Below are positions 1-64,000 of a stretch of 64,000 nucleotides of DNA, one piece after another. Source of the stretch: Nymphaea colorata. Taxonomy: Eukaryota > Streptophyta > Magnoliopsida > Nymphaeales > Nymphaeaceae. The DNA lies in NCBI RefSeq assembly GCF_008831285.2, contig NC_045139.1:18272354-18336353 (forward strand), in the 5' to 3' direction. The translations under genes and the position numbers were made by a program. The notes below the pieces were generated by a model, which saw only the letters and a list, made by a program, of their open reading frames with translations, had not been told where the DNA came from and ran no database searches. Position 1 is the stretch's first letter, and each line of letters starts with the position of its first letter.

Positions 1-708
1 TATTGTCATGGTCATGCGCATGAATCGCAAACAAGAATAAGGCGAATATTAGTTTTTTAAAAAAATTTAAGCAAGGAAAAAATTATGATTAGTGACCCGC
101 AAAGCCCGACTCAAAAGTTATCATTAATTTAACATTACAAGCAACATGTTGTAAATTATTGAGCAAAATAATTTGAGAGCCATAATTAATTAGTTCACAT
201 TGTTCTTATACCACATGTGGGTATGCCAAATTGTCAGCACATCCAATAAGATCTTTTATCTGCAGACCGGTTAACCTCAAATTTTATATATTTATATACA
301 CAATATCTCTCCAATATATAGTAATTGCCTCTTAACCAAATATATCTGGCTTAGCCACTGCATGTTAGTTAATTTCATATATATATATATATCAAGAGAA
401 AACATCTAATTTCATCCATGAACACGGTAGATATCGCGATCAGTCTAAGTTTCCACCCCTTTTTATCATAAAACTTATTATGCATGAACACTAGTTACAT
501 GCACATTCAAGTGCATAAAAAATTGTTCAGATAGGTATGTAATGGATAAATATCGTTGAAAGAAAATGAGACTTTTAGAAAGATGAAAAGTAGTTTAAAA
601 AAATGTTAAAAAGTTTAACGTGTATATTTTTTCTAAAAAAATTCTAAAAATACCCCGATCTCCTTCTTTTTTCTTCAGTGTATATTCGTTGCGTACACAC
701 GCCGCCGG
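1..708. other. Non-coding flank, part of segmental duplication
   Basis: No gene is seen. The stretch from about 60 to 500 is a diverged copy of 8090-8600 and of 14360-14650: all three carry a GACCCG(C/T)AAA word followed by CTCAAAA and a later run about TTAGTTCACAT and a CCACATG motif. It is the left flank of duplication unit A. The part from 540 to 700 is T-rich. Confidence 0.6.
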
Positions 709-1080
709 TGCACGCAACTCAATCTCACTTTGATGTTCAGCAACAAACCTTTTCTCTATCGTTTGCGATGAAGAGAAGATCAAGAGCAAAGAGCATTTGG
801 GACAAGAGACTTTGTCTAACTAACTAGCCTTATCAGTGTTTTCAAAATATTTTGAATCGGTGAATGCATGAGCGATAAATTCGAGTCCATCATCCTTTAT
901 TGGATCTCTAGCTAAAAATACTTTTGGCTGCGATTTTGTGATCTTTAGCGTCTGTTGACAATTTCATCGCATCCGCTACTATTGGCCCACCGGCATTAAA
1001 TCGTCGCCGTCTTCTGAAAACGATGAAGCCGTTGATTGGGTCTCCATTCGGCTGATGATCTTCTCTACAAGAACCTCCGC
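709..1080 (+). repeat. Duplicated upstream block (copy 1 of 2)
   Basis: This block is closely matched in direct orientation by 4561-4915, including the phrases CAATCTCACTTTGATGTT, ATTTTGAATCGGT and ACTATTGGCCCACCGG. A shorter, more diverged relative lies at 1310-1500. In both long copies it ends in a segment that precedes a DC1 exon, so it looks like the promoter flank of the Asp/Cys-tailed DC1 family. Confidence 0.8.
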
Positions 1081-2826
1081 CGGCAGAGCAGCCCCTCACT
1101 CTCGTAAAAACTCCAGCCACAGGGAAATATATTATTATTGTTATGCATTAGAATACTGTTGAGGGAGAAAAACTCTTGATTGATTCCTGCATTTAAGGAT
1201 TTTATGTAACGTGTTTGTGTATAACCAACTCCATTTCTTTTTTTTCTCCCTACCCCATTTTTTTTAAGTGTATGTACACAATCGATCTCACTATTCTATC
1301 CATATGCAATTTTGATCTTCACCAACAAATCTTTTCTCGATCGTTTGCTATCAAGAGAAGTTCGAGAGAAAAGAAGGCAATCGGGACAAGAGACTTTGTC
1401 CAATTAACTAGTCTTTTCTGTGTCGTCATAATCATCTTAATCGGTCAATACATGGACGGTTAACCAGTCTTTTCAGTGTTCAATGCAATGTCATTAAATC
1501 CGCGACTCTTGGCCACCGGCATTAAATCGGAGTCGTTGTTCTGAAAACGATGGAAAGGTTGAATGGGTCTTCGTTCGGCTGATGCCGGGGAGCTAGCGGA
1601 GTTGTAGTGCAGAGTGCCATGGCCGGGACTATAACCCATTTCAGCCACAGGGGGCACGCTCTCACGGCCATGGCTCCCAGTGTTTCGGTGCCATGCTCTG
1701 TCAACAAGACGGGCAAATGCAGGGATTTTATGCTTGCCAGACATGCCAGTATTACCTGGGCTTCGTCTGCGCTAAGCTCGAGAAGAGAAGACTCACATCC
1801 AGGCTCATGAACAGCATCCTCTCACTCTCGTAACAACTCCAGCCACAGGAAACGTCCCCATAATTTGCAGGGCCTGTGGGGGCTGGATTCTAGGCTGGAG
1901 ATATAGCTGCAGCTGCCGCTGCAACTATTACCTGCACGCTGCCTGCGCCCATTGGCCGAAGACGATAGAAACGGCCGGAGATCACGAGCACCCGCTTAAC
2001 CTGCACTTTTCGGCCGGTCCTCAGCCCCGCTCCGACGAAGGAATCAACTACACGCGGTGTGGTCATGGAGACAAAGGGCTGTGGGGTTACGACTGCAGTA
2101 CCTGCGGCAGTGGGTTCTTCCAGCACTTAGGTAACAGCAGTTCTACCGGCCACAGAATCTGAAAATCTGTTCTCAAATCTTTCAATTTGTATATACCATA
2201 GTGTTCAAAATTTTGGGTGCCACCGTACTTTGATGTAGAGATTATATAATTTCCTTCCTACAAGTTGATTCTTGATTACTTTAATCATAACTACAAATAT
2301 CACCTTTCAGATTCAGATGATAAGGCTTTGTGCGGGTCTAAAATGACTTTTTTTAACAAGAAAAAGGTGGAAAGTTTTAGCAAATTTTGACACAATGAAT
2401 CTTTCAGTGAAAAAAAGGTGGTCAAAACCTTAAAAATAAAATGTGAAAATAAGAAACTGGTAACTAAAAACTGTAAAAAAACACAAAAATGAAAAAAATG
2501 AAAAAAAGAAGAGTTAAATTGAAGGCATTATTAATACACCTACACAACCGACTGATTGTGCTACTCATCAATGAAACAAACAAATAAAAAGAGAGAATGA
2601 GCGCTACGGTGCTAAGTGAAATCGCATCATTAATGATTATTTTCGTGCTATCTTGACTTATTTAAGTTGATACTCAATATACAACAATAATTTAGATTTT
2701 AATTATTAATTTATCGGTATTAACACTTCTTTTTTTATCATTTTTCAGATTGCGCAGCCGCTATAGCGTTTGTTGCTTCCGAAGACCCTGTAAGTCCTCT
2801 TCTACGTTCCTATTTTCCTTAGATTG

Positions 2827-2829
<3 letters not shown>

Positions 2830-2897
<68 letters not shown>
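2830..2897. repeat. (TA)n microsatellite
   Basis: An uninterrupted TA dinucleotide run of about 68 bases, followed by a short GAGA run. It lies in the second intron of copy A, just after exon 2. Copy B has only a short TATA run at the same place, so the array expanded after the duplication. Confidence 0.98.
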
Positions 2898-2899
<2 letters not shown>

Positions 2900-3499
2900 A
2901 GAGAGAAAGAGAGAGAGAATGCACACTTCTATACCACCATATCTATCATATTTGATCAAAAATTGACACTAAACAATAAAAAAAATGATGGTTGACTCTC
3001 TTTCTTTTAAACCACTGGGAAGCCCTACCAGGCAGTCCCATTTTAGATTTTTTTTTTTAAGTGCTGTACATTTTAGTTTTTTATATTTTCATAATTCTCA
3101 TTTTATTTTTCAAAAGTAGTTTTTTTTTCACTTTAATGAAAATATTTTAGTCATTACATACACCTATGCACGCACAAGGAAGAGTTCCATCAACCCAACC
3201 CCCTCCGCGCCCACCTATTGAAGATGATGGGTAGACTTCCCTTGCAAAGAACGGAGGGAAGGCAAAATGTTACCTCCCTCATCATACGTTTTTTTATATT
3301 AAAAAAAGGATCAAATGGTGTCAAATATATATATATATATATAAATTTTTGTATATATAAATTTTTGTTTGGTAGGATACTCATTCAATACCTTTAATGT
3401 AAGTACAACAATCAAATATATCAAAACATTAACATACATATTAAACAAACTTTGTGAGGCTGGTGTGGGCAGATGCCCACACCAACCACCAACCACCAT

Positions 3500-3920
3500 G
3501 TGGCTGATATAAGGTAAGATTAATTAAAAGCAGCTGTAGATGTTTAAAAAGTTACGGAGACCACTATGAATATAAATATTCAATGTTGTTGCAAGCACCG
3601 GTAATACCTTTTATAGCAAGGGTTTACAACCAGGCAATGAAAATGAGGAGACATGTATGGCTGATGTAGACCATGGTTCGCAAATTAGTGAGTCGGACTT
3701 AGATTGGCTGATGACCAGGTCATTAGGTCAATCAGTTAATATGATTCGTTCGATCGAGTTTTAAAATAACCTGAGTTCGGGAGCAAACGAAGCGAAACCT
3801 TGACTTGTGAGTCTATGACTAGGTTTTCTAGCGATCCAAATAGATTCAGGTAATTAATTCTCAAGTCCAGTCGGCCAGTCAGCTTTGATTTCAACTAAAA
3901 GTAACACGTTTGTCTCCGCT
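3500..3920 (+). repeat. Intron 2 sequence shared with copy B
   Basis: From AAGGTAAGATTAATTAAA to the start of exon 3 this stretch matches 10577-11050 (intron 2 of copy B). Both include GAATATAAATATTCAATG and the GCTGATGACC word. It supports the view that A and B are duplicates of the whole gene and not retrocopies. Confidence 0.75.
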
Positions 3921-4560
3921 CTCACCTGCTTAAGTCGTGCATCTTCTGGTGGCGCAGCTTGATGTAGGTGAAACGGTGGATACGATGGTGGATGTTGCGA
4001 ACGGCATAGGCAACAATGATGGAGGTGGCGCTGCCATTGACGGGCCGGGTTCCTTGTGGGAACTGGTTGAGCTCCTAGTACCCAACCGCTTCTCTGCACC
4101 TATTTCTCTCGTAACACAATTGGTTCCCCCTGATCCAGCGCAAACAGTGTCTGCAACAGCCCCCAATGCTGCACCAGCGAATAACCAAACAAGCCATCAT
4201 GACGACGACTGCTGCTGTGATGATGTCGACGATTCTTGCTGCTAAGTTCTTGAATGTATTTGTTCGTAGCATAAGTTAGAACATTAGTTCTATTCTACCT
4301 CAGCAAATAAAGTCTTTTCTGTTTGAATGTTGGAGAATCAGTTTGTGCATTGATATGTAAAGTAGCGAAGCAATATTAATGGAGTAGGAGCATCAGAGCT
4401 GTGTTGAAGATCAGAGAAATAAATCATGTTGATGGTTTGAGACTTAGAGCTCCATTTAGTTCTTCTTCCACTACCTGTTTGACTGTGACTGTTGTTATAG
4501 TTGTTTCCCCCAAGCTTGTTCCCAACTTGTAAATCTCTTTCTTTTTTCTTGTGCACCCAA

Positions 4561-4915
4561 GTCAATCTCACTTTGATGTTTACCAACAAACCTTTTCTCT
4601 ATCGTTTCCGATCAAGCGAAGATCAAGAGCAAAGGGCACTAGGGACAAGAGAGTTTGTCTAATTTAACTAGCCTTATCAGTGATGTCAAAATATTTTGAA
4701 TCGGTCAATGCATGAATAATAAATTCGAGTCCATCATCCTTTGTCGGATATCTAGCTAAAAATACTTTTGGCTACGGTTTTGTGATCTTTAGCGACTGTT
4801 GAGAATTTCATCGCATCGGCTACTATTGGCCCACCGGTATTAAATCGTCGTTGCTGTTCTGAAGAGGATGAAGCCGTTGATTGGGTCTCCATTGGCTGAT
4901 GATCTTAGAACCTCC
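4561..4915 (+). repeat. Duplicated upstream block (copy 2 of 2)
   Basis: Direct repeat of 709-1080. It leads into the truncated DC1 exon 1 fragment at 4958, in the same order as expected for a promoter followed by its gene. Confidence 0.8.
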
Positions 4916-4957
4916 GCCGACTGCACGGGAGCTAGAAGTGGCGTAGAGCAAGGTGCC

Positions 4958-5008
4958 ATGGTCGGGACGAATACGATAACCTATTTCAGCCACTGGGAGC
5001 ACGCTCTG
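4958..5008 (+). pseudogene. Truncated DC1 exon 1 fragment
   Basis: Begins GCCATGGTCGGG and reads as a start Met, then ITYFSHWEHAL, the first DC1 histidines of the tailed family. The match stops at GCTCTG, where the sequence jumps to TGTATAACTAACTCC, a phrase also found at 1216. It is a relic of a further copy, cut about 50 bases into its coding region. Confidence 0.75.
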
Positions 5009-6485
5009 TGTATAACTAACTCCATTTCTTTTTTTTCTCCGCCCTAAGTATTCAACTCCATCTATTTCAACTTTATCGTGTTCTTAAATTGAAGCTGAAC
5101 GCAATAGAAGGTTAACTTTAAGCACCTTTGTAAAAATCTGACTAGAGAATATAAGGTAAAAATCTGAGTGCAAATTCGAGCTCGGCTCGTTTGCATGCAC
5201 ACAAAAAAGGGAAAGCAGTTCATGTTTGGATTCCAAGGAAGGCCATGGAAATGATGTGTTGAGTTTCAGTTTATAAGTTGATCTATGATTCAATAACCAA
5301 GTTTACTTTGAGCACCCACAACTTAGAAATGCCTACAACAATAATACACGCACGATAATAATCTATGATTCAAAAAACTAAACTACAGTAATATACCATA
5401 CGCACAACATAGAAATGCAAAAGTCTGCCTTCATGCATTTCAGCAATCACTGGGTGAACATCTTGGCAAGTCCATGGAACCGGCGGGGAGGAAAAGAGAG
5501 AGAGACAGAGATTCCGGATAGCTCTCAAGTCTCACCGGTGGATGCTGATGCACAGAGGAAGAAAGCTTCAGTTGCAGTTGCCTGTTGGTGAGGAGGAGGA
5601 ACTCAAACATTCTGTTGGCTTGTTGCCTTGAATGCCGCCCAAAAACAATAGGGTGTGGAAAAACCAATAGATTTTGAAAGCCGCTGCTTTGAAAGCTGCT
5701 GGTCTGCTGTTGCTGCCTGCACAGGCACAGCCTGTGGGAGGAGGGTCGGTGACCAGCCGACAGGAGGGGTCGATTGAGAGAAGAGAGTTAGAGAGAGAAA
5801 CAGAAAAAAAAGAGAGAAATTAGTCCAAATTGAAATGCATATGAAGACAATAAAAGCAGAATGAGAAAAGTGAGGATCGAATTCCCTCGTTTACAAACTC
5901 GAGTTTCAATTGAAACTTGACCTTGGAGCCCAGCTCGAGTCAGTATTTTTGAACGAATTCGAGCCGAGCATGGCTCGTTGTACATTCCTACTTATTCTTC
6001 TCCGGTCTCCACAACTTAGCCTGATTTAATTTCTCCCTCATTAACTGTCCACGTAAACACGTGAGATGTTCAATATGATGGGGAAGGTAAGATCTAATGC
6101 TTGGAAATTTAATTCGTTTACCATTTACCTATGAATCCCCATGTCGACCCAATAATTTAGACGCGGCCTGTTCAGATAGCTATGACCTCAGCTTGACTTT
6201 GTCCAATCTGACTCCCTTGGAAAAAAAAAAAAAGGATTGAGGGAATTTAAGATTTTTTTATAAAAAAATGTATATTTTAGACTTTTATTATTTTCGTAAT
6301 CTTCTTTTTAACTTTTTCAAAATCTTTTTTTTATAAAAAAAGAAACTGTAGTAGGGGTACTTTCTTTATTGCATGCCCATATTGTGCACACAATTTCCCT
6401 TTAGGTGGTTAAGTTGACAGAGTGATAGTTCCTTTTTTTCCTCTCTCTCTCTTTCTATATATATATTACTTTCGTGTTTTCTCTG
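5009..6485. other. Intergenic, no gene seen
   Basis: No supported gene. 5050-5290 is repeated at 12950-13170 (shared CATGTTTGGATTCCAAGGA). Around 5870-5960 there are GAATTCGAG/CTCGAGT words of a dispersed repeat also seen at 13020-13380 and 36900-37380. 6000-6200 starts a block that is repeated at 7080-7300 and 13380-13560. Confidence 0.6.
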
Positions 6486-6715
6486 AACTGGTGGAGCTGC
6501 TGCTACCCCATCGCTTCTCTGAACCTATTTCTTTCGTAACACAGTTGGTTCCCCCTGATCCTCTCCAAACAATGTCTGCAAATGCTGCACCTCCGAACAA
6601 CCAAACAAGCCCTGATGACGACGACTGCTGCTGTGATGATGACGACGACGACTGCGACTGTGATGATGATGACGGCGATTGTTGCTGCTGCATTCTTCAA
6701 TGTATTTGTTCGTAG
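6486..6715 (+). pseudogene. Isolated exon 3 of the Asp/Cys-tail DC1 family
   Basis: Only the 3' part of the last exon is present. It starts at ELVELLLPHRFSEPI and runs through PPDP, NNQTSPDDDD and an Asp/Cys repeat to the terminus ILQCICS, then TAG. This is the only copy in the window whose tail stays open to the C(I/L)CS end; copies A, B and C stop earlier or are shifted. An AATAAA signal follows at 6747-6752, as in the other copies. Upstream there is only a TATA/CTCT microsatellite and no exon 1 or 2, so it cannot make the full protein. Confidence 0.8.
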
Positions 6716-7079
6716 CATAAGTTGGAACGTTAATTCTGCCTCAAGAAATAAAGTCTTTTCTATTTGAATGTTGAAGCATCAGTTTGTGCATTGATATGTA
6801 AAGTAGGGGAGCAATATTGATGGAGTAGGAGCATCAGAGCTGTGTTGAAGATCAGAGAAATAGAAGTGAAGGGGCGAAGCATATTGGTGGTTAGAGTGAC
6901 TTAAGAGCTCCATTTAGTTCTTGCTCCGCTACCTGTTTGACAGTGACCGTGACTGTAACTGAAAATCTATGTTGCATTCTAAGTTAGAAAATTGATTCAT
7001 GACGCAAACGGGGCCCCCATTGAGGGTTGGGCCTCTCCCTGTTATGTCAAAAACATATAAGTAGATTGATCCGTACTTA

Positions 7080-7560
7080 GAAATAGACTCACATAAAGTA
7101 TCAAAACTTAGCCTGATTTAATTTCTCCCTCATTAATGGCCTTCGATTATCCACTCAAACACGTCTAAATGTTCAATACGATGGGAAAGGTGAGATTTGA
7201 TGCTTGGAGATTTAATTCTTTGACAACTTAGCTATAAATCCCAACGTGGACGCAATAATTTAGACGCGGCCTGTTGAAATAGGTATGATCTCAGCTAGGC
7301 TTTCTCTCCAATGTTCCGTGGCCCCAAGATATGAACCTTCCACATGATGAAGTGGAGGCTTTCTCCACTCAAACACGACTCGTCATTGAATTGGACATGA
7401 CAATTTGTTCAATTAATTGAAATTTAATGATGAGGAAAAGGTTGTACATAATTCCCAGGGAAGAAATTAGAATTCACGTTACATCGGAGGTGTCTCAAGG
7501 GTGGGTTAGGAGACTAATTAATTTTGAGGACTGTGTCTTAGGGAGCTCCCTGCCTTCTTC
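7080..7560 (+). repeat. Segmental duplicate block (partner 13380-13800)
   Basis: Shares with 13380-13800 the order GATTTAATTTCTCCC, CACTCAAACACG, TTTAGACGCGGCCTGTTGAAAT and TTCAATTAATTGAAATTTAATG. A third, shorter copy starts near 6020. There is no gene inside. Confidence 0.8.
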
Positions 7561-7759
7561 CCCTTTTTCTTTTCTTTCTTACTACATCACAACAACTAGC
7601 GTTAGGTGGTGCGTTTCATGTATGCATTGGTTTGTGCATGCAACAAATATACATTAGATAAAAAAAGGGGGGTTGAGGAATTTAAGAATTCTTTATGACG
7701 AAATGTATATTTTATACTTTTGTTATTTTAATAATCTCCTTTTCAACCTTCTCAAAATC

Positions 7760-7965
7760 TCTTTTTTAAATATCAAATACCTTTTTTAAAGTTTTAAATT
7801 GAATAATTTTAAAAATGCTTATTCTCTGTGAATTCAAGTCGAGTCGTGTTAAAATAGTCTCTGTGAATTTTCTATTTCAAATACCTTTTTAAAAGTTTCA
7901 AATTGAATGATTTTAAAATACTTATTCCCTGTGAATTCAAGTCGAGTCGTGTTAAAATATTCTCT
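7760..7965 (+). repeat. Tandem duplication, about 100-bp unit
   Basis: A unit containing GTGAATTCAAGTCGAGTCG followed by TGTTAAAATA occurs twice in a row, near 7829 and near 7930, with the same flanks (AAATACCTTTTT before). A single copy is at 14218-14300, so the tandem step is specific to this unit. Confidence 0.85.
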
Positions 7966-8089
7966 GTAAATTTTTAATTCCTTTTTATTTCCAGTACAAC
8001 CGTCGCCTATAGACCGGTCGAGCTTAGATTGACCACGAAAATTAGTCCTCCGGTGGTGCATGTCACTCCCTGGTCGTGCATGTTACTCC

Positions 8090-8600
8090 CTTCTGACCCG
8101 TAAAACCCCTCAAAAGTTATCATTTTTTTTTAAAATATAACATTTACATGCAATTAGGGTCCCGTGAGAATTTTTTTTTTTTTGTCCAGGCCAAATTATT
8201 AGTACGGTCTAAATAAATTTTTCAAAATATTTTATATATTAAACTAATTTTTTTAAAATTTATAAGCAAAATTTTGATTTTCTAAAATCTGATACTTACA
8301 ACTAATTAGTTCACATAGTTCTTATACCACATGCACGTATGTCTGAGTAATTATCCACACGGTCCAATAAAAATCATTTATTAGATGTTGGTGAACATTA
8401 AGTTTTTATATAATTACATATAAAATGCCTCTCAAATATATATCATATCCCTTTAACTCTCAAATATATATCATATCCCTTTAACTAAATACGTCTGGCT
8501 CTGCCATTATATGTCGGCTAAATATCAAAAAGAAAACATTTAATTTGATCATGAACATATTGAATATTGTGATCAATCCATTTTTGCACCTATTCTTTTC
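8090..8600 (+). repeat. Segmental duplicate block, left flank of unit B
   Basis: Diverged copy of about 60-500 and of 14360-14650. It contains a 28-base local tandem at 8429-8484 (CTCAAATATATATCATATCC twice). No gene. Confidence 0.65.
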
Positions 8601-9360
8601 CATGAAACTAACTGTGTATAAAGACTGGTTAAGAATATGCTCAAAAAGTTGTGAATAAAAAAGAGGGAGATTTTTAAAAGTATAAAAAAGATACTATAAA
8701 AATATTTAAAATTTTAAAATATACTTTATAATAAATTATAAAGTACCCTGCCCCTGTCACGGGCTCACGGCGTGTGTGTGTGTGTATGAAGGGCAATTCT
8801 CTCGATGGACGCATATGCGGTGTCCACAATCGCGTAGAGTCACACGGGGAAGAGCAAATGAAAGCTCATCGTCGAGTAGGGCAATGGTCAGTCGCTTTAA
8901 TGACATAGTGTCGACAACTGACTTTGGATGGAGACTTTTTCTTAAAAAGAAATCTACCCCCTCTTAGATTCCGAATGGAAGTAGATAAACGCTTAGAGAA
9001 ATGATAGTGTTTGGAAAGGCTTCATGGTCACAGCTTGTCGAGGGTTTATTGGGGGACAATCCTAGATGGTGTACTGAGTGCCTAGAACTTTTTGTCTAAT
9101 CACAGTTTCAAAAACATTGATATATTAAAATTGAGTTAAAACTGACCAAAGGATTGAACCATTGAAAAACCATTGATGTGGTCAAATAAAACTTGACAAA
9201 GTCAGCCGTAACTGTTTTTCTTTCCTTAAAGTGTATGTTGGTTGCACACACTACACAAGTAGATGGAGCCGTTGAATTGGTCTTCGTTCGGCTGATGATC
9301 TTCTGTATAAGAAGCTTCGCCGACAGCCGGGGAGCTGGCGGAGTTGTAGTGCAGAGTGCC

Positions 9361-11399
9361 ATGGCCGGGATGATAACCCATTTCAGCCACAGGGAGCACG
9401 CTCTCACGGCCATGGCTCCCGATCTTCGGTGCAATGCTCTGTCTGCAAGAGGAGCAAATGCGTTGCCAAGGGATTTTATGGTTGCAAGACATGCCAGTAT
9501 TACCTGGGCTTCGTCTGCGCTATGCTCGAAGAGAAGACTCACATCAGGGCTCATGAACAGCACCCCCTCACTCTTGTAACAACTCCAGCCACAGGGAACG
9601 TCCCCAGAATTTGTAGGGCCTGTGGGGGCCAGATTCTACGCAGGAGAAGTAGCTGCAGCTGCAGCTATGACCTGCACGCTGCGTGCGCCCATTGGCCGAA
9701 GACGATAGGGACGAGCACCCGCTTAACCTGCACGTTCCCGCCGGTCCTCAGCCTCGCCCCGGCAAAGGAATCAACTGCAGGCGGTGTGGTCATGGCGATA
9801 AAGGGCTGTGGCGTTACGGCTGCAGCACCTGCGGTAGTGGGTTCTTCCACCACTTAGGTAAACAGCAGTTTCTACCAGTCCATCAGAATCTGAAAACATG
9901 TTCAATCTTTCAATTTGTATATACCATAGTGCTCAAAATTATGGGTGCCATCGTACTTTAATGTAGAGATTATATTATTCCCTTCCTACAAGTTGATTCT
10001 TGATTACTTTAACCATAACTACAAATATCATCTCCCAGATTCAAATGATAAGGCTTTGTGCGGGTATAAAATGACGAAGCTTTTTTTACAAGAAAAAAAT
10101 GGAAAAATGTTAACAAATTTTAGCAGAATAATCTTTCAGTGCAAAAATGTGAAACGTGAAAATAAGAAACTGACAACTAAAAACTGTAAAAAACACAAAA
10201 ATGGGAAAAAATAAAAAAAAGAAAGAAAAATTAAATTGAAGGCATTATTAATACACCTATTCACCCGACTGATTGTGCTACCCATCATTGGAAGAAAGAA
10301 ATAAAGAGAGAGAATGAGTGCTACGGACTACGGTGCTAAGTGAAGTTGCTTCGTTAATGATTATTTTCGTGCAATCTTGACTTACCTAAATTTGATTCTC
10401 AATATACAACAACAAATAATTAGATTTTAATTACTAATTTATCGGTATTAACACACTTTCTCTTTTTCTTCATTTTTCAGATTGCGCCGCAGCTATTGCA
10501 TTTGTTGCTTCTGAAAACCCTGTAAGTTCTCTTCTATGTTCCTCTCTTCCTCAATTTACTTATACATATATATATAAAAGGTAAGATTAATTAAAAGCAG
10601 TTGAATGCTAAATGTTGCTGGATGTTTAGAAAATTTAAGAAGATCATGGAGACCACCATGAATATAAATATTCAATGTTGTTGCAAGTATCGCTAATTCA
10701 TTTTATAGTCTAGGGCTTAATAGCTAAAGAACATGGGGAGATGTTGTTGCAAGTATCGCTAATTCCTTTTATAATCAAGGGCTTAATAGCTTATGAAAAT
10801 GGGCTGACATGTATGTAGACAAATTCGTGAGTTGGACTTGAATTGGCTGATGACCGCCAACCTTGACTTATGGCTAGGTTTTTTAGCGACCTGAGTTGAT
10901 GAGAGTAATTCTGAAGTCTAACTCGGCAAATCAGCCAACTATGATGTGAACAATTATTCACACCAAGCAACGTAAATAGTCTTTTCATTTCAACTAAAAG
11001 TTACAGGTTTGTTTGTCTGCGCTCTCACCTGCTTAAGTCGAGCATCATTTGCAGGCGGAGCTTGATATTGGTGAAACGGTGGATACGATACAAATTGTGG
11101 TGGACGTTTTGAACGGCATGGGCAACGATGATGGGGGTGGCGCTGCCATTGACGGGCCCGATTCCTTGTGGGAACTCTTTGAGCTCCTAGTACCCGACCG
11201 CTTCTCTCAACCTCTTTCTCTCATAGCACAATTGGTTCCCCCTGATCCTGTGCAAATAATGTCTCCAAATGCTGCACCCGCCAGTAACCAAACAAGCTCT
11301 GATGATGACGACGACTGCAACTGTGATGATGACAACGACTGCAACTGTGATGACGATGACGACGACTGCAACTGTGATGACGACGACGACTGTTGCTGA
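9361..11399 (+). pseudogene. DC1-domain Asp/Cys-tail gene, copy B (three exons, two frameshifts)
   Basis: Exon 1 is 9361-9857. It starts at the ATG in GTGCCATGGCCGGG and has three DC1 segments, but one base is missing near 9425 (GATCTTCGG where copy C has GATGTTTCGG) and 13 bases are missing near 9710, so the frame changes twice. Exon 2 is 10481-10521, 41 bases, with TTTTTCAG and GTAAGT sites. Exon 3 is 11055-11399 after TTTGCAG. It encodes a hydrophobic segment (LWELFELLVP), a PPDP motif and a tail of four Asp-run/CNC units ending in DDDDDCC. The splice phases are consistent (1, 0). Polyadenylation AATAAA is near 11485. Splicing and the tail look healthy while exon 1 is broken, so loss seems recent, or the reference has errors. 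Confidence 0.87.
10600..10800 (+). repeat. Local tandem duplication in intron 2 of copy B
   Basis: GCAAGTATCGCTAATTC followed by TTTTATA and GGGCTTAATAGCT occurs twice (near 10684 and near 10750). Copy A has one such unit near 3592. Confidence 0.8.
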
Positions 11400-11689
11400 T
11401 TCTTGTGATGATGACGACGATTGTTGCTGATTCTTCAGTGTCTTTGTTCGTAGCATAAGTTAGAACAGTAATTCTGCCTCAACAAATAAAGTCTTTGCTA
11501 TTTGAATGTTGGAGCATCAGTTTGTGAATGTAAAGTAGGGGAGCAATATTAATGGAGTAGGAGTATCAGAGCTGCGTTGAACATTAGAGAAACAGAAGTG
11601 AAGGGGCGAAGCCTATTGATGGTTAGAGTGACTTAGAGCTCCATTTGGTTCTTCTTCCAGTACCTGTTTGACTGTGTCTGTGACTGTGA

Positions 11690-12310
11690 AAATCTATGTT
11701 GCATTCTTGGGTGTTGTGCATAAGTTAGAAATAACGTATTAATTTTTCAGGGGCAATTTTAACTTCTAATTTTGCTCCCTCAGAACAAGGCTCGTTTTCA
11801 CTATGCACCTTAACCACCCATGCAAAAAAAAAAGGGGGCGAGAAGCTTTGTAGTCGAATTTAACAGGAAGAGTCCATTATTTTTCTAAACTTTTTTTTCC
11901 CTTAATGACAAAAACCTGTCATCCTTTAACTGAAAATTTTAGAAACAAATAAAATAAGGTGTATAAGTTTGAGGCCAATAAAAAAAAAACAACTTCCAGC
12001 TCAACTTTTGAAAGTTCATAAATGGGCAATCCACTTCTAAGAGAAAAATACATATTAAAAAAACAGTAAACTTTGTTATAAAGCTGTAAAAATATCCCTA
12101 ACCATTTTTCCATTGGTTGAAAAAAGATATTTTCCTCCTCAATAGAGTTATTTTTGTTATTTAATACCAAAAATTGATGTTTCCTTCTAATAGACGGATA
12201 TTTAAAAATTTTATTTCTAAAGTCGGATTGAGGTTCAAGGCTGAGCATTAGTTTTTTACTTGCCTAAATGTTAACTTTTTATTTCTAATTTTTCTGCTTC
12301 TGTTTCTGCT
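11690..12310 (+). repeat. Segmental duplicate block (partner 16690-17280)
   Basis: Both copies contain AATTTTAGAAACAAATAAAA, AGGTGTATAAGTTTGAGG and TTCCTCCTCAATAGAG, in the same order and orientation, downstream of the tailed DC1 copies B and C. The block is the 3' flank of the duplication unit. Minus-strand reading frames here are short and not supported as genes. Confidence 0.85.
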
Positions 12311-12314
12311 TTCA

Positions 12315-12925
12315 GCCGGGTTTCATCCACAAACATTTATATGATACAATATAGATCTACAACTGTATACACTAATAAAATATTCAAATGTTTAAAATTT
12401 ATGTATTACGTATAATGTGGTCCGTCAAAATTGAAATGCACTTATACGTAATACAGCTCGAGGAATTGATCTTCTTCTTCTTCTTTCTTCTTTCTTCTTT
12501 CTTCTTTCTTCTTTTCTTTTAAGAGTCAAGCGGAATTCTATCAGCTTAAACATGCCTCTAGTATGAAACTTTCTCTGAAACTTTCTCTTTTTATTGCTGA
12601 TGTTACAGAAAGGGATATTTGAGCCCTTTTTTTGTTTTGGATTGGTTAAATAATCGGTTGCCGAAGTATAAAGCACGTAGAGATTGCAAGAGTCAGGTTC
12701 CCGAATGTCTGTCATGCACCAAATAAATTACTTTAGTAAATAAATGTCATCTATAATATTAGTATATGGACTAACGGACGCTTTGAGGGCGTAGCGCACC
12801 TTGCGTTGGTGGCTCAATTTAACAGTTCGGTCATCAGCTTGATTCTTGTGGGCACTATTCATCTGTATTGTAAATGGTGGTAATGCAACACTTTAGTTGA
12901 TGGTATACACGGGCCCAACCAAGTC
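12315..12925 (+). repeat. Dispersed repeat (partner 27160-27735)
   Basis: Starts at GGGTTTCATCCACAAAC and ends near GTATACACGGGCCCA, with the same order of words in 27160-27735, including ATGTATTACGTATAAT and CACGTAGAGATTGCAAGAG. The two copies are about 15 kb apart and flank copy C and MTP5. No coding content is seen. Local CTT repeats lie at 12470-12515. Confidence 0.85.
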
Positions 12926-12949
12926 TCCAAGTAACTCGTTAAATTAAAG

Positions 12950-13170
12950 GTAAACGCAATGGAGCGTTAACTTTAAGCAGAGCAGCTTCGTAAAAAATCT
13001 GAGTAGAGAATATAAGATAAACTTTGGGCAAATTCGAGCTCGACTCGTTTAAGCTCGTTTGCATGCACACAAAAAAGGGAAAGCAGTTCATGTTTGGATT
13101 CCAAGGAAGGCCATGGAAATGATGTGTTGAGTTTCAGTTTATAAGTTAATCTATGATTCAATAACCAAGT
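12950..13170 (+). repeat. Repeat of 5050-5290
   Basis: Shared words include GTTAACTTTAAGCA, CATGTTTGGATTCCAAGGA and GTTTCAGTTTATAAGTT. It marks a second duplicated flank between unit A and unit B. Confidence 0.75.
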
Positions 13171-13379
13171 TTACTTTCTCATTTGTGCACCCACAACATA
13201 GGAATGCACAACAATGAAAGTTCGTCTTCAATCTTCGAAACAGGGTTTCTTCAAGACGCGGTAAAAGTTTTCGTTTGAAAGGAAGACAATCGAGTCGAGT
13301 TCCCTCGTTTCCAAACTCGAGTTTCAATTGGAACTCGAGCTCGGAGCCGAGCTCGAGTCGAATATTTTCGAACGAGTCT

Positions 13380-13800
13380 CCAAAACTTCTGCATGATTTA
13401 ATTTCTCCCCCATCAATAGCCTTCGGTCGTCCACGCAAACACGTCTAAATGTTGGGAAGGTAAGATTTCATGTTTGGAGATTTAATCCATTGACCGTTTA
13501 CCTATAAATCCCCACGTCGACGCAAGAATTAAGACGCGGCCTGTTGAAATAGGTTTGATCTCAGCACGACTTGGTCCAATGTCAGTCTGAGTCCATGAAC
13601 CTTCCACATGATCAAGTGGAGACTTTCTCCACTCAAACACGACTCGTGATTGAATCAAACATGATAATTGGTTCAATTAATTGAAATTTAATGGCGAGCG
13701 AGGAAAAGTTTGTAAATAATTCCCAGGGAAGACAGGCTTCTGGGGGAATTAGAATTCATGTTACGTCAGATGTGTCAGAAGGGTGGGTTAGGAGATCAAT
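13380..13800 (+). repeat. Segmental duplicate block (partner 7080-7560)
   Basis: Direct, closely related copy of 7080-7560; see that entry. Downstream, 13860-14640 is AT-rich with no gene and continues the similarity to 7760-8400. Confidence 0.8.
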
Positions 13801-14647
13801 TAATTTTGAAGACTGGATCCATAGCCACAAGAAATGGAGAGAGTTTTCTCGGGTTTAAAACCGCAAAGTCGTAATTTTTTTAATTTTAAAACTATCAATG
13901 TTTTGGTGAGAAGGAGAAAGGTCGCCACAATCTTTAAAAGAAAATATGAAAATAAAAATTTGGTAACTTAAAAAAAATGTAAAAACAAGTGAAAAAAATA
14001 GTTAAGAAAGGGGAAAGGTTAACATTTTTTTAATTTATAAGCCAAAATAGGTATGGATCATTGCTTTCTTAATCCTCCTCATGATAAAACGACACCTATA
14101 GTCTCATGATTTCGTTGAAATTTCTCATGATTGAGAACATTTGAGCTGAATGATTGCAGCTTATTTTGGAGTTATCAAACGAAAATGTGGATCTGATCAA
14201 ACTAAAACACACGATTTCAAATACCTTTTTAAATGTTTTAAATTGAAAAAATGCTTATTCTCTGTGAATTCAAGCCGAGTCGTGTTAAAATATTGTCTGT
14301 GATTTTTCAATTTCTTTTTATTTCCAGTACAACCGACACCTATAGACTAGTCAAGCTTAGAATGACCCGTAAAAACCCACTCAAAATTTATCCTTTTTTT
14401 TTTTTGAAAAAATAACATTTACATGCAATTAGGGGTCGACGAGAAATTTTTGTCGTTGGTGGGGTCGAATTATAGTTTCAATATTTAAACAATATTTAAA
14501 TACAATTTTCAATTTTTCATGTATATTAAACCAAAATTTTAAAAATTTATAAGCAAAATTTTGTTTTTTTCTAAAATATGATGCTTATAACAAATTAGTT
14601 CACATAGTTCTGCCATTACATGTCAATTAAAAAAGAAAGTATCGAAT

Positions 14648-15183
14648 TTCATCATTTAGAGAATCCGCTAGCTCCCGAGCAGTCGGCGAAGCTTCGATCA
14701 TCAGCCCAACGAAGACCCATTCAACGGCTCCATCATTTTCAGAACAATTTGATTGATTGAGAAGAATTGTCCTTAACCCACGCACACTCCATTCACCCCG
14801 GGACAGGGACGGAGCACTTTATAATTTTATTATAAAATACATTTTTACTTTTAAATATTTTTGTTGTATTTTTTATTCTTTTAAAATTCACCCTTTTTGC
14901 TTTGTCAGGTGTATTTTGATTATTACAAATGGGTGTGCACTTAATGTGCATATGTAGTGATCAAAATGCACCTGACAAAGCAAAAAGGAAGATTTTTAAA
15001 AGAATAAAAAAGATACTATAAAAAATTTTAAAAATTAAAATATACTTTCTGGTGTTCCTGTCATGGCAGAAGTGTGTGAGTGTGTTAGGGGCAATTCTTC
15101 GGTGAACCTATATCATAGGAGCGGTTGAATGAGTCGTCTTTCGGCAGACAAGAAGCTCCGCCGACTACCCGGGAGCTAGCGGA
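14648..15183. repeat. Large inverted repeat of DC1 promoter DNA
   Basis: Arms of roughly 230-280 bases face each other around a 27-base spacer (14927-14953). The inner arms pair as CCTTTTTGCTTTGTCAGGTG (14891 on) and its complement ending at 14988. Further out, GAAGAATTGTCCTTAAC (14760) faces GTTAGGGGCAATTCTTC (15085). The outermost left arm, CCGCTAGCTCCCGAGCAGTC, is the complement of the GGGAGCTAGCGG stretch at 15171, just before the copy C start codon. The left arm is therefore an inverted copy of the 5' flank of the tailed DC1 gene. The spacer itself holds TGCAC and GTGCA as a small stem. Confidence 0.85.
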
Positions 15184-15208
15184 GTTGTAGTGCGGACTGC
15201 AGAGTGCC

Positions 15209-16487
15209 ATGGCCGGGATCGGGATGATAACCCATTTCAGCCACAGGGAGCATGCTCTTACGGCCATGGCTCCCGATGTTTCGGTGCGATGCTCTGTCTG
15301 CAAGAGGAGCAAATGCGTTGCCAAGGGATTTTATGCTTGCAAGACATGCCAGTATTACCTGGGCTTCGTCTGCGCTATGCTCGAAGAGAAGACGCACATC
15401 CCGGCTCATGAACAGCACCCCCTCACTCTCGTAACAACTCCAGCCACAGGGAACGTCTCTAGAATTTGCAGGGCCTGTGGGGGCCAGATTCGAGGCTGGA
15501 GATATAGCTGCAGCTGCCACTGCAGCTATGACCTGCACGCTGCCTGCGCCCATTGGCCGAAGACGATAGAAACGACCGCAGTTCACGTGCACCCGCTTAA
15601 CCTGCACTTTCCCGCCGGTCCTCAGCCTCGCCACGACAGGGGAATCAACTGCAGGGGGTGTGGTCATGGCGACAAAGGGCTGTGGGGTTACAGCTGCAGC
15701 ACCTGCGGTAGTGGGTTCTTCCACCACTTAGGTAAACAGCAGTTTCTACCAGTCCATCAATTTGTATATACCATAGTGTTCAAAATTTTGGGTGCCATCG
15801 TATTTTGATGTAGAGATTCAATAATTCCCTTCCTACAAGTTGATCCTTGGTTACTTTAGTCATAACTACAAATATCATCTTCCAGATTCAAATGATAAGG
15901 CTTTGTGCGGGTATAAAATGACAAAAAAAAAAAAGGAAAAATTTTAGCAAATTTTAACATAACTAATCTTTCAGTGAAAAATTGTGAAATGAGAAAATAA
16001 GTAACTGGTAACTAAAACCTTAAAAAACACAAAATAGGAAAAAAAAAATGAGAAAACTTAAATTGAAGGCATTATTTATACACCTATTCAACCGACTGAT
16101 TGTGCTACCGCTCATTGTTGCCTACCGCTTGATATAGGTGAAGCGGTGGATACGATGCAAATTGTGGTGGACGTTTTGAACGGCATAGGCAACAATGAAG
16201 GGGGTGGCGCTGCCATTGACGGGCCGGATTGCTTGTGGGAACTGGTTGAGCTCCTAGTACCCCACCGCTTCTCTGCACCTATTTCTCTCGTAACACAATT
16301 GATTCCCCCATATCCTGTGCAAATAATGTCTGCAATCGCTGCACCCATCAGTAACCAAACAAGCCCTCATCATGACGACGATTGCAACTGAGATGATGAC
16401 GACGATTGCAACTGTGATGACGACGACGACTGCAACTGTGATGACGACGATGACTGCAACTACATTCTTCAGTGTCTTTGCTCGTAG
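15209..16487 (+). pseudogene. DC1-domain Asp/Cys-tail gene, copy C (exon 1 open, exon 2 deleted)
   Basis: Exon 1 (15209-15731) is the only fully open one. It has about 174 codons with three DC1 segments: HFSHREHAL with CSVC and CKTC, then HEQHPLTL with CRAC, CSYDLHAAC, and then HPLNLHF with CRGC, CSTC and FFHH, stopping one residue before the last zinc ligand. That Cys lies in exon 2 in copies A and B. Here intron sequence breaks near 16108 and resumes inside exon 3 near 16128, so about 775 bases with exon 2, intron 2 and the exon 3 acceptor are missing. Exon 3 then reads through LWELVELLVP and PPYP to HHDDDCN and a TGA where a Cys codon is expected. Beyond it the frame stays open with DDDDDCNC units to ILQCLCS and TAG (16485-16487). 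Exon 1 alone could still give a truncated DC1 protein by intron read-through. Confidence 0.83.
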
Positions 16488-16689
16488 CATAAGTTAGAAC
16501 ATTAATTCTGCCTCAACAAATAAAGTCTTTTCTATTTGAATGTTAGAGCATCAGTTTGTGCATTGATATGTAAAGTAGTGAAGCAATATTAATGGAGTAG
16601 GAGTATCAGAAATGTGTTGATCGTTAGAGTGACTTAGAGCTCCATTTGGTTCTTCTTCCAGTACCTGTTTGACTGTGTCTGTGACTGTG

Positions 16690-17280
16690 AAAATCTATGT
16701 TGCATTCTTGGGTGTGGTGCATAAGTTAGAAAATTCATTCATGTTGCAAACGGCCCCCCCGTTGAGGGTTGGGCTTTCACCCCTCTCCCTGTTATGTCAA
16801 AACATATAAGTAGATTGATCCATGGTTGGAAATAGACTCACATAAAGTATTAACTTTTCAGGGGCAATTTTAACTTCTAATTTCGCTCCCCTTGAGTGTC
16901 TTATTTTTCTAATTTTTTTTTTCCTTAATGACAAAAACCTCTCATCCTTTAACTGAAAATTTTAGAAACAAATAAAATAAGGTGTATAAGTTTGAGGCAA
17001 ATAAATAGAAAAAAACATCTTCCAGCTCAACTTTTGAAAGCTAATAAATGGGCATTCCACTTCTAAGAGAAAAATACATACTAAAAAAACACTAATCTTT
17101 ATTACAAAACTGTGAAAATATCCATAACTATTCTTCCATTGGTCGAAGAAAGATATTTTCCTCCTCAATAGAGTTATTTTTGTTATTTTATACCAAAAAT
17201 TGATGTTTCCTTTTAATATATGGCTATTTAGCAATTTATCTCTAAAGTTAGAATGAGGTTCAAGGCTAAGCATTTTATTT
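16690..17280 (+). repeat. Segmental duplicate block (partner 11690-12310)
   Basis: Direct copy of 11690-12310, downstream of copy C as its partner is downstream of copy B. It ends about 350 bases before the first transcribed-looking sequence of MTP5. Confidence 0.85.
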
Positions 17281-17768
17281 CTAAATATTTAGAAATATAA
17301 AATTTTTTAATTCAATTTTTATGGGTGTTATTTTTATAGACTATAGACGGTAGTATATGAATATATTATGAAAACCAGCAAGTAACTTTTGAACCCTGGC
17401 ACGGTCAAGGATATTACTGTGATTGTCGAACCCCTAACACACTGTCCCATGTTAGGGCCTCAACGTATAACTTGTGCTGGCCGAGTGTGGCCATTGACGA
17501 AATAATTAGCTAATGGGACGTTATTTTGCAATATTTTCCTGTGGGGAGGACTGTTTTCGCAAAAAATTGCGTCGGGCAACGTGGCATAAGATGGCACTGT
17601 GGTCTTTTTTTTTAGTTGCTCAACGTAGCCATGCTGCTATTTCTCCGATTTGAAAAAGGAAGCTGCGAGCCTGCTTCTCTCGTAGACGAGGATTAGGCTT
17701 GAGGGGCTGCTGCTGCTTCTTCTATTCTTTGGAACTGGGGAATTTCTCCTGGTCGCTTCCTCGAGGGG

Positions 17769-20700
17769 ATGGCGAGGAAGCCGACGGAGTCGGGAGGGGA
17801 TATGTCCAGGGTTTCTTCCTCCAACTCCAGATCTGCCGGCGGCCGAGAGTTTGAGTATCTTCATGGAGCAGGAGGAGACACGGCCGCCGATCGGAGGATC
17901 GCCTTTTCCCGCCACCCGTCTTTCCGGCAATCGGACGATCCCGTCCGCCAGCCTCTTCTTTCCAGGAGTTTCGCTGCGTCGCTCGAGACCCCGAAAGGAG
18001 ACGTAGGTTTGGAGTTCCCGATGGAGAGCGGCTCCGGCGAGGAATATCGAGCCTCTCCTTCCGGGGATTCGGTTCTTTCGCTCGTTGTGGATTTCTTGAC
18101 GATGATCCGATGCGGAAACCGGCCGATGAAACGGCTATCGTTGATGATCCTGCTAAATGTTGCTTATTCCTCAACTGAATTGCTCGTCGGGCTATTCACT
18201 AGCCGTGTAGGTGGGTTCCAATTTCTCCTGAAAATTATGAAAATTGAAGTGGATCTGCTGTCATTCTCTGTAGAGGAAGTCCTTCTACTGCGTTTGCGTC
18301 GATGAAGGTTGATATGTTTACATTTGCTTTACAAATTATTATCTGGTCGGCCCCTTGAATGAGTATTACTGTGAAACCATGATCCGTTCTCCCTGTGATT
18401 TTCTTGATTTCGGTACGTAATTTCCACCTTTTTTGTGTGGAACTCTCGGCATTGGTATGTTGATTGCGTGGAGTTCACGTCACTGAATGAACATTAGAAA
18501 TTTTGACAGTTGGTATATTGTTAGTGTTGGAACAGTATAGAACGGGTTGGTTGAAGTGGTACTCCCTTATCCGTCATAACTAGATTTAAATGTATAATCC
18601 AGATACATGTCTCAGTGTGGACAGTTTTGCATCAATATTTTTTTAACCGGTTTTGGGTTTGAGACCTCATGGAACATTTTTTCCTATGGGACTGCAAGCG
18701 TGTGGATAATTGGTGTCAACAAAGTATTTTCAGATAAATCAAGGATTCCTGATCAACGTGTGAAATTTCTCCCTACTACGGTTAGAGAATATGTTAAATT
18801 GATGGCTATATGTATGAGTTGCATGCCTCAAAAAGGAGGCCATGAAAACCTAATCGCTGAATCAGTAAAACAGTGTCATTACTGTAATTTTTTCTTACTT
18901 CCAATGATTCAACCGGAGGGTGTCATTCTCCCGGAATCATGTAGTTATAGTCGAATCGTATTCCATTCCGGCAGACAAGACGATCAATCTTCTTCCTTTA
19001 ACCTGTTGGGGTCCCCGCCCTCCCCCTCTCCCATCTGTCAAGGTAAGACATTGAAGAGATGGCTGATCGAGCAGGTGAACCATTTGTTCCTCCGCCAGGA
19101 TCAGTCTCTCACTTCACGTTGTGGGCTGGGAGCCATATTGGACCATCCTTTCTTTCAGAACGTTTTGGCTCTTGAATGTTAGCTTCGGAACCTTACCTGA
19201 GAAAATAACTAGGGCATGTAGTTTCAGGCTTGTAGGGTCTTGCATAATTTCGCAAACTTTGAAGCTCCATGGCAGCAAAAGCAACACTGAAAATGGATCC
19301 TTCAATACCAAGCTATCAGGGAAATTCATCTCCCTCTACCTTGTAGGATTCTTATTTAGCATGGATGAAAGAAAGCATATGACAGCTGTGCACGTGAGAA
19401 GGCTCTATGGTTGCTTTCTTTTTATCAAGCATGTCATTAGCCGCTAGAGCCTTAATCTTTGAGTACTTGGCAAAAAAAAAATGTAAGTCAATTCATCTAT
19501 ATTTCTAACTTAGCTGTTGTCTGAGTGTGGGAATGTATAATTGGTTTCACTTCTTTGTGGTTTTCTGGTTGCTCCCCTTCATTGCAATGAATTCTCAGAG
19601 AAATCTCTCCATAAAACAGCCGATCTACTTAGCTAGATGTAAGTAGCCCTTAACTTGTGTCCATTTTTTGTAAATTAGCAGGAAATAAAGTACTTTAAAT
19701 GACAATCTTATCGATCCATTAATGTTGTAATTCCATTTGCATTATAAATGAGTCAATGACATGCATGAATGAAGAAAACTTTGTTGAATCAGCATTTATT
19801 ATCTCTGAATATGCATGAATAGGATGTCATATCTGGCAATGGGCTCTATTCAGTCTTTTCTGGACTTACTCCCTTGTCCTAGATGAGGACTTGCTTGCTC
19901 GCTTGTACCAGTTGAGAACTTGCACCTTTTAAATGCAAAGCATTGCCGTAAATGAATGCTCCCTTTTTGGATATGTGACTATATGGTAATCATTGATATA
20001 GTCCAAGTCTATATGCTTCATTGATGAAAACAACTTAAAGGAGCTCGTCAAATTTCTTGATGATATTTTTATTTTCATTTCAGGTTATCACTAGTATTAC
20101 TTAGATCATCAATTCTTTTGTGCTTTCATATATTTAAGCTCGATTCATGTCACGTTTGTTCCTGTCATGCGCCCATCTCTCACAGGTTTCCCACAATAAA
20201 TGTACTTTTCCCAAAATTGATAGAATCAACCTCTGGGAATATCAGCATGGTATTTTTTTGGCCTTAAAGTTGTGGGTTGAATAATAGCTTTTTAGGTTGA
20301 TGTTGAGTGCCTGTGAGACAGTATTTTGCCCGGAAGTATTACTTTTCCTATTGCAACACTAGTATTGATACTCTTGTTTGCCAGAACAATCAAGCAACTT
20401 TCTTCCCTTGGTTTGTTTTATCTGGTAGGGATAATGGATGGCCAATATACATAAATATCAACTGAAAAGTGGTATGTTTGCTTACATATCACCTGAAAAG
20501 TGGTATGTTTGCTGCATGCTTGTCGAATTCTAGAGATGAATGAGAAAGGATTTCTCCTGGAATGAGAAGGGAAGTTGCACTGTGATTCAGCAGATTGACT
20601 TCTGCAGCTTCAGGAATACATTTGACAATATTGTCTGATTTTCACTTAACAAGTTAAATTTTAGCAATTAAAAGGCAACAGAATAGCAGAAAAAATGTGT

Positions 20701-23700
20701 CATTTTAATTTAATTACGTAGAATGTATGACTTGAAATAATGTAATGTCACCGAAAACAGTAGGTTGTTTATGTTGAAGCTTAAACTGTGGGTTTTACAT
20801 GTGCCTTTCTTTCTCTTTTATTTCTTGTGCAGTTACTCTTTGAATTGTACATGTGATCTGCTTGGTTGCTTATGAAGATTTCTTTTTCTTGTAGGTTTTG
20901 TTTCAGACGCTTTTCATCTCACATTTGGATGCAGTCTTCTAACATTTTCCTTATTTTCCATGGCTATGGCTAGGAGAAAGGCTACTAGTAGTTACAGTTA
21001 TGGGTAAGATTTTCGCAACCTGCTTTCTTCTGTTATGATGCCACTGAAAACTGTGAATTTGTTGTCATGTTATAAGCATACCACAGTGTGAGGATTCATT
21101 TTCTTATGCAATGTAAAATGACTATAGTAGTTAATATTTTATGTCATGTGGGCTGTAAAGTGTTTAATGTGGTTTCAAGCGGGAGTTTAAATTGTGCCAC
21201 CATTCAACTATATGCAGTGCAAAAGCAAACAGAAAAAAAAAAAAAGAATATTCTTCTTTTAATAGTTAATTCTTGCAGTGCCATTTGCAGCTCCTGTAGT
21301 TCTAGAGGTGGCAAAGTTACAAACTCATGCATAATTCAAGTTCTCGTTTCTTATACTATTTGTTAGTCAATTTTGTGAGAAGCTAAGTCACACTTTTACT
21401 AGTAAGTAGTAACTATGATTTGTTTGCTAACAAATGTTATGGAATAAAAAAAAAAAAACAAAAACATGATTACCAAGTAGCAAGAAGAAATTATTGGAAA
21501 TTGCAGAACTTGAAGTATTTGTTTTGATTATGGCAGCTGCACACTACCTTATTTGGTTTTTGGACTTGAAAACTTGAAACAGGGAACACATTGTAGGTGA
21601 AGTTTGACTAGTCTCTGTTTAATGTGATTGGAATTAAAAAGATTAATCTGTATTCTGAAGTTCTTTATGTATGTATAATTTTCTGAATGTGGCTCAGGCT
21701 CTCCTTCCCTAATCCCATATGGCGGAGCATGACCATCATCAGAGATGTGGAAACACTTCATGGGATGTTAAATTGTTTGATACACTAAGAACACCATGCT
21801 CATTACTTCATTTATGTGTCATTCATGAATCTGAATGGTGTTACGTATGTGGGTTTTGCTATGCCCATATTGATATTTACCTTTTACCCTTTGTCATTTT
21901 GTTCGAGTCATTAGTTGCAGTTCTCCAATAGGAATTTGATCTTACTGAAAATATATATTATCCGTATCATGCATATCTCATCCTACTTTTTCTTGATGGG
22001 AACATGTGAAGGATGGTGGGGTATCCATATTTATTCCTGGTTTGCAATTTGGACTGGTTTAAACTGCATTTGATGGATATATGTATTGGCTGGATGGGGG
22101 GATTATCTGGCGCAAATAGTTCCAATGGCGTCAACTTGAAGATTTTGACTTAAAAACTGATTAGTTCTGAGTTATGGCCTTTTCTTAGGGGGCTTTGTGA
22201 TTCAGTTGGGTATAAGTCAGACGGTTCTACATTAACTCCTTCCTTCCCCTCTAACAACACCCCACAGTCAAAAAAAAAAAAAATGCTTTCTACCTTTCTG
22301 GAGTTTGTATTAAAATGTTTCATCCATCCATGCTTCTCAATGGTAATTTCTTGATGGAATCATAGAAGCCAGTTCGATGTGGCAGTGTGTGCATCACATG
22401 CATGATATGTGCATGTGTTTGTGGCAGTGTGTGCATCATCATGATATGTTCCCTGTGTTTGTGTGTTGTTGGTTGGCATGCTTCAGTTGATCACAAAAAT
22501 GTGCTGTTTGTTCACTCTGTTTTTTTTTTTTTTTTTTTTTTGCTACCATAAAGTTCAGGAGGCATGCAATATCCTGCAAAAATTTGATGGCTTCTTTTTC
22601 ATTTTCAGGTACAAAAGGCTGGAAGTACTATCTGCTTTTACTAATGCTGTAAGTGCTTCGCAAGAATATCCCTTTTCTGCAATTATGTTTTACGCTTTCG
22701 AGATAAGTCATCAACTACACTGGCCACTACGTTCCTACTTCCAATAGTTTTGATTTACATCAAACAGTTGGAAACGTGCTATTTTCAAATGAAAAATTTC
22801 CACATAATTGAGAACAATTAAAACCCACATTTTAATGCTATATCACATAGGTGCCGGTGCGGGGAAGATGTATATATTTGTGTGTGTGTGTGTGTGTGTC
22901 TGTATATCATTTGTTATATAGTTAAATGTTTAACTGTTTAGTATCCTTATTGATCTCTATTTACATATGAACTTTTTGTATTAGAGCTAGTTTAGTCATG
23001 TGCACATCTAAAATGGTCAGTTTTATTTTTTTTTCGGCTTACCAAACCGGACGTGGTGTGTTGGAGAAGCACCAGCACCAACATTGACACGGGTGCGGCA
23101 TCCATTTAGGAGCACCCATGTGACATAGCTTTAATGTCTTAATACTCGGCAGGAAAAGAAAATGTAAAAATATGGGTCGCTCGTAGCCCCAACACTCACC
23201 TAGGCATCTATGATCCTAGTCGTTACTATGTGCCTATGCTTTGCACGTTTCTGAATTATCAAGATAATTGAGAAATATTCGACATTTTCTATATTGTTCC
23301 AAATTATTTGTAGTCCATTGCATTGTTCACCCTTTAGGCGTTGAGCTAATACAAGAATATGAATGCTTCCTCTGTAGACAGCTATTCCTATTGTTCATGT
23401 CATTTTCCCTTGCCGTCGAAGCACTTCATGCATTTGTACAGGACGAGTCAGAACATAAGTAAGTTATTCTTAGCTTTACTTGCCCTACATTTTTCTCTTC
23501 TACCTTTTAGCTAAATTCTTGCAGATTCTCACTATTATACTAGATATAGTAACTATGTGAATTTCTTTTCCAGGCATTACTTAATTTTGTCAGCAGTGAC
23601 AAATCTGTTGGTCAACCTACTAGGAGTATGGTTCTTTAGAAGTTATGCCCGTGTCAATATTGGTAATTTCCGCACTGATTTTTATCAGATTATTTTGTGT

Positions 23701-25501
23701 TGTGGTTTTGTTCTAGATAAATGGAGACTTAAGTTTTGGGTGGACAAAATGTTGAGAGCATGTATGTGGAATCTGACCATACTATTTCAGCTTTGTTAAG
23801 AATCCCCTCCCAGTCTAATTACCCATTGATGTCATGCTGTATCAGTGATATGAGATCTTGCATGTCATTCAACTTATCATACCTTTTTTTTTTTTTTTCC
23901 TTATGGAGTACCATCTTCAGTCTACAGGAGAGCTGAGGACATGAACTGTCATTCTGTCTGCTTGCATGTCATTGCAGATTCTATTCGAAGGTGAGAACAG
24001 TAGTTGCTTTCTCTGTTCCTTTAAGCATGTTTGCTGCTATTATTTTACAATCTAATAATGTCACTAACTATGCTTACATTTCCAATTCAGTGCAGGCTTG
24101 ATTCTTGCATCATGGTTTTTGGCACTTGGGTATGTTCAACCTACACGATGTTCAATTGGATATGTTGCATTTTGGGACCTGTTATCACTTCTAATTCCGA
24201 ACATGTTCCCTTCTTTTTTTAACAGAGTTGAGAATGCTGAGGTTTTGTGCCTTGGGCTGGTTTCAGTTGCTGTTTTCATGCTCACCATGCCACTTTTTAA
24301 AGCAACTGGTGCCATTTTGCTGCAAACGGCACCATGCAGCATACCACCTTCCGCTTTCAGTAAATGCTGGAGACAGGTTATCCACACAAGTTAAATATGC
24401 CTTTTATAGTTTAGAGTTGCCTTGGACTATAATTGCAGCATGATATTGCAATAACATGCATATTATTTCCTGAAACATTCTACTCAGTTTTGCCACGTAG
24501 TAGAACTGCTTGTCTCCTAGCCCCCAATTTGGGTTTTAAATTATTTGGATCTAGTCTCCTTTTGGGATTCGACTTGGACCTGCACTCACAACATCAAGGT
24601 TTGAATGTGCAATGATGTAATACATTGAGTCCAGCCAAAATCTGTTCTTTCAATTAAAGAAAGCTAGCCCCTTGTTCGTTGGGCACTTGAACCTCATACT
24701 CTTTTCTTTTGGCGTTTTCATTTGTATAAGATTGCCATGTTAGCTCTTTCTGTATGGCTCACAGTTAGTGAAAACACAGAAGAATACTAGAAACATGTTC
24801 TTCCAATCGTTTATAGATGTAAGAGGACAAAAAAAATGAAAAAGGTGTTAGGGACACATATTTTGTTACTTACGGTGAAATATTTTTATACCTTATCATA
24901 GAAACGATTGATTTTTTATAGGAAATATATTTTGACATTTACTGACAAATTGGATTCATTTATCATGCTTTGTTGGTCTTGCCCCTCTTAAATATGCTTT
25001 ATTTGTTTTCCATTCACTTTTTGGTTCATTTCTCAATCAATTATCAGTTCCTAGCACATGCGCCTAAAGAAACTTAATTTTGTTATTTCCATTTAAAAGC
25101 GATTTTCTGCTTCCGTTTCCTTTGCTGGGAAACTTGCCATGGAACCAGGAACCTTCAGCAGTCACTCTCATAAACCATTTTTTTCATAAGCCTATATGTA
25201 CCTTATGACTTTTCTTTGGTGGCAGATAGTTGCACTAGGAGACGTTTCGGAAGTTTCACAGGCTCGATTTTGGGAGTTGGTGCCTGGATATGTTGTTGGA
25301 TCTTTGTCCATTCAGGTAAATCCCAGAAAAAAAAAAATCCATGTGCAATTTGTTACGGTTGATGTTTAATCATCCAAGATTGATCATTTGTGGCAGGTGA
25401 AGAGGGAGGTAGTAGATACTCGGCCGATACTCCAGTTCGTTCACAGTTTGTATCATGACATAGGGATACATGATTTGACCGTGCAAACTGAGTTTGTGTA
25501 A
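17769..25501 (+). CDS. MTP5: MTP5 zinc transporter (CDF family), ten exons
   Basis: Exons: 17769-18210, 20895-21003, 22609-22648, 23382-23458, 23574-23662, 23921-23990, 24091-24129, 24226-24376, 25226-25315 and 25397-25501. All introns are GT-AG and the joined length of 1,212 bases is 403 codons plus stop. Residues 1-120 are a Ser/Arg-rich cytosolic leader. Membrane segments start at about residue 123 (LMILLNVAYSS). The second membrane segment carries SDAFHL, where the usual HxxxD has Gly at the +4 position. The later membrane segment has HVIAD (His268, Asp272) intact. After about residue 320 comes the cytosolic C-terminal domain (RFWELVPG, QTEFV end). Plant MTP5 is known as the partner of MTP12 in a Golgi zinc transporter, like ZnT6 with ZnT5. 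A Golgi Zn2+/H+ role is inferred from that. Upstream ATGs near the start were not preferred. Confidence 0.95.
18211..20894 (+). other. First intron of MTP5
   Basis: A 2.7-kb intron, T-rich, with a GTGGGT donor and a TTCTTGTAG acceptor. It contains a chance open frame of 191 codons (18607-19182) with no recognised domain, and a local tandem duplicate near 20460-20510 (GAAAAGTGGTATGTTTGCT twice). Confidence 0.85.
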
Positions 25502-28500
25502 TTGCTTTAGCAGCAGTATTTGCTTGGCTAAAATTCCGTTAGTGAGATAAGCTTGTATATTGACTCTATTCATCAATTATGGAAGAGAAAAAAAATTGCA
25601 GTTTCTTGCAGAGGATCTTTTTTCCGCTAAGCAGGCAGTTTGATTGGGAAGGGTGCCTTTGGTTGGACCGACTTCTGGGAGTGTACCTTGGAAATGGAAT
25701 AGTTGTAAGTGATGAAACTAAAAGTTGTTTGGCAACAGTAACACGGTCCTTTGAATCTATTGCAAAAGAAGAAACAGATTCATGGATGTTACAAAAAAAT
25801 CCTTTGAATCTATTGCAAAAGAAGAAACAGATTCATGGATGTTACAAAAAAAAAAAGGCAGATTCATGAAACACTTGTTTTAGTATTTCATGGATTTGCT
25901 TCAGTTTTGAAAATAGACTCATGAACAATAACAGTGTTTTACTATTGCCAAACAAGCCCCTAAAGCCACATGCTCCTCTTTCTTTTGACTCGGTTCACGT
26001 CAATACATGAGCAATCGAACTGAGACTTCAAACCAATGTTGTAAAAATCAGTTTCCATCTCAGATCATTTGATGGTATGCATAGGCCTGTATCGGCTGAT
26101 AAAATTTAGTTACATTTTTCAAATAATGTCCTTTCTTATTTTGGGCCTCCTTGTATTTAGCTGATTTATGAGGGGATCATATTTGGAAAGTTGCCAATCT
26201 CAATGTTTTCCAACATTGGGTGAGGAAGAACAAAAATCCCTAATATAGAACCTAGACTCATTTACTGTCCTAAATCAGCCTGATGGTTGAACCCAAGTTG
26301 TGATGTTTCTTACCAGGCCTGAGCAGTCTTATTTTCTTCAGGATGTTGCTTTCGATTGTTAAAGTTTTCAGCTGAAAAAGGACAGACACCAAGAAGATGT
26401 TAAGCTTTTGCACAAGGTCTCAAGCTTTTCTACAAAAGCTGACGTCGTAAAAAACATGAGACTATTAAGACCAGTTCCCATGAAAGGAGCGCACTGCTCA
26501 TTTAACTCATTTTTCAGAACCAAATAATATGGCGGTAACAGGACAGAGCAATCTTCCGTACTCATTCAAAGTGAACAGTACGTTAACAATCGATGGCTTG
26601 AAGTTCAAAAGAGGCTTGAAGGCTGCCCATTCTCCTTATGCATCAGCTATGGTAAGGATGTACCTTCAACTTAAGCATGGTGTCCTACCATTTAAGATCT
26701 AGAGACATAATATCTACGGAATCAAACTAGAGACATACATTTTCATAGGCTTCCAACCTGGAGAGTGGGAGGAAACCCACCACCTTTGTGAGAGGCCCAA
26801 AAATCTTCGAACTTGTCAAATACGCGTGATTCCATCGGTGGTGGGGATCAACGAGATGTTCATCACCACCTCCCCAATTACTCGGCTTAGCAAACCAAAG
26901 AAAATAACAGGCGAGTGCTCTTACGCGGTGGGGCACAATGGCGACAAGCATGTCTCCGTCCGAGGTCAGTCAACAGCCACAAGCAAGTGAGAATAGGGAT
27001 CGGACAAAGGACTCCGAAAGAACCACGCAACATCCTGCCCCATACTTCAAGACTGAACCTTGTTCATGATTCCCTACTTTACAACATGGGGTTCGGTGGT
27101 ATGTGCTTTGCTTATATTGCCTTGTATTAAGTATTTCTATAATACTTCTGCTTCTGCTTTCAGCTGGGTTTCATCCACAAACGTTTATATGATATAATGT
27201 AGATCTACAACTGCATACACTAATAAAATATTCAAATGTTTAAATTTTATGTATTACGTATAATATGGTCTGTGAAAATTGAAATGCACTTATACGTAAA
27301 ATTTCTATATAATAATTTGAAAAAAATGGAATTATTTGGGAATAGACTTTTATCAGCTTAAACATGCCTCATGCCTCTAGTATGAAACTTTTTTTTTTCT
27401 TTTTTTTTTCTTGTTGAAGTTACTGAAGGGAATATTTAAGCCCTTTTTTTGTTTGGGATTGGCGAGATAATCGGTTGCTCAGGTATAAAGCACGTAGAGA
27501 TTGCAAGAGTCAGGGTTCCCGAATGGCTGTCCTGCACCAAATAAATTATTTTAATAAATAAATGTCAACGATAATATTAGTATATGAACTAACAGACGCT
27601 TTGAAGGCGTAACGTACTAGTAATTGGGTTGGTGGGTCAATAACAGCTTGATTCTAGTGGGCGCTATTCATCTGTATTACAATACTTTGATTGACGGTAT
27701 ACACGGGCCCAGCCAAGTCCCCAAGTAGTTTATCTGTTCTTGAGGCTGCTTTCCCTCGCCCGAAGAATAACAGGTGTGCTGCTACCGTCTGTTTCTTTAT
27801 CTCATCATCTCCAATGTTTTGACTGAGAAATTTCAGCTCCCAACTATGTGATCCCTAAGAATCAATGAGAACTTTCCATCTTTGTCTACAAAATCTCTCT
27901 GAAAATCTTTTGTTTTGAGTTCTTCTTGATGCCCTCATCCTGTGAAGGAGAAGTAAGCTTCATTATCTGTGGTCTCGCAAAGTCAAGGCCATCCCCATGG
28001 TCTAACTTCAGGATGTAGAGGAAAATTCTCAGCGTCTTTACTTAACGAAGGAGTCAATTTTGTTTCTTTCAGCCTCAAGGGAAAATGAACAAACAAAGAA
28101 CTGATCTCATTCCTGAAAACAGTGGGCCGGCCGCATGATCGGTGCCAGACGATATGTTTCATATGGAATAAACCTAACAAAATAATAAGGAAACAAATGA
28201 TTGGCCTTTGACCCGTTCACGGTTCTAAATAATACTCAACTTTCCCTTTACTACTTGCACGACAATTTTTTTAATTATAAAAACTGCCCTTCTTGCTAAC
28301 ATCGACTCGATCGGAACAGCTTGAATTTGCTGGTTTTTATTGAATCAACATAAAAAGAAAAAAAGGAACAGTAGTTTGCATCAATGAGGTTGCCACCCTT
28401 TGGTTTTCTTTAAAGTTGCCCTCGCTCTATTCTTCTTCATCTTTGTCTAAGCAACTTTGTTTTTTTTTTTTACAAAAAAGTTTCTGTTGTTTTTATATTT

Positions 28501-28605
28501 TTACTGGTTACATTCAAAACATCAAAATTTTGAATGAGTCTTTTTTTGTTCTAATCCTTTGAAACCGATGGCTTGTAAAGAGCGATAGAACGGCAATGAA
28601 GAGCC
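25502..28605. other. Intergenic between MTP5 and the DC1 cluster
   Basis: No supported gene. 25748-25855 holds a 53-base tandem duplication (TTGCAAAAGAAGAAACAG twice). At 26530 a 58-codon frame starts MAVTGQSNLPYSF and has a GTAAGG after codon 41; it could be a lone exon, but no partner exon was found. 26727-27130 looks coding-like on neither strand with confidence. 27160-27735 is a repeat listed separately. Confidence 0.6.
27160..27735 (+). repeat. Dispersed repeat (partner 12315-12925)
   Basis: Direct copy of 12315-12925 with small indels. Together the two copies bracket the copy C/MTP5 segment. Confidence 0.85.
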
Positions 28606-28708
28606 GAGTCAAGTCAAGCATCGTACAGCTATAGATCTGGCTCCATGTCACCATTAAATGTCAACAAAACTCTAGGAGCATCTCAGAAAAAGAGAGAGAG
28701 AGAGAGAG
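28606..28708 (+). promoter_or_regulatory. W-box pair and GA leader of the 28709 DC1 gene
   Basis: GAGTCAAGTCAAGCA at 28606-28620 contains AGTCAA twice, the reverse of the WRKY-type TTGACT core. A pure GA run (about 28690-28708) touches the start codon. The same two features, in the same order, precede the other DC1 genes. Confidence 0.5.
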
Positions 28709-29863
28709 ATGGGGAGGACAGCGATGACGACGGTGCACCATTTCAGCCATGGCCACCCTCTGCAACTAGTCTCTTTCACCCAGGCCCAGCAGCCCAATCT
28801 CAAGACCCAGTGCTGCGGCCCCCCCTTCTCCTCCTGGACTAACCATGGCCGCTCCTCCGAGCCTCTCTACGCCTGCGAGCACTGCAACTTCTACGTCCAC
28901 AAGGGCTGCTTGCAGCTTCCCCAGCTCATCACCCATCCCTCCCACCCCGCCCACCCCCTCACCCTCCTGCCCGTCTGCCACTACCCCGACGCCACCTTCT
29001 CCTGCGACGCCTGCTCCCGATCTTCCAGCTGCTTCTCCTACAACTGTGCCCACTGCTCCTTCGACCTCCACGTCTACTGCGCCTCCATGCCCCTCGCCGT
29101 CAGCCATGGCTCCCACCCTCACCGGCTTTCCCTCTCTTTCGCCTGCCCCTACCCTGAAGACGGCGACTTCCAATGTGATCTCTGCAGAGGGAAGGGAGGA
29201 AGCGCCTGGCTCTACCGCTGCGCCCCTTGTGGCTTCGACGCCCACCTCGACTGCGCTAGACGCATCGGCCCCGTGACCGGTGTGCCCGCTCAGCCCATGG
29301 GAGCTCCGAGAGCAGTGGCACCCACCCAACCTGTCCGACCATACTCACCGGCGCCCAATTACCAGGTCGGCCCAAGACCACCCGTCCATCCCCTCCGACC
29401 ATCTGCCGGCCAGCCATATGCAGTTGCACAGGCTCCAAGACTAACCGGAACAGGTCTTCCGCCACAGTTCAGGCCGGTAGGTTTGAGACCGGTGATGCCT
29501 GGTCGGCCACAGGCAGCGCAGGCTCAACCAATGGCTTGGAACCAACCAGCCACCCAGCCGACCGTGGAGGCGTCTCTGCAACTTAACTTTGGGGATGGCG
29601 GTGACCAAAGCGGGGGACAAGGGGATGGAGGGCAGAACGGTACTTCTGGAGATCAAAGTCAAGATGGTTATTCTGATAATGGAGGAGCAAATGCAGGGAA
29701 TTGCGATTCAGGGAGTCAAGGGGTGGACTACGCCGGTGACGGAGGAGCGGAGTATTGTAGTTACGAAGCTTCGGCTGGCGAAGCCTACTTTATTAATAGC
29801 GATGAAGGACAGAATTTTGTTGGGTGTGAGGTGGAGTGTGATGATTTTGTGTGTGACGATTGA
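28709..29863 (+). CDS. DC1-domain protein with Pro/Gln-rich and acidic tail
   Basis: Single exon, 384 residues. DC1 motifs lie at about residues 11-67 (HFSHGHPLQL, YACEHC, VHKGC), 79-124 (HPLTLLP, CDAC, CAHCSFDLHVYC) and 135-182 (HPHRLSL, CDLC, CAPCGFDAHLDC). All expected Cys/His ligands are visible. DC1 is a plant-expanded C1-like zinc fold implicated in defence and hormone responses; its ligand here is unknown. Residues 190-300 are Pro/Ala/Gln-rich. Residues 300-384 are Gly/Asp/Ser-rich and end in CEVECDDFVCDD, an acidic Cys-bearing end. The start is chosen because it follows the GA leader typical of the cluster. GC content is much higher than in the flanks. Confidence 0.93.
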   Translation: MGRTAMTTVHHFSHGHPLQLVSFTQAQQPNLKTQCCGPPFSSWTNHGRSSEPLYACEHCNFYVHKGCLQLPQLITHPSHPAHPLTLLPVCHYPDATFSCDACSRSSSCFSYNCAHCSFDLHVYCASMPLAVSHGSHPHRLSLSFACPYPEDGDFQCDLCRGKGGSAWLYRCAPCGFDAHLDCARRIGPVTGVPAQPMGAPRAVAPTQPVRPYSPAPNYQVGPRPPVHPLRPSAGQPYAVAQAPRLTGTGLPPQFRPVGLRPVMPGRPQAAQAQPMAWNQPATQPTVEASLQLNFGDGGDQSGGQGDGGQNGTSGDQSQDGYSDNGGANAGNCDSGSQGVDYAGDGGAEYCSYEASAGEAYFINSDEGQNFVGCEVECDDFVCDD

Positions 29864-31193
29864 AGGTGGGATTTGTGATTGAAGAGCCTTTTTTTTTTTT
29901 CTGGGTTGCAGTATGGTGATCTTGAGGTGAATGTATGGTTGGTCAAATTAATTATTTGCAGTTTCTGAATGCCTGTGTGGATATTGTAAATAGTTGGGTC
30001 TGCTCTTGAGAAAAGTAATCAAGATTATGCTTTTGAATGGCTATGTACTCAATAGTTATGCTGGATCTGTTTATTTTTTACTTTAAGATTTTGATTTAAA
30101 AAAAAATCTGAAAATTATGGAGTACTGTTGATTGCTTTATCATGAAACGAGTTTGAAGACTTAAAAAAGTGGGCAAATGGATGGCATACAACTTTTATAC
30201 ATTACTTAGCCCGTTGACAAATATAGGAATGAAGATCGATTTAGAATATATAGTTCCTTGAAATAGAGCATCACTTTTTCTCCCTTTCTGCTGGTTAAGC
30301 AAGCAATCAAAGGTAGTGCTGGTTTCCCCAAGGATGAAGCTTCTCTTGTCATCATGGATTAATTAGCCTTTCTTCCTGGGGCAAGCTATTATGATTTCTC
30401 AACCAGCCTCAGCCGAGCCACATGGTGTTACCATAATTTTCAATGCGCTTCTTAAGTTTCATAGGTCTTCTAATGCTGCTGATTGCACGTAAGATATCGG
30501 CCCAAGTTTGTTAAGAATGCCTACATTTTTTTTCTTTTAAATAAGCAAGTTGGATTGAGGCGAATTATTATCAGATTATTATGTTAGCTGATCTACAATT
30601 TAAATATTGAACTCTTGACTTGAACATTTTATATGTACCTAACTCCTAGCTATTTTTATATGTCAATTTATTCCACTTGAGTACAGTTGATCGGAAGCGG
30701 TGTCCGCACAGTATGCTTTGGGACGCTCTGTCCGACCGAACAAACACGCGATGAATTGAAATCATAGATCAGTCCTTGGTCAACGTACGCCAAGTAGCAA
30801 GAAGTTGGTCTCTTTCAATTGACGTCACAACTTTATTCTCTCCCCTTCTGATATTCCTAACATTATAAACTCAAGTACTGGACATATATGAATTAAAGTT
30901 TAGAAGCAAATAAGTGTGAAGCAAGTCAATGCAACAGCTGACTATGATTCTCTTGTGCTTTAAATGTCTAAGGCACGTAAGCTATATGAAGAATTTCTAC
31001 TCACAAAACTGAATCCTTCAAAGACGGTGACTCATGATCCAATCTTATTAAAAAAACCTTGCTAACGTTGGTTGGCAACTCGCATCCACAATTTCCTGCT
31101 CTTAAATTGTTCCTTACCTCTATTAATACTCGCAGTGAAAAGAGAGAGAGGGAGAGAGGTGGCCATGAATGAGGAAACGTAGAGCAGTCATCA
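29864..31193. other. Intergenic
   Basis: 3' region of the DC1 gene followed by an AT-rich spacer and the leader of the GT47 gene, which ends with a GA-rich stretch (AGAGAGAGGGAGAGAGG near 31142). No gene seen. Confidence 0.6.
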
Positions 31194-32864
31194 ATGGCGA
31201 AACAAAAGTGCACTACTGTTTGCTGGTTTCTCATAGTATGTTGCCTCACATTCTTAACTGTTCCCCTATTATTATCCCTCTCTTATTTTTCAGTATCCTC
31301 CTTTCATGTCTGTTTTTCTTCACAAAAAATGAAGGCTTACTGCCTTAGTTCCGGCTTCAATGCCACTGAAGCCCAAGCACCCAGTCCCCATGTCAAGCCT
31401 ACAAATGCTTCGCTCACTGAAGGAGATCAACCACTCTGTGCAACAGATAGCCTTAAAGGCCTAAGTTATACCAATGCAATGGCAGAGGGCAATGGCACCA
31501 AGTATGTTCAGGCCGGCGGCAAATCTACATCGGCGGGGACGCATACGGATACGAAAACAATATCCAATCGCTTCCACGGCTGCTCGATGCGAAGATCAAA
31601 TCAAAGCAAGAACATAGATTATGCAATTTCAACAGTGGCGCACCAAGTTCACAAACTAAGATCTCTAGCACATAACAGCACATGCAAAGGCACATGCAAT
31701 GACACCATATGCCAAGGGAAGGGGATATTTGTCTATGATCTGCCTCCAAAGTTCAACAAAGAAGTGCTGGATGGATGTGCTAAAATCTTCCCATGGATGA
31801 ATTTTTGTGGGCACCTCTCCAATCAAGGCCTTGGGCGCCTAGTCCACGAACTGGGTTCGAATTGGTACGCGACCAACCAGTTCTCGCTCGAGCCGATCTT
31901 CCATTCGCGGATCAAGAATCACCCTTGCCGGGTTCTTGAAGAAGAAAAGGCCTCACTTTTCTACATACCATTTTATGCAGGATTGAATGCAATGAAGGGC
32001 AATTCCCATAATTCCCCAGTTCATACTAAGGACCAGCTTGGATTGGAGCTAGTAGAGTGGATGAAGACCAAGAAGTCATGGGTCAAGAACCAGGGAAGAG
32101 ACCATTTTATAGCTGTGGGCACTATCTCTTGGGACCTTAGAAGAAAGACTAATGGTCAGGGCTGGGGAACAAACTTATTGGAGCTTAATGAAATGCAAAA
32201 CCCAATTAAACTAATAATAGAGCGCCAACCTTGGCACAGTAATGATGTAGGGATTCCTTACCCCACCAACTTTCACCCTACCTCTGATCAGGACATCATC
32301 AGTCTACAATCCAAGCTCTCTGAATCCAAACGGAAAACTTTGATTAGTTTCGCCGGCAGCGGGAGACCGAGAATGAAGAAGAACATCCGCAGGATCTTAA
32401 TCGAGGAATGCATGAGAAACTCTAGTGTTTGCACATACCTTGACTGCAAGTTAGTTGATTGTGTGAGCCCAGGCACTGTGGCGAAGCTTTTGATGGAGTC
32501 AGAGTTTTGCCTGCAGCCTCCAGGTGACAGTCCGACAAGGAAATCGTTCTTTGATTCTCTGGTTTATGGTTGCATTCCTGTTGTATTCGATCCTTTCACG
32601 GCGCACTTCCAGTATTCGTGGCACTTGCCGGAGGACTGCCGGCGGTACTCGGTTTATATAGATCAAGAGCTAGTGAAGCAGGGGAAGGTGGATGTCATGA
32701 ATGTTCTCAGTGGGATCTCGACTGAAGAGAGAAGGAAGATGAGAAGATACATAATTTTTGAGCTCATGCCGCGAATTATCTACGCGAATTATGACTCGAA
32801 ACTTGTGAATTTTCGGGATGCCTTTGAGATTTCTATTGATAATATGCTACGGATGGCAGCTTGA
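31194..32864 (+). CDS. GT47 family glycosyltransferase, MUR3/XLT2-like
   Basis: Single exon, 556 residues. A type II membrane anchor lies at about residues 9-35 (WFLIVCCLTFLTVPLLL), followed by a Ser/Thr-rich stem with many N-glycosylation sites. The exostosin-type domain runs from about 176 (GIFVYDLPPKFN) to 545. Family marks are WMNFCGHLSNQGLGR, NWYATNQFSLEPIFH, FYIPFYAGLNA, GRDHFIAVGTISWD, SFAGSGRP, FCLQPPGDSPTRKSFFDS, GCIPVVF and WHLPEDCRRYSVYI. Subgroup GT47A enzymes are Golgi galactosyl- or uronosyl-transferases that decorate xyloglucan, so a xyloglucan side-chain transferase is the best call. The exact sugar and position cannot be told from sequence. It sits between two DC1 genes and shows no obvious functional link to them. 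Confidence 0.93.
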   Translation: MAKQKCTTVCWFLIVCCLTFLTVPLLLSLSYFSVSSFHVCFSSQKMKAYCLSSGFNATEAQAPSPHVKPTNASLTEGDQPLCATDSLKGLSYTNAMAEGNGTKYVQAGGKSTSAGTHTDTKTISNRFHGCSMRRSNQSKNIDYAISTVAHQVHKLRSLAHNSTCKGTCNDTICQGKGIFVYDLPPKFNKEVLDGCAKIFPWMNFCGHLSNQGLGRLVHELGSNWYATNQFSLEPIFHSRIKNHPCRVLEEEKASLFYIPFYAGLNAMKGNSHNSPVHTKDQLGLELVEWMKTKKSWVKNQGRDHFIAVGTISWDLRRKTNGQGWGTNLLELNEMQNPIKLIIERQPWHSNDVGIPYPTNFHPTSDQDIISLQSKLSESKRKTLISFAGSGRPRMKKNIRRILIEECMRNSSVCTYLDCKLVDCVSPGTVAKLLMESEFCLQPPGDSPTRKSFFDSLVYGCIPVVFDPFTAHFQYSWHLPEDCRRYSVYIDQELVKQGKVDVMNVLSGISTEERRKMRRYIIFELMPRIIYANYDSKLVNFRDAFEISIDNMLRMAA

Positions 32865-33069
32865 TTGGTATCTTTCCGCATTTTTCATTATGTTGCTTTC
32901 AGTGTACATGTTATCTTATCTAAAGAATATAACCATAAGCATATTACAGGTTGCATGAATTTCTGCATTTTGTTTATGGTAGCAACTGCCACCCCGAAGC
33001 TGGCTACGGCATTGGGAGATTTCTTACTTTATAGTTTTTACGGATGTCGATGAATCGGATTTAGCTTTA

Positions 33070-33500
33070 AAAGCCAGATCTGGAAGCAAATTTAGTATAA
33101 GAAACTAATCAGAGAAGATTCATGTTTAAGAAATGACATCTGATCAAATTCGGAGGTGGATAGGGATTTAAATAAATATTTTATTGGATTTAGATTTAGA
33201 TTTTGGTTTGTATTTAGTTTTAAATAAATTTGTTATATCTAATACCCATATATTTTGAAAGTGGACTGCAGCTTGGATTCAGTTGTGTATTTAACAGGTG
33301 GATTCTGATTCTGTTGTGAATTTAAATGTTGGATTTGGATTGGATTCAAATTATGAATTTAAAGTCAAATTCAGATATCATACAGACTTTTCTTTATTTG
33401 CATTTGAATCCATTTAGAATCTAAGATCTGCCAATTAATCAGATATGGTAAAGAGTGCAGCTAATTCAAATCCAATTGATTGACATCCCTAGTTATCATG
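33070..33500 (+). repeat. Dispersed AT-rich repeat, family R-GAT (copy 1)
   Basis: Contains TTAAGAAATGACATCTGATC near the start, AAATAAATTTGTTATATCTAA in the middle and ends near GATTGACATCCCTAG. The same order of words is seen in 33968-34350, 49560-49810 and, inverted, 38537-38980 and 47430-47870. No coding capacity; a non-autonomous element is likely. Confidence 0.75.
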
Positions 33501-33967
33501 AACATTTAGAATCTAAGTTTCCATTTTATGTCCTAGGAAAGCAATCTAAAAAAAAAATGGGCGATTAAATGTTCAGGATAGGATCTTACTGTATCCAAAA
33601 CCCAAAATTCTACTGTTAGATTATTAGAATGAATCCAATTACAAAATTAAGTGGTAAAAACAAATCCAGATCAGGAAATTATATGACAATTTGGCGTTTA
33701 GAATGTGGTCAAAGACAAGTTGGACCTCTTAAAGTGCAATATATTTAACATGCAAAAATAACGTTACCTAATTTGGATTTTGGTCCTTCACCAAGCACGC
33801 TTTTCCTTTCAATACCTGTGAAGTGGCACACATTTAAAATGCCATTGTCATTGGTTGGCAGATTCGTGCAAACACTATACAGCGACACATCTCACATGCC
33901 ACAAAATTAATATTGGAGTGTGGGACGTCAATAACCCAACATATTTGTTTTAGATTAACTGTTTTGA

Positions 33968-34350
33968 ATAAATCAGATATAGGAAAAAAATTAATATCCG
34001 ATTAGGAAATCAGATCTGATTTTGATTTAAGAAATGACATTCAAATCGGTTTTGGATTCAGATATACATAATTATCTGATCAAATTTCATTCAGAGTAGA
34101 TTTCGTTTTAAATCAATATTATATATCTAATGCTCTTACATCTTGAAAATCTGTCGGATTTGAATTTGCTTTCAGATATGAATGTGAAAATCGGATTCTA
34201 ATTGTGAAATCAGATTTTGGATTCAGATATGGATATGACTTTTCTTCATTCGTATTTAAATCCAAACTCGAGTCCGAATACATAAATAGCTAAGAAAATG
34301 AATATGAGTAAGAACATATTTGATTTGAATCCGATCCGTTGACATTCATA
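33968..34350 (+). repeat. Dispersed repeat, family R-GAT (copy 2)
   Basis: Second direct copy, with TTAAGAAATGACATTCAAAT and ending near CCGTTGACATTCATAC. About 470 bases separate it from copy 1. Confidence 0.75.
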
Positions 34351-35496
34351 CTTTTTAGTGATGTAGAGCCCATTGCGATGAAAGAAAGGCTTTTCCAAAA
34401 GCAAACAGGTCTTCCAGGGCTACAAAAGCTGCTCTTTCCTGCAACGAAAAGACTTTAACAGATTTCCCTCGTCATTAGACTCCAACATAATATTGTTTAC
34501 CTTCTAATAAAGACGTCAGGGCTTCCTTGTCATGATCAGCACAACCTCATGAACCACCAAATCTGATAGCCGGGGACGTGCAAACAAAACCACTATTTAG
34601 GTTAATTGTCCAACATGCATCCTACAAACACCTCACATTTTACAAGACACTAATTTCTACATATTCCTTTTATTTTCTTGTTCTTATAGACGATCAATCA
34701 TTGAGTTGGCTTTCTAAGTGAATTATGTGCTCGTTTCATTATTTAAGAATAAAAACCTTATGAAACTACAATAATATCTGAATTATGTGCTCATGTAATT
34801 AATTTTTTGAAAACATACAATTTCATAGAAATAAGTGCAATTACATTGTCTTGTACTTCTCCTCCTCCCAACCTCGCAGCACATGGGTTGAAGCAAGGAG
34901 GCTCAGATCGTCAATGCTCCATGGTCAAGTCAACTCATTTATATACGTCTAAGGCCCTCATCTTCCGCCATAACTTATGGTCGGACCACACTCAGTTTCG
35001 CAAGTCAACTTATTGCTTTATCATGGTGATCACGTACGTACATCGGTTAGCTTCTAAGTCCCATATCCACGAGTTTTAAGACGTCGACTTTCTATGATAC
35101 CACAAGTTTGAAGCTTACACTTAATTAGATGATTAATTGACATCTCAATTAAATCAAACTATGGACGTTTATAAGTACGTTTCGATCGTATTCCTTGTAT
35201 AGATCAGTAGAACAAGTGGATATATATCACCGTAAAATTAACATGATGGTAGAATTTCAACTTGATTTGTCTTCAAATACTTACATATAAAGCAATCGAT
35301 CGCTCTTGTAACATAAGTATTCGATGGTTAAAAACTTAGTTACTTTGCAAAAATCAATTTGAATCAAAGGATGTTTCATGAGGAAACAGCAACATCTACT
35401 TGGCTGGTTGAAGTTGAAAACACACTAAGTGTGGTCGATCTATCGATTTGTTTCAAGATAAATTCCATTAAGAGTTACCATGTGAGTATAATTATC

Positions 35497-35503
<7 letters not shown>
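34351..35503. promoter_or_regulatory. Intergenic with distal W-box group upstream of the 35625 DC1 gene
   Basis: 34923-34934 has GGTCAAGTCAAC, and 35003-35009 has AGTCAAC, which are TTGACC/TTGACT cores in reverse. They lie 610-700 bases upstream of the ATG, further than for the other DC1 genes, where a TA array has been inserted or has grown nearer the gene. No gene seen. Confidence 0.4.

Positions 35504-35585
<82 letters not shown>
35504..35585. repeat. (TA)n microsatellite next to a DC1 start
   Basis: About 82 bases of pure TA, ending 39 bases before the ATG of the 35625 gene, where the core promoter or leader should be. Length is probably variable between individuals. Confidence 0.98.
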
Positions 35586-35587
<2 letters not shown>

Positions 35588-35624
35588 CCATGTGTGAATC
35601 ATAGACAGAGACAGAGACAGAGAG

Positions 35625-36431
35625 ATGGAGATTGTGGCAGAAGAAGAGAGCGTGATCTACCACTTCAGCCATGTCCATGCCCTGCAACTCAACCCGGCCC
35701 TCAAACCAGTTTCTTCCCAAAATGGCCGCAGCAAAACACATTGCTGCGGATCCGTCCTGGACGCGGCAGAGCCAGATCCGATCTATGGCTGCAACCGCTG
35801 CAACTTCTTCATCCACAAGGCCTGCGCCGAGCTGCTCCCTTACATCCGCCACCCGTCTCACCCTTCTCACACCCTCACCCTCGTCCCCACCTCCCCTTAC
35901 CTAGACTACGGCACCGCGGAATGCGATGCCTGTGCTAAGACCATCAATGGCGGTTTCTTCTACCACTGCACCCACTGCGACTACGATCTTCACTCCCACT
36001 GCGCCTTCCTCCCCCACTCCCTCGGCCATGGCTCCCACAGGCATCGCCTCTTCCTCGACTTTCCCTCTGCTTATGGCACAAGCGCTTTTGATTGCGACAT
36101 CTGCGGGGGAAGAATTGTGCGGAAGACATGGTTCTACCACTGTAGGGCGGCCTGCGACTATGAAGCTCATGTTGACTGCGCCGTCGCTCGGCCTGATGGT
36201 GCCGTAATTCCCCGAGAAGATCGAGCTGCAGATCGTGGTGCGGAGATTCACCACCATGGAGAGCAATCTGAAGGTGAGGATGAGGACGAACTTCAGAACC
36301 ATTTAGAAGTCGCCAGAAAATTGCTTCATATGAGAATGTTGGAGGGTTCTTCCCTTCAGCAACAGAAGATGCAGGAAATGGCCGTGAACCAATATGCAAA
36401 GGGACAAGCAATCAGAAACAGCATGTTCTGA
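35625..36431 (+). CDS. DC1-domain protein, three DC1 motifs and charged C-terminus
   Basis: Single exon, 268 residues. DC1 motifs at about 13-67 (HFSHVHALQL, CCG, YGCNRC, FIHKAC), 79-126 (HTLTLVP, CDAC, CTHCDYDLHSHC) and 137-185 (HRHRLFL, CDIC, AACDYEAHVDC). The third motif has an extra residue pair (HCRAACDYE, where paralogues have CxPCDF). Residues 190-268 are strongly charged with a long helix-prone segment (EDELQNHLEVARKLL) in place of the Pro-rich tail of its neighbours. The ATG follows an AGACAGAGAG leader. It is the most divergent member at the C-terminus. Function is unknown beyond zinc binding inferred from DC1. Confidence 0.92.
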   Translation: MEIVAEEESVIYHFSHVHALQLNPALKPVSSQNGRSKTHCCGSVLDAAEPDPIYGCNRCNFFIHKACAELLPYIRHPSHPSHTLTLVPTSPYLDYGTAECDACAKTINGGFFYHCTHCDYDLHSHCAFLPHSLGHGSHRHRLFLDFPSAYGTSAFDCDICGGRIVRKTWFYHCRAACDYEAHVDCAVARPDGAVIPREDRAADRGAEIHHHGEQSEGEDEDELQNHLEVARKLLHMRMLEGSSLQQQKMQEMAVNQYAKGQAIRNSMF

Positions 36432-39400
36432 ACGCAAACGAAACGGAAGTTATCACCGGTCGAGAAGGGTATAGACCAAATTAACGATGATATCTGGTTT
36501 TGTTTCTGCTCCCTTGCAGATCGATTCCTTCATGGAAGATATGATGGAAGAGCAAAGAGGCGATCGTAGTTGCAGAAGTGAAAGTTCCTAGCCAACAGTT
36601 TAAATTTGTAGTCATATTCATATAAAAACGTTGCTTTTAGTAAATTATGCACAATTCAGTTGCCAAAATAAGATTTCATGAATTTGATTATATCTAATCA
36701 TTTTGCTAGATTCATTTAGTTTTCCATAACATTCTGATCCCGTGCATGTTAAGACTTTGTTCCTTTGGTCGTCTGTTTGCTCTTTGATCTCGAACGATCA
36801 GATTATCGCAGATCCTAGCTTCACTTTACTTGTAACTTTTCTATTCTCAAACGATCCAAGACACTTTGTGTCTTTTTTATGCTGCACAACTAGCTGATTG
36901 ATTCGAACTCGCTGGAAAAAGCTCCGTTCATGCTCGACTTGTTTATAAACGAGCCAAGTTCACGCTTACAAAGATACTTAAAATGTTAAACGAGTTAAGT
37001 TTGAGTTTCAAGAACTCCACTCATTTATACTCGACTCGACTCGCAAACCAATACTCTATATAATACTGTCAAAACCGATTCACCAGTTTAACTTGGTAAA
37101 GACAAATTTTTACAAGTTATACTAACGCTTACATGAGTTAAACAAGTCAAAGAGTTACATAAATTAATGCTTACACAAGTTAAACTAATTAATGCTTACA
37201 AGAGTTAATGCCAAATGAGTTAACGCCTAAACTAGTTAAATAGGTTAAACGAGTCGAGTTCGAACTCGATTTTGTGAAGTCGAGTCGAGCTCGAGCTTGC
37301 TATAAGGAGCTCGACTTGAGTTCAAGCTTGAGTTTTTGAGCTGAATCGAGCTCTAGTAGCTGGCCAAGCTCGTGTTCGACTAGGCTTGTGTGCAGTCCTA
37401 GTGTCCTTTGGTTTCTTAGTGGATCCAGACGGAAATGAACATTGACAATTGAGGTTTATATGATGTTATGAATTTTGAAGCTCAGTGGGCAAACCTCTGA
37501 TCGGATACCAAAGGTAAAGGTCGTTGAGTTTTGAAAAATCTCTCCCATCTTAAATTTAAGATAGAAACCTTGAAACTCGTCCTGGACAATTCCTTGGAAA
37601 GTAGTAAATCCTGATTAACTCGTCTCATCATTTGAAATATTCCTCCGCAAACCTCTCAAACGTGCAAATGCGATCGACCGAAATTGGCGTTTGATTCGCC
37701 CTAGTTTAAGATCCTTAAAGGTCAAGAATGTAGATCTAAGGTCACACCCTCGACCCTCCCCTGATCTTTAAGTCTGACTTTTTGTCAATTTAAAAAAATA
37801 AATAAGGATTTTAAGTGTCTTAGCTAGGTTTAAACTAAGATCCATAATCTAATATTAATGAGCCATAGATTTTATGGTAGATCTATTGTCACATCAGATC
37901 CCTATGAGGTGCATGGATTTTAAATATGAAGTAATCATAAGTCGACCTAGTCTTTTGCCATAAGAATTTGATGTAAGTTTTACTTGGGAATGTTTTTATT
38001 TCATGGGTCTGTAATTCTTTCTTTCTGATTATTATTTTTTTATTTTTTCTTTTAATACTATTATTATTTTTAGTTAATTTCTCTCTCCTCATTATTAATT
38101 ATTGTACTTAAGCCAGGAAAAAAGCTTCACACAAAACTGTTTCAATGTAGGGCACAAGAAAATCTTTTCATCTCCCACAGTCCGTCATTTCCCCTTGAAA
38201 TCTGCCTTTTTAAGGTTTAAATATGAGATATATATATATATAAAAGAAGTATGAAACCTGTAGGTCCTAGCCTTTTAAGGAATCATCTTAATTAATCGTT
38301 GATTTTATCAAAACGAAAGATTGAAAGAAAAATAAAAAGAAAACAGTTTGGCTTTCTATATTTGTAACTTAATTTTTATTGTTTGATACTTTTAAATCAA
38401 CAGCCGAGATTATTTCAATCAAAGTTTACATGTGTGTGGCTTGGTAAGTATACAAGTGTGCACCATGGTGGTGCAAGCAACATGGCCTAACTGAATATAG
38501 GTAAACCTAAACTTAGTCAATGAGAATACCACATATTAGGGATGTCAATGGATTGAATTTCAATTACATCTACTGTTAATTTTATTTGTTTTTATGGATG
38601 TTCACATATTTATATTTGAAAGTGCACGAAAAAAAAGTCATATATGAATCTGAATCCAAAAACTGATTTCACAATCTGAATCAAATATTTGAATTCACAT
38701 CCCAAGTTTAAATTGATCTATCTTACTATCAAAATGCAGGGGATGTAAGGTGACCTTGCTTTTTCCAGGGTAAGAAGGGGTAGAGGAAATGCCTCAAGCC
38801 AATGTCTGAGTATCAGGCGCTACGGTGCTATAGGATATTAAGTCTGATCCAAATTTGAATTCGATAAAATATTTATGTATATCTGAATCTAAAATCTGAT
38901 CGTTTAATAAAATAATAATTTCTTCTTCATATATATCCAATTTCTTTTGAACTGTTCTTCCAAATTCTGCTTCCATGTGTGTGATATGTATGAATAGCTA
39001 TCCAACGAGCGTGTGCAAAGCTAATTTAGTTATATGTGTCATATTGTCTACTAATTTTCATGTGCCAATATAATTAATGACTAAAATACTTTTAGTTCAC
39101 ATTAAAAAAATTTGTAAAGACAAAAATGAAAATGAAAAAAAAAAGTAAAAAAAATATAAAAAACATTTTTTTAATAAACTATTAAAATGTTCTTTTTTTT
39201 TAGTACACAACTTTCTCTCGATGCAAATTAATAAGGGGTAAAAAGTCAACTAGGCTTGTTTGATGTCATGGTTAAATTTGAAATATTAAAGTTACCATAA
39301 GAAAAGTCATCGTAAAAAGTCGGGCCTCAAAGAGTCTTACTTTGAGGATTGGGTAAAATTACTCTCTTCTTCCATCCGATTTACCACAGTAATTCTTTCA

Positions 39401-39796
39401 ATGTGTGGTTGGAAAAGAGAAAGCCCAACAAAAACTTGCATAAAATTCCTTTGCATCAAATGGGGTCCTAAAGAGATCCGTTTGTTGCGCCCCCTTTCCC
39501 GTTGCGAAGATCAATGACCTCCCCTGCCAAATATGAACGTCTCCATATGTATAATATTGGAACAATGGAGGTAATGAAATCTTCAGTTTACCGTGAAACT
39601 CCAGTCTGCATATCAAATCCACCGCGGTCGGCCCTGAGTTTGCAGTAAGAACTCATATCATAAAATTTTTGTAGTCGACAACCCACGGTGTCTCACTCGA
39701 CTCGCCGTTTCGCCAAAGCAAATTTCCATTCGTCCACTTCGGCCATCGTAAGCGACAATGAAAAGCAGTACGCGTTAACTAGTAACTGTATCCCCC
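36432..39796. other. Intergenic, repeats only
   Basis: 36900-37380 is a dispersed repeat made of CGAGCTCGAG/GAGTCGAG words interleaved with GAGTTAA motifs; similar words occur at 5160-5200 and 13020-13380. 38537-38980 is an inverted copy of the R-GAT repeat, starting TTAGGGATGTCAATGG. 39000-39130 is the reverse complement of a stretch at 54640-54700 (TTTTAGTCATTAATTATA). No gene seen. Confidence 0.6.
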
Positions 39797-39936
39797 AAGT
39801 CAAGTCAACGGGCCCATGATTTAGCTCTTCATATGCATCATCGTCTTCCCCTTACCATTCACCGATCTACACAATATAGATCACTATCCATCTTCCCCTG
39901 TCATCGAAACTTTGAGAGAGACAGACAGTCAGAGAG
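39797..39936 (+). promoter_or_regulatory. Promoter of the split DC1 gene
   Basis: AAGTCAAGTCAAC at 39797-39809 (two W-box cores), then CCATGATTTAGCTCTTCATA, a TATA-like stretch and a GAGAGAGACAGACAG leader up to the ATG. The arrangement matches 50066-50171 and, with one W-box lost, 48604-48688. Upstream similarity to 49985-50060 also shows that the promoters were copied together. Confidence 0.5.
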
Positions 39937-40088
39937 ATGGAAGGAATTTATCCTGAAGAAGAGATGGGCTCGATCTATCACTCCAGCCATCTTCATGTTC
40001 TGCAGCTCATCCCCGCCGACCATGGCTGCCCCCAAACCCGCTGCTGCGATCCCACCGCCGCCGCCATGATGAACACGAAGAAGAGAAC

Positions 40089-40385
40089 TGTTAGAATTTG
40101 AGAGAAAGAGGAGGAAGGAGAGTGCACGCACGGATTTACGTGGTTCGGATTTGTAAATCCTACATCCACGGCAAAAACATCACGCAGTCTCGCTCTGGTT
40201 TTCCATTACATTATTTTCCAGACTTACAAGGAATAGATATACGTTGGGGAAAGATTTACAATAAAAGAATATTTCTCAACGTCCCATTAACGGCTAGATG
40301 AGGCATGAATGGCAACAGTAGCAGAGTTAATAAGGAAGGAAAACTTGCCAAATCCATGCGTGATGTTGCAACGGTTTTCTCATCA
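40089..40385 (-). repeat. 3' LTR of the copia element
   Basis: 297 bases, TGTTAGAATT to TTCTCATCA as read on the plus strand. It differs from the partner at three sites (A/G near 40180, A/G near 40235, G/T near 40250). The stop of the polyprotein (40383-40385) overlaps its first bases. Confidence 0.98.
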
Positions 40386-41783
40386 CTCCCCCTCAAGTGG
40401 GGCGTACAAGTCATGGCAGCCCCACTTGTTAATAGCATCATGTAATTCTTTTCTTGATATCGCTTTGGTTAATCCATCTGCAAGTTGTCTTGAGCTCGGT
40501 GTGAAGGGAGTACTGATTTCACCATTTTGAACTTTTTCTCGTATGAAATGACAGTCAATTTCTATATGTTTTGTTCTTTCATGAAACACAGCATTTGCTG
40601 CGATGTGTATAGCAGCTTGATTGTCGCAATGCATTGGCGTGGGAGAATTGAATTCTAAGCCAATTTCAAATAAAAGAGTGCGAATCCAAATGATTTCACT
40701 AGCTGTAGTGGCCATCGCCCTGTACTCTGCTTCTGCACTGGACCTAGAAGTGACTCGTTGTTTCTTACTTCGCCAAGATACAAGGTTCTCACCCACGTAA
40801 ATACAATAACCGGTAGTGGATTTACGATCTGTGCTTCCTCCCCAATCTGCATCAGAATATGCTCTAATGTTAACATGACCATTTCGTTTATATAATAATC
40901 CTTGGCCGGGAGACTTTTTCAAATACTTGAGAATCCGTTCAACCATATTCCAATGTTTCTCAGTTGGATCATGCATATGTTGACTAACAAGGTTTACTGC
41001 GTAGGTGATGTCGGGTCTTGTAACAGTGAGATATATAAGTTTCCCTACCAATCGTTGATATCTTGAAATTTCTGGGATGTCATTTCTCTTTGTGATATCT
41101 TCTTTGTGGTTGAAAACCATAGGTGTATCTGCAGGGCGACATCCAAGTTTTCCGGTTTCTTTGAGTAGATCAATGACATATTTTCTTTGTGACATAAACA
41201 ACCCTTTCCTTGACTGAGCAATCTCTATCCCTAGAAAATATTTTAACCTTCCCAAATCCTTTATGTCGAAGGTTTTCTGAAGCAATTCTTTTGCGTCCTT
41301 GATTTTGAGACCGTTGCTACCTGTGATAATTATGTCATCTACATATATAAGCACCAAAGTAATGTCATTGTCTTTCTTACTGATAAACAGAGAGTTGTCG
41401 GCTTTGCTCCTATAGAATCCATATTGTTCGAGAGCTTTGCTCAATTTGAAGTGCCACATTCGAGGAGATTGTTTAAGTCCGTATATCGATTTTCGTAACT
41501 TGCATACTGATGTAGAGTTCTCTTGAGACCATCCAGGAGGTAGCTTCATATATACTTCTTCTTGTAAGTCTCCCTGCAAAAAGGCATTTTTTACATCTAA
41601 TTGAAATAATGGCCAATCATAATTACAAGCGATCGAGAGCAATATTCGAACAGTATTCATCTTGGCTACCGGGGCAAAAGTTTCCTCATAATCCAATCCT
41701 TGTGTTTGAGTGTACCCTTTTGCAACAAGCCTAGCCTTGTATCTTTCCACTGTACCATCGCTATTGTATTTGATTTTAAAAAC
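40383..41783 (-). CDS. copia pol, reverse transcriptase and RNase H part
   Basis: Continues in the same frame as the gag-integrase part after an in-frame TGA; the first Met available is at 41750. Visible marks are ETFAPVAK, the LDVKNAFLQG segment, YVDD (about residue 137 counted from that Met), the DADWGG and SSAEAEYRAM motifs of RNase H, and an HIEIDCHFIREK segment near the end. All catalytic motifs expected of this part look intact. It would be translated only by read-through of the stop or from an internal start, so as it stands it is a disabled part of a polyprotein. Confidence 0.93.
   Translation of the reverse strand, partial: VFKIKYNSDGTVERYKARLVAKGYTQTQGLDYEETFAPVAKMNTVRILLSIACNYDWPLFQLDVKNAFLQGDLQEEVYMKLPPGWSQENSTSVCKLRKSIYGLKQSPRMWHFKLSKALEQYGFYRSKADNSLFISKKDNDITLVLIYVDDIIITGSNGLKIKDAKELLQKTFDIKDLGRLKYFLGIEIAQSRKGLFMSQRKYVIDLLKETGKLGCRPADTPMVFNHKEDITKRNDIPEISRYQRLVGKLIYLTVTRPDITYAVNLVSQHMHDPTEKHWNMVERILKYLKKSPGQGLLYKRNGHVNIRAYSDADWGGSTDRKSTTGYCIYVGENLVSWRSKKQRVTSRSSAEAEYRAMATTASEIIWIRTLLFEIGLEFNSPTPMHCDNQAAIHIAANAVFHERTKHIEIDCHFIREKVQNGEISTPFTPSSRQLADGLTKAISRKELHDAINKWGCHDLYAPLEGE
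40386..40397 (-). promoter_or_regulatory. Polypurine tract of the copia element
   Basis: CTTGAGGGGGAG on the minus strand, directly before the 3' LTR; it primes plus-strand DNA synthesis in LTR elements. It also encodes the last residues of the polyprotein. Confidence 0.9.
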
Positions 41784-44615
41784 TCATTTGCAGCCAACTA
41801 CGCGTTTTCCTTCAGGCAATTGAGTAATTTCCCATGTTTGATTTTTGTTTAGGGCATCAATCTCTTCCTGCATGGCTTTGATCCAAACGGGGTTATCTTT
41901 GGCCTCCTCATATGATCTTGGTTCTACTTCTTTTTCTATGGTGGCCAAAAAAGCACAGTGTTTCTCGGAGAAATTTTTGAATGTCACACATTTTTCGATG
42001 GGATGCATGACTGCCTTGTATGTAACATAATCTTTCAAGTGCCTAGGCGCTTGAATGATTCTTTGTGATCTTCTTGGCTCGGCGACTCCAGTTGTGTGGC
42101 CTTCAATTTCAACTTCATGAGCTCCCATGCTTTCGATCAAGGTTTGCACTTGAGCTTCTTCTTGTTCATTTGGATATCCTTGGTTTGTAGAAATAGCGAC
42201 CAAATCATCATATATGCTAATATTTGGTAAGGTAGTCTCCCCCTGTCGCCTTTCTTGATGACGGTGATTTTTAAAATATGGCACTGACTCATCAAATTTG
42301 ACATCTCTAGAAATATACATGCGCTGGTCATGAGGGTTGTAGCATCTATAGCCCTTTTTGCTGACTGAATATCCCATAAACACACATTTGTGAGCTTTCG
42401 GACTAAGTTTGTCGCGTTCAGTTTTGTCGATCATAACATACACGGTACTGCCAAACAACTTCAAGTGATTGATACTGATCTTGCGCCCAGTAAGGATGTG
42501 AAGTGGTGATCTTCCTCTTAGTCTGCAACTAGGAGTTCGGTTAATCAAATAGCAAGCACTCATAATCGCCTCGCTCCAAAACTGTTTAGGCATACAAGAC
42601 TGAAAAAGTAAGGAACGAGTAATTTCAAGAATATGACGATTTTTCCTCTCGACTACTCCATTTTGTTGCGGAGTTTTTACACATGAGTATTGATGCATCA
42701 TACCACTCGTATTTTCAAAATTTTCAAAAAAACAATTTTTAAACTCAGTCCCATTATCAGTTCTCAAGGTCTTAATACGAACATTGTATTGAGTTCTTAC
42801 CATATTATAGTAAATCACAAAATTTTCAAAAACTTGGTCCTTGGAATTAAGAAGATATAACCAAGTTACCTTAGAGAAATCATCAATAAAAGATAAGTAG
42901 TATTTAAAACCATTATAAGAGACTACTGGGGCAGGACCCCAAACATCGGCATGTACCAAATCAAATGGTTTACTAGCAATAGTTTCAGACAAACCAAAAG
43001 GAGGGCGAGTCATTTTCGCATATTGACAAATTTCACACACATGTAAGTCAAATATTTCATGAGGAAAAACTAAAGACATGACTCTATTGGAGGGGTGACC
43101 AAGTCTGCAATGCCACAAGTGAAAATCAAATCCCGAACTAGCAATCATAGCAACATTATGATTTTGATTGATCACATACACTCCATTCTCTTCTTTTCCT
43201 TCACCAATCGTCCTCTTCGTCAACCTGTCCTGAAAGATTACATTGTTGGGAGAAAAAATAACATTGCAATTTAGATCATGTGTAATCTTAGAGACAGATA
43301 AAAGATTGGATGCAAGATTAGGCATATAAAGAGTCTTCAATTCCTTTTCAAAGAGATTTGTTTTTCCAACTCCAACAATTTTAAGGGAGGTACCATCAGC
43401 TATAGTGACAGTTCTATTTTCACTTTTATTTTCTATATCTTTCAAGTTATTGTGAAAACAAGACATATGTTCGGATGCGCCGGAATCCACGATCCAAGAG
43501 TATTTTCTAGTAAGAGAGAAGTTTGAATTCATACCTGGCTGATTCCCGGGTGAAGTGAATGCCGATGCGGCTGTTACCGTGTTGGTGTGTCTCTGGCCAT
43601 TCATATTTTTAATCATCTTTGCAATAGTGGCAAGTGTAACCTCACCTTCGTCGGATTGAACATCGGACTGAACTAGCTGGGCCTGAGGCTTATACTGCTG
43701 CTTTGGAAAATCTCCCTTGTTTGTAGGTTTTTCGTGTAAATTCCAGCACTTTTCTCGAACATGCCCTTCTTTTTTGCAATAAGTGCACACTGGTCGTTTG
43801 CCTCTATTTATGAACGACTGCTGAGCTTCTATTTTTCCTTCAAATCTTTTGCTGGCCGAGACATTAAAAGCAACTTTTTCAATATTTTCACTGGTGGTTT
43901 TAGTATCAATAGTGTCACTGGTCTTCATCACCTTTCTCCTTTTCTCTTCTCGTAAAAGGGTGTTACACACCATATCCAAAGAGGGCAAATCAGGGGTCAT
44001 TAATATTTGGCTTCTTGCTTGTTCATAATCCTCGCCTAAACCAGCTAAGAGTTTGAAAGTTCTTTCTTGGTCTCGCTGCCTCTTAATGCGAGCAAGATCG
44101 GTTGAGAGGGGGCAATGTGAGTCCATCTCATTCCACTTTCCTTTGAGTGTAGCAATATAGTCACTCAAGGACATATGACCTTTCTTCAACTCATAGATTT
44201 CATGGGAGAGTTGATACATGCGCGCCGTACTATATTTTTCACTATATAATTCTTTAGCAGCATTCCATATTTCTTCGGCCGTATCAAAGTAATAAAAGCT
44301 TTCAGCGATTTTATAATCCATCGAGTTTAATAACCAAGACATGACCATATGATTTCCAGACTCCCATTCATCATAGTTAGGATCGTCAATGGCTGGTTTT
44401 GGTTTTTTTCCATTAACGTACCCTAGTTTAAGTTTCCCACTCAAAAACAAAGTAGCAGCTTTGGACCATGACATATAATTTAAGCCATTTAATGGAACAT
44501 TTGTAATTTTGAGAATAGTGGTACCTGTCTCCACGACGATATGTTGTTGTGTAGAAGATCCATTTGTCGAGTTCTGTCCCTGAGAGTCATTGGTTCCATC
44601 GTACGACGATGCCAT
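41784..44615 (-). CDS. copia gag, protease and integrase, ended by nonsense codon
   Basis: 943 residues. Gag occupies about 1-270. A CCHC zinc knuckle lies at about 277-290 (CTYCKKEGHVREKC). The protease site is DSGA at 377-380. A GAG-pre-integrase motif (LWHCRLGHPSNRV) and the integrase core (HADVWGP, TDNGTEF, QNGVVERKNR) follow. The frame stops at TGA (41784-41786) at a position where copia elements normally have Trp at the start of the reverse transcriptase region. A single G to A change on the coding strand explains it, and the frame is open on both sides. Confidence 0.95.
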   Translation of the reverse strand: MASSYDGTNDSQGQNSTNGSSTQQHIVVETGTTILKITNVPLNGLNYMSWSKAATLFLSGKLKLGYVNGKKPKPAIDDPNYDEWESGNHMVMSWLLNSMDYKIAESFYYFDTAEEIWNAAKELYSEKYSTARMYQLSHEIYELKKGHMSLSDYIATLKGKWNEMDSHCPLSTDLARIKRQRDQERTFKLLAGLGEDYEQARSQILMTPDLPSLDMVCNTLLREEKRRKVMKTSDTIDTKTTSENIEKVAFNVSASKRFEGKIEAQQSFINRGKRPVCTYCKKEGHVREKCWNLHEKPTNKGDFPKQQYKPQAQLVQSDVQSDEGEVTLATIAKMIKNMNGQRHTNTVTAASAFTSPGNQPGMNSNFSLTRKYSWIVDSGASEHMSCFHNNLKDIENKSENRTVTIADGTSLKIVGVGKTNLFEKELKTLYMPNLASNLLSVSKITHDLNCNVIFSPNNVIFQDRLTKRTIGEGKEENGVYVINQNHNVAMIASSGFDFHLWHCRLGHPSNRVMSLVFPHEIFDLHVCEICQYAKMTRPPFGLSETIASKPFDLVHADVWGPAPVVSYNGFKYYLSFIDDFSKVTWLYLLNSKDQVFENFVIYYNMVRTQYNVRIKTLRTDNGTEFKNCFFENFENTSGMMHQYSCVKTPQQNGVVERKNRHILEITRSLLFQSCMPKQFWSEAIMSACYLINRTPSCRLRGRSPLHILTGRKISINHLKLFGSTVYVMIDKTERDKLSPKAHKCVFMGYSVSKKGYRCYNPHDQRMYISRDVKFDESVPYFKNHRHQERRQGETTLPNISIYDDLVAISTNQGYPNEQEEAQVQTLIESMGAHEVEIEGHTTGVAEPRRSQRIIQAPRHLKDYVTYKAVMHPIEKCVTFKNFSEKHCAFLATIEKEVEPRSYEEAKDNPVWIKAMQEEIDALNKNQTWEITQLPEGKRVVGCK

Positions 44616-45129
44616 GGATAAGTAAGAAAATAAAAAAAGAACTTGACCCTTTGAAGGCTATCACTGCTTTATGATCAACTGAACATAGAGGATGAAGAAT
44701 ATCACATAGAACAAAAACGTCCTTATCAGATTTGGGGAGCGGATGAGAGTTGGTCACTGGCTGTCTCACACAACTTCGTGAAAAAAAAACGGAACTGCAA
44801 AAATCGACTGCTTCCTCCAGAGTTCTCCAAAAAAATATGGGATAGTGCAGGAACGATCTTCAAAGACCTAGAATTCAATTCGTTCCATGCTCGACAGCTG
44901 AGATTATGGGAGAAAACAACGCCATAGGTTGGAATCACGGACTGAGCAGAGACTCCTCTGTCGGTCCTCTGTTTTCAAGCGTTGCGTCTATCTCTGTCCG
45001 TTCTTCCTGTACTCCACAGCAACTCCTATCGCTGGAATTCTCACAGTCGACAGAATTTCTCTGCTGCATATGTCAGAGATGAACCGATTCAGCTCCTCAC
45101 TAATTATCTCCAAGTGCTCAGGTAAACTT

Positions 45130-45140
45130 CTCTGATACCA
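45130..45140 (-). promoter_or_regulatory. Primer-binding site (initiator Met tRNA)
   Basis: TGGTATCAGAG on the minus strand, adjacent to the 5' LTR. This is the standard complement of the 3' end of plant initiator methionine tRNA used by many copia elements. Confidence 0.93.
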
Positions 45141-45437
45141 TGTTAGAATTTGAGAGAAAGAGGAGGAAGGAGAGTGCACGCACGGATTTACGTGGTTCGG
45201 ATTTGTAAATCCTACATCCACGGCAAAAACGTCACGCAGTCTCGCTCTGGTTTTCCATTACATTATTTTCCAGACTTACAAGGAATGGATATACGTTGGG
45301 TAAAGATTTACAATAAAAGAATATTTCTCAACGTCCCATTAACGGCTAGATGAGGCATGAATGGCAACAGTAGCAGAGTTAATAAGGAAGGAAAACTTGC
45401 CAAATCCATGCGTGATGTTGCAACGGTTTTCTCATCA
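45141..45437 (-). repeat. 5' LTR of the copia element
   Basis: 297 bases, partner of 40089-40385 with three mismatches. Its plus-strand sequence contains an ATG at 45357 that opens a frame running without stop into the DC1 coding sequence. Confidence 0.98.
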
Positions 45438-46610
45438 AGAACGAACCCAGTCTATGGCTGCAGACCCTGCAACTTCTACATCCACAAAAACTGCGCGGAG
45501 CTGCTCCCTTACATCCGCCACCCATCCCACGCTTCTCACACCCTCACCCTCGTCCACGCCTCCCCTTATCTTCAAGGCACCAGCGAATGCGACGCCTGCT
45601 GTAAGCCCATCGACAGCAGCACCGGCTTCTCCTACCATTGCACCCAATGTTCCTTCGACCTCCACACCCACTGCGCCTTCCTGCCTCCCACCATCAACAA
45701 CCCCAGCTCCGGCCACCCTCACCTTCTCTCCCTCCAATGCCCCGATGTCTTCTCTTTCGCTACCTACAAGTGCGATCTTTGCCGGAAAATGATTCCAACG
45801 AAGGCTTGGCTCTACTATTGCTCACCGTGCGACTTCCAAGCCCACACCGCCTGCGTACTGGCCCTCCTAGGTGGTTCCCCGTTGGGTTCAGCTGCGCCTC
45901 GGCCTATGGAGGGACAACCGACTGAAGCTGGCCGGCCACCGAACCCACTGATGACAGGCCTGACGCCGGCCGTTTGCCCTGGTCAAGTGGGCACGCCTAA
46001 TTGGCCCATGGGTGGACACCCAACTACTGCAGCCGGCCAGCCACTGAGTGGCCAGACGCCGGCGTTTTGGCCTGGTCAAGTGGGTGCGCCCGGTATCTCT
46101 TGCGGGCTAGATCCCAGTCATAATCATGCATCGGCGCCGGCCCAAGGGACTCATGCAGGAAACTATGGTTTCGAGGAGTGGAAGAGAGTGGATGGTAGTC
46201 ATCACATGGATGGACAAACAATGGCGCCGGGCCAGCCACCGAACCCACTGGGGGGTTCGACACAGACCATTTGGCCTGGTCAAGTGGGTGCATCAAGTGG
46301 GCTCGACGCGAGTCATGATCAGGGAGTGTCACCGGTACAAGGGACTCATGGAGAAAGCAGTTTTGAGGAACCGAAGGGAGCAAACAATAGTCTACAAAAC
46401 CATGGCGATAGTGTGGCTAGTGATCACACAGGGACTTCAAGCCAGGCTGATGTTCCCGAAAAGACCAGCAGCAATGGGCAGCAGGGAGAGGTTCCTGACT
46501 ACGTTGCTCTGCAACTCGAAATGATGAAGTTGCAGATGAGCCTGAATGTGGCCCAAACGACGAATAATATCATAAGTAACTGGGGGCGCCCACGGCACTA
46601 TTGGTTTTAA

Positions 46611-48022
46611 GTAATATGTGGTGAGAAAGGAAGCTCAATAATGGAGGTGGGTCTCTGATAAGGCTGCTCTGCCTAACCTGTCCAGGACTGTTTGCTACCG
46701 TTGAATAGTATTTGAATGGTTGTAATTTATTGGCATATATATGAAATTTCTTCTGGTACTCACAAGTCACAAAGGCCCAATGCACTAATTAGTTGTTGAA
46801 AGTCTAATATTTAAAGATTCCAAATTCAAAAAGGTCTAGAATTTAAAAACCAAGTTCGGTGTTCTTCAAAATCACTTAATCAAAGTTCACTATGCTCTTG
46901 GTCTAGCATATATATATATATATATATAAAAGTTTCTCAAGTCTCTCAAAGTGACTTGTGCCAACCAAACGCGTATTTGACAACGTAGTCAAGATGAGCC
47001 AAAGAAATTCAAAGGCTCGATCGATCAGGCCAAAATAAGAATCCATGTTAACACGTATATATAAATCCATATCCTTGTCGTTCTTGTCTACTTGATTCTA
47101 AAGCAAAAAATAGTTAATGAAACAAAAGGACATAAAAGACATGATCCATTAGACTATACCTACAACATGTTAAGTGGAATTTATCATTCAACCATATCAT
47201 AATCTTCACGTACAAATGAGGAGGAAAAATCCCTTACTTACAAGCTTTCATTATCCATGCCGGCAGAACCACCTTGGTCGTCCTTGATCCCACTGCAATT
47301 CATAAAAGATACGCCATGAAAGACTGCAAGGTTTTGTTTCTTTTCTTAGTAGGAAATTAAGATCGCGATGCAGAACAGTTGAAACTTGACTTCATCTATC
47401 AAGATAATATCTCCTATATATTCGGATCGCATATACTTAATCCTATTTAGTTATTGGAATTTCACATGTTTACATTTGAATTCGGATTTGAATACTAATA
47501 AATAAAAAAGTCTATGTCATTTTCTAAATCTGGTTTTTAAATTGTCAATCTGAATGCAATTCAAAGTCAGCTTCTTGATTCACATCCAAAGATGAATCTG
47601 ATTATTATATATATAATCTGCACACATTACAATGTATTATGAAACAACTCTAAAAAATGTATGCATATTGGACATATAAGGATATTTATTTAAAACTAAA
47701 TCTGAATTAAAATCCGAATCCGATCAAATATTTATTTAAAACTGATCAATCATATTGGGTGTCATTTTATATTCAAATCTGACCCAATCTTGACCAAATG
47801 TTAAATTTATTTTCCTCATACGACCTTTTGGATACATATCAAATCCGGTTCATACCAATTAACATCCCTATTCATGGCTCTTCTTTTCCCATATTGTTAT
47901 GAAAAAATTTCGATCATCTCCAAAGATCAATGTCCATGGGATGAATAATCAGAATCGAGCTTAAATGTGAATGACAAGAAGGAAATGCTAAAACTTAAAA
48001 GAAAAGAGCAAGATGTTGCACC
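46611..48022. other. Intergenic, duplicated 3' flank and repeat
   Basis: 46950-47060 and 51500-51570 share GTGACTTGTGCCAACCAAAC, so the 3' flank of the split gene was copied along with the gene. 46904-46929 is a TA run. 47430-47870 is an inverted R-GAT repeat, ending ATTAACATCCCTATTC. No gene seen. Confidence 0.6.
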
Positions 48023-48094
48023 GTTGACTTGATTAGAGAGTTGACCATGTGCTGGCACAACAACTTACATGGTCAACTCTTCAATCAAGTCAAC
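48023..48094. promoter_or_regulatory. Inverted repeat of four W-boxes
   Basis: Arms 48023-48050 and 48067-48094 are 28 bases each and match at 26 positions as reverse complements, with a 16-base spacer. Each arm holds one TTGACT and one TTGACC core. The right arm and its flank (TCAATCAAGTCAACCCCTC) recur once at 52850-52869 in front of the 53042 gene. It is a promoter-like module about 600 bases upstream of the 48689 gene. Confidence 0.65.
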
Positions 48095-48603
48095 CCCTCA
48101 AAAAGCCAGATCAAGCCCAACCCTTTGCGTGTGTGTCTGTGTATAGGCGCCTCAAATTCTATATCCTCTTTCACAAGCAAAACATATATAATATATATAT
48201 ATAGTGGAGTATTCAGTCATTAATATTCTCAAGTCCTAACCCTTCGTTGTCAACAGCAGTGACAGGACATATGCATTCTACGTAGTCGTAATCTATTTGC
48301 TTCATTCTAAAGAAAAAAAAAAGTCAAATAATCACAACCTGCTAGCAACTTTTAAAATTAATATATGAACTTCCGTGCATAACATCAATCGGATATGACA
48401 TATATTTTTTAAGAGGAATACCAACATTTCCTTGCACGTAAACTTAACACAATCCACACAAATCCTCAAACTTACAATATGAAATAACCTTTACCCAACA
48501 TCCAAAGATTTCTAGTCAACAATCCTTGGAGTCATACATGCAAATTTCACGAGAGAAAGAGACATTAATACTCGTGAATTAGTCGCCATTACCGCCAAAT
48601 TCA

Positions 48604-48688
48604 GGTCAATGGGCAGGATTTAGTTCTACATATACATCACTTTCTTCTCCCCACAATGCGTCCCTGTAGTTGAGAGACACACACAAAG
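48604..48688 (+). promoter_or_regulatory. Core promoter of the 48689 DC1 gene
   Basis: AGGTCAATGGGCAGGATT followed by TAGTTCTACATATACATCAC, aligned with the promoter of the 50172 gene (GTCAATGGACATGATT, GGTTCTACATA). One of the two W-box cores has been lost. A GAGAGACACACACAAAG leader meets the ATG. Another shared upstream word is TTTCTAGTCAACAA (48509 and 49932). Confidence 0.5.
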
Positions 48689-49441
48689 ATGGAAGGCTAT
48701 CCTCCACAAGAGATGGGCTGGATCCAGCACTCCAGTCATCTTCATGCTCTGCAGCTCATCCCCTCCGACCATACCCACCCGCAAACCCGCTGCTGTCAGC
48801 TGACGGCCGCCACCGGGAGACCGGACCCAGTCTATGGCTGCAGGCCCTGCAATTTCTACATCCATAAGACCTGCGCCGAGCTGCCCGCTTATCTCCGCCA
48901 CCCTTCCCACCCTTCTCACACCCTCATTCTCGCTCCAACTCCCCCTTACCTTCAGGGCACCGCCCAATGCGACGGCTGCTGGAAGCAAGTCAATGGCTTC
49001 TCCTACCACTGCACCAACTGCTCCTTCGACCTCCACGCTCAGTGTGCCTTCCTGCCTCCCACCGTCAACCAGCCAAGCACTAATGCAGCCGGCCGGGCAC
49101 CAAACGCAGTGAGCAGCATGCCGCCGGCCATTTGGCCCGGTCAAGCGGTTGCACCTTGGCCCATGAATGGACGGCCAGAACCTACTGCAGCCGGCGGCCA
49201 GCCCTTGAACCCACTGAGTAGCTTGACGCCGGCCGTTTGGCCTGGTCAGGCGGGTGCACCGGGTCACGTGTCAAGTGGGCTCGACCCCATTCACGGCCAG
49301 GGTGGTGGTGTGTTGCAGAGTACTGGTTCGGGCCATTATCCAAGCCAAGCCGACCATCTTAGACTGATTAGGAATGCGGCTGCTGCTATCGCTGCTATTC
49401 AAGCCAACTCAGCGCAAGCCTGTCTAGACCTAATTGGGTGA
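48689..49441 (+). CDS. Short DC1-domain protein, third DC1 lost
   Basis: Single exon, 250 residues. DC1-1 (HSSHLHALQL, CC, YGCRPC, IHKTC) and DC1-2 (HTLILAP, CDGC, CTNCSFDLHAQC) occupy about 15-125. After LPPTVNQPST the frame goes straight to the WPGQ repeat region, so about 70 residues with the whole third DC1 motif of its paralogues are absent without a frameshift. Two repeats follow (PPAIWPGQ and TPAVWPGQAGAP), then an Ala-rich helical end (RNAAAAIAAIQANSAQ). The start ATGGAAGGC is shared with the 39937 and 50172 genes. It appears intact as a two-DC1 protein. Confidence 0.92.
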   Translation: MEGYPPQEMGWIQHSSHLHALQLIPSDHTHPQTRCCQLTAATGRPDPVYGCRPCNFYIHKTCAELPAYLRHPSHPSHTLILAPTPPYLQGTAQCDGCWKQVNGFSYHCTNCSFDLHAQCAFLPPTVNQPSTNAAGRAPNAVSSMPPAIWPGQAVAPWPMNGRPEPTAAGGQPLNPLSSLTPAVWPGQAGAPGHVSSGLDPIHGQGGGVLQSTGSGHYPSQADHLRLIRNAAAAIAAIQANSAQACLDLIG

Positions 49442-50065
49442 TATCTTTAATAAAGCCAAGCTACTGTAAAGATATTGGTATGAATGTCGTAAGTCTCGTT
49501 CGAATAGGATATCCAAACCACTGCTTCAAACAAAAAAAAGAAAGTGGACATGTTAGAAAATGAGATCAAATTGAAGTAATGACATCTGATGATATTCCAA
49601 TTTGGATTCAATAACTATCCAACCGGATTCATATTTATATGTTAGTTTCAAATAAATATTAGTAGATGCAATATCCATGCATTATGAAAGTCGTTCTCAA
49701 CATACAATGATTTACCTTGGATTAGATTTAAAAGTTGAATCAAATTAAAAATCTAATTCGGATTGGTGAATTTAGGTTCAGATTCGAATATGCTTTTTCA
49801 TTCATAAAGTTATCAATCTGGATGAGGCCTTGATCCAACGCACCACATACATCCATCCAAAAAGATGTAGGAATCTTCACTTTACACTGGATCTCCTGTA
49901 TTTCTGCCAACCAAATCCACCAATCCAAACATTTCTAGTCAACAACCCTTGGATCTTACTGATCAAGTCCCCATTTCAGGGAAGCAAATCTCAATTCGAA
50001 CACTTCGGTCATCATAACAAAAAAGGAAAACAATATCACGCGTTAATTAGTACTCCCCACCACCC
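49442..50065. other. Intergenic, repeat and promoter flank
   Basis: 49560-49810 is a direct R-GAT repeat (AATGACATCTGATGATATTC, then GATTTAAAAGTTGAATC). 49920-50065 is the upstream part of the duplicated promoter. There is no stop in frame upstream of the next gene back to 49830, but that extension is not supported by the paralogues. Confidence 0.6.
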
Positions 50066-50171
50066 AAGTCAAGTCAATGGACATGATTTGGTTCTACATA
50101 AAGATCACCATCTTCCCCTGGTAACACCCCCTGTAATCGAGACTCTGGGAGACAACAACGTTGAGAGAGAG
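50066..50171 (+). promoter_or_regulatory. Promoter of the 50172 DC1 gene
   Basis: AAGTCAAGTCAATGG (two W-box cores) at 50066-50080, GATTTGGTTCTACATAAAG as a TATA-like stretch, and a GAGAGAGAG leader at the ATG. This is the best-preserved of the duplicated promoter modules. Confidence 0.5.
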
Positions 50172-51119
50172 ATGGAAGGTTATCCTCATGGAGAGATGAG
50201 CTGGATCTATCACTCCAGTCATCTTCATGCTCTGCAGCTCATCTCCTCCGGCCATGGCCACCCCAAAAGGCGCTGTTGTGATGAGCCCACAGTCATCAGC
50301 TTGATCAACGCGAAGGGGAGATCGAACCCGGTCTACGGCTGCCGGCCCTGCAACTTCTACATCCACAAGGCCTGCGCGGAGCTAGTCCCCTACATCCGCC
50401 ACCCCTCCCACCGTCATCACACCCTTACCCTCGTCCCCAACTCCCCTTACCTGCTTAATGGTGGCGGCACCACCTGCGACGCCTGCTGGAAGCCGGCCGG
50501 TGGCTTCTCCTACCACTGCACCCATTGCTCCTTCGACCTCCACACCCACTGCGCCTTTCTGCCTCCCACCATCGAGCAACCCACCTCCCACCCCCACCTT
50601 CTCTCCCTAAGCTTCTCCTCTGGCATGTCTAGCTACGATTGTGATCTCTGCAGGAGGAAGATTGCCGCAACAGCCTGGTTTTACTACTGCCAGCCGTGCG
50701 ACTTTCAGGCCCACACCGACTGCATCGACCAGGCTCGGCGACGTTGTCCGCCGTCGGGTGCAGCCGAGCCTTGGCCCGTGGATGGACAACCGACAGCACC
50801 GGCCGCCGGCCGGCCCCTGAACCCACTGACCGGTCTGACGCCGGCCACTTGGCATGGTCAGGTCATAGGTGCCCCTGGTTTATCAAGTGGGCTCGAGCCG
50901 AATCGTGGAAATAGTTTTGAGGAGTTGAAGATTGCGTATAATAGTCTTAACGATAAGCATGGTGAAGATGTGGGGAATTCAGGTCATGCTGATGTTGTTG
51001 AAGAGCTCAAGAATACGGCTGCTGACATTAACGCTGTTCAACTGGCCGCAGCGCAATGTAACTTGCAGATTAATACGGTTTCTTCAATGTGTAATCTGTT
51101 GTATAACGTCAGGATCTAA
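50172..51119 (+). CDS. DC1-domain protein, three DC1 motifs
   Basis: Single exon, 315 residues from the ATG that follows the GAGAGAGAG leader. The open frame extends 114 codons upstream, but that part is promoter-like and not conserved in paralogues. DC1 motifs: HSSHLHALQL with CC, YGCRPC, IHKAC; HTLTLVP with CDAC, CTHCSFDLHTHC; HPHLLSL with CDLC, CQPCDFQAHTDC. The tail keeps one WPGQ-type repeat, altered to WHGQVIGAPG, and a helical end (ELKNTAADINAVQLAAAQ). It is the closest complete relative of the split gene and a guide to what that gene encoded. Role inferred only from family. Confidence 0.93.
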   Translation: MEGYPHGEMSWIYHSSHLHALQLISSGHGHPKRRCCDEPTVISLINAKGRSNPVYGCRPCNFYIHKACAELVPYIRHPSHRHHTLTLVPNSPYLLNGGGTTCDACWKPAGGFSYHCTHCSFDLHTHCAFLPPTIEQPTSHPHLLSLSFSSGMSSYDCDLCRRKIAATAWFYYCQPCDFQAHTDCIDQARRRCPPSGAAEPWPVDGQPTAPAAGRPLNPLTGLTPATWHGQVIGAPGLSSGLEPNRGNSFEELKIAYNSLNDKHGEDVGNSGHADVVEELKNTAADINAVQLAAAQCNLQINTVSSMCNLLYNVRI

Positions 51120-52854
51120 AAGCATAATATGATATTGGGACGTGCGGCAAGCTCGATAAGCACAATGCTTTTATAAGATGGGGAAATCAATACGATTTGA
51201 AGATGAATTATTTTATGTTGAATCATTGTCTTCTTGTTGGGATGTATAAGTTCTTAAGGGGAAGTCGATTATTTGAAGACTTCTCAAGTTCAGAGAGGTG
51301 GAGAAATTCGTAATTAAGCAAGTTTCGTGTTTGTGTTCTTGAAAGTACTTAACCAAAGTTAATTTACTTAAAAGTCCTTGGTGGCATGGGGTTTGCTTTC
51401 TTTTTGTACTATTGTTCTTGTATAATTGTGGAATCCATGACATAATTGAAGGTTCACATGGCGCTACTTGAAAGCAAACTTGTCTGCTTCCCAAAGTTTC
51501 TCATGAGTGTGACTTGTGCCAACCAAACGCGCATCTAACAAATTCAAAATCAGCCGAAGAAAAATCCATGTCAAGACAAATTTCCAGTACAAAGGTTCCA
51601 CTATCCATGTCGGCAAGCAACTTCTTTGGGTGTGAATCAAGGAACTAAGAACCAGGATGAGCGTCAAGCACTACTCGAGCCGCATTATTTACAAAGAGAA
51701 AAAAAAAGACTCAATCATTTCCAAAGATTAATCTCCATGAGATGGGAAAAGAACTTAAACATTAATGACAAGAATAATGCAGTCACCAACCAGCATTAGC
51801 CCACTCTTGCGCCACAGTTTAGGCCCTTGGTTCGACGGATCTCAATCCGCCACTAGTAGCTTCTGTACCAATCCAAAAAGCTAGGGATCATGATAGTCAA
51901 TCACTTGATAACACTTTTATAAGTTTCTCTATATTCCTCACAATCTTAAATACATAATTAAACTTTTGTGCATAACAACCTATTCTCCTTAAGGCACACT
52001 CAACTGCATGAGTGTTGAACCAATTCTATTATCACTATAACAACCTGACCTACTCATGCATCGAATTTGGGATCTTGGTTTGACAGATCCCAACCTGCCT
52101 TTAAGAAACTTTAGTTTTGATAAAAAAAAAAAAAAGAACTATGAATCATGACAACCAATCACTTGACGACCTCTTTTATAAGTTTATCAATATTCTTAAC
52201 ATTCTTAAATATGAAACTAGACGTTTGGGGTGATACAGAAAGGACACACCGACATTAGCACATATTGAAAAAGCACAAACCAATAGTGGTAACAAAGCGA
52301 ACCCAATTGATAAAAATGAGCCCACTATGGTCTTAGTGATGCATCTAATTATTATCATGATGACCCAATATTTGATCTATAATCTGAGATGACATGTATA
52401 AGCGAATCTAGACAAGCAAACCTATGTTTTGCCAAGCCGAAGACATTAATTGAACTATTGACCTCATATAGCTTAAATGTCTTAAAGCTGATTCCCTTAG
52501 CCAAACAAATGAAGCCTTTTGTAAACATTGAACTACTTAAATTACACATTGTTTGATGATGATTCGCGTGTTTGATGTGGGATTAATTTATATGATATAT
52601 TGAACTCATGCAAAGTCAAAATTTAGATTGCGGTAGATTGCTTGAGTACTATCCACATTTAGTTTAACTTGTAAAGGCTGAAGATAAGTTGCCAATGAAT
52701 TTACAAGAAGTTCAATTTTAAATTAAAATAAATTAGATATTTATTATTTTTCATTAAAAGGCACAATTGAAGAGTGTATTATTGGATAAGCCCATACAGT
52801 AGTTGTTTTAAAAGAAGAGAGCAAGTTGTGCCTCTACACGGTCTACTCCTCCAA
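51120..52854. other. Intergenic
   Basis: 51490-51760 is similar to 46940-47250, the copied 3' flank. The rest is AT-rich. 51780-52140 contains two diverged copies of a phrase about CACTTGA(T/C)AAC followed by TTTTATAAGTTT. No gene seen. Confidence 0.55.
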
Positions 52855-52996
52855 TCAAGTCAACCCCTCTCAGGCAAGTCAACCCCTCCAAACTGAACCA
52901 TATATATATATATATATATCGCCTTCCATGTTCCCCTAGACAACTAAATTTGTGTCTACATTTGGGTATATACATATACATATATGCTTAGAGAGA

Positions 52997-53027
<31 letters not shown>

Positions 53028-53041
53028 CTAGAGAGAGAGAG
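52855..53041 (+). promoter_or_regulatory. Promoter and GA/TA leader of the 53042 DC1 gene
   Basis: AAGTCAACCCCTC occurs twice (52857 and 52876), giving W-box cores in reverse. A TA run follows at 52901-52919. About 50 bases of GA repeats (52988-53041) run into the ATG. The first AAGTCAACCCCTC and its flank match the right arm of the 48023-48094 hairpin. Confidence 0.55.
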
Positions 53042-53596
53042 ATGGGATGTTCCCCACAAGGACAAGATGTAATATACCACTGGAGCCATGTCCATGCCCT
53101 CCAACTCATGGACTCCTTTTCCCCATCCCGACGTGCCCACTGTTGCGGACCCACCACGGACCCAGACCCAGACCGAGGGCTCTATGGCTGTATACCCTGC
53201 AACTTCTTCATTCACAAATCCTGCTCTAAGCTGCCTCCCTTCATCAGGCACCCATCCCACCAGCACCACTCCCTCACCCTCGTCCCTGTCTCCCCTTATC
53301 TTCGGGGCTTCGCATTCTGCGATGCCTGCCGGAAGCCACTGATCGGCAGCTTCTTCTACCACTGCACCCACTGCTCCTACGATCTCCACGCGGGCTGCGC
53401 CTTCATGTCTCCTAGCGTCACTCATGCAGCCTCTCACCCGCATGCGCTCTCTCTCAACTCCTCCTCTCATTATTCTGTTGGTAGTGTTTATAGTTGTGAC
53501 TTTTGCAAGAGTGATATTTCAAGGATGGCTTGGTTCTACCACTGCAAACCGTGCGACCTCCGGGTGCATGTTGACTGTATCCCCTACTTGGCCTAG
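53042..53596 (+). CDS. Minimal DC1-domain protein, three DC1 motifs, no tail
   Basis: Single exon, 184 residues from the ATG after the GA leader. An upstream in-frame Met at 52952 would add a repeat-encoded RERE stretch and is rejected. DC1-1 at about 11-61 (HWSHVHALQL, CCG, YGCIPC, IHKSC), DC1-2 at about 75-119 (HSLTLVP, CDAC, CTHCSYDLHAGC) and DC1-3 at about 132-179 (HPHALSL, CDFC, CKPCDLRVHVDC). It ends four residues later, so the Pro-rich and helical tails of its neighbours are absent. All metal ligands look present. It is the last DC1 gene of the cluster. Confidence 0.92.
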   Translation: MGCSPQGQDVIYHWSHVHALQLMDSFSPSRRAHCCGPTTDPDPDRGLYGCIPCNFFIHKSCSKLPPFIRHPSHQHHSLTLVPVSPYLRGFAFCDACRKPLIGSFFYHCTHCSYDLHAGCAFMSPSVTHAASHPHALSLNSSSHYSVGSVYSCDFCKSDISRMAWFYHCKPCDLRVHVDCIPYLA

Positions 53597-55724
53597 TCTG
53601 TTTGCCCAGTTCACCCACTTGGCTAGCTTACTTGGGGAGGCGAGGCTTGGGATGGTAAAGCCCTTCAAAGAGTGATGTTCTTTAAATGGTGGATGCGCTG
53701 CATTCTAGTTGATGGGTGTCTCGCTTCTGCTCAAATCGAGAAGAAAATGGGTGCATGCACTTCAGAGTGGAGATAATAACGGCCTCTCAAGCATTGTAAC
53801 AAAGCTTGTAACTTCTTCAATCTACTTCCATGTGATTCAATAATCTCATAAAAGAAGACCACACAGTAAACAACCTTTTTGTTATCCATCTGTTCAAATA
53901 ATTTTAGTTCTTGTTTTGTGAATGGAGTGAAAGCAGTTTGTTGGCTATACTAAATTGTAACAAAGCTTGTAACTTGTTTGTTGTCACAGACTCACAGTCG
54001 CTCCAATGATTGAACTGATTGGACCAAGTATGAGAGTGAATTGTGTGCACCAGGGTGGTGCAGGGACAGATATACAATGGGAAAAAATGAAGGGGAGAGT
54101 TGGTGTATTTTGGTGATTTTTAAAAAGTAAATGTCTTTTTTTTTCTTTTTCTTTTTTACTTTTAATTTTTACTGATCAGGGTATTATGGTCATTGTACCT
54201 CCCAGTGCATAATGTTTTGTGCACTTGGCAGTGGATATAACGAGCTTCAACCATGCACACTTCATTCTTAATGTTCAGTTGGCTTCGCCAAACTATACAT
54301 CAAACACATAAGGGAGACTTAGATGACCAAAATGTCATTTTTGCCTCTAAAACGCTATTTTGGAAGTGTTTGAGTGGTAACAAAATTAGGCTTGATCTTA
54401 AAGAATGGGAAAATACAATGCAAGAAAAGGTGCTTTCATTGGGGTCGGACAAAGATCTTAAAGATTTCCCCAATTTTTTCTGCCGACCGTTTGCGTTATT
54501 GGGTATATGTAAATGAGAGGAAGTTTGGGGTAGTAAATGAGGAGGGTATTTTAGTAATTTGTCAAAAAATGTCCTTCACTATCTTTATTCTTTAGGCTTT
54601 TTTCCATTTTCAATTTTAGGTTTACAATCCTTTTTTTTTTATTTATTGTGAACTAAGGGTGTTTTAGTCATTAATTATACTGATACACAAAAAAAATCAT
54701 GTAGTAGCATGGCGCGTTAGTATATAAATAAGTAGGGGTACCGACTTCACTCCAACAAGGCTTGACTTGGGCTCTCACACGTATGTAGGGAAACAAATTC
54801 ACATGTACCCAGCATTCAACTGATCAATGTTAAAGGATTAAAAGATGAAAATGGCTCTAAATAAAAAAAAAATGGAAACGAAATAGAAACCCCTCCTCCA
54901 TAAGGACAAGGTTGGAAAGTAAAAAAAACTCCTTTTTCCACAAAAAGGTTTTGGAAATCATGTTTTATCAAATTAAACTGAGTTTTTCTCAAACCTAAAC
55001 ACTAAAAAAAAGGCAGCATGTTTTGAAGTGCCATCCAAAACATGCGGTTATAATGAAATAAAATTTTAATCCATTCATGCGGTTATAATGGTGTAGTAAA
55101 TTAAGATATAAAATATCAAAACTCGTATTGTTTTCCAACCAAACAGCGACTAGAAAGTTAGGAACATATGTTTTAATATACTTGCAAATTCGAACTGCGA
55201 ACTGATTAGGACTTAATTATATTAGGCTGCTGGTTGCTTAAAAACGAACAGAATCTTCAAACAAGGAACAGAGCACTTTCACCCCTATTGCCAATGACTC
55301 AGTTGTATTACTTTTAGTTTTGTAAGTCTGATTTGACACACCCTGTAATGCACTAAGCTATTTTCCCTTCTCTCTGCTCGAAACTTTTTGATTATTTCCA
55401 CTAGGCATAGACTGCTGTCTAAGAGGCCATTCATTCTACAATAGAAACGATAACAAACATTTCTATGAATATACCCAAAAAACATTATGGTAGGTTCATT
55501 GCACACTATGTCACAGTCTTTCATGAATCCATCATATTTTTTTTGAAATGGTTAATTTATCAGTTTGTTACTGTTCTCATTGTCAAATGATCTGTTGACA
55601 ACAAAAACATCAATATAGTTTTTCATGAATCTGTGGGTAGATTCATAGAACATTGTACTTTAACATTCCATAAACATGCACTAATGTTTTTAAATAAATT
55701 TACGGAACAATGTGTTAGTGTTCC

Positions 55725-55756
<32 letters not shown>

Positions 55757-57300
55757 CAAACATATCAAAGTATTAACATAAAAATGAACATACTTTTTTG
55801 TAGCATTGTCTTATCTTCTAAAGGTTATCACGATTCTGACCGTATGCTATACAATATATGATGCGATTTTATAATAAGCACAACCTTGGCGTATTCTATT
55901 AAATATGGTTTCGTTTGTTGAACTGTTACGTCCTCATTTTCTTGGACATGATTATCTTTCATGTCCACATTGCGATTTCATTGTCATTTTTTAGCTTCCT
56001 TTGGGGAGGCCATGAATGTTATTAGGTGTCTCTCTCTTTTCCAACAGTTAAAAAACTGAAAAGAAATCTCTCTCTCTCTCTCCAGAGAGAGAGAGAGAGA
56101 TTTTTGTTTTCAGTTTTTTAATCGTTGGTGGTTAGAGGAGGATCATCTAATATAGAATGGAAAGGACATCCGTCGCTTATTGCTGCCACTGTAGCTTTGA
56201 ATATTTCATTGACAACAAATAATCCAAAACACCAACTTAACAAGGTCTCGTGCTAAATTGTTTAGTTCAGTAAATTGGAAGGGTCCATCTAAAACTGACA
56301 ACTAATGTTAAATTAATCTGTTCAGCGTCGCTGCTGTTGAGAAGGACAAGGAGATCTCAAACACATAAGAGAGACCACAACAAAGTATGGAATTAATGAC
56401 AGGGCACAGAAGCTCTTAATATCACCTTTTCAAATACTCAACAAATGTTTCATAATTAATCGATATGTAAATAATGAAATAAGAAATTTTACTTTCCTGT
56501 GGGCAATTTGCCCACACGAGCTTCCACGAACTTCTCCCTAATTTTAACCATCACTCAAACATGCTTTAAAAAGACGCAATGCCATTATAGGGTGTCAACC
56601 AACTGTATTATTAATTTTTGTTGACTGGTTGTGCTTTGGGAGTGGAGATAGGCTCCATCCCATTTATTATTCCCAGCAAAATTATATTTATTTACAAAAA
56701 TGCAAAGCATCAAGGAGGCTGCAAGTAGATTGGCCAACTTGCAAGTTGAAAGGCTGCAAGTCCTCAATCCAGTTCAGTTTGTTCACCTCAAACTAGAAAC
56801 AAGGTTTAGTTCAATTTGCATGAATTTTAATTAATTAAAAGAGATAAAAACGATTTGAAATAAATTTCTTCTTAATTTAAGCACTGATATGCAATATTTC
56901 AAACAACGAGCTTTACAACTAATTATATCAAAAGGCGGAAGAGGATATTCATATTCTAAACAGCAAAAAGCATAAAAGCCGAAATTTGTACAAACAACAT
57001 GACCCACCTTGGAAAACCGAAGCAAGAAAGGAAAGGATTCGAACCATCAATTTGAAGATGGACGGTCAGAAAGACTCTACCTTTCTCTTCGCTGTATGCC
57101 AGTCACGTGACCACGATGGCAGAGAAGCGTTCGACGTCGTGGTCGGTGGGTCCCACTGGAAGGGAAATGGCGGACGAAAAGGAAAGGGGTTTCGAAATCG
57201 TCTTTCGTACGGAGGCAACGGTTAGTAGCCGGTTATCAGGTTAATGGGCGCGCGAAATCGGACCAACGAAGCCCCTGGCTGACCCGAAACTTGGCCGCGC
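53597..57300. other. Intergenic between DC1 cluster and GSL10
   Basis: No supported gene. 54640-54700 is a repeat seen inverted at 39000-39130. TA run at 55725-55752. A palindrome is at 56041-56128, listed separately. Short minus-strand frames at 55285, 56585 and 56831 have no recognisable domain. Confidence 0.6.
56041..56128. repeat. Near-perfect palindrome with CT/AG core
   Basis: Left arm CCAACAGTTAAAAAACTGAA then AAGAAATCTC and a CT run meets a right arm of an AG run, ATTTTTGTTTTCAG and TTTTTTAATCGTTGG. The arms are about 43 and 45 bases with almost no spacer. The transcript would fold into a tight hairpin. No second copy was recognised, so it may be a small foldback element or a local inversion. 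Confidence 0.85.
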
Positions 57301-57340
57301 TTTCTCTCGCTCTCTTTCCCTCCTCCGTCTTCCTTCTCCT

Positions 57341-57872
57341 GTAAGCATGTCGCCGTTCTGCTAATCTCTTGCGTCCCGTTTTTTTCTTCGGTTGTTTTGA
57401 TTGTTCGTCCATCGTCATGGGTTTACCGATCGTTCTGGATTAGGTGTGGCTGCTTCCTTCCATCGACTCTGTTTCAATCAATTCCCTCCTTTCTTGGGTC
57501 ATTTGGATGTCACTTTCGTTTCTGTACCTTTTGGTTTTGGCGCTAGGGTTTTCGTTTTTGGTTGGACATTTTAGGTGAGATTTTGGCTTGTTTCGAGAAC
57601 GTTGATCTAGTTTTTATGTTTCATGGTCCCCTTTTCTGGGTTATCGTTTCTCTGTTTAGTTTCTTTATTGATCTCATTGACGTCGACGTTTCTTGTTTTG
57701 GCGCTTAGTGGTTGTCTTGTCGATCAGGGTTTTGGTCCTTTACTTCATTTTCTGGACGTTGATTTGGAGCCCGATACTTGTAGTTCGTTTGAATTTCTCT
57801 TTCTTCTTTTTGCGTTCGGCGGATTGTTGATTGCTTACTTGGCTATTGGTCGTTCTATGTATCTTGGTGCAG
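57341..57872 (+). other. Probable 5' UTR intron of the callose synthase gene
   Basis: TTCTCCT|GTAAGC at 57341 and TTGGTGCAG ending at 57872 bound a T-rich stretch between a CT-rich leader and the coding start at 57908. The placement is inferred from splice signals only. Confidence 0.5.
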
Positions 57873-57907
57873 TGACAGAGAGGAGTTTAATGTTTTGAGC
57901 GGGCAAG

Positions 57908-60590
57908 ATGTCGAGAGTGGAGACCAATTGGGAGAGGCTGGTGGAGGCGGTCCTGAGTAGGGAACGCCGGGGTGGGGCTGATGCGTTCGGTCAAGCTGTT
58001 AGCGGCATTGCGGGAAACGTCCCCTCCTCTCTTGCGAGGAGCGCAGATATTGATGCGATACTCAGAGCAGCTGACGAAGTACAAGAAGATGATCCCAACG
58101 TCGCTCGGATTTGTGAGTTCTTTCAAGCTTACGGCTTGAAATTTTCTGGGTTTGCTGATGCGGTAGCGTGATTGTGTTTTACTTTCAGTTGCTTCATGGG
58201 CTCGTGTTCCTGTGAAGTTTAGGTGTCATTTGACCTGAAAATGAAGTTTGCCATTTTGGTATACCCGGTTTCCAGTTCCTTCGATGATGATGACCTTTGA
58301 TTCATTTAATAACAGATGCTCTTCTCCGATGCATTGACGAAGTTCGGTATTCTTTCGAAATGAAATATTTCTGTTGTAGAAACCATGCCCAACCTAGAAG
58401 CAAGTACCACACGTGTTTCTTTGTCTTCAATTCTGCGATAGATGTCCTTTTCAATGCTTAGTTAGCTGGATTTCCGTGAAAATTCTGATCATAACAAACC
58501 CATATGGAGTGTCATGATCTCCAGGCCCTTATTTTGGGGTCTCCCAAGACTGGATTTGAGTCGCATAGTGTGTACAAATAATTGGGTACAATAAAGAAAA
58601 TAAAACACCCTGATGTTAGTTTCCTGAAAATTATCAAGAGCCTGATTGTTTGGCGAATACTGCTTGAACATCTTCTAGAAGTTGAAAACACTGGCCTTAT
58701 TGAATTTATGCATCAAGTTTCTATTTTTAGTTTCAATAAGTGTGGGCAGTGAAGTTTATGCATCGTACTTTCTATATTTGTTTCTGATTACCAATGTACT
58801 TGAAAGAATAAAGTATTTATTAGGTAGGGGTTTTTCAATTATATTCTTCTTGACCAAAAACCTGGGTTCTCTAATGGTTCATTGGACAGTAACTATTTGC
58901 ATGAAGCTAGCATGATTTGCGGATCCCTAATCTTGCACTAGAAGCTCTAGCCTGCTAGCAAGTGCTTAGTCACGGGCCTGTGAATGTGGACTTGTTGGCA
59001 TTACTTAATGGAAAAATTACAATCAAGAAAGATAAAGATATTGAGAGTTTTCTATTTGTCTATCTTTGTGGATAACTTTGAGCTGAATTTAGACATTCTT
59101 TCAGAAAAGAGTATTGTCTACAACTCATTGAAGATGGATCCCAAACACTAGGCTACTGTTCTCACCGATCCTTGAAAGTTTTGTTGAATGTGTCGTTACT
59201 GATAAGACAGTCCAGAGCTGCAGGCCAATCTGTGATGGTTTTTATAATTCAGATCCTTCAGATACCATAACTCCCTTGAAACTTTTCCTTTTCACTGTTT
59301 AGTTAGGTAAAGTTCCTTCTGATCACTAATGAAGAAGTTTGACATAATGAAAAGCCAAATTTTGGTATTTAGTTTCAGCAGAACTGTTTGAAATGATGTA
59401 AGCATGATGTATTCCATTATTGGTTCAATAGTTCCAAAAGGCTACTTTGTAGTCCCTCCACTCATAGTTGGCCTACCCAATGATTTGGCAAAAACTTGTT
59501 TGGGCTTGCACTTTTGACTTGATGAGTCAACTTAGACAACTTTAGCTGGATCAAGACTGACTTTTATGATTTTTTTAGTACGGTCAAGAGCATGTTGTGA
59601 GGAGAAGTTATCTTGGACAACTTCACCCGTGCTTGATGGCCTGATATGAATCATGTATACAACTTTCACCTGAGTGAAGAATGTTTCATAAATCAAACAC
59701 ACTCTTAATTCAAAGGAGATTCAGAGTTTAATGCCCTCCGAGTGTCTCTCTTGAAACTTGTCAAAGCTTGTCTAAATGTGTAAGTCCAACAACACAAATT
59801 AAGGAGAAAGAAACCTAACGGTCAATAAGGAAATACTTTATTCTTCACATGTTTGGGAGTTATTAGAATTTATAACTTGATGGTTCTGAATCAACCTCTC
59901 AGTAAAGACTGTTAAGCTCTTATTAGTAAATTCCAGAGTTGGTGTAAACAAATGAACCCAATTTGAACAGTTTGAATACACACTTGTAGCTTGGATGAGT
60001 TGATCAAGTTACACGGTCTTAGCCAGGTTTTGGTTGTAACCAGTTCAATCCAAAGCTATGAGTGGGTGGTTGCCTACTTGGACTGTGTTGCCAGGTCACT
60101 AGTTGGGATTCAGTGAGCTTTCCAATTTATGATGTCACTTAGTTCATTAGTCCCATTCACAATGAAATACCCCTTGGTGTTGGATGTATTGGGGGGAGTA
60201 GCTGAGGGCTATCGCTGCTCCATCGATGTGTGACTAAAAATGTTTGAGATGGTTTGCTTCTTGTAGGTGTTAAATTCACAAATTCTGACATGTTTGAAAA
60301 CCTAATATAGAAATAAGGATTGAGCAAGATTAGCTGCCTAGCATATGCCATGATGAAGAAAAACTGGTGAAGGAAAGTGAAAGTAGTCAAAGTAGTCAAT
60401 ATAGGCTAGGGACAGATAAACATTGTTGCATCTTAGAATAATTTAGACGAATATGAAACATCAACTTGAAAAAAAATAGCATTAGGAGGATGATGATGGT
60501 TAATTGAAACAAGTTATGAACAGAAATCAGTATGATGGATAACCTTTTCCTTATAGACTGGAGTTATAAGATACAGTGTTGTGAAGCTTC

Positions 60591-60637
<47 letters not shown>

Positions 60638-62728
60638 ATATTATATAATATGCATAGAATGATTCTATTTTTAGATAGTTTCTGTGATTGATTAGATGCA
60701 ATTCTTGTGTAGAACACCTGTAAAATGCATGGAGTTGAACCTTCATTGAAAGATGGGCATAAATGGGTGGAAAAGAAGAAAATATCATGCTGGATACAAA
60801 TGGAAATAAGAAGGAGAGGGCTGAAAGATAGTGTAGGAAGAGAGATGGAATTAGGATAACATGAAGATGTTTTTTGGAGTTTACTTCAATAATGTTATAC
60901 TCTAATATCACATTAACAGTGAAGGAAGAGATAGGGAATTAGGATAACATGAAGAAGGCTTTTGGGAGTTTACTTCAGTAATGATATACTCTAATGTCAC
61001 ATTAACAAGTATAACAGTATGCTGTGGAATGTGAACTGTGGTCAAGTAATATCCAAATTATGGACTTGGTGCTATGGGCAGGGTTGGTTGGGAGCAATAT
61101 ACTGTGCGGGTAACTTGATCTTATGTAATGAGATCCATATCCAGAAATAAAGGAGGCATGAAATAGCATCTTCTTCTCATAAGGTGCTGGGAATTGTGCA
61201 TTGCTTGATAGCATCCTGTTAGTACCGTTCTTGCTAACTCCGGTTTCGCACTCTCCCACAAGAGAGACAGACCCAACTTTGTCTTAATGACTCAAATTCT
61301 TCATTACCTTTTAGGGTTAACCCTCCTTACAATATATATGAGTGCTGTGGGCTGGGTCTATTCCATAACTGGACTGGCCACCCGACCCGATTACAAGCTA
61401 ACAGACTGCTGGGCCATAACTAAGGACTTGAAACACACAAGAGTCTGAAGACTGAAACTAAGAAATGCATGACAGGCTCCCCACACAAGCCTTATTGATA
61501 CTGTGCCCAACACATCCCTTGTTATTTCTCAATGACATTCTTTCAATGTGTCGATAAGATCTTATAAAGGCCTGAGACTCACTTTTTGTTTTGTTTTGTT
61601 TCTGTCTTATAGAATACATGTCACATGTCCAAATATGTTTTTGTAGTGTTTTTTATGTTTTTGGACATGGGAATAATTTATATAGTTTTGTAGAAAAAAT
61701 AAGCGTCCACTTGACTGGTCCTGTACAAGTGTTGATAGATATGTCCGAGCGTTTATTTTGCCAAGATCAGCCGTGTTGAGCATGTTAAACTTGTTGGGCA
61801 CTGACATTGGTACCATATTATCAATGGCCACACAACATAGTTTTTGTTTCTTCTAATTCATTGATTTGCATGCTAGTTTTTGTTTCTTCTAATTCATTGA
61901 TTTGTATGCAGAGTTGCTTGAATAAATCATGCAAAGAAGGCCTGTTAGGCTGTTAATGATAGGTTTTGTTTTGTAATGCAAGACTTTGTGGAATGTGAAC
62001 AAACCGGTAAAAAGGGTAGTGATAAACTTTTTTCTTAGCAATAGCTGCTTAGCTTGAGTATGTCCTTTTACACATTGAGAGAAGATAATTAACTCTGTGA
62101 ACTTTAATTCTCCTTTTACTCACATGGTGCCTGGTGTTTATCAAGGATAGGTCACCGTTTGGCTTCCGCTGTGTTGTCAAATATCTAACATATGGGTTGT
62201 GGAATTGTTATGCAGTATGTGAACATGCATATGCCTTGGCACAAAACTTGGATCCTGATAGTGAAGGAAGGGGTGTCTTGCAATTCAAAACTGGTCTGAT
62301 GTCAGTTATCAAGGTACACAAATGTTTATGACTTCAAGTCATTTAGTTAGACTAATGTATTTGAAGCTAATGTTGATGTCATCTTTTTTGACATATATTT
62401 TTTTAATTTGCTTGTAAATCTTTATCTCTTTTTCTTCACCTTTTTAGTAGCAAACTTTTATTTTTTTCTCTCTCCAATCATCCTTGAGATGAACTTTTCC
62501 AAAGCTCTGATGTGAGTTCTGTTTTCAAAATCAATTTACAGCTCCCCATTTTTATTTTTTCCAGCAAAAACTTGCCAAACGAGAAGCAGGAGTCATAGAT
62601 AGGACCCAGGACATTGCCCGTTTGCAGGAGTTTTACAAACTATACAGGGAAAAACACAAAATAGACGAGTTACAGGAGGAAGAATTGAGGTTGAGAGAAT
62701 CTGGTGCTTTCAGCGGCAACCTTGGCGA
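57908..62728 (+). CDS. GSL10: Callose synthase, GSL10/CALS9-like, first three coding exons (gene runs off the window)
   Basis: Exons 57908-58112 (MSRVETNWERLVEAV... DPNVARI), 62216-62313 (CEHAYALAQNLDP, GRGVLQFKTGLMSVIK) and 62565-62728 (QKLAKREAGVIDRTQDIARL, RESGAFSGNLG), phases 1, 0 and 2, GT-AG introns of 4,103 and 251 bases. This is the N-terminal Vta1-like region of plant 1,3-beta-glucan (callose) synthases. The start MSR...W(E/D)RLV and the ID R.QDI.RLQEFY pattern fit the GSL10 (CALS9) branch better than GSL8. These are plasma-membrane enzymes of about 1,900 residues using UDP-glucose. Only about 155 residues are in the window, and the catalytic region lies beyond 64000. A CT-rich leader and likely 5' UTR intron precede it. 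Confidence 0.88.
58113..62215 (+). other. Large first intron of the callose synthase gene
   Basis: 4.1 kb with no supported gene. It holds a TA run near 60596-60625, a tandem duplication of about 93 bases at 60835-61010 (GAATTAGGATAACATGAAGA twice) and a 37-base tandem at 61838-61912 (TTTGTTTCTTCTAATTCATT twice). Confidence 0.8.
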
Positions 62729-64000
62729 GTATGAATCAAACTTAACGTTGTTCACAACCTTCTGCTTTCTATATCTGCTGTAAAACTTCCATGACTGTTT
62801 GTTCCATTCTGTTATGAAATGCAAAGTGATGCCTCTTTACCATTTTAGTTACAATGGTAACTATTTGCTGCTGCGAACACGCAAATACACATATATAAAC
62901 CTGGCGGTCTTAAACTCTTAGATGATGCTGTTTCGAGATGTATAGTTCATGACGCCTAGGGCTATTTGACAGATTCTTCGTTTTGACTCAACACTGTATA
63001 ACCTATGCAAATTACATTTTGAATCCCAAGAATGATGTTGCTTTCTGTTTCTAGTGCCACATCCATGTGACATAAATCTAGGTAATGTTGAGGAAATCTG
63101 GAAAGTGTAATGAAGAAAAGGATTCTTCCCATGAATTTTGCTGTTACGTGCATTATCTTGTTAACATTTTAGAAGAGGGTTCAACCCTAAACATTTGGCT
63201 GTGTGGTCAAAAGTGATTGATAGCCTAAGGTGACACACTTCTAAAAAGGCCTTGGTGGAACTTGCTGGAAACTGGTAAGCCCTTTTAATACAAATAAAAG
63301 AGAAAAGGAGAATAGAGAAAAGAAAAAGAAGAAGAACAATAAACATAGGAGGAGAAGTAGTAGAATAATGGAAAAAGGTAAGTAGGAAAACTAGAAAAGC
63401 AGAAGAGGATAGGGATTTCAGATCTCCCTTGCCCCAACTAACGTAGAAGAAGATGGGATAAGGACAGCAAAAGTTATTCAAGTAAAAATGCAAAATTTCC
63501 TTCTTTATTCTTAGTATGGGCTGCCTATGTCCCTAGTTTGGTGCCTGAGCCTGCTTTTGGTTGCACAACTCTTGGAGGTTGCTCTTATGATTGGGATAGG
63601 GTTGACATCTTCACAATATTTCAGTTGGTTAGTCTTTTGAATAGCTTAGAACCTTAAAATGACCAAAAGGTTCACAATTTTTTTTAGATATTGGTACTTT
63701 AAAAACAATCTGATAATAACGTTCAAGTACTGCAACATTGTAAAAAATGTCATACCATTATTATGGTATTATTTATTGCCATAGAATCAGACTACTTTTA
63801 CATGTTTTCATATAATTCATATATTACATTATACATATTGAAGGAACTTTGTCTTTGTTTTTGTTTCTTTTATATGTAATGAGCTTATGATGTTTTTCTT
63901 TTGAAAATATTGTAAAAAAGTGCTATAGGTCCTTTTACCATATTTTGGTGAAATTGATGGCTTTAGCTTGTAAACTAGTTTAGTAGTTTTTAGGGTCCTT
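62729..64000 (+). other. Third coding intron of the callose synthase gene (to window end)
   Basis: Starts with GTATGA after GGCGA. No continuation exon with the expected RKRVF-type sequence was recognised before the end of the window. Contains an AG-rich stretch at 63290-63420. Confidence 0.6.

Follow-up and report, generated by a model that had tools for sequence, protein, structure and literature searches.

A probable relic tandem array of DC1 zinc-finger genes with an Asp/Cys-repeat last exon in Nymphaea colorata

The stretch of Nymphaea colorata DNA considered here (64,000 nucleotides, hereafter the window) contains four copies of an exon in which runs of Asp are broken by clusters of Cys. 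Does this locus encode a new kind of zinc-finger protein, or is it what remains of an ordinary gene? We argue that it is a decayed tandem array of an ordinary plant DC1 gene, that the tail was grown by in-frame repeat expansion, and that no unit is left that could make the full protein. Judging from the sequence, we give this account a probability of about 0.8. That figure applies to the genomic account, and the competing views of what the tail did are partly compatible with it. The array as it stands is a relic. Since no complete copy was found in the assembly, it is best seen as a curiosity left behind by a known gene family, and not as a demonstrated new protein.

Layout and damage of the copies

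The last exon (exon 3) is present on the forward strand in copies A to D, at 3958-4245, 6485-6715, 11055-11399 and 16128-16487. An earlier note on this DNA had counted four copies at nearly the same coordinates (A from 3952, B from 6486), and the count is confirmed. Each has a conserved lead-in followed by Cys clusters that interrupt Asp runs, and the repeats are whole codons. In the four-row alignment, where row B begins at column 38 and row D is entered only as far as its stop, 28 of the 116 columns do not vary, and of these 25 belong to the lead-in and 3 to the tail. The lead-in motifs quoted previously hold overall, except that D has PPYP in place of PPDP and that both C and D have SNQTS in place of NNQTS.

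The copies differ in what else they keep, and all of it is on the forward strand. Copy A has an exon 1 with three DC1 fingers (1619-2130, from alignment and Pfam; donor TTAG/GTAACA) that is frameshifted relative to D by a 7-nt gap and a 2-nt insert, and also has an in-frame 6-nt gap. Its exon 2 (2749-2789) reads DCAAAIAFVASEDP, gives the last Cys of finger 3, and lies in the splice context TTTTTCAG/.../GTAAGT. Its exon 3 is open, with the tail HHDDDCCCDDVDDSCC running to a stop. Copy C likewise has a frameshifted exon 1 (9361-9857, from alignment and Pfam C1_2; against D it has gaps of 1 nt and 13 nt and two further 6-nt gaps that keep the frame) and an exon 2 (10481-10521, DCAAAIAFVASENP). 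Its open exon 3 carries the longest uninterrupted Asp/Cys tail, SDDDDDCNCDDDNDCNCDDDDDDCNCDDDDDCC, up to its stop; an alternative acceptor is possible at 11061. Copy B is reduced to an exon 1 stub (4958-5007) with the start codon and first codons, of which 4975-5007 is 90.9% identical to D exon 1, and to the 3' part of exon 3 with the tail PDDDDCCCDDDDDDCDCDDDDGDCCCCILQCICS and its stop. In copy D exon 1 is open and encodes three DC1 fingers (15209-15731; donor TTAG/GTAAAC). The last Cys of its finger 3 would sit in exon 2, which is missing from D. A TGA at 16389-16391 ends its tail at PHHDDDCN, and the repeat continues in frame past it to a TAG at 16485-16487. A further unit, unit 0 (708-1126), survives only as 5' flank and 40 nt of exon 1 (1087-1126), the latter 95% identical to D exon 1. 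In this flank 708-819 repeats at 4551-4662 (90%) and 821-1006 at 4665-4850 (92%).

The previous claim that all copies are damaged is correct. Frameshifts break exon 1 of A and C, B retains nothing of exons 1 and 2 but its stub, and D combines the loss of exon 2 with a stop in its tail, so the full protein cannot be made from any copy.

Exons 1, 2 and 3 join in phase in A and C, and exon 2 restores the finger 3 motif HHL/DCAAAIAFVASE(D/N)P in both. An intact gene of the same cluster, which we call U (C2:18270104-18271476), ends 0.9 kb upstream of the window. It has three exons with the same phases as A and C and an open product of 319 residues. The layout of a DC1 exon 1, a short exon 2 and exon 3 is therefore real, because an intact neighbor has the same exons and phases. 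The earlier note had joined exon 3 to a three-DC1 N-terminus, and the splice sites, the phases, the completion of finger 3 and the exon frame of U all bear this out. This layout and its phases, like the damage, can be read from the DNA itself, and the RNA would presumably be spliced at these junctions.

A DC1 family member with a finger-3 intron and an unusual tail

The Pfam C1_2 profile scores 79.3 bits in D (15191-15805), 46 in A (1776-2159) and 42 in C (9276-9854), where the cut-off is 26. Finger 2 has a complete ligand set, and finger 3 is complete only with exon 2. Finger 1 is without its usual His, reading LGFVC in A, C and D and LDPTC in U. We keep the array as degenerate DC1 members since the intact sister U also is without this His and the scores pass the C1_2 cut-off. 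An AlphaFold model of D exon 1 has a mean pLDDT of 84 and a pTM of 0.74. Matches of exon 1 to PDB sequences are weak; the best is aspartate aminotransferase (E 0.0094), and sequestosome-1 and the At1g60420 chain 1v5n are at about 0.02. For exon 3, neither Pfam (E up to 1) nor the PDB sequences gave a match. Two of the four members matched the NCBIfam model of ribosomal protein L10, but the best score of 15.8 bits is below the cut-off of 547, and the match was put down to acidic composition.

The array resembles the plant DC1 or Cys/His-rich C1 family (Pfam C1_2, PF03107; VLG, BNP, TaCHP, CaDC1, At5g17960) in having three C1_2 fingers, a small protein and tandem clusters. It differs in that its last exon encodes an Asp/Cys repeat tail. 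Excerpts of two family surveys describe DC1 genes as mostly intronless or intron-poor and do not mention such a tail (PMC10707348, PMC13033517), and no description of one on DC1 proteins was found in the extracts of the literature on these proteins or on such tails. A phase-1 GT donor lies one codon beyond the His of finger 3 in A, C and D and in all nine loci scanned for it, which are U and eight others picked because their open frame ended there. Five other DC1 genes in the window have no intron at this position.

In a tree of 15 rows, which came with a long-branch warning, U and D group together at 100/99, and about half of the positions in their exon 1 sequences are identical. Their tails are another matter. 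The tail of U is made of HRHHHHH and EETGEMEAA-type repeats, so it is rich in His and Glu and contains no Cys, whereas the array has Asp and Cys. BLASTP gives no alignment between the U tail and exon 3 of A. The DC1 gene at 28676-29863 of the window is an open frame in the same cluster with a tail that ends CEVECDDFVCDD, but it is unlike the array in that it has no finger-3 intron and a tail of 16% Gly, 13% Pro, 7% Asp and 3% Cys.

The tail as a repeat found in four exons

The window contains the tail pattern GAYGAYGAYTGYNNYTGYGAYGAY 7 times, always within exon 3 of A-D, and none of 100 shuffles contains it, which rejects a chance origin. In the tails of B, C and D, TRF detects units 24 or 27 nt long, and its table has no row over the short tail of A. 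The frame holds along all four tails. The tail had been described as an in-frame repeat that varies in number between copies, and the units agree with this. A 31-nt duplication, which is not whole codons, spans the stop of copy C (11373-11435). Ser/Gln frames on the minus strand across the tail were rejected as genes, as they are merely the complement of GAY and TGY codons.

The 408-Mb assembly was searched, and the counts are lower bounds. The exon-3 protein gave 4 matches at E up to 1, exon 3 with its UTR gave 4 matches as DNA (this search skips simple repeats), and the tail pattern gave 7 exact matches with 0 for the backward control. All of these are A-D. The DNA result also rejects exon 3 as a dispersed repeat. 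The earlier note had proposed searching this genome and thought a working member might lie elsewhere in it, but no intact homologue turned up in this assembly by exon-3 protein, exon-3 DNA or tail pattern. The assembly may have missed a copy. Among viral contigs 108 stretches fit a pattern, and tblastn found 0 relatives.

We propose that the array (five units by count, four with exon 3) came from a single ordinary plant DC1 (divergent C1, Cys/His-rich) gene, which would have been a sister of the intact U directly upstream. This ancestor would have had three coding exons, the first encoding the zinc fingers, the second the last finger-3 ligand and a linker, and the third a lineage-specific tail. 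The tail would have grown as a 24-27-nt minisatellite. Since the unit is a whole number of codons, gain or loss of units would change the length of the Asp and Cys runs without breaking the frame. The array then probably decayed by birth and death until no unit could give the full protein.

What the tail may have done

One can imagine that the tail never had a function, and that GAY/TGY minisatellite expansion simply proceeded in frame in the last exon of a dying gene. We consider this a serious contender, if somewhat short of an even bet. It fits a short repeat whose unit number differs between copies, a pattern found in the assembly only at A-D, and a sister gene whose tail cannot be aligned to exon 3 of A. 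It also fits the divergence of A, C and D, which is like that of neutral sequence. Their exon 1 sequences have 19, 22 and 20 variable sites at the three codon positions, no third-position excess was seen, and their exon-3 dN/dS values are 0.77, 0.86 and 1.22. Against it are the 25 invariant lead-in columns across the four rows and the dN/dS below 1 in lead-in pairs with B, each over 42 codons: 0.27 for A-B (95% bootstrap 0.08-0.75), 0.30 for B-D (0.11-0.77) and 0.41 for B-C (0.19-1.02). The third-position excess is not significant in these pairs (p 0.08, 0.08 and 0.21). The values below 1 hint at an older constraint at some time and leave room for a functional relative. The tail codons also count against neutrality, as Asp is a mixture of GAC (37) and GAT (24) with few other letters within the runs, although the repeat alone could explain this too.

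The opposite argument is that the tail is a selected module that chelates or buffers metal in a living DC1 family, and that these copies are young pseudogenes beside a functional member, either D or one absent from the assembly. The same low values in pairs with B would suit it, as would the His/Glu-rich tail of U. A rice CHP protein with three DC1 domains appears in the excerpt of a study of Cu-binding root proteins, where it rose under Cu stress (PMC4412397). D might still be in use because its exon 1 carries no damage and the C-D pair has an exon 1 dN/dS of 0.45 (0.21-1.04), and an in-frame AG at 16136-16137 is a possible acceptor (exon from 16138) that joins exon 1 to exon 3. However, the predicted product has a finger 3 without its last Cys and keeps hardly any of the tail, so D could at most encode a fingered protein with a stub tail. 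No other copies were found in the assembly, and A, C and D show no third-position excess and have the exon-3 dN/dS values given above. We think it unlikely.

Far less probable still is a lipid anchor, in which the ancestral end ...C(C/N)(C/Y)ILQC(I/L)CS had an S-acylated Cys cluster and a prenylated CaaX-like C-I/L-C-S and the earlier stops of A and C (at CC) are later mutations: a TAG is kept at the same place in four copies after the codons (I/V)L(Q/E)C(I/L)CS, but C(I/L)CS terminates the frame only in B, which reads into the shared TAG and has no fingers, and in D beyond its internal TGA, Cys at the second "a" is unusual in a CaaX box, and 8 codons are too few for a selection test.

We return to the decayed array with its repeat-grown tail. 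Supposing that its ancestor was expressed, the role we find likeliest for the tail is that of a disordered acidic and thiol segment beside the fingers that would have held or passed on soft metal ions (Zn or Cu), a suggestion we make tentatively. Metallothioneins and other Cys-x-Cys metal-binding tails have C-x-C and CCC clusters. The array tail shares these, and it differs from metallothioneins in its Asp runs, its fusion to zinc fingers and its missing Pfam match. A bolder version is that a minisatellite in phase with the codons gave the DC1 protein of this lineage an acidic thiol tail, with Asp runs around C-x-C and CCC, that was putatively metal-binding or anchoring, that relatives in the same genus still make the protein, and that tail length varies between individuals with unit number. 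We regard this as doubtful, a little more so than a living family.

Within one 64-kb cluster and its edge the DC1 finger modules are kept while the C-terminal tails are diverse, with Asp/Cys repeats, His/Glu repeats and Gly/Pro-rich ends. The array shows how a last-exon minisatellite can create a new acidic-thiol tail without leaving the reading frame. Should some relative carry an intact member, this would be a zinc finger made by nature whose tail can be tuned and may bind metal.

Structure of the tailed DC1 array

The tandem array occupies 1-18 kb of the window. Exon 1 encodes three DC1 fingers in copies A (1619-2130), C (9361-9857) and D (15209-15731). There is a short exon 2 in A (2749-2789) and C (10481-10521). 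The exon 3 that encodes the Asp/Cys tail is present in A (3958-4245), B (6485-6715), C (11055-11399) and D (16128-16487). There are also two additional 5' pieces, 708-1126 and 4551-5007. Counting both, with the second read as the 5' end of copy B, the array has five units. By eye, part of the array's 5' segment seems to recur in inverted orientation at 14640-14750, upstream of copy D. A pure TA run (2831-2897, 33.5 copies) sits in intron 2 of copy A.

The exon 1 donor is in phase 1 and lies one codon beyond the finger-3 His (HHL G/GT). Exon 2 begins AT TGC, giving the joined reading HHL-DCAAAIAFVASE(D/N)P. The predicted splice thereby provides finger 3 with its last Cys in A and C. The exon 2/exon 3 junction is in phase 0. 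An intact neighbouring DC1 gene, U (L034:7105-8477, which is C2:18270104-18271476 on the same contig), lies upstream of the window, with 0.9 kb between its end and the window. It has three exons and phases as in the array, and its open product is 319 residues. U pairs with D with support of 100/99, in a 15-row tree that carries a long-branch warning. A phase-1 GT one codon past the finger-3 His was found at 9/9 DC1 loci scanned (U, L018, L021, L023-L026, L028 and L032), which were chosen for having an open frame that ended at that point. In five DC1 genes within the window, the frame continues past this point without an intron. Contig C9 has a second large DC1 cluster at 11.81-12.28 Mb, with the finger-3 intron in seven of its loci, those scanned. 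Pfam C1_2 scores are 79.3 bits for D, 46 for A and 42 for C (cut-off 26), and AlphaFold models D exon 1 with a mean pLDDT of 84 and a pTM of 0.74. Given the splice phases, the join that completes finger 3, U's matching exons and the phase-1 GT at all nine loci, the layout proposed in the earlier note, a DC1 exon joined to an Asp/Cys exon, is real at the sequence level.

The Asp/Cys tail and its distribution

The four exon-3 copies that had been noticed from the sequence are there, and their tails can be read in frame. Before the stop, copy A reads HHDDDCCCDDVDDSCC, copy B PDDDDCCCDDDDDDCDCDDDDGDCCCCILQCICS and copy C SDDDDDCNCDDDNDCNCDDDDDDCNCDDDDDCC. Copy D reads PHHDDDCN before its stop, after which the repeat continues in frame. 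Within the tails, TRF finds a 27-nt period in B, both 24 and 27 nt in C, and 24 nt in D, with matches of 81-93%; each period is a whole number of codons. A further TRF row of 31 nt spans the stop of copy C, and the tail of copy A has no TRF row. Asp is encoded by GAC 37 times and GAT 24 times across the four tails.

The pattern GAY3 TGY NNY TGY GAY2 occurs 7 times in the window and in none of 100 shuffles. The whole-assembly searches covered 407.8 Mb in 783 contigs (the window there is C2:18272354-18336353), and their match counts are lower bounds. The pattern has at least 7 exact matches, all in exon 3 of A-D, and its backward control has 0. Searches give at least 4 hits for the exon-3 protein (E up to 1) and at least 4 for exon 3 with its 3' UTR; all are A-D. 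It had been suggested that a working member may lie elsewhere in the genome, but none was found among assembly matches to the exon-3 protein, exon 3 plus 3' UTR or the tail pattern.

Damage and selection

With D as reference, exon 1 shows gaps of 7 and 6 nt and an insert of 2 nt in copy A, and gaps of 1, 13, 6 and 6 nt in copy C. Copy B has no exon 2, little of exon 1 and only the 3' part of exon 3. In copy D neither exon 2 nor the acceptor that A and C use is present, and a TGA at 16389-16391 interrupts the tail. Within 15,900-16,200 of copy D, 6/12 listed AGs are in frame, and the one richest in pyrimidines (12/18) would join exon 1 to 16138. The predicted product would comprise the first two fingers and an incomplete third, followed by the conserved lead-in of exon 3 and a stub tail.

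The exon 1 dN/dS between U and D is 0.35 (0.19-0.56) at a dS of 1.31, near saturation, which implies the finger module was constrained over the long run. Among A, C and D it is 0.67, 0.72 and 0.45, and every bootstrap range reaches 1; variable sites by codon position are 19/22/20. The exon-3 lead-in gives 0.77 (A-C), 0.86 (A-D) and 1.22 (C-D), and pairs with B give 0.27 (A-B, 0.08-0.75), 0.41 (B-C, 0.19-1.02) and 0.30 (B-D, 0.11-0.77). The third-position excess is not significant in A-B, B-C or B-D (p 0.08, 0.21, 0.08), or for all four copies combined (14/6/13, p 0.29). These 42 codons hint at an older constraint with a later release.

Tail function and the neighbouring genes

Plant DC1 proteins have been tied to stress, pollen and defence (PMC10707348). 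A CHP protein carrying three DC1 domains features in a study of rice Cu-binding proteins (PMC4412397), C1-domain genes were enriched among the Arabidopsis candidates from GWAS on trichome shape and metal accumulation (PMC11963502), and 15 DC1 genes are among listed repeat-flanked genes (PMC2869330). The accessible portions of these four papers do not mention an Asp/Cys tail. No Asp/Cys-tailed DC1 protein was found among the listed papers on DC1 proteins or such tails.

The tail would probably be disordered and acidic with thiol clusters, which would suit soft-metal binding. It may equally be a passive expansion. A minor reading is that the tail end is a lipid anchor; the (I/V)L(Q/E)C(I/L)CS codons and TAG are kept at the same place in four copies. 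U ends instead in HRHHHHH and EETGEMEAA repeats. This tail matched only itself in the whole assembly (E up to 10), and no alignment was obtained with exon 3 of A. With its His run and Glu repeats, it is a candidate natural metal-binding tail.

Other genes share the window. An open DC1 gene with an undamaged frame (28676-29863) has a tail rich in Pro and Gly that finishes with GCEVECDDFVCDD; the cluster thus includes a second acidic-Cys terminus. More DC1 genes lie in 35598-53596 (at 35598, 45354, 48674, 49776 and 52940); their tails differ and some carry PGQVGA-like repeats. By eye, finger 1 of the gene at 45354 is apparently in another frame. An Exostosin/GT47 gene (31173-32864, Pfam 253 bits) is a single open frame. 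Two Copia-like retroelement frames (957 and 466 aa), with one stop between them, were recognised by eye from the ORF list at 40383-44657 on the reverse strand.

The tailed DC1 array is a relic. It is a now decayed group of ordinary DC1 genes whose tail exon is lineage-specific.
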